The notes under the pieces: generated by a model
Databases searched by the model: none
What the model saw: the letters and a program-made list of their open reading frames with translations, nothing else
What the model was told of the DNA's origin: nothing
Assembly: GCF_964199755.1 (NCBI RefSeq)
Contig: NC_133898.1
Location: 131,984,553-132,048,552, forward strand
From: Larus michahellis
Lineage: Eukaryota > Chordata > Aves > Charadriiformes > Laridae
Length of the DNA: 64,000 nucleotides
Direction: 5' to 3'
Position numbers and translations under genes: made by a program
Shown: positions 1-64,000 of the stretch, in pieces
Layout of the letters: each line of letters starts with the position of its first letter
How positions within the stretch are numbered: the stretch's first letter is position 1

Positions 1-780
1 CGGTGCCCCGGGCTGGAACATCCTGCATGCAGCACAGCGCTGCCGGCTCTGGTGCCTTCGCTCTATGAGTCACGGAATTTGGCTGGTGGTGCCTCGCTGC
101 CGCTCGGGGCTGTCTGCGGCGCCCGGCCACCACGCGTGCAACGGTTTGACCTCAGCACCGCGACCTCTGCCTGGGGCACGGTGCTGCCATGCCAGGCCAC
201 AGCCAGGCCCGGAGCACCCAACCGTGCCGGTGGGTGCCGGTGGGTGCCGGTGGGTGCCGGTGGCTGGTGGTCTCCCACCTCTGCCCGGAGACGGCTCTGC
301 CGCTGCACCCGCTGTCTGCCCAGGACGTCGCTGCTCGACGCCGGCCCCGGCACACCGGGAGAGCCCCGGGCCGAGGACCTCCGGGTCAGCCCGCTCCGCC
401 GGCCCGGCGCGGCTCACGGCGTCCCGGTACCCCGGCCCGTGCTCTCGGCCGGCCCCGCCGCTTCAGCACCGCGGACAGCGGCACCGCGGGCACCGGAGCC
501 GCGCGGTGAACGGGGCGGGGGGGGCGGAGCGGGGCAAGCCGGGGGCCTCGGGGGGGCCGGGGGGCAGCACGGCCAGAAGCCCCCGGCCCCGGGCACCCGC
601 CGGCACCGGCCCCTCCGGGTGGGCGCCGGCACGGGAGCGGGGTGGCTGTCCCCGCAACCGGGAGGAGCGGGGCTGCCCCGCCGTCCCGGCGCTCGGTGCC
701 GCGGCCCGGTACCCCGCTCCCCGCCGCCGTCCCGGTGCCCCTCCCGCCCCCGCCCCCCGCCGGTCGGTGCTTGCTCGGCG
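1..780. other. GC-rich upstream region of UCN, no gene recognised
   Basis: This stretch is C/G-rich flank with a short tandem of a 10-bp unit (ggtgggtgcc type) at about 226-262. Open frames exist on both strands, but they are arginine/proline/glycine-rich artefacts of composition and resemble no family I know. No exon of MPV17, the mammalian neighbour of UCN, can be seen. Confidence 0.6.
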
Positions 781-781
781 C

Positions 782-813
782 TGACGTCAGCCCGGGCTCC
801 CGGACCTATATAA
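782..813 (+). promoter_or_regulatory. UCN: UCN promoter: CRE and TATA box
   Basis: A perfect palindromic cAMP response element, TGACGTCA, lies at 782-789. A TATATAA box follows at 807-813. Transcription would begin near 838. A likely non-coding first exon runs to a donor at 913/914 (CGG|GTACGG), and exon 2 begins at 1133 after a CAG acceptor. CREB control through such an element is established for mammalian urocortin and CRH. The same arrangement here suggests cAMP-inducible expression, which is inference. Confidence 0.8.
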
Positions 814-1150
814 CCACCGGCCGCGCCGCCCGCTCAGCTCCCACGGGACGGACCGCGCTCCGCTCCACCGGCAGCGCACCGGCAGGGACAGGGGAGAGGG
901 CACAGCGCACCGGGTACGGGGCGGCGCACGGGACGGGGACAGCGCGCCGGTGGAGGGGGCCGGGGAGGGCGCAGCGCGTACGGGACGGTGCGGGCGGCCG
1001 CGGGAGGGGCGGGGGGCACCCACGGCGGGCCGGTCCCCGCGCTGGCGGCTACGCGATCCCCTCGGGCCCCCCGCCCCGGTCCCTGCAGCCGCCCCGGTCT
1101 CTCGCCGTCGCGCTGAGCCCCCGGCCCCGCAGGTGCGGACGGAGCCGAGG

Positions 1151-1450
1151 ATGCGGCGGGCGCTGCTCACCCTCCTGCTGCTGCTCGCCCGCCCGCCGCC
1201 CGCCGCCGCCCGCCCCGCGCGCCCCGACGGCTCGGTCCCGGCGGCCGCGGGCGAGGAGCGGGGCCGCCCGCTCTGGCCGCCGCTGGCGCCGCCGCCCCCG
1301 GAGCCGTGGCGGGCGCGGAGGGACGAGCCGCCGCTCTCCATCGACCTCACCTTCCACCTCCTGCGGCACCTCCTGCTGCTCGCCCGCGCCCAGAGCCAGC
1401 GCGCCCGCGCCGACAGCAACCGCCTCATCCTCGACGCCGTGGGGCGCTGA
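1151..1450 (+). CDS. UCN: Urocortin prohormone (UCN)
   Basis: Urocortin is a secreted neuropeptide of the CRH family that acts on CRH receptors 1 and 2. The single coding exon gives 99 residues. There is a leucine-rich signal peptide (about residues 1-20), a very short proline/alanine-rich propeptide, and a furin-type RARR at 54-57. The predicted mature peptide covers 58-97, exactly 40 residues, the usual urocortin length, and contains the hallmark SIDLTFHLLR. Gly98 is the amide donor and Arg99 the last residue. The propeptide is GC-rich and shorter than the mammalian one. The start codon is the first ATG after the acceptor at 1131-1132. The adjacent TRIM54 and DNAJC5G support UCN rather than CRH or another urocortin. 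Confidence 0.95.
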   Translation: MRRALLTLLLLLARPPPAAARPARPDGSVPAAAGEERGRPLWPPLAPPPPEPWRARRDEPPLSIDLTFHLLRHLLLLARAQSQRARADSNRLILDAVGR

Positions 1451-1632
1451 GACCCCCCACCCCCGGACCTTCCCCCCTCCCCGGGGCTGCGCCGGGGTCC
1501 GGCCACCGCCTCAGCCTCCGCGCCGCACCGGCGAACTCACCGGCACCGGCAGCAGGCTGCGCCCGCCTCATCCCCGGCGCCGGGGCAAGCGGGCGCGGTA
1601 CCGGCCCCGCGACGGGCCCGCACCGATTTTGT

Positions 1633-1638
1633 AATAAA
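1633..1638 (+). terminator. UCN: UCN polyadenylation signal
   Basis: A canonical AATAAA lies 183 bases after the UCN stop codon and closes a short 3' UTR. Confidence 0.85.
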
Positions 1639-1659
1639 ACGTGGTGGAAACCGGAGGCG

Positions 1660-4600
1660 TGAGCGAGTGCGGGGCCGGGGAAGGCGGCCGGGGCTCACCG
1701 GGAACGCGGGGCGGGGGGGCCGGGCTGAGCAGAGCTGGGGGAGCAGCACCGAGCACAGCGGGCCTGGGGACGGGGCTACGTGTGTCCCTGGGTGGGGGGG
1801 ACATAGCGGGGTCTCCGTGGGGGAAGCGGCTCCCCAGCCCTGAGGAGAGGCCGCCCTGGGTGCGGTGGGGAGCAAAGGGCGCAGAGCGATGGGAGCAGCG
1901 GGCGCTTTGCCACCGAGGAGCAGGGCAAAGGGGTGCTGTGCCCAAATGCGGGGCAGGGGGGGACCAGAGCTCTGCATGCGACAACACCCCTGAGCTGCTG
2001 TCGGAGCACCGCGACAGGGTGGGCTGGGGGGCAAATGCAGACCCCTCGGGAGAGGCACAGCCGGCCCGTGCAGGAGCACTTGGGGGGTTGGGGGGGGCTG
2101 CTGCGTGGGGGACGTGGTGCTGCTGAGCACTAGTGGGTCAGGACTGGAGGGGGGGGACGCCGTGGTGGGGCATTTCAGACCCCTGGTCAAGTGGAGGACA
2201 TGGATGAAGGGACAGCTGGGGGAGGTTCAGCCTCCTCATGGGTGGTCCTGGTCCTCACAGGGGCCTCCAGCCGCCCCGGTACCTGCCAGAAGGGCAGCAC
2301 AGCAGGACTGGTGTGGTGAGGAAGGTTTCTGGAGGGTGTTTGGGAAGAACTGCTTGGGGACGTGATGGCGGCAGCCATGGGGCAGCGGAGGTCAGCCCCA
2401 GAGCGCAGGCAGGAACGCAGGCAGCAGGGACAAGCCCTCCGAGCCCATTCCAGTGAACCGGTAGGTGGGGGCGGGCAGGCGGCGGCGAAGGAGCTGAGGA
2501 AGCCGGGAGGCCTTTGAGGACGAGCGCGAGAGCGGTCACCGGGTGCCAGGATGGCTGAGGGTGGAAGGGCCTCGGGAGATCTCCCACTGAGATCTGGCTC
2601 AAGGCTGTGTCCGTCCGGGCTTTGCAAGAGGAAAGTCCATCTGGATGTGAGAAACCTGGAACTGGAAGACTGTACTGGCAAGAAAGGCCATACTGGAGTA
2701 TGGTCTCCCCAGGGAGGTCGTTGTAGTTTCTCCCGCCTTGAAGATACACAAAACCAGTCTGGACACGGACCTGGACAACCCGCTGGGGCTGGGACTGTGG
2801 GAGCTCCAGAGGCCATTCCTGCTACGCGCGTCTGTGGACACTTCACAGGCGGAGGGGCCGCAGCCTCCCTGGGCAGCCTATTCCAGGCAACCTGTTTGAT
2901 CAGCCTCGCTGTAAAAAAAGTGGGGTTTTTTGAGAAAAAAACAAACAAAAATTTGGAAAAAAGTTTCAGTGGAATCTCCTGTGTTCCAGCTTGTGCCTGT
3001 TGCCTCCGGTCTTGGCACTGGGCACCGCTGGGAAGGTCCTGGCTCTCGTCCTTCCCTCCCATCAGGCAGGTGGACACAGGGATCCAACCCCCCTTCTCTG
3101 CTTGGCACTGAGCAGCCCCAGCTCCCCTCACGCGACACACGCTCCGGTCCCTCCAGGAGCGCCGTGGCCCTTCCCTGGACCCCAGAGCCCCAACCCGACC
3201 CGGGCTCTGCAGGCATGACATCCCCTTGCTGCCTGGAGGGGAGGGCTCTCCCCCAGCCCCGGCTGCTGTTGGCCCCCTCTGCCGGGACGGCTCGTTTCTG
3301 CCGCCTCTACAGCTCGGTGTCACCACAGGAAGAGTCTGTTGGTGTTGCCCTTCACATCCCTCGATGGGCTCAGCTCCAGATGGGGCCCCCAGGGCTGGGC
3401 AGTAGCTCTCGGTGCACTCACCGGCTCCCGGCTCGGTGCCCGCAGGGATGCGGGGGTTGTCCTGGAGATGCTGGGAACCCACGGTGGAGAGCCAGCGGCG
3501 GGCGGGTACGAACACATGGGAGGGACAGACGACAAAGGAGGAACTGAGCAAACATCGCCGGGTGTGCGGGGGGCTGGCGGGGGGAGTCAGGCGGCCAGAG
3601 ACCAGCCGGGGATGGGACGTGCAAGGTCAAGGAGAGCGTCCACCCCCCACCTCGGGTGGTTGGGGGCTGCCCAAGGGCTGGGGCTGGGGAGGGCAGAGAC
3701 GGGCCACAAGCACCTGGAGAATTGGGCTCAAGGAGGAAAACTACCCAAAATGGAGGAGAACCGAGCCGGAGCTCTCCTGAGACACCTCGACCCCTGGGGT
3801 GGCACCCAAGGGTGCCGAGGGGCTGCTGAGGTCCTTGTGAGCCCTCCTGGATGACAAAATCTCTGGAAAGTGACAGGGACAGGGGTCCCTGAGGGGTGGC
3901 GAAAGGCCAATGTCACATCCCTGAATGGCTGGTGCAGGGATGGAGAGGCCACTCAGCCTCCCCTCGGTCTCCAGGGACCACGCGAGCCCTCCCGGGACAC
4001 GTTTCGGGCATGTGAAGGAGCAGCCAGTGACCAGGAGCAGCCAGGCTGGGCCACGGGGTCGATGCCCCCCAGCCACATTGCCTCTGCCATAAGCAACGGC
4101 TCACAAACCCTTGGGGACCAGTCGCTCTGCTCGGGGGCTGAGCTGCCACCAGCGGGACGGCGCCAGGCGGGAGGAAGGGGACAGTGGGGACCTTACAAGG
4201 ACAAAGGCAAAGTCCTGCCCCGGGCGGGCAGAGCCTGAGCCCTGCAGCTGGAGCCCATGTCCACAGCGGGAGCGAGCTCAGCACGGGCTACGGGGAGGGA
4301 GCTGTGCCGGGCCGCGTCCCGTGGCGGGGGGGGCGTGTGGGGCCGTGTCCCGTGGTGGGCTCAGCTGCAGCGTTGGTCCCTCTCGCCCACCTCCCTGCCC
4401 AAGCAGGGTCCACACTGGGGTCCCCAGCCCCATTTTAAGGGCCGCCGTGCTCTTGGGAGAAGGAGTTTTTCTTGGTACCCGAGGGGAATTTCCTCTGCCA
4501 CAGCTTGTGTCACCAGCCCCTGCGCTGTCCCTGTGCCCTTGGGGGGGTCTGGCTCCAGCTCCCCGCACCCCAGGGGGCAGCCGAGGGGCTGCACAACCTG

Positions 4601-5490
4601 GCTCCTGTCCCCGCTGTGTCCCCTGCCTGCCTGGGGACCCAGCGTTCGCCAGGAACCGTCTGGGAGCAGGGGAAGGGTCCTGCTGGCACAACCCAGGCAC
4701 GGGGCTCTCCTTGGCTGCCGGGGCACCCCTGCCCTCCTGGGCAACCCCCTGGGCCCCAGCCCTGGGTTCATCCGGACCTGCCTGGTGCTGGCATTACGCT
4801 TCCCTGGCTCCTGCCAGCCCATCCGTGCCCGTCCTCCCCCATCGTCCGGGGTTCTGCACCCCAGCCCTGGCCACCTTGCATGTCCTGGGGCTCGCTGAGG
4901 GGTGCCCAGGTCTGCCGGGTACTGGGGGTCCCAGCAGCCAGCCCTTGCTGTCCTCCAGCAGGGGACAGGGGGGCGGCAGCTGGGGACACCCCTGTGGTGC
5001 CCCAGCCCCAGGGGACCTGCCCAGCCCCATCCTCGGCCCCACGAGGAGCCCCTCGCCATGTGCATCATCTGCTGCATCAGCCGTGACGCCGCGGTGGCGC
5101 GGGACGAGGCGGGTGACGCAGACAGCGCTGCCGTGGCCCTCCCGGAGCGGGGGGCGCAGGCCCCGACCCCGGCGCTGGTGGCGACGCTGCTGGCTGTGTA
5201 CTCAGCCAGCTCATCCCGGCACTGTTTGCTCGCTGCACCCAGGGGAGCGTGCGGCCGACACGGCGTCCGGCCCGGCGGGGGGCTGAGGGGGGGCCGGACA
5301 TAGTTCCTCGCCCCCAGGAAGGGGCTGCAGGCGGGGGGCAGAGCCCCCGCACTCGCAGGGGTCTGGGGCGCAAAGCTCCCGAACACAATCCCACCCTGGG
5401 CTGCTGGTGCCAAGCTGCACCGGGGGTCCCCAGGGAGTCAGCGTGGAGCCATGGAGGGGGGGGTCAGCCCCGTGCCCACACACCACAGCA
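1660..5490. other. UCN-TRIM54 interval without recognised gene
   Basis: The UCN and TRIM54 transcripts are convergent across this 3.8-kb gap. It holds an old CR1 fragment near 2850-3050 and otherwise unrecognised GC-rich DNA. A CpG-dense patch at about 5040-5300 encodes short cysteine- and alanine-rich frames that match nothing I know. No RNA gene was seen. Confidence 0.5.
2850..3050 (-). mobile_element. Degenerate CR1 LINE 3' fragment
   Basis: Read on the minus strand, the segment follows the 3' part of CR1: the stretch normally reading gcaaca/aactgg...gaattcc, then the ctgcccagag-type block, here near 2870-2880. An A-rich insertion (2912-2960) interrupts it. Divergence is high, so the copy is old. 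Confidence 0.6.
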
Positions 5491-5512
5491 GAGACAACGT
5501 CCTCACACACGG

Positions 5513-5518
5513 TTTAAT
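5513..5518 (-). terminator. TRIM54: TRIM54 polyadenylation signal
   Basis: ATTAAA on the minus strand (tttaat on the plus strand), about 110 bases past the predicted TRIM54 stop codon. Confidence 0.6.
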
Positions 5519-5621
5519 GTCGGGGAGGGGCAGCTCCGGCTTTTGGGGAATTGCAGCATCAGGGCTGGGGAGGGGGGACAGGGATATGCCGGCGGGTGCC
5601 GGTGCTGCCCTCGGCGCCGGC

Positions 5622-6967
5622 TCAGTGCTGACCTGTGCGGGAAACTGGCCTCAGCACCGTGGGGACCACGGGACGGGGCAGACGGGGAGGGCCTGGGGGT
5701 CGCCGAGGTGTGACCACCCCACTCCCCCCACATCCGCATCCCCATCCCCATCCCTCCCCAGGAGGTGCCTCCTCCGCCCCACGGCCTGGCCCCGTCCCCA
5801 CCCCCTCAGTCCCAGCGAGGGTCTCACCATGGGGAGAACTCGCCGGTTTCTGCCTCGGCCCCACATCTGCAGGGGGAAAGCGAGTGACAAAACTGGAGGC
5901 AGGGATGCCCCGGCACGCTGCAGGACCTGCGGGTCACGGCGCAGCCACACGGACACAGTACTGGCCATGGCACAGCATGTCCCCCCCTCCACGGGCTCCG
6001 CTGTCCCCGACCGCCCCCGCAGCCCTGGGGCCACACGCCGCAGCCAGGCACGGTACAGCACGGCATGGCATGGCATGGCACATCATGGCACAGCACAGCA
6101 CATCATGGCATGGCATGGCATGGCACACATGGCACGGCACAGCACGGCATGGCCGGGACTCACCCTCCACAGCTTCGGGCCCCTCCAGGCTGTCCAGCCG
6201 GTCCTCGTCTGCCGCGGCTTCGCTGCCATCGCCGGGTCCGTCTGCCTCCTCCTCGCCCAGGGGCTCTGCAGGGCAGGGGACAGGTCAGCCAGGGACCCCC
6301 CTCCCGCGGGGGGGACATGACGGCCCTGGTGTGGGACGCAGCAGCCCACGAGCAGAGGCGGCACAGGGACCCCCCGCAGGGTCCCCGGGCGGCGCTGAGG
6401 GGCCGCACTTCCCCGTTCCTGCGCACGAGGGGACGCATCCCCATGCAGGGCACGAGGTGGGGCGGGGGGGCCTCTGCCCACCCGAGGGCTGGGCGCCCAA
6501 GGCAGTGCCATGCACCCCCCGGCCATGGCAGCGCTTGTCCCAGCGCCGGCACCTGTCTGGAACTCGATGGTCCTCAGCATCTCCGCCACATAGTCCACAT
6601 TGATGGAGAAGTGGTCCATGTTCTCGTAGCCGGGCTCCGGGCGGCTGCTCATCGACACCTTGGACATGTCCGTGATCCTGCAGGGCAGGCAGAGCCCCAG
6701 GAGCTGCCAGCGTCCCACACCCACGGGGCCCCCGCGCCCCCGGCCATGGCCCAGCAGGACCAGCCACAGCCGAGTCCCCCACCCTGCCCCTGCCCACCGT
6801 GTCCCCCACCCTCTGCCCCCCACCCTGCCCCTTTTCCCTGTGCCCCCAGCCCTGTCCCCTCCGGCCCCACTCACTTTTTCAGGAGCTCCTTGGAGTGCTG
6901 TGAAGGAAAGTGGGGGGGGGGGCTGTTAGTGACTCCCTGGAGCAATGGGACCCCCAGGAGCCAGATG

Positions 6968-7009
<42 letters not shown>

Positions 7010-8736
7010 CCCGGCCACAGCCACAGCCCAGCACATCCCCGAGGAAACTCCCAGAGCCTTTGCGGTGACCAGAGCCCCCCCCCAGCCCTGCAGGGCAGCC
7101 CCAGCCCCCTCAGAGGCCCCCCACGCCCCCCACCCGCACAGACCTGCAGGTACACGGCCATCTGCGGCTCCTCCATGGCCTGGATGGCCGACTCCACCAG
7201 CTTGGAGGAGGCCTCCAGGTGGTCGCCGTACTGGCGGATGAGGCCCCGCACGCGCTGCACCTTCTCCTCCTGCTCCCGCGCGATGCTCTGCAGCAGCTCC
7301 TTCTTCCGCTCCTCCAGGATGCCGTACAGCGAGTCGAAGCGCAGCCCCAGGTGCTGCTTCTGCCGCCGGCCGTTCTCCTGCGGGACCACCGGCCTCAGGG
7401 GCTGCCCCGGTCCCACCGTGTCCCCACCGCGGGCACGGCCCCAGGGACAAACACCCCCCACACACACCTCGATGGTGTGGCAGATCTCCTCCATCTGGGT
7501 GATGATGGCCTGGATGCGGTCGTTCCCCGCCACCAGCATGGCGATGCCATCGCTGAGCTCGCTCTGGGCGGGGGGTGGACAGGACGGGGCATGAGGGCCG
7601 GCTGGACGGGCAACCCCGGAGCCCCCTGCTGGCCCCACCATCCCCCCCTCCAGGGCGCCCACCTTCTGTCGCTGGTAGACGGCGGGCAGCGGGGCCACCT
7701 CGCAGTCCTTGTGCGCCCCGAAGACCTTGCAGAGGGAGCAGGTGGGCGCCTCGCAGCGCAGGCAGTAGATGTTGATCCGCTCGTCCTCGTGCTCCTCGCA
7801 CATGAGGTGCTGCTCGGCCTTGGCGTGCAGGGGCCTGCGGGCGGGGGGGGGGGGCCGGGCACCGCGGCCCACCGGTGGGCACCGGCCCCCAGAGACACCC
7901 CCAGGACCCCAAGGACGCCCCCCGAGTCCCGCGAGGGCCCCATTACCCCACACTCCGCGTCGTCTCCCACCGCCAGCCCTGCTCCTGCCTCCTCCCCGCC
8001 CCGCCGTGGGCTCCCCGTCACCCACGGGACTCGTCCCCCCCCCCCCACGCCCTGGGGTCCCCAGTGCCCCCGCGGGGTCCCCGCACCTGGCCGACTCCTG
8101 CTTGTAGATGTCGATGATGTTCTCCACCAGCAGGTTCCGCTGCAGCCCGTACACCCCGTGCCGGTCCAGCACCACCTCGTGGCGGCACGACGGGCACCGG
8201 AACCGGCCGCCCGACGGCACCGCGCTGGAGCCCCGCGACTGCCACAGCGGGTTGGAGGCCTGCGGGGGGCGGCGGGTCACGGCCGCGGCGCCCACGCAAT
8301 CCCGTCCCCTCCGGCTCCCGCCCCGGCACCCCCTCCCGGGCTCTGCCGCCGGCAGCGAGACCCCGCGGGCCCCGGCCCCTGCCGGCCGTGTGTCCCCCGT
8401 CCCCCGCGGGCACGGGCACGGGCACGGGCACGGCCCCCGCGACCGGGCAGCCCCCGCCGAGCCGGGAGCGGCCCCGAGCGCGGCCCCGCCGGGGGTCCCG
8501 ACGGCTCGTCCCGGTGCCGGTGCCGGATCCAGCCCCCCCCCGCCGTTGGGGGCCCGGTCGGGGCGCACCTGGAAGACGTCGTTGGCGCACTTGCGGCAGA
8601 GGTTGTGCTGGCAGGGCAGGATGACCACGGGCTTGGTGAACATCTCCAGGCAGATGGGGCAGATGAGCTGCTTCTCCAGGCTCTCCATGCTCCGCGCCTC
8701 CGCCAGCAGCGGCTTCAGCCCCACCGCGAAGTTCAT
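5622..8736 (-). CDS. TRIM54: TRIM54 / MuRF3, muscle RING-finger protein
   Basis: MuRF3 is a sarcomere- and microtubule-associated E3 ligase of striated muscle. Coding exons (minus strand): 8736-8569, 8259-8087, 7834-7663, 7563-7468, 7377-7144, 6897-6875, 6677-6553, 6265-6164, then a 3' part starting at 5866. All joins have GT/AG sites and keep phase. Domains in order: MuRF N-terminus; RING with C26-C29, C42-H44 and C47-C50 and a second cysteine pair in exon 2; the MuRF-specific linker; a B-box; a coiled coil (exons 4-5); a COS-box; and an acidic tail. The N-terminus (MNF.VG.KPLL) and the [12 protein letters not shown] segment are closer to TRIM54 than to TRIM63 or TRIM55. The 3' end is uncertain: reading straight through to the stop at 5622-5624 gives 445 residues, while splicing 5828 to 5632 gives 380, closer to the human length. 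Both end at the same stop. Confidence 0.93.
6056..6150. repeat. (ATGGC)n-type tandem repeat
   Basis: An imperfect array of atggc/acggc/acagc pentamers in the TRIM54 intron before the last coding exon. It produces histidine/threonine-rich plus-strand frames that are not genes. Confidence 0.85.
6968..7006. repeat. (CA)n microsatellite
   Basis: A pure CA run of about 19 units in TRIM54 intron 5, shortly upstream of the 23-nt exon at 6897-6875. Confidence 0.9.
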
Positions 8737-8868
8737 CGCCGCGGTCCCGGCCCGGCCCGGTCCGGCCCGGCTCTGCCCACCACGGCCCCGCTCCGGCTCC
8801 GGTCCCTGTCCCGGTCCCGGCCGCCCGGTGCCCGCTCTGCCCCGGCCCCGGCCCCGCTGAGCTCCGCG

Positions 8869-8910
8869 CTAATTTTAGCCGCCCCCGCCCCGCCGGGGCC
8901 GCCGCAGCTG
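8869..8910 (-). promoter_or_regulatory. TRIM54: TRIM54 proximal promoter: MEF2 site and E-box
   Basis: CTAATTTTAG at 8869-8878 matches the MEF2 consensus YTAWWWWTAR and lies 133 bases upstream of the TRIM54 start codon. A CAGCTG E-box follows at 8905-8910. MEF2 plus MyoD-type E-boxes are the established muscle combination. A second perfect MEF2 match lies at 9466-9475. Confidence 0.6.
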
Positions 8911-9465
8911 TCGGCGGCGTCGGGTGACACTGAGTCACGGCGCCGCGGCGGGGCCCCACCGGGACCGGCTGACCCGGGGGGGACCGAGTGACCCACCGGG
9001 ACGGAGCGACCCGCTGGAACCGGCTGACCCACGGGGACCGGGTGACCTATGGCGACCAAGCGACGCCCAGGGACTGGCAGCCTCGGAGCGGCAGCGGGGG
9101 CCGAGCCGCACACCCCCCGCTTTGTGCCCATCCCAGCCCTGAGCCCCCGACCACGGCAGAGCCCCGCTCCCCCAGGACAAGCAGCCCGGGGACGCCGAGG
9201 GGCTGGGGTCCCGTCCCGCCAGACCCCAGGCAGCGGGGACAGGCCGGTGCGGGGTCCGCAGGGCCCGGGGAGGGCAGAGCTCCTGGGGTCTCGCTGGGAG
9301 GCGGGGGCCCTGCCCTGCAGGCAGCGGGGCTGGGAACAGGCCAGGGACCCCCGGGCCCCACGGACCCTGTCCAGTGCCAGCCCCCCTGACGAGCAGCGTG
9401 GAAGGGCGCCCGGGAGGGCCGGTGCCAGGAACACCCCTGTCCCGCCGCTCGCCCTGACACTCCGG

Positions 9466-9475
9466 CTATATTTAG
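9466..9475. promoter_or_regulatory. TRIM54: Distal MEF2-like site upstream of TRIM54
   Basis: CTATATTTAG fits YTAWWWWTAR exactly and stands out as an AT-rich island in a GC-rich flank, 730 bases upstream of the TRIM54 start codon. Functional assignment is inference from motif and neighbouring muscle gene. The rest of 8900-10060 shows no gene. Confidence 0.5.
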
Positions 9476-10070
9476 GGGGTGAGACAGAGCCCCTGCAGCT
9501 GTGGGCGGGGGCTGCTGCCTGGGGGAGTGGGAGGGACGGGCCAAGGCCTCACTGCATCCCCCTGTCCCCCCGGGGGTGGCCACGGCTCCTGAGAGCAGGG
9601 CAGGAGTGGGCAGCGCTGCCCGCGCCACGAGCGGGGCTCTGGGGCAGCACCGAGCCCTCAGCCCAAGCCGCAGCGCCGCTGCTCCTCCCCAGGGCGGCCA
9701 CCTCCTGCGGGGCCACATGAAGATGGGGACAGTCCCCGCGGCCACCCCAGCAGGACCAGGGTGCCCGGCCGGGCTGCCTGACGTGCCACAGCAGCAAGGA
9801 AAGGGACGAGCACAGCCCCGAGGGAGCCAGCACGGGCTGGGGGACACAGAGCTGGCCCAGGAAGGTGACAGGAGACAGAGTGACACTCAGCACCCCCTCG
9901 AGCAGCCCCTGGGACACGACCCACCTACTCCACCCCCCTGCGGGACCCACAGCGACACCCCACACGCACAGAGTAGAGCCAGGCAGAGGCACGGCCCACC
10001 ACAGCGCCTTCAGGCAGCCCCTGAGGGGACAGAGACCACGCGGAGATAAGCTCCCCCCCCTCCTGTCATC

Positions 10071-10076
10071 CTTTAA
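10071..10076 (-). terminator. DNAJC5G: DNAJC5G polyadenylation signal
   Basis: ATTAAA on the minus strand (tttaat on plus), about 600 bases past the DNAJC5G stop. It is the only convincing signal before TRIM54's upstream region. Confidence 0.5.
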
Positions 10077-10677
10077 TGGCGCCCATAAAACCTAAACAAA
10101 CCCAAGGAAAGTGCCTGTACCGGGCCCAGCCCTGCAGGGAGCCTGCCAGCAGCAGCGAGCGTGGGGTGCAGCCAGTGCCCCGGCACTGGGAGGAAGGGGG
10201 CACAGAAGGCGGCACCCCAACCCCACGAGCAGCGTTTGGCACCCAGCACCCGTCAGGAGGGTCCCCGTGAGGGCAGGGAGCCCAGCCCAGCCCCGGAGGT
10301 TACAGTGCTAACGGTCTCGGAGGTGCTCGGATGCCTCTCGTGAGCTACAGAGCCGGGACGAAGAGGCCTCCGCCACGGCTGCCGGTGCCCGGGGCCGGGG
10401 GGGGCACAGCAGCAGGCGAGGCACGGGGATGGGGCGCAGCAGCGCGGGCTCCAGGCCACCGCCACCACCAGTGCTGGGAGACAGGGGCATCGCCCTGGAG
10501 CTCGAGCAGGGGCAGAAAAGCCCCCACCTTGATGCTGGCCAAATTAACCTGAGATTCTAGCCACCCGGAGGCTGGAGAGCCACCCCGGGTGGTGCAACCG
10601 GGGTCCCGGAAAGTGACAGTCCCAAAGGAGGATCCCTGCCCGGCATCCTGGGGGAGCCAGCAGGACTGAGCCCAGCC

Positions 10678-12233
10678 TCAGGCATCGGTCCTGGCGCTGG
10701 CAACCGGCAAGGGCTCGGCGCTGGCCGGCGGGGATTGCGCCACAACAGGGATCTGCGGATCTGGAAAGGAAGAGCTGCGAGTCAGCGGCTGAGCCCTGTC
10801 CCGTGGTGCTGGCGAGCAGGTAGCCGGGACATCCCAACACCCTCCCGAGGGCTCCCGAACCTCTACGCAGCACCCAGCCCTGCAGCAGTGCCCCCCGTCC
10901 CACGGAAACCTGCAAAGGTGACCCGGTGGCAGTCCCCACAGCCACCAGTATGCCCAGTGCCCAGGGAACGAAGCCAGCCTGGAGCACACCGCTCCCCCCA
11001 CACTCCCGGAGGGCACGGGCACAAATGTCTCTCGGCTGCAGACCCCTGCAAGGGCTTCGGGGAGCCCTCGTCCAGGGGAGACGAGGAAGGAGAAGGCACC
11101 CCCATGGCCCGCGCGGTGGTCCCCTCCACCAGCCCTGGTCAGGAGAGGGAACACCGAGGGCTGTCAGCGAAGCGAGAGCCGCAGCCCAGTCTGCTGCGAG
11201 CCTCCGGCCAGAGCTCCGTCCCCCCTGAGATGAGGCGGGGGGGGCTGCCCCGGGGCCCCACACAAGACAAGGCCAGCGGGTCTTGGGCCAGGCACACAGC
11301 CCAACTCACCGCTGTCCTCCACATGCATCTGCGCCTCCAGGTCCTTGGGGTCGACGTACTTGTAGGACTCGTCCTCTTTGGGCGGGCAGCACGTCCCGCA
11401 GCAGAAGAAGCAGCAACAGCAGCAGCAGCAGCAGGTGAGAGCACCGCAGCAGAACGCCAGGGCCTGCGGAGGGGGACACGGCAGCCCCTGTGAGACCCCC
11501 CGCGCCCCCGTCCCCGCAGCCCCGGCGGTGCCCGGGCCGCGCAGGGCTCACCTGGAACCACCACTTGGACATGAGGAAGTAGTGCTTGACGGCATCGTCC
11601 CCGAACTGCTCGGCCACGTAGAGCCCCAGGGAGCCGTACTGGTCGTAGAGGCGGCGCTTGTCCTCGTCGCTCAGCGTGGCGTGGGCGCTGTTGATCTCCT
11701 TGAAGCGCTCGGCCGCCGCCGGGTCATCGGGGTTCTTGTCCGGGTGGTACTTGAGGGCCAGCTTCCTGCGGGGCACAGACGCGGGATGGGGATGGGGACG
11801 GGGACGGGACGGGACAGGGTCAGGGACGGGATGGGGACGGGACGGGGTCGGGGACGGGACGGGGACAGGACGGGGACAGGACGGGGACAGGCCCCGCAGG
11901 CCCGGCCCCCCGGCGATGGGACAGGGACGGCAGAGGGATGGGGCCGGGACGGGGCTGGGGCCGGGACGGGGCTGGGGACGGGGCCGGGGACAGGGACAGG
12001 CCCCGCAGGCCCGGCCCCCCCGCGGGACGGACCCCTCCCGCCTCAACCCCGGGTCGGGCTCCCCTGGCCTCACCCCCCGGCCCCGGCCGGGCCCCCGCCG
12101 CGCCCCCCCGCCCCCCGTACCGGTAGGCCTTCTTGATCTCCTCGGGGGAGCTGCCCTTCTGCAGGCCCAGGACGCGGTAGAGGCTCTCCCCGACCCGGGA
12201 CAGCTTCCGCTGCGGCCGCCCGGGCTCCGCCAT
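10678..12233 (-). CDS. DNAJC5G: DNAJC5G, gamma cysteine-string J-protein
   Basis: Cysteine-string proteins are palmitoylated Hsc70 co-chaperones of secretory vesicles; the gamma form is testis-biased in mammals. Four coding exons: 12233-12121, 11765-11552, 11463-11310, 10760-10678, closing in frame at 187 residues. The J domain carries HPD at 45-47. The linker [14 protein letters not shown] is typical of CSPs. The string at 110-135 holds 14 cysteines, eight of them consecutive (120-127) and encoded by a near-pure TGC tract. The tail has a PKDLEAQ segment as in DNAJC5. Placement between TRIM54 and SLC30A3 and the [10 protein letters not shown] segment favour the gamma paralog over DNAJC5 or DNAJC5B. 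Unlike human DNAJC5G, the J domain has no insertion before the helix carrying HPD. Confidence 0.92.
11780..12010. repeat. G-rich tandem tract in DNAJC5G intron 1
   Basis: Imperfect repeats of ggga(c/t)gggg pentamers and hexamers with many closely spaced G-runs on the plus strand. It could form G-quadruplexes; on the transcribed gene's sense strand it is C-rich. Confidence 0.75.
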
Positions 12234-12394
12234 GTCGGCGGGAGGGAGAGCGGGAACGGCGGCACCGACCGCCCCGGGACGGGCCCTGCCCCGCGCCCGC
12301 CGCCGCTTCCGCCGCGCCCGCCCCGCTCTGCGCAGGCGCCGGGGCGGCACCGGCCCCCCGGCCCTTGCCCTTCCCCGCCGCACCGCCGGGACGC

Positions 12395-13090
12395 GGTGAC
12401 ACCCCCATCCCGCACGCCCGGTATGCGGCGACACCCCATCGCGCATCGGCGCAGGCGGTGACACCCCCACCGCACACCCCCGGCACAAGTGACACCCCCA
12501 GCACCCCTCCCGGTACGCGGTGACACCCCCACCACACAGCCCAGCACCCCCGGTGTGCAGTGACACCCCCCCACACACACGGTGACAGCCCCCCCCGTGA
12601 CACCCCCACTGCACACCCCCCCCAAGTGACACCCCCATCGCACCCACACACACACACGGTGACAGCCCCCCCCATGACACCCCCATTGCACACACACACA
12701 CACACACGGTGACAGCCCCCCCCGTGACACCCCCATTGCACCCACACACACACAGTGACAGCCCCCCCCGTGACACCCCCATTGCACACACCCCCCAAAT
12801 GACACCCCCATTGCACCCACACACACATAGTGACAGCCCCCCCCGTGACACCCCCATCACGCACACACCCTGCCAAGTGACACCCCCACCACACACCCCC
12901 ACACGCACAGCGACACCCCATCGCACACCCCCACACACAGTGACACCCCCATCGCACACACCCCCCAAGTGACACCCCCATCGCACCCCCACACACACGC
13001 AGTGACAGACCCCCCAACACACACAGTAACACCCCCATCGCACACCCCCCCCCCAGTGACACCCCCATCGCACCCCCGGCACACAGGACC
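12395..13090. repeat. Minisatellite upstream of DNAJC5G
   Basis: About 700 bp of tandem units of roughly 28-50 bp, each with a tgacacccccat core followed by a variable CA-rich piece and often gtgacagcccccccc. Unit length varies because of the CA runs. It fills the whole gap between the DNAJC5G promoter CpG island and the 3' end of the UCKL1-like gene. Long open frames on the minus strand across it (Gly/Val/Cys-rich) are repeat artefacts. Confidence 0.9.
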
Positions 13091-13153
13091 CCCCCCCAGC
13101 TGGTACCGTCCCTGTCCTGGCGCAGGCGGCAGGCGGGGGGGTCACGCTGCTCC

Positions 13154-13159
13154 TTTATT
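13154..13159 (-). terminator. UCKL1-like polyadenylation signal
   Basis: AATAAA on the minus strand (tttatt on plus), giving a 3' UTR of about 1 kb after the stop at 14186. The UTR is purine/pyrimidine-biased, with a tandem of tggtcccc-type units near 13390-13520. Confidence 0.7.
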
Positions 13160-14185
13160 GGGGTACAAAACGAAGGCGCTGGGGGCAGCGGGGTGGGGGG
13201 CAGCCCCGGGGCTGGGGCACAGCGGAGCCTCTTTAGCCATGGAAGGGGGGGGCAGCCGGGCCCCGGACCCCCGACAGCCACCCCCGCTGCCTCGGGGGGG
13301 GGCAAAGAACCTGAGCAAGGAGGGCAGCAGGTGCCAGGCAGGCCAGGGCTCCGGCCACCCTCGGGGCACCAGGGTGGGCCCCAGGGGTTGTCCCCCCCAG
13401 GGATGGTCCCCAGGGGTTGTCCGCGGGGGATGGCTCCCCCCAGGGGTGGTCCTCCTGGGGATGGTCCCCTAATGATGGTCCCCAGGGATTGTGTCCCCCC
13501 CCCCAGGGATGGTACCCCGGCTGCCCAGGGGCCGGGATGGCGGTGGGGGAGCGTTTGAATGTCAAACCCCCCCGTCTGGAGGGGGGGCCAAAGGCAGCCC
13601 CTGCTCCCCCCAGTGCCACCGGCCAGCCGGGGCCTGGCCAGGGATGGAGTGTGTGATGGGGGGGGGGGGGACAAGGTGGTTCCTTGGGGACATCCCCAAT
13701 CCCTGATGGTTTTCAAGTAGCTGGCCTGCCACACAGGAGAGCCGGGGGGCAGGGGGGGGGCAGCTCCTCAAAATAAATACAAATAAATACAGATTCCAGC
13801 AAGGAGCCTGCCCAGCGCCCAGCCAGGCCCGGAGGAAGCCCCGAGGGGACAGGACCCCATTCCCCCTCCCCAGGAAGGGGGTGACCGTCCCCCCAGGGCC
13901 CCTCCCACATGCACAGCTGGCCTGGGGCACAGAGAGGGGCCCTGGGGAGGAACCCCCCCTCGCCCCCCAGGTTGCAGGAGACGCCATCGCTCCCTCCTCC
14001 TCCTCCTCCTTGGGGAGGATGGACTTGCGAGGGGCTGCTCCTGCCGGGGGGGTTACAGGCTGGCAGGGGGGAGCTCATCCTGCGGGGAGGGGGTCAGAAG
14101 CTGGCAGCTCGGAGCCCCTCCTGGGGGCAGAGGTGGGGGTCCGGCCCCGTGGCCAGCCCGGCTGGTGGGCCGGTGGCCAGCCAGC

Positions 14186-17100
14186 TCAGCAGTCCATGCC
14201 GTCGCTCTCACACCAGGTGGAGGGGCCATCGGTGCCGAAGTATCTGTCCCCGAAGTTACCTGAGGGACGAGGGGACAGAGTGAGGCGATGGCAGCGCCTG
14301 CCCCACCACAATTCTCCCCCCCACACCAGGTGGCCGCGGGGCACCCACCGGGGGTCTGGGGATCCATGGGGCAGGGCCCCCCCCGCCCACCCTCACCGAT
14401 GCCCGGGATGATGTGGAACTCCTCATTGATCCGCTTGTCCACGGCGGTGGTGATGATGTGGACACGGGGGAAGGCGTAGGCCACGGAGTGCACCCCCATC
14501 TCTGCCATCAGCAGCGACAGCAGGAAGATCCTGTCCTCCTGCACGTCATGGTCCTGCGGCGACGCAGCACCCTGAGAGCCTGGCCGGAGGCAGGGGGGCC
14601 AGCACCTCCCCATGCCCCCCACCGCCCCGGCCACTCACCAGCAGCACCCGCACGGCCATCATGGCCGCGGCTCCGGTGGACACAGTGCTGTCCATGAGGA
14701 TGACGTAGTCCTCGCTGATCTCCTTGGGAAGGCGCAGGTAGTGGAGCTGGGGAGGGAAGGAGGGACGGTCACCACCCCGCGGTACCGGGGGGCTCCGGGG
14801 AAGGAGTGGGGGTCGCCACACCGCGGTGCCAGCAGGCTCAGCTGCTCACCTCGGGCTCCCCCGTGTCGTGGTTGGTCTGGATGAGGATCTTGCCCAGGCG
14901 GATGTCCTTGCAGACCGCGGTGAGGGCCTGCTCCATGGTCTCCCCTGCCCGCAGGATGGACACACCGGTGATCTGGGGAAGGGAGGAGAACATGTCTGCT
15001 GGGTTTGCAGCCGCCCCAGCAAGCTCCCGAGGCTCCTGCACTGCAGGAGAGGGGACAACTGCCCCCGAGCAGCTCGTCTGCGGAGGCACGGACCCTGGGG
15101 GCAGCAGGTTTTCCCAGCCCATGATGACCCAAGACAGGGCAGCCACGTGCTTGTGGGGAGAAAGGGGCCGGGAGAACGCCTCACCCTCTGCCTGTGGAAC
15201 CGCTTCCCTTCGTACATTGTCCCCTGCGGCGTCTCCACCGTGACCGACTGCAGAAAGGGGAGGAGAAGGGAGTGTGGGTGACGCTGGGCGCTGCGTGGCC
15301 CGGGGAGGGGGACACGTGGCTGTGGCCACACCAGAGAAGTGGCCACTCACCTTCAGCGGCAGGAAGGAGAGGGCATGTTCGATCAACAGCCTCATCAGGC
15401 GCTTGGAGTAGAAGATGAATTCGTCCCTGGTCGTGTCCTTGTTCCTGTTGAGGGAGGACCCATGTGTGAGACGAGCAGAGTCCCTGGAGCAAATGGGGCT
15501 CCGGAGGACGGAGCAGAGCACACCTGTGGGAGCCTGGAAGCTCTTGGGGAGGAGACGGTTACTACCCACCGCTATGCCAGGGCTTGCTGAAGACCTGGGG
15601 TGTTGTCTAGAAAGGACCACATGGTCAAGAACCCTGGAAGGGGGACACAAAGCCCGCAGCAGATCGTGCAGATGGGATGAAGTGAAACGACACCACGCAA
15701 CGCTGCTCCATGCTCTGGGACACAGGGGACAGTTCAGCGCTGGCTCTGCATGGTGGGCTAGCTGGGGCAGCGGAGTGAATAAAGCCAACAGCAAAAAGGA
15801 GGGATGAGCGGGCATACCACGAGCAGCTCACCGCAGACGTACACCCCGACCCTGAGCAGAGGTGCCCAAGAAGCGTTTGCAGCGGCGCAGCATTACTCGC
15901 TCCGAGCACGACCTCTAATGGCTGCTGAGTCTCTCCTGGCAGATTTGCAGGGCTGGAGATTTCTGACGTTAACTGCTGACCAGGTGGAAAGAGCCGGGAG
16001 CGAAACGGGGGCAGGAGCAGCAGAACCCCAGGCGGCAACTCAGGAGCAAGCGGCAAGTGTTTTGTACGGGGTCTGGCAGGGAGCCCACCCGGCACGGACC
16101 ACGGCACGGCAGCAGAGCCGGCGCCGGCAGCACCGCAGGAGGCCAGACCACGCCAGGGCCAGGAGCAGCTGGGCTACCCGGCACCGGCGATGGGACAAGG
16201 CCTGACACGCTCTCACCTCCCCTCCGTTCATGTCCCAACTCAGAGATAAACTGCCAGGAACCAGACTTTGAAACACCTGGTGTTATCTCACCACAACACC
16301 GAAGCGCTGAGGGCAGCAAGAAGTAAAATAAACAGAAAACGTAATAAAGCCACGGTGGGGTTGTAATTCACAGGGAACCTCCCCTGCTCCCTCAGGGCGG
16401 GTGAAGCCGACTGTATGCACAGGGAGAAAACCCCAGGGGCTGCCTTTTCTTATTGGGAGCGTTTTGTACCCCCAGCACACAAACTCCTCTATGAAACCCT
16501 GCGTTTCCTGCGACAGGCGTCCCCCCCAGCACAGCAACACGAGGGGGTACGTAACGACAGGCAGGGCTGTCCCTGTCCCACCCCGCTCCGAGGTGGGCAG
16601 AGCTCCTCCACCAGCGCTCGGCGTCAAGTACCTGAAGGCAAAGCACCTGCAGCAAGAGGCCGCTCGGCAGGAAAAGGAGGTTCTGAGATTTGCTCCTCCT
16701 TTAAAACGTGACCATAAAGAATCTGCTGATGTCCCGCTACACCCCTCGCAGCCCGTGGCTGCTTTCGGCACTGCTGTGGCTGCACCTGGAATACCGTGTC
16801 CAGTTTTGGGCCCCTCAGGCCAAGAAAGACCTTGAGGGGCTGGAGCGTGGCCAGAGAAGGGCAACGGAGCTGGTGAGGGGTCTGGAGCACAAGGCTGTAA
16901 TGTAAGTGCCATTTTACTGAAGAACCACCAAGAACAAGCTTCTGTCTCCCGTAACCGCGGCAGGCTGACACCGAGGGACTGTGGTTAACAAGACGTGGCT
17001 GAAATCTGTGTTCTCTTCTGCGGCCAGTGCCCAAAGCAGCGCAGCCCGCGTACAGCCCCGCTGTTTTCTGGAGAACGTGAGGAACAAAGGAACCCTGCAG

Positions 17101-20100
17101 ACATTTGCCAGTAGCCAGATGGAAGAGGTGGAGCTGGCAACAGTCCAGAAGAGGCAGAAGGATACTGAATATTTTTACTCTGTATTTTAGGACATCATCT
17201 GCCGCTTCTCACACATCTCACCACGATGACAGACAGTCAACGGAGCTCAGGAGAAGGATAAACACTCACTACTATCCCGAGATGTTTTTGCAGCCAGACC
17301 CGGGTAGCTGACGTCGGAGCTGACATCGGAGCGCCCCGCAGTGACCAGAGCACCCGACTAACGTGGACATTTCCAACAAGCCTGGGGAGAGCGGGGGACT
17401 CCCTGAGAAAGCTGGAAAATCAGTTCTTGTTGGGAAGAAGCAGGCGTGCTGCCTACAGCGTGGGCTGTCGGTACGTGCGCTCCCCCACGGGTGGGCTTCA
17501 CCCACGCGCCCACCCACGGCAGCTCCGGAAGCCTGAGCTCCAGGCGCACAAGCCCGGCAGCAGCCCTGCCTCCACGGGCCACCCGACAAGCCCCACAGTA
17601 GCTGTCGGCCCCGGGGCCGCTGTGCCAGGGGCAGGGGCAGCCGCCTGTCCCAGCCAGCCCTGACCCAGGTGGGACAGGCCCGTCGGTGCGGCTGCAGAGG
17701 CAGGTTCCTCCACAGCCTCCGAAAGGCGTCCCAGGGGTGGAGGAGCATCCTCGGTCCCTGCGCCACAGAATCCCAGACTGGCAGGGGCTGGAGGGGACCT
17801 CTGGAGATCATCCCGTCCAGCCCCCGGCCAGAGCAGGGTCACCCAGAGCAGGTGGCACAGGAACGCGTCCAGGCGGGGTTGGAATGTCTCCAGAGACGGA
17901 GACTCCCCCACCTCTCTGGGCAGCCTGTGCCAGGGCTCTGCCACCCTCACAGCAAAGAAGTTCCTCCTCGTGTTGAGATGGAATTTCCCGTGTTCCAGTT
18001 TGTGCCCGTTGCCCCTTGTCCTGTCCCCGGGCACCACTGAGAAGAGCCTGGCCCCATCCTCTTGCCCCCCGCCCTTTAGCTATTGCTGAGCATTGATGAG
18101 ATCCCTCTCAGCCTGCTCTGCTCCAGCTGAACAGCCCCAGGGCTCTCGGCCCTTCCTCAGCACAGAGATGCTCCATCTCTTGATCATCTCGGTAGCCCTT
18201 TGCTGTCCCCTCTCCAGCAGTTCCCTGTCCTTCTGGACCCGGGGAGCCCAGAACTGGCCCCAGTGCTCCAGCTGTGGCCTCCCCAGGGCAGAGCAGAGGG
18301 GGAGGATGACCTCCCTCCACCTGCTGGCCACGCTCTTTTGAATGCCCCCCCCAGGAGACCATTGGCTGCGTTGGCTACAAGGGCACATTGCTGGCTCATG
18401 GGCGACTTGGTGTCCCCCAGGACTCACAGGTCCCTCTCTGCAGGCCACAAAGGTCTGAGCACGACTCCCTTTTCATGCAAGGAGCGGGGTACGGCAGCGC
18501 TACGGCCAGTGGCTCCCAGGACCTCCATCTTCCCCGGCACCCTCAGCAGATGGCACCAGGGCCCTGACAGGGACCAGCGGGCACGAACAGGAGCAGCTGT
18601 AGCCAAAAGCCAGCCATCACGTTCAGGCCCAGGGAAACCTGAGCACGGACAGGTTTCGTGTCTGAACTACCTTCTCTGGCGCCGGCGACTTCCCAGCACG
18701 CAGGGAGCACCTCGCTGTGCCCTCACTGAAGCGCCAGCAGTGACATGCTTCTCAAGGGCAGCTCCAGCGCAGGACAACATGTTCTGCCAGGGCACAAAGT
18801 CCAAAGGCTCAACCCAGAGCAAACTTGCTAATAAGGCAGGTGACCCACGCCACCCACAGGCTGCACCGCTGGGGGCATCCTGGGGTCCCCTCCACGAGCG
18901 TCTTGTAAGTTGGAGAACGTGACCCGCACCCTTACTGCACTGTCCATCCTCAGCGTGGTCATGAATAAATTTATTCATCCACTCTAGTGCAGGACTGTTT
19001 TTCCCCCTCTCCACAGGAACAGAACAACCGCTTTGGAAGCCACTTCTCCCTGCAATGCCAAGCCTGAATTTGCCGTGACTATAGTCAGCGAGATGCTCAT
19101 CTGCTGCCACAACGCAATCCTCCGGGAGGGCCCTCAGAGACAGAAGGCTGGAGCACGGAAGAGCCTCCAGTGTTGGAGCAACAGGGAAGCAACATTGGCC
19201 AGCAGCAGCCTGGCACACCGAGATCAACAGGCTGCCCCTGAGGGAGCTGCTCTGGGAAAGGCAGGATGGAAATCCTGGTTCACAGCTCCCTGGCGCATCC
19301 ACACGCTCCAAAAGGCAACACCGGTGGGAGCACCCGCACGCCGGGAGGGCTGCCAGGGCAGAGAGGGGCTGACAGCACCGCGGCAGACGGAACGAAGGTG
19401 AGAGATCAGCTTTGCCAAGACACTGTAATTTCACAGAAGGAGGCGTGGGAAGCTTGGCAAAAGGTGTGCATTCGATCCCCTGCCAGTCCGGATGCCTCCA
19501 GGGAGCCCAGGAGAGCATCAGCAGGCAGGGAGCAGTGTCTCTGGAGCAGAGGGAAGCCCAGAGCATCATGCATGAGGACCATTAACAGTCCCACACCATG
19601 CTGAAGTCACGCAGAAGTAAGTGAGCGCTGCCAAGTATCACCTACAGGCACCAGAAATACAAGCTGCCTTGCTGTCACCGAATCCAGAACTTTTTACCAG
19701 AAGAATTCCTCAGCTTGGAGATCTTAGTAACAGCACTGCCTCAGCTTGCCTTGCTTCCTTGGGCTGCAGCAGGATTTGAGGGGGCGGCTGACAGGCCAAG
19801 TCAACGCCCCTCATAAATGTGGTATTTTTCCTCTACCATCTGGAAGGGGCAAAGTCCGCCCTCCCGCAGCCCCGCCGCTCGTGCCGCCCGGCTCCGAGCA
19901 CACCATCGCGACGGGACCTGGAGACCAGCAGCGCTGACGGACTCCAACCACCACCTGCCCGGGCCTGATCCCCTCCCTCCCCGCAGCAGCTGAACAAACT
20001 CCTAAGTCTAAGCAGATTAAGGTTATTAGACGCTTGTGGCATAAAGGCGGAAGCACAACAGGCTGTTCCCAGCACGGCAAAAGGACACAGACTTCAAGGA

Positions 20101-23100
20101 GGAAGAGGGGAAACGCAGCTACAGACAAGCGAGGATTCAGCGCCTGCCACGGTGACGTCCCCTTGGGACAACGGCTGCTCAAACCTTCTGCCTTGGCTAG
20201 TGCCTTGGCCCTCGGCACTGCTCACGGACCAGCCTGGGCTCATGTTGGTCCAAGAGCAGCACACGCCAGCATCAGGCCACAGAAGGTCCGTGCCAGAGCC
20301 TGTGAGCAGGAAGGCCAGAGACAGCACAAAGACTGGCATTCTTCTCTCCTTGCATAACCCCGGAAAAGGGAACGCTGCTCCTGCACAAGCAAACAACATT
20401 CAGCCTCCGGGGGTGCTCCTCCCCCAGGATCTGCCTTCCACCTGGCCTCCCCATGCTGCAGGGACAGGGCCATATCTGCTCTGAAATTCCATAGCCGGAC
20501 CTGAACTCAGAACTACTGAAGTCCACAGCCTAGGGGTGAGGTATGTGGGCTTCAGACACTGCGCTGGTCTCTGCCCAGTGCACACAAGGTGCCACATCAC
20601 CTGGCGAGGCACATCCCCTGGCTTTTCACTGCCATGGACTGCCCTCGGAGCCCAACTTCAACGGGGAGGAGTCACCGGAGGAGCCTGGAGAAGGAACACC
20701 TTGCTTCCTACAAAGAGGTGCACAGCCTGCACGTGGTCACGAGGTTACATTCCCCAACCCAACACATGGAGAGAGCTGGTGGGAGTGCTCACGGAGACAC
20801 TTTCCATCATTTACCAGCAGTGCTGACTAACTCGGGAGGTCCCCGTTGACTGAAGGCGAGTAAATGTGACACTCATCTACAAGAAGGGCTGCAAGATCCA
20901 GAGAATTACAGGCCTGTCAGTCTGACCTCGGTGCCGAGGAAGGTTATGGAGCAGATCATCTTGAGTGCGATTAGAGGACAAGCAGGCAATCAGGCCCCGT
21001 CAGCGTGGGTTTACAAAAGGCAGGTCCTGCCTGACTAACCTGATCTTCTTCTGTGACAAGGTGATCTGCTTAGTGGACAAGGGACAGGCTGTGGATGTTG
21101 TCTACCTAGACTTCAGTAAAGCCTTTGGCACAGTTTCCCACAGCATTCTCCTGGAGAAACTGGCTGCCCATGGCTTGGATGGGCGTACCCTTCGCTGGGT
21201 GAAAAGCTGTCTGGCCGGCCCGGCCCAGAGAGCGGTGGCGAATGGAGTTCAGTCCAGTTGGTGGCCGGTCACAGCGGTGTTCCCCAGGGCTCGGTGTCGG
21301 GGCCAGTTCTGTTTAATGTCTTTATCGACGACCTGGAGGAGGGGATCGGGTGCACCCTCAGTCAGTTTGCAGAGGACACCAAGTTGGGCGGGAGTGTCGG
21401 TCTGCTGGAGGGTAGGAAGCCTCTACGGAGGGATCTGGACAGGCTGGATGGATGGCCCAGGGGCAATGGTGTGAGGTTCAACAAGGCCAAGTGCCGGGTC
21501 CTGCCCTTGGGTCACGCCAACCCCACGGACGCTCCAGGCTGGGCAGAGTGGCTGGAGAGCTGCCCAATGGATGAGGACCTGGGGGTGTTGGTCGACAGCG
21601 GCTGAGTATGAGCCAGCAGTGTGCCCAGGTGGCCAAGGAGGCCACCAGCATCCTGGCCTGTGTCAGCACGAGTGTGGCCAGCAGGAGTGGGGCAGTGACC
21701 GTCCCCCTGGACTGGGCACTGGGGAGGCCCCACCTCGAGGGCTGTGTCCAGGTTTGGGCCCCTCACGCCAAGAAAGACCTTGAGGGGCTGGAGCGTGTCC
21801 AGAGAAGGGCAACGGAGCTGGTGAGGGGTCTGGAGCACAAGTCTGGTGAGGAGCGGCTGAGGGAGCTGGGGGTGTTCAGCCTGGAGAAGAGGGGGCTGAG
21901 GGGAGACCTTCTCGCTCTCTACAGCTCCCTGAAAGGAGGGGGTAGCCAGGGGGGGTCGGGCTCTTCTCCCAAGGAACAGGCCATGGCACAAGAGGAAACG
22001 GCCTCAAGTTGCGCCAGGGGAGTTTAGGATGGATATTGGGAACAATTTCTTCCTGGAAAGGGTTGTGAAGCATTGGAAGAGGTTGCCCAGGGCAGTGGTG
22101 GAGTCACCATCCCTGGAGGGATTGAAAAGCCGGGCAGACGCGGTGCTGAGGGCCATGGGGTAGTGGTGGCCTTGGCAGTGCTGGGTTAATGGTTGGACTC
22201 GATGATCTGAAAGGTCTCTTCCCACCAAAACAATTCTATGACTCTGTGGGTGCTGGCAGCCACCCAGAGTGCGAGAAGGCGCAGGAGAAGAGCCCTGCTG
22301 AGCTCAGCATCCCCTTTCTGTTTTACAACCCAGTGACAGAAACGCACGCAGAGTCTGCAGCTTCTGCAACTGCAGTAACAATGAACATCTTAGCAGTCCC
22401 ATGGGATTCAGCACTTGACCCTACGCTAGAACTACTGTCACATAGAAAAAAAGGATCATCGGCGGGGAATTAAAAGATCAAGCAAGCGACAAAGCCATGG
22501 AAGCAGCAGCCTGGGTCCTTCTGTACACTGTCTATAAAACCACGGGGCAGCAAGAGCACCTCATCCCGTGCCACCAGCTGCCGGGTCTGTGCTCCAGCTA
22601 GGAAACAGCTAACCAGTCTCCTCTCATCGTAAGAAAAGCCTGCCTGGGGCTCAAAAGTCACTCCAGGGTAGACCTGACAAGGTCTCATCGCCAAAAAAGC
22701 ATCTGTATGCCGGAGCCAGCTCCGTTCAGCAGTTCTGCTCCAAGAAAATACCTACGCCCGAAGCCCTACAGGCAGAGGAGGGAAAACTCACACCAGGTTT
22801 TGTACTGTGATCCCACAGAACAGTCCTTCTGTGCACACAGAAGACATCCCAGAGGAGGCAGGGACCTACCTGATGATGGTGTGCATGCCCCGCACCTGCG
22901 GCGTGTTCTCCAGGACGCTCAGCGTCTTCGGCAGGGGCTGCCCTTGGTGGGCAGAGGCCAGAGCTGCCCTGCAACAAGGAAGCAGCCATCAGAGCCACAC
23001 AGCACACGCACAGAGCCACCACGCTGGATCCCCTTGGAGTGGGACGCGGCCCCCAAACGAAGGCTCCAAGAGAACCCACCACACAGGCTGGACACCAGAA

Positions 23101-26100
23101 AGTGCTTGGCCTTCCCACCCCGGTCCCTTGGAAAGCGCAGGTACAAGATCCCTGTCCAGGACGCTTCTCCCATAGAAGGAAGCAGTGCGGGGCAACCCAA
23201 CGCTCAGCGCAGGAGCCATGCTCCAGAAAGGGACAGGAGCAGCGCAGGGAGCCCATCACCCAAATCAGGCATAGCTGCCGTGGGACAGGTCACGCAGGAG
23301 CCTGCGGCCACAGCGAGAGAGCCCCCAAGAATCACAGCATGGTTTGGGTTGGAAGGGACCTTGAAGATCATCTTGTTCCAACTCCCTACCAGGGCAGGCA
23401 CCTCGGCAGTCAAGGAAGAGCAGCTGCACTCAGACATCCCAGCAAAGCTCCGTCCAGCGGGGACAGAGAAGAGACAGGACTCAGGGAAGAGCAGGTGCTG
23501 GCAGCTCTGGACCCCCAGCCCAGCAACGGGCCCCTCCGCAGCTGGCAGCATCCCCACCTACCTGACAGTGATCTCGCGCTGGGTGGCAGAGCAGGGTCAT
23601 CCAGCGAGGAGAAAGGGGAAAGAAAGGACATCGTCACTGCACCAGCCAGGCACATCCACCCGGTCCAGCTCCCACCCCAGAGCAGGAAAAACACCGCTGG
23701 GCACAGCCAGGGGGCAAGGGTGGGCTGCCGGGGTGCAGCCAGGGGCAAGCAAGGTGGGGACAGCTGAGACCACCAGGAGCCGAGTGGGACTGAGGGGGAC
23801 AGCAGGGGAACAAGGCCAGGCCAGACCGCAAGCGTCCAGCGTCACTGCCAGGGCAGGCTCTGTGCCCAGACCCGTCCCCATCTCCCCAGCCCTTGTGTCA
23901 CAGCGCAGTCTGCCCCGAGAGCTGCACAAAGACCTTTTGTACAGAGAGAGGGGACACCGGGCGCCTCTGGGCGCTCCAGGAGCACAGGGCTGTGAGCAGC
24001 CGCCTCCTCCCCTCTGTGTGCCGTCCTCCTCCTCCTCCTCGCCCGCGCTAGCAGCAATCAACCAGCCCACACCTCACCTTCTCCAGCTGGCTGTGCACGT
24101 GCTGCACAATGAGGTCCAGGGCCACAAAGTTCTCCCCACCTGACAGGAGAGCGGAGAAGCCGGGTCAGGCGCGGGCTGACCCAAGCCTGTCCCAGGACAC
24201 CCGCTCCCGACGCTTGGGTCGCGTCTGGCACACAGCGCAGTCTCACCCCTGGGCACCACGATGTCGGCGACCTGCACGGTGGGCTCGATGTACTGCTCGA
24301 AGGCGGGCTTCACGAACTTGTTGTATTGCTTGATGACACCCACGATGTCGCGCCCACGTTCCATGATGTCGCGTTGCAGCCGCCGCACCAGACGGATGTC
24401 AGAGTCCGTGTCCACAAACACTTTCATGTCCAGGAGCTGGAAAACTGGGAGGGGTGAGCACCCCCTATGCAGCCCCCCGTCAGACCTGCCTCGTTCCCCT
24501 TGCCCCAGCGATGGCATCCAGCGCTGCTGCCTCCCCTGAAGCCTCTGACACGAGGTGCTCTGCAGCCAGCGGTGGGTGAGCTCTCCCTCCGCAGCTCCCA
24601 GCCATCGCTGTCCCACCACCGCACACCTCCTCCCACCACACGCGCCAAGACAGGCCACCAGCCGCATCAGGCAGCGATACCTTCAGCAACTCCTTGTTCG
24701 CAAAAGCCAGTATGCCTTCGAACACGATGACGTTGGCCCCGTACACCGTTTTCTGTGGGCAGACAAGAGCTGTTGTCACCCCGCCCCACTCCTGCATGCT
24801 GCAGCAATGCCAACACCCAGCACAGAGAGTGCCTCAGCCCCCGACCCATGCTGGGCTCTCATCACCCACGGGTGAGACGCCCCATAACCATCCTAAATCA
24901 CCCAACCTTCACAGGCCCTTTTTCTCACCCCTGCACTGACCCAAACCCCAGAGCCGTGCCCCAGAACCCCAAACCCTGTCCAAACGTCCTCCCCCAGCCC
25001 CTGTCCTCCCTGCACACTCCAAACCCCAGTCTCTCCCTGAACTCTGCACTGGCCCCCGTGTCCACATCCATCTCCGCGTCTCTGTGCTCCCTCCCTGCCC
25101 CTACACCCCCAATCCCCCCAGAGTGACTCTCCCACACCTGATGGCCCCCAGCCCCAACACCCCTTTGCCCTCCGAGGCCCCACAGCCCCCACACTCCGTT
25201 CTCCTGCCCCACAGGCATTCCCCCCGTCCTGGGGGCTCTCCCTGCAGCACCCAGCCGCCGTCCCAGCTCCCCTGCAGCACGCACCCACTCGCGGCGGCGG
25301 CTGTGCGTCGTGAAGTCGTAGACCGGCACCTTCACGCTCTTGCCCTTCTTGAGCTTGCGGAGGACGCTGACAAGCAGCTCGAAGTCAAAGGCATCGGGGT
25401 GGTCGAAGTTGTAGTCGCTGCGGGCCGCCAGCGCCTGCTGCCCCTCGTCCAGCACCTGAGGGCACCGTCACCGCTCAGTGCCACGCCAGACCCCGCGGAG
25501 CCGCAGGCACCTCACCGCCCAGTGCCACGCCAGACCCCCCAGCCCTCACCTTGTAGAAGGAGTCCATAGAGAGCAGCACGACCCAGGGCACGTCCAGTGC
25601 CTCGATGATCCGCGTCGCCACCGTCGTCTTGCCCGAGGCGCTGCCGCCGCACAGGCCTGCGGGCGAGCGGGGCCCCGGCTCCGTCATTGTCCCGGCTCCG
25701 TCATTCCCCTGGCGCCAGCTCCATCCCGATCGCAGACCCGGGCCCGATCCCGGCCCCAGTCCCAGCCCCGCACCACCCCTTCCCCAACCCCAGTCCCGAT
25801 CCCAGCCGAGGCCCCGTCCCCGATCCCATCCTTTCCCCGGTCCCGATCCCAACCCTGATTCCGTTCTTTCCCCGGCCCCGGCCCCGGTCCCGGTCCCATC
25901 CCTTCCACATCCCGGCCCCGGTCCCGGTGCCGATCCCCGCCCGGCCCGGCCCGGCCCCGCCGCTCACCGATGACGAAGGCCTCGTCCACGGGCGCGCCGG
26001 TCTCGCTGTACCAGGGCGGCCGCCCGGCCGTGTAGATGGTCCGCTTGCTGGTGCGCAGCAGCGGCGGCTCGGGCTGGCACTGGCTGGCGGTCCGCCGCCG

Positions 26101-26217
26101 CGGGGACGGGGCCAGCGGCAGCCGGCTCAGCAGCGAGCCCAGCGGGCCGGGCCCTGGCCCGGGGCCGCGCTCGGGGCCCGCCGCGCCCCAGCGCTCCTCG
26201 GCGCCCGCCGCCGCCAT
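14186..26217 (-). CDS. UCKL1-like: Uridine-cytidine kinase-like protein (UCKL1 paralog)
   Basis: UCKL1 proteins join a uridine/cytidine kinase domain to a uracil phosphoribosyltransferase-like domain and belong to pyrimidine salvage. Fourteen exons: 26217-25968, 25656-25550, 25455-25285, 24752-24681, 24436-24247, 24139-24078, 23578-23562, 22968-22870, 15444-15351, 15247-15185, 14972-14850, 14746-14639, 14553-14397, 14259-14186. They total 1587 nt and encode 528 residues with every phase matching, close to human UCKL1. The Walker A loop GGSASGKTT is at 87-95, followed by the kinase DSFYK and [10 protein letters not shown] motifs. The PRPP-loop equivalent after D435 reads STVSTG (436-441). The C-terminus ends GDRYFGTD then [13 protein letters not shown], unlike the acidic human tail. 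Linkage to DNAJC5G, TRIM54 and SLC30A3 argues for a paralog of UCKL1 (human 20q13.33), not UCKL1 itself. Function as an active kinase is inferred from intact motifs. Confidence 0.9.
16735..16905 (+). mobile_element. CR1 LINE fragment in UCKL1-like intron 8
   Basis: The segment contains the CR1 block ...tttgggcccctcaggccaagaaag... and the downstream ggagctggtgaggggtctggag block. It is closely related to the longer copies at 20841-22249 and 56856-57530 but truncated at both ends. Confidence 0.85.
17762..18440 (-). mobile_element. CR1 LINE 3' end
   Basis: A 5'-truncated CR1 in minus orientation whose 3' end (cacagaatccc on the plus strand) lies at about 17764. It is very similar along its length to the plus-strand copy at 62790-63488, including the segment tgatcatctcggtagccc. 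Both therefore belong to one relatively young subfamily. Confidence 0.92.
18440..20840. other. UCKL1-like intron 8 DNA, nothing recognised
   Basis: This 2.4-kb intronic segment lies between two CR1 copies. I see no exon, RNA gene or repeat that I can name in it; composition is less GC-extreme than its surroundings. Confidence 0.5.
20841..22249 (+). mobile_element. CR1 LINE with reverse-transcriptase remnant
   Basis: A 5'-truncated CR1. Its first half encodes the reverse transcriptase core in pieces: [15 protein letters not shown] (box A with the first catalytic Asp), then after a frame change [11 protein letters not shown] (the ..DD box). Its second half carries the 3' UTR, ending in attctatgactctgtggg. 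The open frame is broken by at least one frameshift between these boxes, near 21240-21280, so it is inactive. It lies in UCKL1-like intron 8, antisense to that gene. Confidence 0.93.
23330..23410 (-). mobile_element. Short CR1 3' fragment
   Basis: The plus-strand read gaatcacagcatggtttgggttggaagggacc is the reverse complement of the CR1 3' terminus. Only about 80 bp remain, in UCKL1-like intron 7. Confidence 0.85.
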
Positions 26218-26880
26218 CTCCCCGCCGCGGGCGGGACGGGACGCGCCGCGGGGGCTGCCGGGACGGGCCGCGGCCGCGCGCGGCTCCCGGCGGCCCCCGC
26301 GGAAGGCCCCGCCCCGCCGGGAGCCCCGCCCCTCGGTGGGGGGGTCCGGGGCGGGGTTGGGGTCTCCCCGGGGTCCCCCCGACTCCGGACGGTCACCGGG
26401 GCCCCGAGCGCGGCCGGTGCCCAACAGATGGCGGAGGCCGGGCCCCGCGGGGGTGCCCCCGGCCCAGCCCCCCGCTCCGCCCGGGCCCCCGGAGCCGCTG
26501 GAGTCCCCAGGGACGGAGACACCCCCCCGCCCGTGTCACCCGCGCACCGAGCAGGGGGCCAGTGTGTGGCCCCTGGACCCTCCCGGGGGCCAGTGTGTGC
26601 CCGTGGCCCCTGGTCCGGGCACCCCTGTGGGAGCCTGGCTGCGTCTCCTCGGCACCTCCCTGCAGGGATTTATCCGCATGGATCCACCCCCCAGCCGGCC
26701 CCGGGCTGAGCAGCCCCAGCCCCTTCAGCCTCCCCCCGCGGCAGGGACCCTCCAGTCCCCCCGCGCCCTGGCGGCCCCTGGCTGGGCTCTCTCCGGTCCC
26801 TCCGTGTCCCTCCCGCACCGGGCACGCACCGTGGTTCAGCCCCGGCCGGCAGCCAGGACCCCGCAGCCACTCGCTCACCC
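26218..26880. promoter_or_regulatory. UCKL1-like CpG-island promoter region
   Basis: Directly upstream of the UCKL1-like start codon the DNA is extremely CpG-dense up to about 26470 and has no TATA box, typical of a housekeeping promoter. Beyond that it grades into non-CpG flank leading to an LTR. Confidence 0.5.
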
Positions 26881-26884
26881 CCCC

Positions 26885-27400
26885 TCGGGATGGGGGAGAG
26901 AATCGGAAGGGTAAAAGTGAGGAAAAACTCGTGGGTTGAGATAATAAAGACAGTTTAATAGGTAGAGCGGAATCCGTGCACGCCAGCAAAGCAGAACAGG
27001 GAATTAATTCAGCGCTCCCCACGGCAGGCAGGGGTGCAGCACCCCCAGGAGAGCCGGGCTCCGTCAGCGGAACAGTGACTTGGGAAGACAAATGCCATCG
27101 CTCCAAACGTCCCCCCTTCCCACCCCAGCTTTATACGCTGAGCATGGTGTCATGTGGCATAGAACGTCCCTTTGAGCAGTTGGGGTCAGCTGTCCTGGCT
27201 GTGTCCTCCTCAGCTCCTTGTGCCCCCCCAGTGTACTCACTGGTGCGGGGGATGAGGAGTAGAAAAGCCCTTGAGAGCCCAGCAACAACCGCAGCCACCA
27301 GCGCGCTCCCATGGCATCCCACCACAAACCCAACACAGGGCACCACGCCAGCTGCGGGCACGAAGCCACCTCTGTCCCTGCTAAAGCCACCTCTGTCCCC
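26885..27400 (-). mobile_element. Solo LTR of an avian endogenous retrovirus (fossil)
   Basis: The sequence resembles a recurrent avian LTR whose minus-strand read includes a TATA-type box near 27132 and, further 3', an ATTAAA-type signal followed by ctcaacccacgag. Orientation is therefore minus. I see no gag, pol or env next to it, so it looks like a solo LTR. It is moderately diverged from the form I remember, so not recent. The retroviral class is uncertain (ERVK or ERVL). It sits between the divergent UCKL1-like and SLC30A3 genes. Confidence 0.65.
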
Positions 27401-27429
27401 ACAGAAGACATAACAGGACCCAGCGCTGG

Positions 27430-28045
27430 CCCAGGACTCCAGGGTGGCCTCAGCAGTGCTGAGCAGAGGGGAAGGACTGACACCTCCCTCGACTGGCAAT
27501 GCTTTGCCTGAAGCAGCCCAGGATGCCCTTTGCCTCCTGTGCACAAGGGCCCATTGCTGGGTCATGGTCAGCCTGATGTCCACCAGGACCCCCGGGGCCT
27601 CTTCTGCTGAGCCGCTTTCCAACCGGGTGCCCCCCAGCAAGTACTGGTGCTGCAGGGCTGTTCCTCCCCAGGGCAGCGCTTTGCACTTTCCCTCACTGAA
27701 CTTCACGGGGTCCCCATCACCCCATTTCTCCAGCCCATCCAGACCCCTCTGCAGGACAGAACAGCTCGACCCTCTGCGGTACGGCTGCTCCCCCCGGCCC
27801 GGTGTCACCCACAGACTCACTGAGGGTAGGCCCTGCCCTGTCCTCCAGATCGTTAATGAGGATGTTAAATGAGACTGGACCCAGTATTGAACCCTGGGGT
27901 ACACTGGTTGTTACTGGATTCCAACTGGACGTTGTGGCACTGATCACCCCGCTCTGGGCCTGGCCACGCAGCCAGTTTTCCATGCACCTCACTGTGCTCA
28001 CCCGGCCCACGCTTCCACAGCTTCTCCAGGAGGATCTATGGGACG
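27430..28045 (-). mobile_element. CR1 LINE fragment, RT domain
   Basis: Minus-strand translation gives VPQGSILGPVSFNILINDLE, the CR1 reverse-transcriptase box around the second catalytic aspartates (here NDLE instead of DDLE), followed by the CR1 C-terminal region. It is interrupted by several frame changes and lacks the 3' tail. It abuts the LTR to the left. Confidence 0.88.
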
Positions 28046-28089
28046 CGCCGTCCAGGTGGACGACGGCCACTGCATCCCCTCCTCTGCCA

Positions 28090-28570
28090 GCCCTTCACCC
28101 ATGGCGGGTCACTGGGCTGGTCAGACACGGACCCCCGACTGCAGCCACACTGACGGCGACGTTGTCACAGAGCCGACGCAGACCCCTGTGGCCAGATGTC
28201 CCCCCTGTACCTCAGCAGCCCGGCCCCCCCCAAACAGCCCCCCCAGTGGCAGCAGCCCCCCTACACGCACCGTTCCCGCACACCCAAGCAGCCCCCCGGT
28301 ACCCGAACAGCCTCCCCTCGCCCACGCAGCCCCCCATACCCGAGCCGCCCCCCCAATGCCCACGCAGCCCCCCCCACCAGCCCGCCCCCTACCAGTTAAC
28401 CAGAGCCCCCCGCACGGCCCTGGCTCCCGGACCGGCCCCGCTCCCCCGTAGCCCCCCCGCCGCCCCCCCGCCCGCTGTCCTGCGCGTGGCCCGGGAGGGG
28501 GCGGGGCCGCGGCGGGGGCGGGGCCACGTTGGCGCCGGCGGCCGGTGCCCGCGGAGCTGCTCGCCCCGGG
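28090..28570 (+). promoter_or_regulatory. SLC30A3: SLC30A3 upstream region, C-rich then CpG island
   Basis: At 28200-28450 the plus strand is a degenerate run of (g)cagcccccc units, giving proline-rich frames that I do not regard as coding. From about 28480 to the start codon it becomes GC-box-rich (ggggcggggcc), a likely TATA-less promoter. Confidence 0.5.
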
Positions 28571-31500
28571 ATGGAGCCCCCGAGCGGCACCGAGAGCGCC
28601 CGCCTGGTCAGCCCGAGGGGCGGCCGCGCCGACGGCAGCCTGCGCCTCAAGAGGTACCGCCGGCACCCCCGGCATTTCCACCGCCCCGGCACCGGCACCT
28701 CCATCCCCGGCACCGGCACCTCCATCACCCCCGGCACCTCCATCCCCGGCACCGGCACCTCCATCGCCCCGGCACCGGCACCTCCATCCCCGGCACCTCC
28801 ATCACCCCAGCACCTCCGGCGCCCCATCATCTCCATCAGCGGCACCCCAGCACCTCCATCACCCCCACCCCAGCACCTCCATCACCCCCGGCACCTCCAT
28901 CCCCGGCACCGGCACCTCCATCACCCCCGGCACCTCCATCACCCCCGGCACCTCCATCCCCGGCACCGGCAGCTCTATCACCCTAGCACCAGCACCTCCA
29001 TCCCCGGCACCGGGACCTCCGTCACCCCCGGTACCTCCATTCCCGGCACCGGCACCTCCATCGCCCCGGCACCGGCACCTCCATCCCCGGCACCTCCATC
29101 ACCCCGGCACCTCCGGCGCCCCATCATCTCCATCAGCGGCACCCCAGCACCTCTATCACCCCCACCCCAGCACCTCCATCACCCCCAGCACCTCAGCCAC
29201 CAGCACCCCGGCACCTCCGGCATCCTCAGTACCTCCATCACCCCCGGCACCAACACCTCCATCACCGGCACCCCCAGCACCCTCATCTCCCCGGTACCCC
29301 CGGCACCAGCACCTCCATCACCAGTACCCCGGCACCCCCGTCGCCCCGGCACTGCCACCCCCGGCACCCCACCACCCCACGCCAGCGCCACTTCGCGCTG
29401 CCCCCGGAACCCCCCAGCACCGCCACCTCCATCATCCCCCGCATCTGCAGCCTTCGATCCCCCGCACCCGCAGCGCCGGCACTGGGTCCCCCATCACCCC
29501 CGGCATGTCCATCGCCCCCCACCGCCCCCAGCTCCCCCGGCCTCCCCGGCACCCGCACCCCCCGTCAGCGCCACCTCCCGTCCCCCGGGACCCGCAAGCC
29601 CCCGACACGTCCAGCACTGCCCAGCTCCCACCGCCCCGACATGGGCATCCCCCGGCACGTCCATCCCGCCGCGGCCCCCGCGCCTTCATCCATCCGGCAC
29701 GGGCATCAGCACCTCCGCGGACCCCGAGCCAGCCCCGACCCTCCGTGCACCGGCACCCACCCCCCGGCACCGGCACCCACCCCCTCCCCGGGGCCGGCGC
29801 CTCCATCCCAGCGGAACCAGCCCCCCCGCGCCGTGCGCCAGCCCCGCTCCCCCCTCGGTGCCCGTCCGGCAGTTACCGGCGCCCAAACGCCACCCCCCCG
29901 CACCGGTACCGTGCATCCATCACCCACCCGCACCGGTACCGTTCACCCGTCGCCCCCCCCGCACCGGCACGCTGTCCGTCCATCCGTCCCCTCCCGCACC
30001 GGTGCCCCCTGCACCAGCGCCCTGAGCCCCCGCCCGCCCCCCCCCACTCCCCACCTCTCCCGTCCCCGCAACGGCCGCGGACGCGACACCTCGGTCCCAC
30101 CGGCCCCCACGCCGCCCCCCGCGGTCCCGGGACTACCCGTCCCAGCGGGGGAGTTCGGCTGCCGCGGGCCCGGCCCCCCCGTACCCTGCCGGTGCCCCGG
30201 CTTTGTTACCGCCGCCGGCGGGGCGGACCCCCGGGACCAGCCCGGGCACCCCCGCGGGCCAGACTGCGGCTACCGGGAGCCCCGGGGGTCCCGGGCAGAG
30301 GCAGCAGGAGCCGGGGCGGCCGGCAGTGACCCCCGCCCCTAGTCTGTTTGCAGGCTCCCAGGACATCCCGGCACCACCGCCCCCCCTGGCTCCGGCTCCC
30401 CACTGCCACTGCAGCCCCCGAGCCCCCAGCCCCGGCCCAGGGAGGCTCCAGGCCCGCCGGCAGCTGAGCGTCGCCTGCACCGTCTGCTGCCTCTTCATGG
30501 TCGGGGAGGTGATAGGTAACAGGGGGACGGGGATGGGGACGGGGGGCTGGCGGGGCGCGCGGTGCCAGCTGCCCTACACCCGCAGGTGGGTACCTGGCGC
30601 ACAGCCTGGCCATCATGACGGACGCAGCCCACCTGCTGACGGACGTGGGCAGCATGTCCGTCAGCCTCTTCTCCCTCTGGGTCTCCACCCGCCCGCCCAC
30701 CAAGACCATGAGCTTTGGCTGGCACCGCTCAGGTGAGCTGGGGGGACACACAGGTGGGTGGGCCATGTGTGTCCCCAGGCACTCACAGCCCCCCTCCCGC
30801 AGAGACGCTGGGTGCGCTGGCCTCCGTCCTCTCCATCTGGGTGGTGACCGGGGCTCTTGTCTACCTGGCGGCCGCCCGCATCGTCAGCAACGACTATGAG
30901 ATTGAGGCGCGAGCCATGCTGGCCACCTCCGCCAGCGCCGTCGGCGTCAACCTGATGTACGTCCTGCACAGGGCTGTGCGTCCCCGCATCCCCCCACACA
31001 CCCCCGGCCTGAGCCTCCCCTCCCGTGCCCCTGCCCCACATGTGCCCCCGGTGCCCCAAGGCTCCCAGGTCACCTTCTGTCCCTGTGCCCCCAGCTCTCA
31101 TGTCCCCAAGCGCTGACTCCTCCTATTCCCTGTCCCCAGTGCGCTCCCGGCTTCCAGCCCATGCACGTACACCCCCTATCTCTACTCCTCTCTACACCCA
31201 CTCTGTAGAGCCAGGGCTCTACATCCCCTGCCCCCATGCCCAGCCTGAGCCCTGGCACAAGCCCAAATCCCTGTTCTGGCCCCATGCGTGCCCCCAAGCG
31301 CGCCTGCCCATGCCCCCTCTGCCCAGGCGCCGCTGACGGGTGCAGGTCCAGGGGTGCCACCGAGGCCCCTGCACCCTGCCCGGCGCAGCGCTGAGCCAGC
31401 CCTGCTCTCCCCAGCATGGCCTACATCCTGCACCAGTCCCCCGCTGGCCACGGCCACGGCACAGGGGGCTACGAGCCCCTGGAGAGCACCAGGGGGTGCC

Positions 31501-32554
31501 TGCCCAGCCGTGCCCCCCTGCCCGGCAGCACCAGCGTCCGTGCCGCCTTCATCCACGTGGTGGGTGACCTGCTGCAGAGCGTCGGCGTCCTCGTGGCTGC
31601 CACCATCATCTACTTCAAGGTGCCCAGCCTGGACCCTCCTCCGCCACCCAGGGGAACGACTCCCTTGGCCCCACACAGGGTGCTGTGGGGTGGGCGCTGG
31701 GCTCTGGCACCCCCCTGCCTCGGTGCCCAGCTCGGCTCTGCCGCCCCCAGCCCCACGCACCCCCTGCTCTCTGCAGCCCCAGTGCAAGATTGCAGACCCC
31801 ATCAGCACCCTCTTCTTCTCCATCTTCGTCCTCGGCTCCACCTTCACCATCCTCAAGGACGTCTTCAGAGTCCTCATGGAAGGTTTGCAGCAGGCGAGGA
31901 GGGTGCGGGGTCACGGGTGCAGGGGGCTAGTGGGGGCGCAGGAGCTCCTGGGGGCAGCTCACGCCTCTTGGCCCCCACCCAGCCCCCTCCTCTGTCCTTC
32001 CCTTGTTTCCCTTGAGCCCCCCCAGCCTCTCCATCCTCTCCAGCGTGGCGGGGCCTCCCCCTGGAGCCACTGGTCCCCGGGTCACAGCCTGGGGGAACAC
32101 CCACCTCCGGCTGCTCCCACCACCAGCCCTGACCCTGGTGGGGCCGGGGGTGTCTGTCGCCCCCCGTGACCAGGCGTTGCTGGCAGGGGCGCCGCGGGGC
32201 GTTGCATTCGACGCAGTGAAGGAGGTGCTGCTGGGGGTGAGCGGGGTGAAGGGCACCCACGACCTGCACCTCTGGGCGCTGACGCTGAGCCACCACGCCG
32301 TGTCGGTGCACGTGGCTGTCGGTGAGTGCCCCGGATGGCGGCTCCTGCAGGAATGGGGGGGACGCATAGACACACCGGGGCTGAGCCACGCTGCCCTGCC
32401 CTCCCCAGACGCCAGTGCCGACGCCGAGACGGTGCTGCGGGAAGCCACCATCCAGCTGCGGCGCAGGTTCGGCTTTGCCTGGTGCACGGTGCAGGTGGAG
32501 CGGTACCGGGAGGAGGCGGCAGCCTGCCAGCACTGCCAGGACCCCCGCGCCTGA
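28571..32554 (+). CDS. SLC30A3: SLC30A3 / ZnT3, vesicular zinc transporter
   Basis: ZnT3 loads zinc into synaptic vesicles by Zn/H exchange. Eight coding exons: 28571-28653, 30343-30515, 30586-30732, 30803-30956, 31415-31619, 31777-31882, 32187-32321, 32409-32554, giving 382 residues. The acceptor at 30341-30342 was chosen because it yields KSLF, as in human, and keeps phase. The fold is a cation-diffusion facilitator with six membrane segments. The two HxxxD zinc sites are H101/D105 in TM2 and H233/D237 in TM5. The TM4-5 loop has a reduced histidine stretch (GHGHG, 197-201). The C-terminal cytoplasmic domain contains the conserved HDLHLWAL segment. Within the ZnT2/3/4/8 group, synteny with DNAJC5G and GTF3C2 identifies ZnT3. 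It is transcribed away from UCKL1-like and converges on GTF3C2. Confidence 0.93.
28660..29580. repeat. Minisatellite in SLC30A3 intron 1
   Basis: About 900 bp of 12-15-bp units built on ccccggcacctccat. A higher-order duplication is visible: the block beginning gccccggcaccgg at 28766 recurs at 29063, about 297 bp later, with few differences over more than 100 bp. It starts seven bases after the exon 1 donor. Long plus-strand open frames through it (Pro/Ala/Ser/Thr-rich) are repeat products. Confidence 0.93.
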
Positions 32555-33203
32555 GACCCCTCTGCCCGCTGGGGAGCGGGGGCTGCCCCTGGAGCAGGGG
32601 GTGCAGCGCTGGGGGTCCCGTCCCTGCGCTGCACCCACCCTGCTGCTGTGGAGCCCTGGGGTGGGACGGTGCGCCTGAGCGTGCAGGGTCCCGGGGGGGA
32701 CATACGCACATCCTGGCCCCCACGGCACAGGGGCTCCTCCAGGAACAGCCACCCCCGGGACGGGACCAGGCTTGCCATGGCCCCCAGCCTGCCGGGACCA
32801 GCCCCAGAGGAGGAGGGGGAGCCTGCCCCACCGTGCAGCCCCCCGGGGATGAGCCCTGTTGTTCCCCGCAGGAGAGGGGACAGGAGGGAGCCACTGAAGG
32901 TGCCGGGGAGGGAGGGGACATCCTGGGGGGCACGGGGAGCCCCAACCCAGCCTTGGCCCCCACCGCCCCCCCAGGGGCTCCCCAGGCTGCTGGGGGGGCC
33001 GCTGCTAGGGGACGGGGGAACCACAGGCTGGAGCTCAGCCCCCGGCGCCGGCTGCCCTGGCCTCGCTCCCCGCCATGCCCGGGCCTGATCCGTCCCCACC
33101 GTTGCCAGTCCATGTCTGTTGCACCCGTGGAGTGTCCGTCCATCCGTCCGTCCGTCTCTCTGTGCCAGGAGTCCAGCGGGCCATGGCAGAGCCCGCAGCC
33201 GCC

Positions 33204-33209
33204 AATAAA
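33204..33209 (+). terminator. SLC30A3: SLC30A3 polyadenylation signal
   Basis: AATAAA about 650 bases after the SLC30A3 stop, followed by a gttgg-type element. The convergent GTF3C2 3' end lies only about 170 bases further on. Confidence 0.85.
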
Positions 33210-33386
33210 CTTGTTGGAGAGCAGCAGCAGCAGCGGTGCAGGCAGCCAGGAGGGGAGCGGGGAGGGGGGACACGGCCATGGTTTCCCCCATGAGGGGCAG
33301 ATGGCGGCCAGGGCAGCACCACCACGGCCCCCCTGGCACCGGCGCCTGCCCCAGCACCACAACCAGCCTTTACAAAACAAACCACG

Positions 33387-33392
33387 TTTACT
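33387..33392 (-). terminator. GTF3C2: GTF3C2 polyadenylation signal (variant)
   Basis: Minus-strand AGTAAA (tttact on plus) about 460 bases past the GTF3C2 stop. It is a common variant hexamer; no AATAAA is nearer. Confidence 0.5.
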
Positions 33393-33852
33393 GCACAGTC
33401 GAACACAGGCTCAATGTGAGCAACTTCAGAGCTCCTGGCACCGCTGCCAGCCCCGTCCATCCCCTGCACGGGGGGGCTCAGCCGGCGACGGGGGGCAGGA
33501 GGCAAGAACAAGCACAGCCCCACGCCAGTGGGGGGCCGGGGGGTGCTCCCCCAGCCTCAGGCCCCAAGACCCACAGCTCAAGCCAGGGACACGCACGGTC
33601 CCACCGCCCTCCCCGCACCAGCTCAGACCAAACAGCGCAAAAGGATCCTTCTGGACCCAGAGCATGGGGACACGCGTCCCGAGCGTTCCAGTGAGGGCCA
33701 GGAGCAGACATCCCTCCCCCGAGGAGGGGTAAGAAGCACCAAGAGGGGCCATGGAGCCCCCCCGGACCCCGGCTGGCGCAGCCTGCCCCTGGCCCGGGCT
33801 CCTGCCGGGGGCACGTGCGTGTGGCAGCAGCAGGAGGATCCCCGCCCCGGCG

Positions 33853-36800
33853 CTATTCGGTGGGCAGTGGGGGGCTCCCGGGGGGGCTGGGGCTGCCGGG
33901 CCGGTCCCCGAAGAGGGAGCTGAAGCGGGCACGGCACTCGGGGAGCAGCCGGCGGCTGGTGGCGGAGGCCAGCCCGGCCAGGCAATGCGCCCGCACGATG
34001 CCCGCCTGCCCGCCCGACACCAGCCAGCCGTGCGAGTCCAGGTTGGGGCTGAAACGCACCTGCGGGAGGAGAAGGGGGTCAGGAGGGAGGGGGCCGAGGT
34101 GCCGGCACCCCCCCGGCGGCGGCAGCCCCCTCACCTTGTGCAGGGACTCCAGCTGCAGGCGGTCGAGGCTGAGCTCTGCCTTGGCCTCCTGCGAGTGCAT
34201 CCTGCGCATGGGCTCCCGGCTGGGGAAGTTCCTGAAGCTGCGCTGCGGAGCGGCAGCACCCCCGTGAGCAGCGCGGCCGGGGCTGCGCACACCGCGGCCC
34301 CGGGCGCCTGCTGCTCGGCCAGGGGACACGGGTCGCCCACCAAACAGCCACGGCGAAGGGCAGCAGGAGCCAGACCCCGACGGAGGGACTGGGCACGGGG
34401 GGGCTGCAGCATGGCAGACCCCAGCCCACCACCCTGGTGCCTCTCCAGCAGCTCGGACCCAGATTTGCCCCACGCCAACCCCTCCAAACATGGCCCGGCC
34501 CACCGGGGAGGGGGGGATCAGGCAGCTGTGACCCCCCAGGCTCCTTCCCAGGGCTGGGCGCCCCAGACTGCTGCCACAGCCAGGACACCGAGCACTGCTC
34601 TGCCCAGGCCTATGCCCCCCACCACCCTGCGACCAAGCAACCGGGGGCTCCCCCAGGCTGGGGGGACAGTGCCACAGAGGCCAGACTGGGCTCCGCTGGA
34701 GGCGAGGGGCTGCCGCAAAGTCACCCTGCTGCTGCCACAACCCCTTAGACCCCAGCCTGCTCCCATGGGTCCCACCCGGGGTCGGGACCATCCAGCTCCG
34801 CTGCCCGCCCGCCCTCCTACCAGGTCCGTGTCCCGGAATCGGATGTAGCTCTTGGTCACCATCTCCCTGTAGTGCCTGGTCTTGGGCAGCGCCGGCTCAC
34901 CGTCCCCCGGCAGCAGATCAGCTTTGTAGACTGGCTGTGGGTGAGACGGGGCTCAGGGCAGGGCCGGGGGCTCCGGAGGCTCTGTCCGCTCCTCCGCAGG
35001 GACCACCAGGGACCGAGCGGGGCTGGGAGCCCTGGGGTCCTGCCCTGCCTCGCAGCACGGTGGGTCTGGGGCAGGGGAGAGCAAGGGGGTGCCACCGTAA
35101 GGGCAGGGGACAAAGAGGGACAGGACTGTTCCACGCGTGAGACTAACCCCGAAGGTCCCAACCCCAGGGCTGAGGCTGCTGCCACCGCCCTTCCCGCCAC
35201 ACAGCGTCCCCCCAGGCGGGAAAGGCAAGACACACGTCACAACACACACATATCACGACACAACACACACATATCACGACACAACACACACAGGCGTGGG
35301 GCAGCAGACACCCCGTGGCAGCTCAGGACGCCGTTCCAGCGACCCAGGAGCCCAGCTCCCACCCTGCCCAGTCCCCAGGGATCACGGCGGCCCCTTACAA
35401 ATCTGCGGTCCGAGGAGCGCTTGACATTGAGGGGGTTGACGGCCAGGTCAGGCAGCACCGCAGCCAACAGCTCGCCGGTGATGTCTCCTGCGGCCACCGT
35501 GTTCAGCCAGTCCGAGCCAGATATGCTCTGCGGGAGCGGAGGGGTGTGGGGTCCCGGCAGGCTCCCCACCACCCCCAGCCCCCACGCACCCCCCTCCACT
35601 CCCCGGGGGGGGCCAGGCTTGGAAATGGCACCGCAAACAAGGACACCACCTCACCCGGCTGCCACTGTCTCTGCTCTGAGGGGCACAGGGTGTCCCCACG
35701 AGCCGGGGACTCACCCAGCCAGGCGGTGTCACCCCCACTGTGTGCCGTGGGGACCAGCTGGGTTTGGGGCAGGCGCCCACCCCTCCAACACAGCCCCCGG
35801 CACAGAACTGCCCTGCACCAGCCTCTTACCCACACAGTCCCCTTGCGAGGGGCCACAAAATAAGCCTTGAAGCCCAAGTACCCGGCGTCGATGTAATGGA
35901 TCCCACAGAGACCGTAACTGCAAGGGAAAGGGAACGGATGAGGACGGAGCTCCGCAAGAGCCAGGCAACAGCCCACCTCCCCAGAGACCCTGGCGGGTGG
36001 AGGGGGGACTGTCCTCGCTCTGGTGACACGTCACAACATCACACAGCAGCTCAGGGCGGCTCCTGGAGGTTGAGAACACACCGAGACCCCAGAACCCTTC
36101 TGCCAAACCGTGTCAGCCCGGGGCCACGCAGCAGCTGCCCAAGGGCCTCGTCCTTCCCCTGTGCCAGGGGCAGCATCCCCCCGGCCCTCCAACACCGCGC
36201 AGACGCAGCCTGACCCAGCACGGCACAGCTGGATGCTGCCGGGGAGAGACAGACCAGAGGGGGCCCTGGGGGCAGCGGGGAGGTGGGACCAGACCCCAGC
36301 AGCAGGCTGGTCCCCGGGCACAGGGTGGGCACCGCCATGGCCCCGGCACTCACGAGGCGTAGCAGTTGTCCTGGGCCACGGTGACCCCGTTGTAGGGCAG
36401 CAGCCAGGCCACCTCGGTGCTGAGGAACCGCTTGATGCTGTTGATGGGCTCGTAGAGCCGCCGCAGATCCCAGAACTTGATCTTGCGGTCGCTCCCTGCC
36501 GTTACCAGGAAGTTGCTGAGAACCAGGAGAAAGGCAGCACTGAGACCCCCGCGCAGGGCTGTCCCCGTCCCCACAGCAGGGACGGGGTAGCCCTGCTCCC
36601 GCAGCACAGCGGTCCTCCCACAGGCAGCGGCGCAAACCCCCCGAGCCCCAGAAAGCCCAACCCAACCTCCTCGGTGCCTCAGGGGGACGACTGCCATCAG
36701 CACCGAGTCCTCTTAAGCCCTTCCTGGCAAAGGAGCCCCGTCTGCAGGAGCGATCCCGCTCTCCCCGGCAGCGCCCGCACCAGCGCCGTTCCCCCCCCTC

Positions 36801-39800
36801 ACCTATCGGCCTTGCACCACTCGATGCTCCGCACCGCGTGGTCGTGGGCCAGGAAGCACCGGAAAGGGTAGAGCTTGAGGGAGCCGTCGGGCTGGTGCAC
36901 GCACTGCAGCAGGGACTTGGTGAGCAGGTTCCAGATGGCCACAGTGCCTGGGGGACGAGACCCGCGCCCCTCAGGAGCTGCCCCGCGACTGCGCCAGCGC
37001 CGGGAGCCACTGTGCCAGGGCTAGCGTGGGTCCCGCGTGGCCGGGGATGGGCAGTGGCGCAGGCAGGGGCTGCAGGAGCGGCCGAGCCAGGGCTGGAGTT
37101 GTAGCCGGGGCTCAGAGGGGGCCAGGACGGCTCGGAAAGGCAGGTGCTGGCAGCGCAGGGAGTCAGACAGGTGGGGGTTAAGCCAGAGCCACATTCCTGG
37201 AGCCGACAGGTACAAGAGGCTGACTGTGGCCAGCCTGCGATAAGCCGTCCCCCTGCCCCGGGGATGGGCAGAGAGGCTCCCGCAGGGGGTCTGCCACTTG
37301 CTGCCCCCACACCTCACCCTCAGCCCCGCCATGCCCTGCCCCGGGCTGAGGCTGGAGGAGCTCAAAGCTCCTGCTGCAGGGCCAGGGCTCTTCGTGCAGG
37401 GGGGGGACTCACCGTCATAAAAACCGGCTGCGAGGTGATGATGGGGCTTGCACGGCATCCAGGAGAGGCTGAAGCACTGGCCGCACTCGGAGGCATTCCC
37501 TGCCTGGACAGAGCCCACCTGGAGCGTGGCGACACACTGCACCTGGAGGCCAGCGGGCAAACATCAGCCACAGCCCCACGCCGGTGCCACCCGCGTCCCA
37601 ACAGATGGGGACACCCATGGGAGCACGGCTCCGCTCTGCCACCCCAGCACCGCGGGGCCGGCGAGCTCTGCAGGTGTCCCGGCCCCCTCCCCAGCTCTCC
37701 CACCAGCCAGGAGGTGGCCGGGTGCCAGCCCCGACGGGGGACCGCAGCGGCAGAGGACACTGACCTTGCAGATAACGTGCTTGTGGAAGGACCCATCTAG
37801 AAGAGAGCAGAGGAGGGTCAGGGCAGGCACCAGCTTTCCTAGAAGCCCCCAGCGATGGGAGCTGCTCAGCAGCCCAGAACCCAGCTCAGTGCTCCCTGCG
37901 GCCCTGGCCCAGGGCTCCCTGTCCGTCCTGCCACGCACTGGGACCAGTGTCCCCACCGCAGCCGAGGAGCAGCAAGTGAGTGCACCCAGCAGCAGAAAAC
38001 AGAGCAGAAACAGAGCAGAAAACCCAAGATCAGGCACCAGCAGGACCCCCAGGAGCCACAACTGCCCGTGCTGGAGGAAGGGGCACCCCGAAGGGCTGCA
38101 CCCCACCACCACCAGCTGCACCCATGGAAGATGCCGTCACCAAACTCAAGGGGAGCCCGTGGCACACGTGGGCCAGCCCAGACGGTGACTGCCGCAAGGA
38201 GGGAAGGAGCAGCCGTGCAGAACGGCAGACACTGCAGAGATCCCTGCGCCCAAACGGCTTGGGGCGAGGAGCCGGCAGGACCCCACATGCACCGGCCATG
38301 TCCGACAGAGAATCTCCCCCACCAGTGACCCACGACACCAGTGCTGTAGGGCTCCCGCTCCCCACTTCTCGGGCCAGAGGGGCCCCCCCATCCCCCAGCG
38401 TGGCGAGGCTGTCCTCAGGCACCAGACAAGCACGTCTGCACCCCAGAGCGCGGCAGCCGCAGGCGGAGGCGGCGCCGTGCCGAGATATGGCGGAGCCATG
38501 CATCTTCTCTGGCACCTCTGTGACAGCCAGGGCACGGCGTGGGGAGCAGCACCGGGCTCCGTGTGCTGGAAACATGGGGTGCGGGTCCCCGGAGCCCCAG
38601 GGAACGCCAGCACAGCCACGCTGAACCGGGAGCCGCCAGCAGGGCCCCGACGCCGCAGTCTGGCACTGATCCTGCGTCTGCAAACCAGCACCCCCAGCCC
38701 GGCTGCGAGGGCGAGGATGGGAGGTGCAGCCGCAGCCGGGCTGAGGCGACGTGACGGGACCCAGACGATGCGCAGGAGTGTTGCCGGGGGTGGGGGGGGA
38801 AGATGCGCGCCTGCCGCAAGCTCCCCACGTGGGGGCTGCGGCACCAGTGCAAACCACCCGGCGCAGGAGCGGGGACGCCGAGACGGGGGTGGAAAAGGCA
38901 GCTACGTGCCGGCGGGAGCCACAGCCAGGCTGGGGTGCAGGGAACCAATTTCCCATTGTCAGCCCTGGACCTGCAGGCTGTCGGCCACGGCTGAGCGGCC
39001 ACGAGCAGCACGCACCGGTCATCAATCTCGCCCGGCGTCCAGCAGATGAGGCTATTACAAGCACCATTAACCCGAGCCAGACGAGAGCTCGGAGCCCCAG
39101 ATCCCGGCTATGACAAACAGCTCGAGCCAGGCTGGAATAAGCAGCTCTGCCGCAACAGGACGCGCTCCCGGCAGCGAGCGAGGAGGCAGGGGGAGGCTCA
39201 GGAACACACTACGGCAGCTACGCCTCGCCCTGCAGCCCCCTCCAGTCATCCCAGCGCTGCCCTGAGTGCCCTCCCAGTCCGCCCAGTCGAGGGCCCTGCT
39301 CCGGGCAGGGACCCACGCCCCAGTCGGGCTGCAGCAGCGTCCCCGCGACCCAACCTCTGGGCCAGCACCGCTTTGGCACCCTCCGACACCAAAAACCAGC
39401 CGCGCTCCCCTCCCCTGCCTCCCTGCCAGCAGCAGGTCCCAAGCGCAGGGCCAGCCGGGGCTCGCCGCAGCCGGTGCTGGCCTGGGGACGGTCCCCCAGC
39501 ACCCGCCCCATGGACCCCCGGCACAGCAGGGCCCCCCGGCGTGGGCAGAGGGGCCCCGGGGCTCACACGCCGCCCAGCCCGTCGCGGTGGGACGATGGCG
39601 GGAGGCCCCCGCCCGGCAGCGCGGCTCTTCCTACCTTTTACCTGGGTTGCCTTGGAGCGCCGCAGGGCGCCGGGGTGCGGCAGGGAGTACAGCAGCACCT
39701 TGCCGTCCGAGAAGGCCACGGCCAGCAGGCCCAGCCGGCTCATCTGCGGGGGCTGCGGAACGACACACGGGCTCAGCCCCGCGGCGCCGTCCCCCGCCCA

Positions 39801-42800
39801 GGGAGGCTGCAGCGAGGGCAGGGACTGAGGGACCCCGGGGAGACCCAAGGTGGCCCCTCCGGCCGCGCACCCACCTTCCTGGTGGCGGTGGGCAGCTCCC
39901 AGGCTCCGCTGGGGCAGAACTTCATGTCCCAGACGCAGCCGTGGTCGGCGGCGATGGCATAGGCCAGTGCGGCGCTGTCGGCGGAGCTGTGGGCAGGGGT
40001 CGGGCGATGAGGAAGGCGGGAGCTGGAGCCCAATGGCTCCAGTACACGCCAGCAGCGAGGCTGGCTACCAGCACCGCCCCCGAGGGGGCCAGGAGGTGGC
40101 TCTGGGGGAGGACGAACCTCACCACCCCCTCAGCCGCGGAGGGACAAGAAGAGACACGGACCCTCCCCAGCCCCGGCGCCACGCAGCCCCCGCCGCACAC
40201 TCACCCCGGCTCCTGCTGCAGCGCGCCCAGGCCCCAGAGCTGCAGGAGCGCGGGGCCCCCGTGGAGCCCGGCCACGCTGTGCGTCTCCTCCATGCTGCCG
40301 TGGCAGTAGACGGCCACGTACTGAGCGGCCGCGGAGCCCTCCGGGGACGGACACCACTCCATGGCCCACACGGGGCCACCCACGAAGAAGGACACGTCCA
40401 GGCGCTCCGCGTGGGGCTGCAGGGAGTTGAACCTGCCCACGAGGAGGGGGGTAAGGACACGGGGCAAGAGCAGGGACAACGTGGGGTGGGAGGTCACGGG
40501 GCCGGGGGGCGGTGGGACCCCAGGGCACTCCTGCTGCCCCGGGGTGGCCGCCCAGCCCCCGGACCTGCCAGAAGCACAGCCCTGAGGGCTACTGCCTGTC
40601 CCAGGCAGGACACCCACGACCCCGGCCACCCCTCACAGACCTGTTCACCCTGTACAAGACGCCATCATCTTCGATGCCCTCCCGCTGGATGGAGAAGAGG
40701 GGAGACTTCTCCTCTGCCGGCAGGTATGGGGCAGCCTCGCTGGGGAGGCAGAAGAAGGTGAGAGGAGAGGACATCTCCTCACCCCTGCCCCTCACCCCAT
40801 CACAGGATCGTACCCCAGCACCCACCCAGCCTCCACACAGCCCACGTGCCCTGCTGCTGGCCACCCAGAGGGCTACCAAGACTCCGTGGCCAAATCCATG
40901 AGACTCCCCAAAGCCCACACCAAGAAATCCCCATCATTCCTGCTGGGGCCTGATCCCACCAGAGGGATGGAGGGTACAGCACCGACCATGCCCTTGTCCT
41001 GCCCTGACGGGTGCGGCCACCTGCTCTCCCCCCCAGCTCACCCCCAGCACTGCCGGGACCTGCCCCATCATGCAGCTGGTGCCCCCCCATCCCTGCGCTG
41101 CTCCACGGTACCTCTCCGAGAGCCACGTCCACTTGTGCGCCAATGGGATCCAGTCGGGGAACTCCCACTGCGAGTACTTCTGCTCCCGCCTGCAGCCGAT
41201 GCGATGGATCTCAGCGACAGCCCCCGCGTCCCGGCGCAGGCAGCTCCCCACCGAGGGCTCTCAGACCTTGCCCTCACCCCCACCTTGCCCCAGCCCCGTC
41301 CGTCACCCCCCGGTGCCTCCCCCGGGCGATGGGGCTCCATCCCCAGCGCTGCCAGCAGAGCACCCACGTTCCCCACAGCACACGCTCTTTTCTCCTCATG
41401 CCCGTGACAGCGATGGTACCCGGGGCACCAGCAGCCACCGCTCCCCATAGCCCGCCCCAACCCCCCCCAGCGATGCTGAGCCCCCACTCACAGGCTGCAA
41501 GTGAGGCTGGAGCACTTCTCCACCGGGGCCATGATGGAGTTGTGGAAGCCGTTGGGAGCGAGGCCTCGGCACTGGGGCTTGGATCTCTGGGGACCAGAGC
41601 AGACTCAGAGCAGGACCTGGCCAAAGGGCCTGTCCCGGGCTGCCTCTGCCTGCCGAAACGCTCCCACCAGCCCCAGGGGGATGCACCCATCCAAAACGGC
41701 ACCGATGCAGCCCACGAGCACAGAGCTCTCCTCTAGCCATGGCCGCAGCGGTCACCCAGACCACGTCACGACACAAAGTCCCATTCTGGGGACTTCCACG
41801 AACTACAGGACAGCCTCCAGGACCCCGTCCCCACCCACCCTCGCTCGGAGCTGCCTCTGCTGGCAGTTAAACCCAGACAGCTCACGCCTGTCTGACAGGC
41901 ACTGACACGCCATCCCCGACCGAGTCCTGTTCCAGGGACGGCATCCAAACAGCCGGAGCTGGGGACACCACACGACAGCTCAGACACTTCGTGTTGCTCA
42001 TGCAAGACCAAAGAAGCGGCCAAGGCAGAGACCCTGCCCTTACCCCTGCAGATGCCACCTTCCCACCATGTCCTCGCAGTGCCTCCAGCTCTGGCTCCGA
42101 TGCCTCACTGAGCGGCGCATCGCTCCCCTCCTCCTCCTCTGCCTGCAGCAACACCTCCTTCGAGGGTACAAAGTCAGCATCTTGCGCGGGATCATCACTG
42201 TCTGTTTCCTCCTCCTTCCTCCTCCGGCTCTGACGCTTCTTCTGGACACGCGCGAGCTCTGGCTCCTGGGCACCCTCAGTGGGAGCCGGGGGCTGGTACA
42301 CGGACGTCAGCTCCTCCGCCAGCTCCTGCAGGTACAGCAAAGCCCTGGGACACCAAAGGCATTGCCCGGAGGTGAGCTGGGGGAGCGTGCAGGGACCAGC
42401 CCTCCCTCCCTCCAGGACCAGGCGGACGCACTCCACCAGCTCGGGGTCTGGGTGAGCAATTTGCTCCTGCCCAGGCTGCGGCAGAGCCCGTCTGGACACG
42501 CTGCCAGCCTCCAGCTCAGCCCCTCAGACATCCATCACCCCCTGTCCCTCCCCAGGGAACGCTGGCCTCCCGGCTCCCGGCAGAGGCAGGGGATGGCGCC
42601 TGGCAGAGCAGCGCGTGGCCCTTTGCCAGCCAGAAAGCAGGAAAGCCAGAGATCTTCCCGCAAGCGCCTCAGCACAGGGGGTTCCCGCACCGGGCACCCG
42701 ACTGCGCCCTGCCTCTGTGCCGCGGAGCGAGGGAACCGGGGCGCTGCAGCCCCGCCAGCTCTGACCCTGCAAACCCTGGGTCGCACAGGCACTTGGAGAG

Positions 42801-44227
42801 CGCAGCCGCTGCCCGAGCTGCCCCCGGAGCACGCGGGCTCCCCACAGGACTGTGCTTTGAGCAGGACATGGCTCCCACAGCTTCTTCTGCTCCCCCCCAG
42901 GCAAGCATGCTCCTCCCAGGCTTGCCAGGAACCGAGGGAACCTCCTCCCCACCGCAGACAACCCACCGCCGTCAAACACTGGCCGCAGGCGAGCTCATCT
43001 ACAGCCCCTGCTGTGCCCCACAGCCCCGCGCTCCTGGGCCCACACACATTCTCCAAAAGCAGGAATAGCAGGATGGGGAACCAGTTTGTCCCACTGACGT
43101 GGGACAAAATCCTTCAGGAAAGACACGGAGACTCCTCAAGGCAAGGCAGAGTATCCCACTGCCCTTCCAAATGCCCCCCGGCCCCCCCATCCACTGCCCC
43201 TGCTCACACTTTGGCTGCCCGCCTCTTGGGGCGCCCGCCGGGGGGGGTCTCCAGGCCTTCCGACGCCTGCTCGCTGCTCCCCAGCATCTTCTGCACACAG
43301 ATGGGCTCCGGGGCCGGGCACTCCAAGTCCTGAGACAGTTTCAGCAGCAGCATCTCCGTCTTGGACTTCCGACCGCGCTTCCCAGGGGCCTTTGGGGGCG
43401 GCACGGACCCGTTCTCCGAGGTCCTCGAGGGCTCGCCATGAGCCCCGGTCTCCGCAGGGGCCGGGCCATTGGGGTCATTGGGAATATTTTTCTGTTTTTG
43501 GTTTCGGGCAGGTTTTTTCTGGGTCTTGGTGGCTTCGTCGCCCTCCTCGGAGCGGCCCAAAGCATCCACATCTCCGAGCGGCGGCGTTTCTCCTGCTGAA
43601 AGAGAACCCCAGCGTCAGCACGAGCACACGGCAGGGTTCTGCCAGCCCCGGCCACGGCCGCCACCGGGCTACCAACGCCCAGCTGGGCAGTAGCCCCATC
43701 CTGGAGCAGCACCGGGTCACGGCGGGGCTCGGACACCAGCAGGGAGGGACACAGAGGGGAATATATGGATGCGGGATGGGAGACATGGACACGGCGGGGG
43801 CATGTATGGACATGGGGTTGGAGACAAGGACATGGAGGGGGACGGACACAGACACCGGGGGGGGATGCGCAGACAGGGGGCTCGGGGACGCGTGGACGTG
43901 GGGGAGGGAGACACGGACACGGCGTTGGAGACGCAGACACGTCAGGGGACACACGGACGCGGGGGGGAACACCCGAGCCCGGCAGCCCCGGGTGCTCTAG
44001 TCGGGGCACGATGCGGTGCCGGGGCCCGCAGCCCGCCCCAGGCGGGCTGCGGGCCCCGGCACCGCATCGTGCCCCGAGGAGAGGCCCGCACCCAGCGCCC
44101 CCCGGTACGTACGGAGGTCCCGGGACTCCCGCTCCCGGCTGCGGCCGGTGGTCACCGATCCCCGGCCCGTCCGGCCCCGGCGGCTCCGTTCCCGGCAGCG
44201 CGGCCCGCGGGCGGCGTTAGACGCCAT
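33853..44227 (-). CDS. GTF3C2: GTF3C2 / TFIIIC110, RNA polymerase III factor subunit
   Basis: TFIIIC binds the B-box of tRNA-type promoters; this subunit is its WD-repeat scaffold. Eighteen coding exons: 44227-44113, 43595-43208, 42344-42044, 41586-41492, 41189-41112, 40739-40641, 40432-40205, 39986-39875, 39743-39635, 37796-37765, 37542-37413, 36947-36803, 36515-36354, 35917-35830, 35527-35399, 34934-34821, 34242-34135, 34059-33853. They total 2640 nt, giving 879 residues (human 911). The basic, charged N-terminus carries AT-hook-like KRGRKSK and GRPKRRAAK. The WD40 region includes [27 protein letters not shown] and [14 protein letters not shown], with the highly conserved [17 protein letters not shown] after it. 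The join from exon 1 to exon 2 (C|GTACGT to CAG|CAGGAG) and thus the first 38 residues are the least certain. The donor at 39635 was preferred to one six codon positions earlier because it alone keeps phase. Confidence 0.9.
35234..35292. repeat. 21-bp tandem repeat
   Basis: Nearly three copies of a 21-bp unit (cacgacacaacacacacatat type) in the GTF3C2 intron between exons 35527-35399 and 34934-34821. Confidence 0.9.
44001..44077. repeat. Perfect 37-bp-arm palindrome in GTF3C2 intron 1
   Basis: The left arm at 44001-44037 and the right arm at 44041-44077 are exact reverse complements separated only by cca. Arms are about 80% GC. Weak complementarity continues a few bases outward. The single-stranded form would be a very stable hairpin. 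Confidence 0.97.
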
Positions 44228-44578
44228 CCCAGAGGCCGCTGCGGGCCGCGCCGCCGCCAGCAGGGAAAGCGGAAAGGCGCGGGGAGATGGCGTCACGGAC
44301 ACGTCATTACTGACGGGCGGGGCGGAGCCGGGGCGGGTCACGCGTGGACAGGGCGGTGCGGGACACCCGAAGCGAGGGGGCAACGGCTCGGAGACGGGAT
44401 GCGTGGGGTGACACAGCGCAATAGCAGAGCGGAGGCGTCGTTCATGCGTCTCACGGCGGCAGATATCGCGACAGGGAGAAGCAGAATTGAACACCGCAGC
44501 ATCATCGGCAGTAACTACAGCCCCGATAAAACTCCTGGTGTGTTTTAAAGTTGATATCTGTCTTTGCACTACCAGCAC

Positions 44579-44742
44579 CAGGGGAGAGCGCGAACGCAGT
44601 CCCCCACTACCACAAATTATGCAGTCGAGTTTCCCGCATTTGGGGAAATCGCAGGGGTCAGCACACCCGGAGTGCAGGGGATGAGCCTCGCCCTCGGAAA
44701 ACCACCTGCCTGATCATGGTGTCTCTCCTGCCAGGTAAGTAT
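44579..44742 (-). ncRNA. RNU1: U1 snRNA gene, copy 1
   Basis: A 164-nt U1 RNA, the usual length. Its 5' end ATACTTACCTG pairs with 5' splice sites; the Sm site AATTTGTGG and stem-loops I-IV are all present. Relative to human U1, loop I has C33G and A35C and the U1A-binding loop has A65C and U66C, shared with copies 2 and 3. Copy 1 alone also has G17A and C48G at the base of stem I. A 3' box (gtgcaaagacag) follows. It ends 352 bases upstream of the GTF3C2 start codon on the same strand. Confidence 0.95.
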
Positions 44743-44930
44743 GACTCCACCCCACACACAACACCCCCTGCACCACGCCGCACGCACACACACCGCACGA
44801 CGACAACCCCCGCGCCACCCCGTGCCCCCCCCAAACCACGCCGCGTCTCGCGCCCCCAACCTCGGCCCGGGCCTGACCCGCGCAGCGCCCGCCTTCCCCC
44901 GCGGACGGCGGCGGCGCGGCGGGAACGGCT

Positions 44931-44960
44931 CCCGTCATGCGTGGCGGCACTGATCTGCAT
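44931..44960 (-). promoter_or_regulatory. U1 copy 1 distal sequence element
   Basis: Minus-strand octamer-like ATGCAGAT (44953-44960) next to a ZNF143/Staf-type CCCGTCATGC (44931-44940, plus-strand read), about 190-220 bases upstream of the U1 start. This pairing is the known enhancer design of snRNA genes. Confidence 0.75.
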
Positions 44961-45124
44961 ATCCCCGCCTCCACGCCCACAAGGCCCCGCCCCTGCCGCC
45001 CCGACCCGACTGTGGCGCGCTCTGCGTGGCCCCGCCCCTTTCGTAAGGCCACGCCCCTCATGCCAGGCACCGCCCATCACAGCCGGGGGCGGGGGGGGCT
45101 GCAGCCGCGGCCTCTCCCGTCCGT

Positions 45125-46345
45125 AGAATCATGGAATCATTCGGGTTGGAAAAGACCCTTGGGATCATTGAGCCTAAACCTCCCCTGCTGCAGCTTGAAC
45201 CCATTCCCTCTTGTTCTATCGCTAATTACCTGGGAGAAGAGACCGGCACCAACCTCTACAATGGCCTTTCAAGTAGTTGTAGAGAGTGATGAGGTCTCCC
45301 CTCAGCCTCCTCTTCCTCAAACTAAACAGTCCCAGCTCCTTCAATCGCTCCTCATCAGATTTATTCTCCAGGCCCTTCACCAGCTTCGTTGCCCTCCTCT
45401 GCCCTCGCTCCAGCACCTCGAGATCTCTCTCGTATTGAGGTGCCCAGAACTGGACACAATACTCAAGGTGTGGCCTCACCAGTGCTGAGTACAGGGGGAC
45501 AATCACCTCCCTCCTTCTGCTGGTCACACTATTTCTAATACAAGCCAGGATGCCATTGGCCCTCTTGGCCACCCGGGCACACTGCTGGCTCATGTTCAGC
45601 CCCTTGTCAATTAGAACCCCCAGGTCCTTTTCTGCCAGGCAGCTCTCCGGCCACACTGCCCCAAGCCTGGAGCGATGCATGGGGTTGTTGTGGCCCAAGC
45701 GCAGGACCCGGCACTTGGCCTTGTTGAAGCTCATACCGTTAGTGTTGACCCATCGATCCAACCTCTCCAAGTCTCTCCGTAGAGCCTCCCTATCCTCATG
45801 CAGATCAACACTCCCACTTAGCTTCGTGTCATCTGCAAACTTGCTGATGATACACTCTATGTCCTTATCAAGGTCATCAATAAAGATGTTAAACAGAAAT
45901 GGTCCCAACACCGAGCCCTGAGGGACACCACTTGTGACCGGCTGCCAGCTAGATTTAACTCCATTGACCACCACTCTTTGGGACTCCCCATCCAGCCAGT
46001 GCTTGATCCGGCAGATCGTATGCTCATCCAGGCCATGAGCCGCCAGTTTTTCCATGAGAATTCGATGGGGGACCGTGTCAAATGCTTTTCGAAAGTCTAA
46101 CTAGACAATATCCACAGCCTTTCCCTCATCCAATAATCGGGTCATCTTGTCATAGAAGGAGATCAGGTTCGTCAGGCAGGACCTGCCTTTCACAAACCCA
46201 CGCTGACTAGGCCTGATCCCCTGGTTGTCCATTAGATGACTTGCAATGGCACTCAAGATGATCTGCTCCATGACCTTCCCTGCTACCGAGGTCAGACTGA
46301 CAGGCCTATAGCTTCCTGGATCCTCCTTTCTGCCTTTTTACGTCC
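45125..46345 (-). mobile_element. CR1 LINE with intact C-terminal RT frame
   Basis: A 5'-truncated CR1 of about 1.2 kb. Minus-strand 46055-45222 is open for 277 codons and carries [20 protein letters not shown] (catalytic DD), [12 protein letters not shown] and the C-terminal reading frame. Upstream, a tag codon near 46101 interrupts the frame at the FSKAF box. The 3' tail (gattccatgattctac, minus-strand read) ends at 45125, just beyond the promoter block shared by the U1 genes. It is the best-preserved LINE in the window. Confidence 0.95.
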
Positions 46346-47830
46346 ACATTAGTTCACCCCTTTGTTAATTAAATCTTGCTGCCGCGCCGAGTCCCTGGTC
46401 ATGCTGGCACGTATTGTGTAACTGTGGGGGCTGGAAAAGGCCTGTGAAGCGCTGGCTGGGTTCCTGCCGCATGCCGCGATGAGCCACGCAGACCCATGGC
46501 ATCTCTCTCTGAGGGTCGGGAGTTATGGCGGAGTGGCCCCCGGCGCCCTGGGAGCTCAGTGTCTGTTGCTGCTGGGGCCCCGCTGTCGCAGCACCCACTC
46601 CTGCTGCTAGACTTTATAACCATTTGCAGTCAGAGTGCAAGCCCTTCCATCTCCTCCTCATCTCTTCCTCATCTCCTCTTCTTTTCCTCTTCTTCCCCAT
46701 CCCCGATGCACCCAGCATCGTTCCTCTGGTCCCCACGTGCACTGTCCAGGCCTCCTTCCAGCCTCTCACCTGCCAGTTTGCGCCAATGTAGCATCAGTTG
46801 AACCCTCCCATCCACACTCACCAGATTTAATAAACCCAAGCAGACCTCAGTGCCGTCCCAAGCCATTTTCTTACCCACTTTCCCCCGCCTGGGAGCCGTT
46901 CCTACCAGTCAAAATTTTTTCCTCCAAATTTTTCCTGCAGTATCTGAAGTTTTCCTAGAATTTTATGTATGAGTGTTTCTGTTCCCTGACCTTGCTCTGC
47001 ACAAGTACAGCACATGCTGTTCTCGCACACACCCCCAGCCCACGAGCAGACGGCATGTCCCTGAGAGCCATTCCGGTCTGCGGGTACTGGGGTTTGTCTC
47101 ACGACAGCCATGAGGCTGGAATGGCGTCACCCACAGCACCCACCCCCCCTCCCAGGGGCCTTGATGGCAGCTCCATGCAGGGACGATGGCTCACGCAGGC
47201 AGGGGAAGCAGCGTGCCCGAGGCCTTCACCCCTTTATGTGTTTACATTTAATCAGCCAGTGGGTGTGTGAAACACCACTGGGATGTTTTTTGCTACAAAG
47301 GCTCCGGGGACAAGCCCCTGAGAGTCCCAGTGCCTCCCCATGGCGGGGGAAGGTTTACAAGCCCAGCCGGCAGTGCCCAGCCAGCAGCAGAGTGATGGAA
47401 GGTGGGCTGGCATTTGCCAAGGGAGGGCGAGGGCCCCTGGGGTGCCAGGCAGGGATGGCCAGCACTGGTGGGTCTGGGGTGCTCCAAGTGCCGGCGCTTA
47501 CCAGCCCCTCTCCTTCCCCGTGGAAGGTGCCCGGGCGCTTTCGCAGCACCGTGTGCCCATGGGGCGGCTCCTCCATAGGCGTCTGCTCTCGCCGTGCTGT
47601 TGCCGGTGCCCGGACCCCCCACAGTCCAGAACCGGAGCTACCGGGCTGTGGGCACTTTCCTCCATAGGCCTTCCAGGTGCCGTTGTGTTGACCTGTACCG
47701 GACCCCAGTACAAACCAGTACCACCCGGCAGCGTCCTGCCGGCCACCGGAGCCCGGCCCGATGTCTGGGGACCGGGGCCTCCGCGGCTGCTGGACGTGGC
47801 TCCCGCATCCCCTCGGCGGGGGCGGCCGCA
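46346..47830. other. Interval between the CR1 and U1 copy 2, no gene recognised
   Basis: The composition is less GC-rich, with a CT-rich run at 46640-46720 and an AATAAA-containing stretch near 46828. I find no protein family, RNA gene or named repeat. It may contain remnants of old interspersed elements. Confidence 0.4.
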
Positions 47831-47948
47831 GCGGAGGCGGGTGTCCCGGGGCGTGGCGGGGCCTTACGAAAGGGGCGGGGCCACGCAGAGCGCGCCACAG
47901 CCGGGCCGGGGCGTCAGGGGCGGGGCCTTGCTGAAAGGAGGCGTGTCC

Positions 47949-47982
47949 ATGCAGATGAGATCCCGCCGCCACGCATGACGGG
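47949..47982 (+). promoter_or_regulatory. U1 copy 2 distal sequence element
   Basis: Octamer-like ATGCAGAT at 47949-47956 and a ZNF143/Staf-type gcatgacggg at 47973-47982, 190-224 bases upstream of the U1 start, matching the layout at the other two copies. Confidence 0.75.
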
Positions 47983-48172
47983 AGCCGTTCCCGCCGCGCC
48001 GCCGCCGCCGTCCGCGGGGGAAGGCGGGCGCTGCGCGGGTGAGGCCCGGGCCGAGGTTGGGGGCGCGAGACGCGGCGTGGTTCGGGGGGGCACGGGGTGT
48101 CGCGGGGGTTGTCGTCGTGCGGTGTGTGTGCGTGCGGCGTGGTGCGGGGGGTGTTGTGTGGTGGGTGGGGTC

Positions 48173-48336
48173 ATACTTACCTGGCAGGGGAGACACCATG
48201 ATCAGGCAGGTGGTTTTCCCAGGGCGAGGCTCATCCCCTGCACTCCGGGTGTGCTGACCCCTGCGATTTCCCCAAATGCGGGAAACTCGACTGCATAATT
48301 TGTGGTAGTGGGGGACTGCGTTCGCGCTCTGCCCTG
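48173..48336 (+). ncRNA. RNU1: U1 snRNA gene, copy 2
   Basis: A 164-nt U1 RNA on the plus strand, divergent from copy 1 and convergent with copy 3. The splice-site-pairing 5' end and the Sm site are intact. It shares the loop I and U1A-loop substitutions of the other copies and has one private change near the 3' end (CTCTGCCC instead of CTCTCCCC, in stem IV). The 3' box gtgcaaagacag is the same as in copy 1. With copy 1 it forms a large inverted duplicate including at least 300 bases of upstream DNA. Confidence 0.95.
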
Positions 48337-48784
48337 GTGCTGGTGGTGCAAAGACAGCGAGAGGCGAGGGAGGGTCGGGTGTTGGGCGCTGCTGTTGTCC
48401 TGCTGCGTGTTCCCCGCCCCGGCCGCGGCGTGTCTGGGCTCCCGCAGACCGCGGTGCCCGCGGTGGGTCGGTGCGAGCCGGGGGAAGGGAAGGGCCTTGA
48501 CCCGGCGCCGTCTCCCCCCGTCCCGCTGTCGGGGGCAGCAGCGCCCCGGGGAGCTCGGGGGTCTCTGGGTTTATCATCTCCGCACCCGGAGTAAATTCTT
48601 GGACACAAATCCCCCTTCCCCCCCCCGCCCGCAGCAGCTCTTCCGTCCCCTGAATGGGGGTTCCTGAGGGTCTGGCCCAGGGACATCCCCCCCCCGGGGC
48701 CTCTGTCACCCCGCGCTGCTGCGCTGCCCCCTCCCCGTCCCGGGGCACAGCCCCCCCCGCCCCCTCGCCAGGCCAGAGACGGGC

Positions 48785-49690
48785 GGGACCAGGTTTTACC
48801 ACACGAGTTTATTTTAAATAAAACGTTAACACAGATGCAGGCTGTTGCAACCGGAGTGAGGGACCAGACAAGCGATGCGACAGGGGGACGATGGCCGGGG
48901 CCGGCGCTGCGTGTGCTGCCGCCAGACCCGGCCGGCCCCGGGGGCTCCTCGGTGGCCACGGGCGAGGGGAGGGGTCTGCAGCGGGGACCGGGTCGTCACC
49001 GAGAGGAGACGCCGAGAGCCCGGCGCTGGGCAGGAGCGGGGTGTGCACATCCCCCGGGGGGAGGGACGCTGCGAGGGGCGCAGGACAAGCGGGGTGTAAA
49101 ACCTCAGGGGTGAGGGGTGACCCCCGAGGGGTCAGTGACCCCCGGAGACGGCAGGGAGGCAGCGAGTGACACACGCTCCCGTTCCCGGTACGGGGCCTGG
49201 GCTCCCCGCAGCCCTGGTGCCGAGATGGAGCTGCCGGCTGGGGAGAGCCGGGGGCCGGGCAGGATTTCTGTGCTTCCAGGCACTGCGGGTCAGGGCCCTG
49301 TGGCACCTCCTGGGGGCATCTTTAATTCCCTGGACGGGGGGGGTCGGTGGTGCCTCTTCAGGGAGACGGGAGGGAACAGACGGGGCACGGCAGAAACTCC
49401 CCTCTGTGGCAGCGGGACCCACCCCGGCCGGGGCTGCACCCGAAAGGTTGGTGCCTCCTGACACGAGGTGCGTCCGAGGGGACCGGGACCCTTCTGCCCG
49501 CGGGCACCACTGGGCCTCGGTGGGACGACGTCCCCATGGGTGTTCCTGTGCCACGGGCTGTACGGCAAAAGCGCGGCTGACAAACAGCCAGATGTGCTCA
49601 ACGCCAAACCTGCGGGCTTGGCCCAGGGAGTAGCCAGGGGCCCGCAGTGACCTTGGGGCATCCTCTTTGAACACACAATACCGGCGCCCA
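48785..49690 (-). other. Possible 3' exon of an unidentified minus-strand transcript
   Basis: Minus-strand AATAAA (in aaaataaac, about 48810-48818) could end a transcript coming from the right. A 180-codon frame, minus 49674-49132, covers part of it but has no recognisable domain and is biased in composition. It may be an untranslated exon, a retrocopy or chance. Confidence is low. Confidence 0.25.
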
Positions 49691-49764
49691 GAAGAAAGTG
49701 TCTACGTGTCTGCTGGAATCGTCGCTCAGATCTCTGACATCAGACTCTCCCGAGCCTGAACCGC

Positions 49765-49865
49765 GGATGAAGTCACAGGGTGGTTTGGGTTGGAAGGGAC
49801 CTTAAAGATCATGCAGTTCCAAGCCCCTGCCCCGGGCAGGGACACCTCCCGCTAGAGCAGGTAAC
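49765..49865 (-). mobile_element. Short CR1 3' fragment
   Basis: The plus-strand read with gtttgggttggaagggacctt and the following ccctgccccgggcaggga is the reversed CR1 terminus, about 100 bp. Confidence 0.85.
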
Positions 49866-50212
49866 CCACCCGTCGCGTGACGTACCTGGCAAGGAAAGGT
49901 CGAGAATCCCCAGCCCCAGCTCCGTGATGGCGCTCGCCCGGTTTGAGCGGGTCTGTGCCTGGTGAGAGAGCGCGGAGGGACGGCCGTCACCCCGCCAGCG
50001 GCACCATCCTCCGTGTCAGCGACTGGCGCGATCGGTGAGTGCAGTCAGGCTTCCAGAGGGGAGGAATTTGTCACATCGTTGTCCGAATAGGACAGAAATT
50101 CACACCCAGGCTGCGGCTGGGCGGCCACAGGGAGCGAGTGATGTCCGGAGACACTGAGACGGCCCCGTACTCCAGTGCCCAATGCCGTTATTCTGCTCTT
50201 TCACCAGGGAAC

Positions 50213-50376
50213 CAGGGGAGAGCGCGAACGCAGTCCCCCACTACCACAAATTATGCAGTCGAGTTTCCCGCATTTGGGGAAATCGCAGGGGTCAGCACAC
50301 CCGGAGTGCAGGGGATGAGCCTCGCCCTGGGAAAACCACCTGCCTGATCATGGTGTCTCCCCTGCCAGGTAAGTAT
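50213..50376 (-). ncRNA. RNU1: U1 snRNA gene, copy 3
   Basis: A 164-nt U1 RNA on the minus strand that looks like the consensus of the three copies: no private changes, but the same loop I and U1A-loop substitutions. Its 3' flank differs from copies 1 and 2 (tggtgaaagagcagaat), still compatible with a GTTT..AAA..AGA-type 3' box. Upstream similarity to the other copies covers roughly 280 bases, including the distal element. Confidence 0.95.
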
Positions 50377-50563
50377 GACTCCACCCCACACACAACACCC
50401 CCCGCACCACGCCGCACGCACACACACCGCACGACGACAACCCCCGCGACACCCCGTGCCCCCCCGAACCACGCCGCGTCTCGCGCCCCCAACCTCGGCC
50501 CGGGCCTCACCCGCGCAGCGCCCGCCTTCCCCCGCGGACGGCGGCGGCGCGGCGGGAACGGCT

Positions 50564-50593
50564 CCCGTCATGCGTGGCGGCACTGATCTGCAT
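50564..50593 (-). promoter_or_regulatory. U1 copy 3 distal sequence element
   Basis: Minus-strand octamer-like ATGCAGAT (50586-50593) beside the ZNF143/Staf-type element (50564-50573), about 190-217 bases upstream of the U1 start. Confidence 0.75.
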
Positions 50594-50747
50594 ATCCCCG
50601 CCTCCACGCCCACAAGGCCCCGCCCCTGCCCGGTGGCGCTCTCTGTGTGGCCCCGCCCCCTCTCCCGGACCCGCCCCCGCCGCCGCTCCGGGGACACGTG
50701 TCTCCCCGCCGCCGCCCCAGGCTTCCCCCGCGGAGGTGACACCGGGG

Positions 50748-50755
50748 TATAAAAA
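50748..50755 (+). promoter_or_regulatory. Orphan TATA box
   Basis: A consensus TATAAAAA in a GC-rich context, 155 bases beyond the distal element of U1 copy 3 and facing the opposite way. No gene is recognised downstream before the convergent EIF2B4 3' end, so the assignment is tentative. Confidence 0.3.
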
Positions 50756-51321
50756 CGCCTTTTTGGGCAGAGACCACAATCGCGGGCCCCCTGCCCTCCC
50801 GGCTGCCCCCCGGGGCTGGGACTACGCAGGGCACTGGCGGTGACAGGCTTTGGAGGGGGGGCACACACAGCCCACAGCCATCCCTGCCCGAAGTTGTGCC
50901 GAGCACTGATGTCACCACGGCAGGAAGGGACGGGAATGCGGCAGAAGAGACACCCCCTCCCCCTGCCAAAGCCCCCTGCTCGGTCCGGGCCCTGCACCGA
51001 GCCCCTCTCGTGCTGGGAGCAGTCCTGGCACACCCAGGGCACTGCAGGGAGCCAGAGGTGCCCGGCTGTCCCCAAGCTCAGCCCCACCGGCTGCCAGCAC
51101 CGCAGCCAGGGGCTGTAACCGGCATCACCCTTTCCCCCAGGTCCCAGAGACAGGGAAGATCCTTCCCCGCTGCTGCCTGGAGCGGGATGCAAGGGGTCAG
51201 GTGGAGTGGGCACAAGTGCCAGTGTGCCCAAGGACAGCGCAGAGTTGGGCCTGTGGTGACACGGGCCACCCGGGCTCCTGCCACCTCACAGAAGGCAGAC
51301 AAGGTGTACTGTGGGGCCTGG

Positions 51322-51327
51322 TTTATT
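51322..51327 (-). terminator. EIF2B4: EIF2B4 polyadenylation signal
   Basis: AATAAA on the minus strand (tttatt on plus), only 23 bases past the EIF2B4 stop codon, so the 3' UTR is very short. Confidence 0.85.
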
Positions 51328-51349
51328 AGGGTCCGTGCAGCTGGCTCTC

Positions 51350-54300
51350 CTACTGATCCACGTTCTTGACACGCAGGACGACAGGCACCGAGGTGCAGGG
51401 GATCATGCCCAAGTCCGTGATGACCAGATCCACCAGGTCAGGCGGTGTCACATCATAGACCAGGTTGAGGAGGCGCAAGGACTTGTTCTCTGCCCAGCCA
51501 CCCAGCTGGGCTTGGCCCTTCCGCAGCACGATCAGGTCATCGGGATCATCTGTGGAGGGAGCAGCAGCAGGCAGGATCAGGGGGAGGGATGGCAGCTCTC
51601 CATCCTGCCCCAGGAGCATGCAGGACCGCTGCTTGCCAGGCCACCCTTCCTCCGAGTGGTGGCCCCTCGGCCAGGAAGGGGAATGGCAGGGCAGATCAGT
51701 CCATCCTGGCCACCAGCAGGCAGAGAGAGCGGGTCCCAGGTGGCAGGAAGGGGACAGAAGCCTTACCCAGCTCGTTGGAGACGAAAGAGTCTGTCTGCAC
51801 TCGCTCACAAAACTTGTAGGTCTCACAGCACACCAGCACGGGCACGTTGTAGGCCTTGGAGACCAGGGCTATCTGGGACGTCCCCACCCGGGACATGACG
51901 GAGCCGTTGGCCAGGAGTGCGTGGGCTCCCAGCAGCACTTTGGACACCTGTCAGGGAAGCGCAGGGATCTGTTGGCACCTTTTCCACGACGCAGCCTCCC
52001 CCGGTGCAGCCCCGCTCTGCTCCTCACCTCGGGCAGCACGTAGGAAATGGCGTTGATCATCACGTAGGTGCAGTGAATGCCCTTTCGCACCAGCCGGCGC
52101 AGCGTCTCCCGGCCCTCCAGCCGCGGCCGGCTGTCCACCACGATCACACGGAAAGCCCGGCCCTTCTTCACGTGGGCGTCGCACAGCGTGCGGTTCACCA
52201 GGGAAGAGCTGTTGGACACGGGTTAGGAGGCTGCCCCGTCCCGCCAGCATCACCCAGAAACGCAGCCCAGTGCCAGGAGACCTTCCTGGTGTGGTGTGGG
52301 ACTCATCAGGTGCCATCCGGGCAGGAGGCTTCCTGAGCGTTAGCATGGGGTCTCACCCCAGGGACAGCCTGCACAGGCGCCCGACGGCAGGGGCTGGCTG
52401 CCACGGCAGGTCCCTGAGCACATCCAGCCCAAACAGAGCAATGTCTCTTACCCAGGGCGGGAGTTGGGCTCCCACCGAGACTCTGATGGGCTAGTAGTGC
52501 TGCCTGGAGACAAGTCCGGGCAGAGATGAGATCCACCCTCGCTGTTACCAGCGCTGCCCCTTCCAGACCCCCTCCTGCTACGCTTGCTCCCTCTCCCCAT
52601 CTTCACTCAGAGGATCACCCCTGGGAAAAGAAATGTCTCAGCCCTCCCCGCGAGCAGCATTGACCCTGACCCCTCTGCGACCACAGCGAGGGATCCCCCC
52701 CAAAACCCTCTCCGAGTTTCCCCCTCGTAATGCTCCAGACCCACGCTGGCCCCCTGCCCCTGCCCCTTCCTCCGCCGACCGCCCAGGACCCACATGACAC
52801 CCGGGCTCTTTCGCCACAGTGGTCTCTGCCTCCCTTCCCCACCTCTGCTTTCTGACACAGACCCTCGAAGGAAGAACGAGCTTCCCTATTTTTGCTTCCT
52901 GAGATTTGACTTCGCTGCAGCTTGTTTAAAATGCCAGTAAACAGCCACGGCTGCTCTGTAAATGCCCTGTATTGAAGAAGCGGTGAATCTGGGTTTCTTG
53001 AAACACTTAACTCTGGACACAGGCAAGCAGGGGACAGTGCTGAGCCCTGAATGGGAACAGCAAAGTCTCATGGACGAGCCTTTGGTACAGGCTTCTCTGA
53101 TGGCAATGGTTTTACACCTGTCAGACATTTCTTGGCCCAGTCAAGGTGTTGCCCACCACTGTAACGGTACAGGCCGGCAGGTCTGGCAGTCCGGGTTAGC
53201 CAAAATGGCAGGCACTGCAAACTCGGGCATTCACAAACGGAGCGTGAGGCGCTAATGCCGCAGTATAGGCTGCCATAAGGCTACTTGACCAGACTCTCCT
53301 CTTTGTTCCACTAATCAGTCCGTGGGCTCCAGCGCTTCCAGCATCTGGAGAGCGTGTGGAGAAATCGGAAACACCGTTGTCAGGACACAGCCCTGGGCAG
53401 CGGCGCTGCGGGGACGCAGCCAGGCCTGCCAGCACCGCGCTCCACAGAGGCAGTTTCGCATTCCCCTCGGCAGCTGCCCGGCAGAAAGTGCTCCATCACC
53501 ACCTTGTGACGCCAGCTCATCTGTCCGTCCGTCCGCCAGGACAGGACAAGAGTCCTAACGAGCTCTCTGCTTCTTCTAAAGCACCGACAATACATCCACG
53601 GCCAGTCAGCAAGTGCTGACCCCAGGGTTATGCCCGGCTCTGTCTTGACACCCTCATACACCCACAGTCCTGCCCCGCTGGTCACAAACGTCCCCCCTGT
53701 GCCTCCATTTACCATCTCTCCACCACAGCTGAGTTCTGGCCGGCAGCCCCTGACTGTCCCCTCCCTGCTTGTTTTATTTCTGGTTGCTGGACGCAAAGCT
53801 GCAACCCCTCCCTCCCCCTTGGGCAACGCTGGCTTTCCCACCCTTGAAAAACTGCTTTTTCAAGACCTTCCCGTGTCCACTCAGCTGCTCTGTTGCCTTC
53901 TTCCACCCACTGGCCTGGCTGCCCCGGCTCTCCTCTTACCATCCGTACACCAGGATCACATCGTTGTCATTTATCTTCTCAAAGGCCGACCTCGAAATGG
54001 CTTCAGCTGCCAAAACAATCTTCTCCCGCAGATATTTGTCGATAGTGTCCTGCAGCTTCTCCTTTGCCTGGGGAGACAGCGCCATCACATACAGCGTGGC
54101 CCACGCTCTGCTGTCCCTTGCTGTCTCCCCTGCGAGCGGCGAGCCCTGCCCTGCTGTTTTCTGTACGGCACCTTCCCCAGGGACTCCGCAGGACACACGT
54201 GGCCACTCCTGCCCCTGCACAAGCCTCCCAGCAGACCACGGTGCCTCACCACACGTTCGAGCTGCCACCAGACCTGCCCAGCTCTGCCCATTGTCTCCCC

Positions 54301-57300
54301 TGCATGTCCTGGGGCAGTTGCTCTGGTCATCCCATGGAGATTTTACTGCTCAGACCCTCCAGCCCAACTCCTCTCAGCCTACTGGCCACACAGCCCCAGG
54401 GGTCACAGAATCACGGAATGGTTTGGGTGGGAAGGGACCTCAAAGCCCACCCAGTGCCACCCCCTGCCCTGGGCAGGGACACCTCCCACCAGCCCAGGTT
54501 GCTCCAAGCCCCGGCCAACCTGGCCTTGAACCCCTCCAGGGATGGGGCAGCCACAGCTTCTCTGGGCAACCTGGGCCAGGGGCTCACCCCCCTCACAGCA
54601 AACAATTTCTGCCTGAGTTCTCACCTAAATCTCCCCTTTTCCAGTGTAAAACCCTTCCCCCTCGTCCCATGGCTCCCCTCCCTGCTCCAGAGTCCCTCCC
54701 CAGCTTTCCTGGAGCCCCTTGAGGGACTGGCAGGGGCTGGAAGGTCTCCGCGGAGCCTTCTCTTCTCCAGGCTGAACCCCCCCAGCTCTCTCAGCCTGTC
54801 CTCCCAGCAGAGGGGCTCCAGCCCTCTGATCATCTTCGTGGCCCTCCGCTGGACCCGTTCCAACAGGGTCCTCCTGACCTGCACTACCACCCTGCCCTTG
54901 CTCCACAGCAATGGGATCCTGTTGAGCTTTTTCATCGGACGTAGCTGAGCACTGAAAAAACACATTCTTCTTCATCTGTCAAAGCTCTCACACACAGTCC
55001 TGCTGGGCAAGGGCAGCTCACGGCATCCAGCTGCTGTGGCCTTCCTGCAGCGCACAGCACCAGCCAGACCAGCCCACAAGCCCTCCAGCTGCCCAAGAGT
55101 CCCTTCTCGATGCAGGTGCAATGCTGGTTGTTGGCCGGGCTTGTGCTGCGTTCATTGAGACCACATGCGGCTGCTGCAGTTTCTCCCATTTCATGTTTGG
55201 AGCTCTAATTTGGAGCTTCTGACGAGCTCCAGTCCTCCCAGCCCAGCGACACCAACAGCCCAGTGTTTGCTGCGGAGCCGCCCAGCCCCTTTGGGTGGGA
55301 GGCGACACTGATGGCCAAGTCTTCTAGCTCCTCTGCAGCACTGCTCCCGGTCTGCATCCCACCACCTCGCCCTGTCCCTGCGCCAGGGCTGTCCCTCCAC
55401 CCTGGAGCCTGCTGCTGGCCTGAGGCCACTCACCTCCTCCTCTCGCAGGGTGTCAGGCAGGCACGAAATCTCCTTCTTGAGGAACTTAATGGCATTGCCC
55501 ATGCTGGCTGAGAGGGGACGGCACTGGTTCAGGAAGCTGCAGAGAGGAAATGGGCTTAGCTCCAAGCAGGCTGGAGGGCACGGAGGGGAAGAGGGAGGGT
55601 GCAGCTGGCCTGGGGGTCGTGGGCAGGGAGAGCCCCAAGAACCCAGAGCCCCAGCAAAGTCAGCCCAAGTTTTGGTGGGCACCAACCCGGTGAGGTGACC
55701 GATGGACCACACTCAGCAGAGCTTCGGTTCCCTCCGCTCTGGCACTGGGAGACCTCACCTGATGTGCGGCTTCAGCTTGGCCACCAGGTCCCGCGACAGC
55801 TCCTCGTTGGGGGGAGTGGAGTAATCCCGGATCAGCTGAGACAAGAGAAGAGAGCATGAGCTCAGGCACTGCATGCGACCGCCCTTGCCCAGGAGGCTGC
55901 AGACCAGGCACGAGTGCGTACCACACAGCTTAGAACCATAAAATCATAGAATTGCCTAGGTTGGAAGGGACCTTTCAGACCATCTAGTCCAACCTAACAC
56001 TGACAAAAACCACGACTAAACCATATCGCTAAGCTTGACACGCCTTCACAGGGGGGCAACGGGGTGCTCCAGGAACTCAAATCTACTGCATCAGTGCCAG
56101 AAGAGGATACCAGCAGGGCTCAGCCCTGGGCATGGTCAGAGGGAAGAGGCTGAAGACGACTGAGCACAGCTACAGCCCCAGCAGTCAATGGAGAGGAAGG
56201 GAGGCCTGTGTCTGGTGCCCTCGCTGCCTGGTGGGCAGGGGTAGCTGCTCGCATACCTGTTTGAAGACTTCCAGCAGGGCGATGCAGCGGGCGTTGGAGC
56301 CATTGATGATGCCCTGGGAGTACTGGAGGCCCAGGCGCACCACAGCCGGGTGAATTACCGTGGAGGGGATGCTGTGGGGACAAACATGAGAGAGCTGTGA
56401 GCACTGACCCTCTAGAGCCCAGGAACAACAAACCCACCACCAGGCCGCCAGCCAAACAACCTGAGAGATGGCCCAAGAAGGGAGCTGTCAGTCCCGACCC
56501 TACAGCCCCTTCTCCTGTGGCCCTGCATTGCCTGAGGGCAGCTCTCCTCACCCCACAGGCAGGACGTCTGTCTGCCCCTGCCGCCGCTCCTCAAAGTGAC
56601 CAAAGGGGTCCCCCTCCATCCCATCATGCCTGTCCCATGCACAGGACCAGGACACTCCTTCACTAGGGACATTTTGCAGCTGGGCTAGCCGAAACAGAGC
56701 CAAATGATGGCCAGGGGCCTGGGCTGGGACGCCACATACCTCATCTGCTGCGTCAGTGGCTTCTTCCGGCTGTACTGGTGCAAGTGGGAGAACAGGTTGA
56801 CCTTGGTGCCATAGTCCTGCCTCAGAGGTACCTGTAGCCAAACAGTGCTGGTGATCATGGAATCACAGAACCACAGAATTGCCCAGGTTGGAAGGGACCT
56901 TTCAGATCATCGAGTCCAACCATCGACCCAGCACTGCCAAGGCCACCACTACCCCATGGCCCTCAGCACCACGTCTGCCCGGCTTTTCAATCCCTCCAGG
57001 GATGGCGACTCCACCACTGCCCTGGGCAGCCTCTTCCAATGCTTCACAACCCTTTCCAGGAGGAAATTGTTCCCAATATCCATCCTAAACCTCCCCTGGC
57101 GCAACTTGAGGCCGTTTCCTCTTGTGCCATGGCCTGTTCCTTGGGAGAAGAGCCCGACCCCCCCTGGCTACCCCCTCCTTTCAGGGAGCTGTAGAGAGCC
57201 AGAAGGTCTCCCCTCAGCCCCCTCTTCTCCAGGCTGAACACCCCCAGCTCCCTCAGCCGCTCCTCACCAGACTTGTGCTCCAGACCCCTCACCAGCTCCG

Positions 57301-59022
57301 TTGCCCTTCTCTGGACACGCTCCAGCCCCTCAAGGTCTTTCTTGGCGTGAGGGGCCCAAACCTGGACACAGCCCTCGAGGTGGGGCCTCCCCAGTGCCCA
57401 GTCCAGGGGGACGGTCACTGCCCCACTCCTGCTGGCCACACTGGTGCTGACACAGGCCAGGATGCTGGTGGCCTCCTTGGCCACCTGTGCATACTGCTGG
57501 CTCATATTCAGACGCTGTCGACCACATGTGGATGATGGCTTACCCAAAGCCGCCATACAGCCCTGCTCGCTCCAGCACCACCAGTCACACACAGCGCTCG
57601 CTCGTGGCCCCCCGGAGAGCTGGCCCTGGTCCCACCACACGCACAGTTCGACCCCGCCACAGCACAGCTGCCCTAGAGCACACAGCCCGTTACCCAGCCG
57701 TCCTCCTACCTGCTGCCGCTCCAGCTTCTTGGCCAGTTTCCTCTGGGCAGCAGGGTCATCCACCTGCACATGCTCTGGCAGCCGCTTCACCACTGTGAGG
57801 ATGGCGGAGAGGGGGGTGTGGGGTGGTGCCGCCCCGCCACAGCCCCCTCCCCGCTCCCCCACCCCCTGGTGACAATAGCTTTACCGGATTGGGGCTCGGT
57901 GGGGGTCAGCCTGGGCTTGGCCGCCGTGGCTGCCTGGCTCAGCTCTGCTTTCTTAGCCTGCTTCTGGGCCCGCTCCGCCTCCTGCTTGGCCCGGCGCTCG
58001 GCTCGCAGCTCAGCTTTGCTCTTGCCCCCTGCGGGCTTTTCACCATCGTTGGGGCCATCGGCCAAGGTGGGGGGGGACGTGGGGTGAGCGGCCACTGCAG
58101 GAGACGGAAGGGAGAAGTCTGAGCCCAGGCTCCATCACCAGGAGATACAGCCCGTGGCAGGGAGACTCTCCTCTGTGCCAGGCTCTGCCTTCGGAGGGGC
58201 AGCTTCACATTCTCCGGCATCACCACCCCCACACAGCCAGCATGGGGACCCCCAGGCCAGCCCCATGTTCAGGTGGGGAGGGGACCGGCCTCTCTAGATC
58301 TCAGCCCCCGCAGGCGCTCGAGGTGCAGAGAGCTGGGACACTCCACAGTTCCCCCCGTGGCCTCCCCTGACCAGAGGATGCTCCTGGCTCAGGGACGCTC
58401 TAGGCGAGGGTGTTCCCATCAGGGGAGACCACCGGGGGTCTCGCCATGGGGCTGCCGGGGAGGTCTGCTGCGGGGGTCTCCAGCGTGGGGGCTGCCTTGG
58501 GGGCAAGGAGATCCTCACCCTGCGGCTGCCCTGGGCTGGATGGTGTCCCCAGCTCGGGGGTCTCGGCCGCCGGCCCCTTCTCGCTCCTCTTCTTCTTCTT
58601 TTGCTGCTTCTTCTCCTTCCGCAACTGCAGCTTCTCCTCCCGGGAGAGCTCCGGGGCCTGCGGGCACAGACCGTCAGGCAGCCCCCGGCCCCCGGCCCGG
58701 CCCCAGCCCCACGCCGGCCCCCAGCCCCACGCCGGCCCCTGGCCCCGCTCACCTGCGGTCCCGCCGGCACCGGCGCGACTGCTTCGGAGCCGGTACCTGG
58801 AAGGAGGGGAAGCGTGAGCGGGGCCGGGGCCGGGGCCGGCCGCGGGGCCCGGGGGAGGCTGGTGTGGGGAGGCCGGGCGGGTGCCGAGCAGGGGGCGGGA
58901 GCAGGGCCCAGCCGGTGCCGCGGGGGGGTCCCGCCGCCCACCGGTGCCCGGCCCGTCCCGGCCCGTCCCGTCCCACCGGGGCCCGTCGCTCACTCACCGC
59001 CCGGCGCCGCCCGCTCCGCCAT
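51350..59022 (-). CDS. EIF2B4: EIF2B4, delta subunit of translation initiation factor eIF2B
   Basis: eIF2B is the decameric GDP-GTP exchange factor for eIF2 and the target of the integrated stress response; delta is one of its regulatory subunits. Thirteen coding exons: 59022-58998, 58796-58753, 58657-58519, 58094-57885, 57792-57710, 56831-56740, 56371-56257, 55835-55759, 55536-55434, 54067-53940, 52208-52028, 51947-51767, 51549-51350. They total 1578 nt, giving 525 residues (human 523). The lysine-rich N-terminus has [17 protein letters not shown] and a second basic helix, [18 protein letters not shown]. The Rossmann-like core contains [48 protein letters not shown] and [15 protein letters not shown]. 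The C-terminus is DLGMIPC through KNVDQ. All residues I compared by eye look conserved, so the protein is probably functional. Confidence 0.96.
54408..54945 (-). mobile_element. CR1 LINE 3' portion in EIF2B4 intron 9
   Basis: Minus orientation. The plus strand begins with cacagaatcacggaatggtttgg and continues through the typical ggcagggacacctcccac and tctctgggcaacctgggcc blocks. About 540 bp, 5'-truncated, a different subfamily from the 17762 and 56856 copies. Confidence 0.93.
55930..56040 (-). mobile_element. Short CR1 3' fragment
   Basis: The plus strand reads aaaatcatagaattgcctaggttgg..., the reversed CR1 terminus, about 110 bp, in EIF2B4 intron 7. Confidence 0.85.
56856..57530 (-). mobile_element. 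CR1 LINE 3' portion in EIF2B4 intron 5
   Basis: Minus-oriented, 5'-truncated copy whose body is almost the same as the 3' half of the plus-oriented element at 21608-22249. Both share the aggatgctggtggcctccttgg segment (in opposite orientation) and the lysine/glycine-coding C-terminal frame. It begins 25 bases into the intron from the 56831 acceptor. Confidence 0.93.
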
Positions 59023-59503
59023 GGCGCCCGCCGCCGCCCCGCAGCGCCCCCTGCCGGCCGGAGGGCGGGGCCCAAGGGCTCTGCCGTGACGTCACGCCCC
59101 CCGCATGACGCGCGGTGACGCCACGCCATGGCCGTGGGGGGGCCGCTCCCTCCCAGCGCGATCGGGAGCCTCGGGCCCTGCGCGCCCCCCGCCGCCCGTC
59201 CCGCTCCGGGCCCGCGCTCGGCACCGGCCGCGGCGGGGCGGGGCTGCCCCGGGGGGGTCTCGGAGAGGGGTGTCACCGGCCCGTTCCCGCTGCCGGGGGC
59301 CGTGCGGCTCCCCCCCGGTGCGGGGCGGAGCGAGGCGGGGCGGTCCGGCCCCGGCGGGCGGTTCCGGCGGCCGCGCCATCGCGGGGGCCCCGCGGGGCGG
59401 TGCCGGGGAGCGCCCGGCCCGACATGGCGGCGCGCGGCAGGTAGCGGGGGCGCGCGACTCGGCACGGCCCGGCCCCGGCCCCGGCCCCGGTCCCGGCCCC
59501 GCC
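59023..59503. promoter_or_regulatory. Bidirectional CpG-island promoter of EIF2B4 and SNX17
   Basis: The two start codons are only 481 bases apart, pointing away from each other. The interval is very CpG-rich and TATA-less, contains tgacgtca (59088-59095, a CRE) and gccatggcgg/gacatggcgg motifs. Head-to-head EIF2B4-SNX17 is also the mammalian arrangement. Confidence 0.75.
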
Positions 59504-62500
59504 ATGCACTTCTCCATCCCCGAGACCGAGACCCGCGCCGGCGACGGCGGCGCCGCCTACGTGGTGAGCGGGGCCGGGGCGGAGCGGTCCCGCGGCCCGG
59601 GTCCGGGTCCGCCGTCCCGGGGCGGGTGCTGTCCCCGCCCGGTGGGGCCGTGCGGGCCCGCAGCCCCGGCCGCCTGCGCGAAGCCGGGACCGGGGGAGGC
59701 GGGCAGCCCCCGGCCGGCCGCTCGCCATCCCCAGACACCCCCGCTCCCGGGCCAGGCGGGCGCCGGGCCGCGCCGCCCCTGCGCCCCGGGCCCGGGAGGG
59801 ACGGGGCCGGGCCGGGGGGGCGTTCCCCGGGGTGCAGCCGCCGCTCGGAGGGTCCCCGGGCCCTGCCCTGCGACAGGGGGGCGGCGGGTCCGGTGGGGGG
59901 AGGACAGCGGGCGGCGGCCCCATCCCGTCCCCGGCGCCCCCCCGGCTCATCCTGGCCCGTCCATCCGTCCGTCCCGGCTTCCTGTTTTGCTCGATTCGCC
60001 GTGAACGCCCCCGGGCTTGGCGGCTCCTCCGGGATCGGGTCCCCGGCGACGCTGCTGTGGGGCCCCGGCCCCAGGGCTCCCCGACACCCAGACCCCCCTC
60101 GCCGTCGGGGCCGCAGCAAGGTACCGCTGCGCGCCCGCGGGGGCTGCATCCGCCTCCGCGCTCCCCCCAGACCCCGGCTCGGGGCTCTGCAGCCCCTTTG
60201 GCTCCCTCCGGCCCTGCCGCCCTCTCCTTCGCGCCAGCTGCTATGGGCATCCCTCGCCTGCCCCCTTTGCCGAGGTCCCTCTCGGGGGGATCTTCCCCCA
60301 TCCTCTCAGCAGCCCGAGGCGGTGTTTTGGGGACACTGATGGCAGCCGTGAGCTGCGGGAAGGGACCTGGTGACCCACAGGCGGCTGTGGTCACCCAAGG
60401 GCTGGAGGAGCAGACGGCCAAGGCGTGTTCAGCCCCGTGCCTCCCCCTGCACTTTGCCCTCAGGTGCCGTGATGGCTCCTTGGGTGGGGGAAGACTTCGT
60501 CCCCGGTGTCAGAGGAGGGCTCGTCTGCAGCCCAGGGTCTTGGCGAGAGCTGGCGACCCTGTGGAGACTGCGGACCCCTGTGCTGGCGCTGGGCAGCTGT
60601 GGGTGTTGCCCGGGCCACCCGGCATCTGTTGTGGTGTCCTGGGCCCTCTGTGGGGACCTTGAGCTGCGGGGCTGTTGCCTTTGGGCTGGAGGACGGCGTG
60701 AGAAGCCCTTGTGAGCTCCAGCACGTGCAGGGCCAGAGTGGCCTGGATGGGTGCCTCCGCTGACCCCAGGCAGCCCCAGCTTTTGGGGGCAGGAGGACCC
60801 TTGGGGCTTCCAGTAAGGGAAACAGCCATGGGAGGTGCCTGCCTGGGTTGCTGTGACCAGCTGGAGGCACATCTCCAGCCCCTGTGGTGCGGTCCTGCCG
60901 CCCCCTCAAACGCTGTTCTGGGGATGGCAGGACCTGCTCGGGCACAGAGGGGACAGTGCTGTCCCCTGGGAGGACGCTGCCTGCAGCGAATTGCCCGGGA
61001 GCTGAGCCTGGCTGGGGGTATGGGGCAGAGGGGGCACCCAGGGCAGCAGCCAGGGACCCGCTCTGTGGTGTTATAGAAAAAGTGAGTTGAAATTTAGCTC
61101 TAGCACATGTAACTTCCGTAGCAGTGGGGTCCACCACAGCAGCCACCTCCCCGTCCTTGTGGGGCTCCCCCCAACCTGTGGGGCAGGCGAGCCCTGGCTG
61201 GGCTGGTGCGTGCTGGGGCAGAGCTGTCCCAGAGGGGTTCCAGCCTTTCCCCAGGCCTGGGGAGAGGGTGGGCTGGGGGGTGGCATGGCGTGGGGGCACG
61301 TCCTGCTGGGCTCTCTGCAGCAACCCTTGCGCTTTGGAGCAGCCAGTGTCCCAGTAGCGCTGTGGCATGTTGTGGTGGCCCCAGGGCGGGCAGGCAGCGC
61401 ATGAGGAAGGAAACCCCTGCCCTGTGGTGAGGGCTGTCTGTGGCCATGCACCCAGGGAGGCAGCGGAGCCAGCCCAGGACCACAGCCTTTGGCCACGCAG
61501 CTCTCCATGGCTGGACGCCAGGGTCCCCTCTCTGTTGGCCTGAGCGCAGCCCGGGTCGCTGTGCTGGCCATCGCGTTGCTGTGCTCACTCCTCTGAATGT
61601 GCCATGGGGCCTGAGGGATGGAGAACAGCTGCTGGCAGCCGCCTCTCCTTGCTGCAGGGAGGGGTGTCCTTGCCTGCCGACTTGGGGACGCCCATGTCCA
61701 CCACGTGGCTCCGTACTGTCCCCGTGTCTGGGTGGCTGCAGGGTTACTCCTTCCTGGTGTCCATCAGACATATCCCTTGGATGCGCTTGAACTTTCTAAG
61801 CACTTACATAGTGCTTAGCGGTATGGTTTAGCGATGGCTTTTTTCAGTGTTAGGTTGATGGTTGGACTAGATGATCTGAAAGGTCACTTCCAACCTGCGC
61901 AGTTCTATGATTCTGATTCCTGAGCCCATATCCACTGGGCTACAGGTCTGCACTGACACGTCCTTGGAGGAGCAGCACACAGAAACCTTTCAGTGCTGTT
62001 ACTGTACTTACCTGCACGAGTCCTGTGTGTTTGGCCTGTCCCCGCTTGCTAACGCGTAGCCCTTGGCTGCTGATGGCAGCCCCTCCTGGTCCTGGCTGTG
62101 CTGGGGGTCGTGGCTGTACCTCCTGGGGCTCCTTGTTGGCCGCTGGCCTCCATGGGCAGTCCTGCCGCTCTCCAGGCTGCTGGGGGTGATGCCCCTGGGG
62201 GCTGCAGGGTGTCCCGGCGCCACAAGGGAAGCGCTGGGGGGATTGTGTGCTCCGGGGCAGCGCTGGGGGGGTCCAGGTGGTGGGGGACACGCTGCCGGGA
62301 TTGGTGCCTCTGGGCTAGGGCCAGTGCCTGCGAGGCAAACTGGTTCCTGCAGCGGTGCCCAGCCCGTCGTAGAGCACATGAGGGTTCCTGGTGGGTCCTG
62401 GTGCTTCCCGGAGCACGGCTGAGCTCTGCTGACAGGAGGGGAGGGCAGGGGGTGCCCCACCTGCCCCTCGGCGGGGTCCTTGGGAGCATCGCCTCTTCCC

Positions 62501-63917
62501 GGGCTGTGGCAGGGCTTCTCCCTGGAGTGGCTCGTGGGCCCCAAGCCGGGCAGACCCCAGGGCCCCTCTGTCCAGCAGGTGCTGGGATCTGACTGGCATT
62601 TCTCCCCGCAGGCCTACAACATCCACGTGAACGGGGTGTTGCACTGCCGAGTACGCTACAGCCAGCTCCTGGGGCTGCACGAGCAGGTAGGGAGCCCCCT
62701 GTCCCCGGCGGGAGCTGCCACCGACATCCCCCCTCCCGCGGGGCCACGCTGCAGTGCCCGGGGCAGGCAGGGAGGTGGGGGAAAGCTGACCCGCTGGAGA
62801 GCAGCTCTGCAGAGAGGCACCCGGGGGTCCTGGGGGGCACCCAGTCGCCCATGAGCCAGCAACGTGCCCTTGTGGCCAACATGGCCAATGGTCTCCTGGG
62901 TGGGACATTCAAAAGAGTGTGGCCAGCAGGTGGAGGGAGGTCATCCTCCCCCTCTGCTCTGCCCTGGGGAGGCCACAGCTGGAGCACTGGGGCCAGTTCT
63001 GGGCTCCCCGGTTCCAGAAGGACAGGGAACTGCTGGGGAGGGGACAGCAAAGGGCTACCGAGATGATCAAGAGATGGAGCATCTCTGTGCTGAGGAAGGG
63101 CCGAGAGCCCTGGGGCTGTTCAGCTGGAGCAGAGCAGGCTGAGAGGGATCTCATCAATGCTCAGCAATAGCTAAAGGGCGGGGGGCAAGAGGATGGGGCC
63201 AGGCTCTTCTCAGTGGTGCCCGGGGACAGGACAAGGGGCAACGGGCACAAACTGGAACACGGGAAATTCCATCTCAACACGAGGAGGAACTTCTTTGCTG
63301 TGAGGGTGGCAGAGCCCTGGCACAGGCTGCCCAGAGAGGTGGTGGAGTCTCCGTCTCTGGAGACATTCCAACCCCGCCTGGACGCGTTCCTGTGCCACCT
63401 GCTCTGGGTGACCCTGCTCTGGCCGGGGGTTGGACAGGATGATCTCCAGAGGTCCCTGCCAACCCCGACCATTCTGTGATTCTGTGAAAGCGCCGCATGC
63501 TGCTGTGGAGCCAGAGCCTCAGGTGCTGCAGTGGCCGTGGGCAAGCATGTGCCGCCCAGTGCTGCTGCGGGGCTGGCTGGGGTCTCGTTTTTTGTTCCTT
63601 GGCATTGGGTGCAGGCCTGCTCTCCCGCTCTGTGATGTCCCACCTGGGTTCTTGCAAACTGCTGGCCACCCGTTAGGATAAGGAACACTGGCGAGCTCTC
63701 CACTCCCCTTGCCAGGGCGCTGGAGATCAGCTGGGGCGGGGGGTCAGAGCAGCCCCCGTCTCCCTTGGAGGCTCCCGCAGCATTCTGCTCTCTCCCCAGC
63801 TAAGGAAAGAGTATGGCGCCAACGTGGTCCCAGCCTTTCCCCCAAAGAAGATCTTCACACTCACCCCGGCAGAGGTAGAGCAACGGCGGGAGCAGCTGGA
63901 GAAATACATGCAGGCTG
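59504..63917 (+). CDS. SNX17: SNX17, sorting nexin 17 (5' part; gene runs off the window)
   Basis: SNX17 binds NPxY-motif cargo (LDL-receptor family, integrins) on early endosomes and drives Retriever-dependent recycling. Three coding exons are visible: 59504-59563, 62612-62686 and 63800-63917, with the next donor at 63918. They encode 84 residues plus one base: the MHFSIPETE start and the first half of the PX domain (YNIHVNGVLHCRVRYSQLLG, then FPPKK and TPAEVEQRREQLEKYMQA), almost the same as human. The PX, FERM-like and tail regions continue beyond 64000. Intron 1 is 3.0 kb, GC-rich, and holds a short CR1 fragment; intron 2 holds a longer CR1. Confidence 0.95.
61785..61920 (+). mobile_element. 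Short CR1 3' fragment in SNX17 intron 1
   Basis: ggttggactagatgatctgaaaggtcacttccaacc followed by attctatgattctga, the canonical CR1 3' end, plus strand; about 130 bp. Confidence 0.9.
62790..63488 (+). mobile_element. CR1 LINE 3' end in SNX17 intron 2
   Basis: A plus-oriented 5'-truncated CR1 ending in attctgtgattctgtga at 63488. Nearly the same as the inverted copy at 17762-18440 through the coding tail and the 3' UTR. It covers more than half of SNX17 intron 2. Confidence 0.94.
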
Positions 63918-64000
63918 GTAAGCGGGGGCTGCCCTGTGCTGTGGATGGGGGCCGGCCGCCCCTGCCTCGCCCCGGGGCACTGCCTGCATCCCCCTCCCCA

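What the first reader, a model, noticed from the sequence alone, without database searches (positions are those of the whole stretch)
14186..26217. A second UCKL1-type gene beside DNAJC5G, probably an ohnolog lost from the human interval
Fourteen exons close in frame to a 528-residue kinase-UPRT-like protein with intact Walker A and PRPP-loop equivalents. In human, UCKL1 sits next to DNAJC5 on 20q13.33, while the TRIM54-DNAJC5G-SLC30A3 block on 2p23 has, to my knowledge, no UCKL gene. Here a UCKL1-like gene lies exactly between DNAJC5G and SLC30A3. The parallel pairing DNAJC5-UCKL1 and DNAJC5G-UCKL1-like suggests one ancestral pair duplicated in vertebrate genome doubling and the second UCKL copy later lost in mammals. 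The diverged tail ([13 protein letters not shown]) also separates it from UCKL1.
Basis: partly seen in the sequence, partly recalled or inferred. Interest (0 to 1): 0.8.

Follow-up and report, generated by a model that had tools for sequence, protein, structure and literature searches.

The report
Bird keeps second UCKL1 gene copy
This bird carries two old copies of the nucleotide-recycling gene UCKL1, one near each of two duplicated DNAJC5-type genes; sharks, fishes and reptiles also have the copy in this window, while mammals appear to have lost it, so studies of 'UCKL1' in non-mammals need to say which copy they mean.

Summary
In detail: 14 minus-strand exons (26217 to 14186) close to 528 residues with PRK and UPRTase domains, between DNAJC5G and SLC30A3. 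The same genome has a second UCKL gene on contig C16, 92.1% identical to human UCKL1 and 26 kb from DNAJC5. Over the core the window gene is 81.4% identical to that copy but 89.0% to its white shark counterpart; all 558 A-B pairs compared are at most 83.5% identical, all pairs within a clade at least 88.1%. An amniote-level origin is rejected (p-AU 0.023); the shark branch is unresolved. Zebrafish has a uckl1 in the same mpv17/trim54/dnajc5ga interval (PMC3711038), and the block belongs to a published 1R/2R paralogon (PMC9353778). No mammal is among the 119 named best hits. Best reading: an ohnolog, UCKL1-B, kept in sauropsids, amphibians and fishes and lost in mammals. Databases give both copies the same name. 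Genome-duplication origin and complete loss in mammals are inferred. An ordinary enzyme family with an unrecognised old paralogue.

The parts
25968..26217 (-). exon 1 of the UCKL1-type gene (UCKL1-B), start codon at 26217
   Evidence: donor gtgagc
25550..25656 (-). exon 2, P-loop GGSASGKTT
   Evidence: 107 nt, same length as in the C16 paralogue
25285..25455 (-). exon 3
   Evidence: 171 nt, same length in the C16 paralogue
24681..24752 (-). exon 4
   Evidence: 72 nt, same length in the C16 paralogue
24247..24436 (-). exon 5, [13 protein letters not shown] segment
   Evidence: PRK match in the genome scan
24078..24139 (-). exon 6
   Evidence: 62 nt, same length in the C16 paralogue
23562..23578 (-). 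exon 7, 17-nt microexon
   Evidence: a 17-nt microexon is also found in the C16 paralogue
22870..22968 (-). exon 8
15351..15444 (-). exon 9, in the UPRTase part
15185..15247 (-). exon 10
14850..14972 (-). exon 11 ([14 protein letters not shown] where displayed UPRTs have IQRD/YRD)
14639..14746 (-). exon 12 ([15 protein letters not shown]-loop equivalent)
14397..14553 (-). exon 13
14186..14259 (-). exon 14, NFGDRYFGT segment and tail [13 protein letters not shown], stop codon
11314..12221 (-). DNAJC5G, three matched stretches (11314-11466, about 11552-11770, 12129-12221)
   Evidence: DnaJ domain
6545..8736 (-). TRIM54
   Evidence: RING and B-box
1322..1441 (+). UCN (mature peptide)
   Evidence: CRF family
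30401..32545 (+). SLC30A3
   Evidence: Cation_efflux

Best explanation
The gene is an intact second vertebrate UCKL1 (here UCKL1-B), an old paralogue of UCKL1 (UCKL1-A). An ancestral DNAJC5-UCKL1 pair was duplicated with its chromosomal block, most likely in the vertebrate genome doublings. One daughter block carries DNAJC5 and UCKL1-A (bird C16, human 20q13; the crh2 paralogon). The other carries UCN-TRIM54-DNAJC5G-UCKL1-B-SLC30A3 (this window; human 2p23, where the UCKL copy is gone). UCKL1-B is kept in sharks, fishes, amphibians and sauropsids and was lost on the mammal line. Mechanism (inferred from the family and from conserved residues): the kinase half phosphorylates uridine or cytidine with ATP/GTP, or assembles with UCK2. 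The UPRT-like half lacks the Arg-Asp pair kept by the solved UPRTs displayed, so it more likely binds a ligand or helps assembly than makes UMP from uracil. Shown: gene, two loci, two clades, synteny in this genome. Inferred: genome-duplication origin, loss rather than non-sampling in all mammals, biochemical role. Human positions are recalled.
For: Intact 14-exon model. In exon-by-exon scans of the same genome two places match both domain families, C3 (this window) and C16; the other matches are to one family each, UPRTase on C13, PRK on C12 and C19. The C16 copy is 92.1% identical to human UCKL1 against 78.6% for the window gene, and lies 26,171 bases from DNAJC5. Twelve internal exon lengths are identical in the two genes. 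Tree of 51 rows: A (18) and B (31) are separated by one branch, 99/97, in 100% of 200 bootstrap trees. Core identities: A-A min 88.7% (153 pairs), B-B min 88.1% (465), A-B max 83.5% (558). 31 conserved columns separate A from shark plus bony B; 0 group A with only one of the two. Amniote-level duplication: p-AU 0.023. Zebrafish LG20 interval with mpv17, trim54, dnajc5ga and uckl1 (PMC3711038). Paralogon (PMC9353778). 0 of 119 named rows among the best 120 hits are mammals. Four species appear with A and with B: Podarcis muralis, Erythrolamprus reginae, Ficedula albicollis, Serinus canaria.
Against: The root is not firmly placed. With distant composite outgroups, B as a clade has support of only 64/25, and putting sharks outside A + bony B is not rejected (p-AU 0.334). 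The tree program warned that the closeness of A to the outgroup may be a long-branch effect. At 5 of the 11 diagnostic columns where the outgroup has one of the two states it matches B, and at 6 it matches A. UCKL1-A was seen only in amniotes here, because lists stop at 120 rows; A in fishes rests on one passage naming uckl1 on the crh2 paralogon (PMC9353778). Gene orientation differs between the two DNAJC5/UCKL pairs. No expression or enzyme data.
Confidence: 0.87

Rival explanations
1. The window gene is simply the bird's only UCKL1, moved to a new place.
For: Databases name it uridine-cytidine kinase-like 1.
Against: A second, more human-like UCKL1 (92.1%) lies 26 kb from DNAJC5 on C16 in the same genome.
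Confidence: 0.01
2. A recent (bird, sauropsid or amniote) segmental duplication or retrocopy of UCKL1.
For: In my hit lists both copies occur together only in amniotes.
Against: The gene has introns, and exons 2-13 have the same lengths in both copies. B relatives are in sharks, fishes and amphibians. A + amniote B rejected, p-AU 0.023. Bird B is 89.0% identical to white shark B but 81.4% to bird A.
Confidence: 0.03
3. An ancient duplication, but of this gene (or gene pair) alone, or of a block after sharks split off, not of the whole genome.
For: The shark branch is not resolved (p-AU 0.334). The two DNAJC5/UCKL pairs differ in orientation.
Against: The dnajc5/dnajc5g, trim54/55/101 and crh1/crh2/ucn1 families are duplicated together in a published 1R/2R paralogon (PMC9353778). 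No column groups A with bony B against sharks (0).
Confidence: 0.1

Closest known systems
UCKL1 (uridine-cytidine kinase-like 1, human 20q13.33)
   Same: PRK + UPRTase architecture; the bird orthologue has the same 12 internal exon lengths; same kinase residues and same loss of the UPRT Arg-Asp pair
   Different: 78.6% identical to the window gene; its bird orthologue is on another contig with other neighbours; 31 diagnostic columns; different tail. The window gene is not its orthologue
Database entries named 'uridine-cytidine kinase-like 1' in birds, reptiles, amphibians, fishes and sharks (P0001-P0120)
   Same: Relatives of the window gene, 78.. to 99% identical; 30 of the 120 were placed with it in the tree. 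Listed identities are 83-99%
   Different: They carry the same name as UCKL1-A in the same species, so the paralogy is hidden
Zebrafish uckl1 of the LG20 transparent/mpv17 interval (PMC3711038)
   Same: Listed with mpv17, trim54, dnajc5ga, uts1 and slc30a2, a block like this window's
   Different: Sequence not compared here; in the parts I saw the paper treats it only as a positional candidate
UCK1 / UCK2 and single-domain UPRT
   Same: Each resembles one half
   Different: No fusion; the UCKL proteins compared lack the UPRT Arg-Asp pair

Membership tests
UCKL1 family | N-terminal PRK/uridine kinase domain fused to C-terminal UPRTase domain | tested here: met
   82-269 and 311-514
UCKL1 family | P-loop and nucleoside-site residues of UCK2 | tested here: met
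   13 positions checked: 12 identical, S34 to T, which human UCKL1 shares (residue roles recalled)
Active uracil phosphoribosyltransferase | Arg-Asp pair before the PRPP loop (IQRD/YRD) | tested here: not met
   IQTN in window gene, C16 copy, human and chimaera B
UCKL1-A orthologue | Clusters with human UCKL1 | tested here: not met
   99/97 branch separates it
2R ohnolog pair | Paralogue in a paralogous block of the same genome | tested here: met
   C16 UCKL1 with DNAJC5 and C3 UCKL with DNAJC5G; only this one neighbour pair was compared between the blocks here
2R ohnolog pair | Duplication older than jawed vertebrates | tested here: inconclusive
   Older than bony vertebrates; shark branch unresolved
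2R ohnolog pair | Both copies present in sharks and fishes in the two blocks | not tested
   B found; A only through a passage of PMC9353778
Pseudogene | Broken frame or splice sites | tested here: not met

The most novel reading that the evidence does not exclude
UCKL1-A and UCKL1-B have been kept side by side since before the shark/bony-fish split because they divided or changed work: B acquired its own conserved hood region ([12 protein letters not shown]) and acidic aromatic tail (APSDWYESDEGMDY), giving a distinct nucleotide-sensing or scaffolding enzyme. Mammals run pyrimidine salvage without it.
Probability: 0.25. Interest if true: 0.6.

Novelty: new member of a known kind. Interest (0 to 1): 0.42.

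Why it matters
Two UCKL genes with the same database name exist in non-mammals, so transfers of function from human UCKL1 can hit the wrong gene. A concrete case: UCKL1 is reported as one of four markers of the chick organizer stem zone (PMC11519809). The passages I saw do not say which copy was probed; the primers are in its table S2, which I did not read. (B is in the hit list for two galliform birds, Phasianus and Coturnix; A was seen in other birds, and chicken itself was not checked.) The pair also adds a marker to the CRH/DNAJC5/TRIM paralogon and gives a natural comparison: animals with and without UCKL1-B.

Tried and rejected
Rejected: single relocated UCKL1; retrocopy; amniote-specific duplication; pseudogene (see rivals and membership test). 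Led nowhere: the first 50 kb around C16 UCKL1-A held no DNAJC5 or TPD52L2 match; DNAJC5 was just beyond and TPD52L2 stayed unfound in 70 kb. A query from human UCKL1 returned only mammals among the named rows. A composite query aimed at non-mammalian UCKL1-A gave 20 sauropsid rows of 120, 11 of which went into the tree; the other 100 rows are mammals or unnamed, so no fish, shark or amphibian UCKL1-A was obtained. No invertebrate or lamprey UCKL came up in the lists. CAD gave one weak match (42% over 33 residues, E 0.009, at 42502) and SLC5A6 and GTF3C2 none with recalled pieces. P0044 (unnamed source) was left out of the tree. That tree used 30 of the 120 hits and 17 rows, plus the two bird genes and two composite outgroups. 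The consensus comparison used 25 of the 120 hits and 10 of the 120. A first composite query was tested locally but not sent. No careful tree without outgroups was built. A whole-genome search with the window protein got no answer and was not repeated. A first attempt to hand in the corrected report lacked fields and was not accepted.

Full report
What is there. The minus strand from 26217 to 14186 holds 14 exons that splice to a 528-residue open frame; all 13 introns are gt..ag. Pfam finds PRK (82-269, E 4.9e-59) and UPRTase (311-514, E 7.4e-79). The nearest database protein is 99% identical over the full length (Porphyrio hochstetteri). The window lies on contig C3 of a 1.41-Gb genome at 131,984,553-132,048,552; the gene is about 359 kb from the contig end.

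Neighbours. tblastn with recalled human proteins and Pfam on matched exons give UCN (1322-1441 +), TRIM54 (6545-8736 -), DNAJC5G (11314-12221 -), the finding, then SLC30A3 (30401-32545 +), with MPV17 to the left of the window. This is the human 2p23 block (human order recalled) with one extra gene.

A second copy in the same genome. A genome-wide scan with the UPRTase family gives seven matches in three places: the window gene (3), a second multi-exon locus on C16 (3), and one exon on C13. The C13 place aligns only with the UPRT half of human UCKL1 (10 kb examined), so it is apparently a single-domain UPRT gene. The PRK family scan gives the same two UCKL loci plus one match each on C12 and C19, presumably UCK1 and UCK2. 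The C16 gene was modelled at 4,594,359-4,608,452 (+), without its N-terminal coding exon. It is 469/509 = 92.1% identical to human UCKL1; the window gene is 388/486 = 79.8% identical to it and 385/490 = 78.6% to human. The lengths of exons 2 to 13 are identical in the two bird genes, including a 17-base microexon. DNAJC5 lies on C16 at 4,634,623-4,639,969 (-), 26 kb away. A third family member is on C2 (about 131.44-131.53 Mb), presumably DNAJC5B; the UPRTase scan gave nothing on C2. In a dairy goat paper, UCKL1 and DNAJC5 fall in overlapping 50-kb windows of one chromosome (PMC9852865, passages).

Which clade. I call human-type UCKL1 'A' and the window type 'B'. Of the best 120 hits of the window protein, 119 carry an organism name: birds, crocodile, turtles, lizards, snakes, amphibians, coelacanth, ray-finned fishes, sharks and chimaera, with no mammal (3517 hits passed the threshold, so lower-scoring mammals are certainly in the unlisted part). 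The named rows of the human query are all mammals. A composite query gave 20 sauropsid rows, the other 100 being mammals (marsupials included) or unnamed. Podarcis muralis, Erythrolamprus reginae, Ficedula albicollis and Serinus canaria appear with both, and both of each were in the tree. In the last three the listed contigs differ in length, so the two genes are on different contigs. In birds the listed contigs are mostly large for B (for example 127.9 and 123.6 Mb). For A they are often small (14.8-17.3 Mb in four species), matching C3 and C16 here, but 80-82 Mb in the listed eagles and buzzard. The tree of 51 rows separates 18 A from 31 B by one branch, support 99/97. Over the core (human positions 97-532), A-A identity is at least 88.7% (153 pairs), B-B at least 88.1% (465), A-B at most 83.5% (558). 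The bird B protein is 89.0% identical to white shark B but 81.4% to the A protein of the same bird.

How old. In the tree, the 27 bony-vertebrate B proteins form a group apart from A, sharks and outgroup (97/84). Forcing A together with amniote B costs 16.5 log-likelihood units, p-AU 0.023. Of 371 columns conserved within A, within shark B and within bony B, 340 are the same in all three, 31 separate A from both B groups, and none groups A with only one of them. At these 31 columns the outgroup matches A in 6 and B in 5, neither in 14, and has no letter in 6. The 6 are changes shared by shark and bony B but not by A. They favour a split before jawed vertebrates, but the tree with these distant composite outgroups does not settle it: B alone as a clade 64/25; sharks outside A + bony B p-AU 0.334. 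The branches to the outgroup are very long, and the program warned that A and the outgroup may be drawn together falsely.

Synteny from the literature. In zebrafish, primers for candidates of the transparent interval on linkage group 20 cover slc30a2, uckl1, mpv17, uts1, trim54 and dnajc5ga (PMC3711038, passages and section 17). If that uckl1 is B, which I could not check by sequence, the gene was already in this block in the ancestor shared with ray-finned fishes. PMC9353778 (passages) finds dnajc5/dnajc5g, trim54/55/101 and others around crh1, crh2 and ucn1 in reedfish, in agreement with 1R and 2R, and uses uckl1 as a marker of the crh2 paralogon only. It does not discuss a second uckl1 in the passages I saw. 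The searches UCKL1+ohnolog, UCKL1+SLC30A3, uckl1a/uckl1b, 'uridine-cytidine kinase-like 1'+paralog, DNAJC5+UCKL1 and UCKL1+genome duplication found no paper that their listings show to be about this pair. A 2025 paper counts three mammalian UCK family members, UCK1, UCK2 and UCKL1 (PMC12745349, passage), which fits the loss.

What it does. At the 13 UCK2 positions checked (P-loop, catalytic Asp, His117, Tyr112, the arginines; roles recalled) the window gene has 12 identical residues and Thr for Ser34, as in human UCKL1. In the UPRT half the PRPP-loop segment and the NFGDRYFGT segment are present. But the Arg-Asp pair found in the five displayed UPRT alignments (IQRD or YRD) is Thr-Asn in both bird copies, human and chimaera B. 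I infer uridine/cytidine kinase activity or a partner role for UCK2, with a UPRT-like half used for ligand binding or assembly. For UCKL1 a complex with UCK2 acting as a scaffold, in which kinase-dead mutants stayed active, has been reported (PMC12745349, abstract and passages). The two clades differ most in the N-terminus and the tail, and visibly in the hood region before [11 protein letters not shown]. The sharks and fishes examined have APSDWYESDEGMDY or close variants; most birds GPSxWCESDxMDC (cuckoo differs); sauropsid and marsupial A have APPxWSD-type tails; the four placentals examined lack the Trp.

Judgement. What is shown: an intact second UCKL gene, two loci in one genome, two clades older than bony vertebrates, parallel DNAJC5 linkage. 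What is inferred: whole-genome duplication, complete loss in mammals (monotremes not seen), and function. It is an ordinary enzyme family with a hidden old paralogue, useful for naming and for comparative work rather than a new kind of system.

Noticed in passing
window 20965-21474 (+), inside intron 8: Reverse transcriptase fragment (RVT_1, E 2.8e-9), antisense to the gene; probably a CR1-type LINE remnant (the name CR1 is recalled, not tested).
   Followed up: partly
window 16767-16897 and 21715-21845: Two 131-base direct copies, 89% alike, both inside the 7.4-kb intron 8.
   Followed up: no
window about 12100-13150: Repetitive, low-complexity reading frames beside DNAJC5G exon 1 (seen in the ORF list; no repeat search was run there).
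   Followed up: no
PMC11519809: UCKL1 is a marker of the chick organizer stem zone; the main-text passages seen do not state which of two copies was probed.
   Followed up: partly
C16:4594359-4608452 versus C16:4634623-4639969: On C16 UCKL1-A and DNAJC5 are convergent, while in the window UCKL1-B and DNAJC5G are on the same strand, so the orientation of one gene changed.
   Followed up: no
C-terminal tails: The four placental UCKL1 tails examined lack the Trp (AVPDGSD or TVPDGSD) that the sauropsids and two marsupials examined have (APPDWSD or APPNWSD).
   Followed up: no
P0025: A barn swallow database protein combines a DnaJ domain with this UCKL protein, possibly a gene-prediction fusion of DNAJC5G and UCKL1-B.
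   Followed up: no
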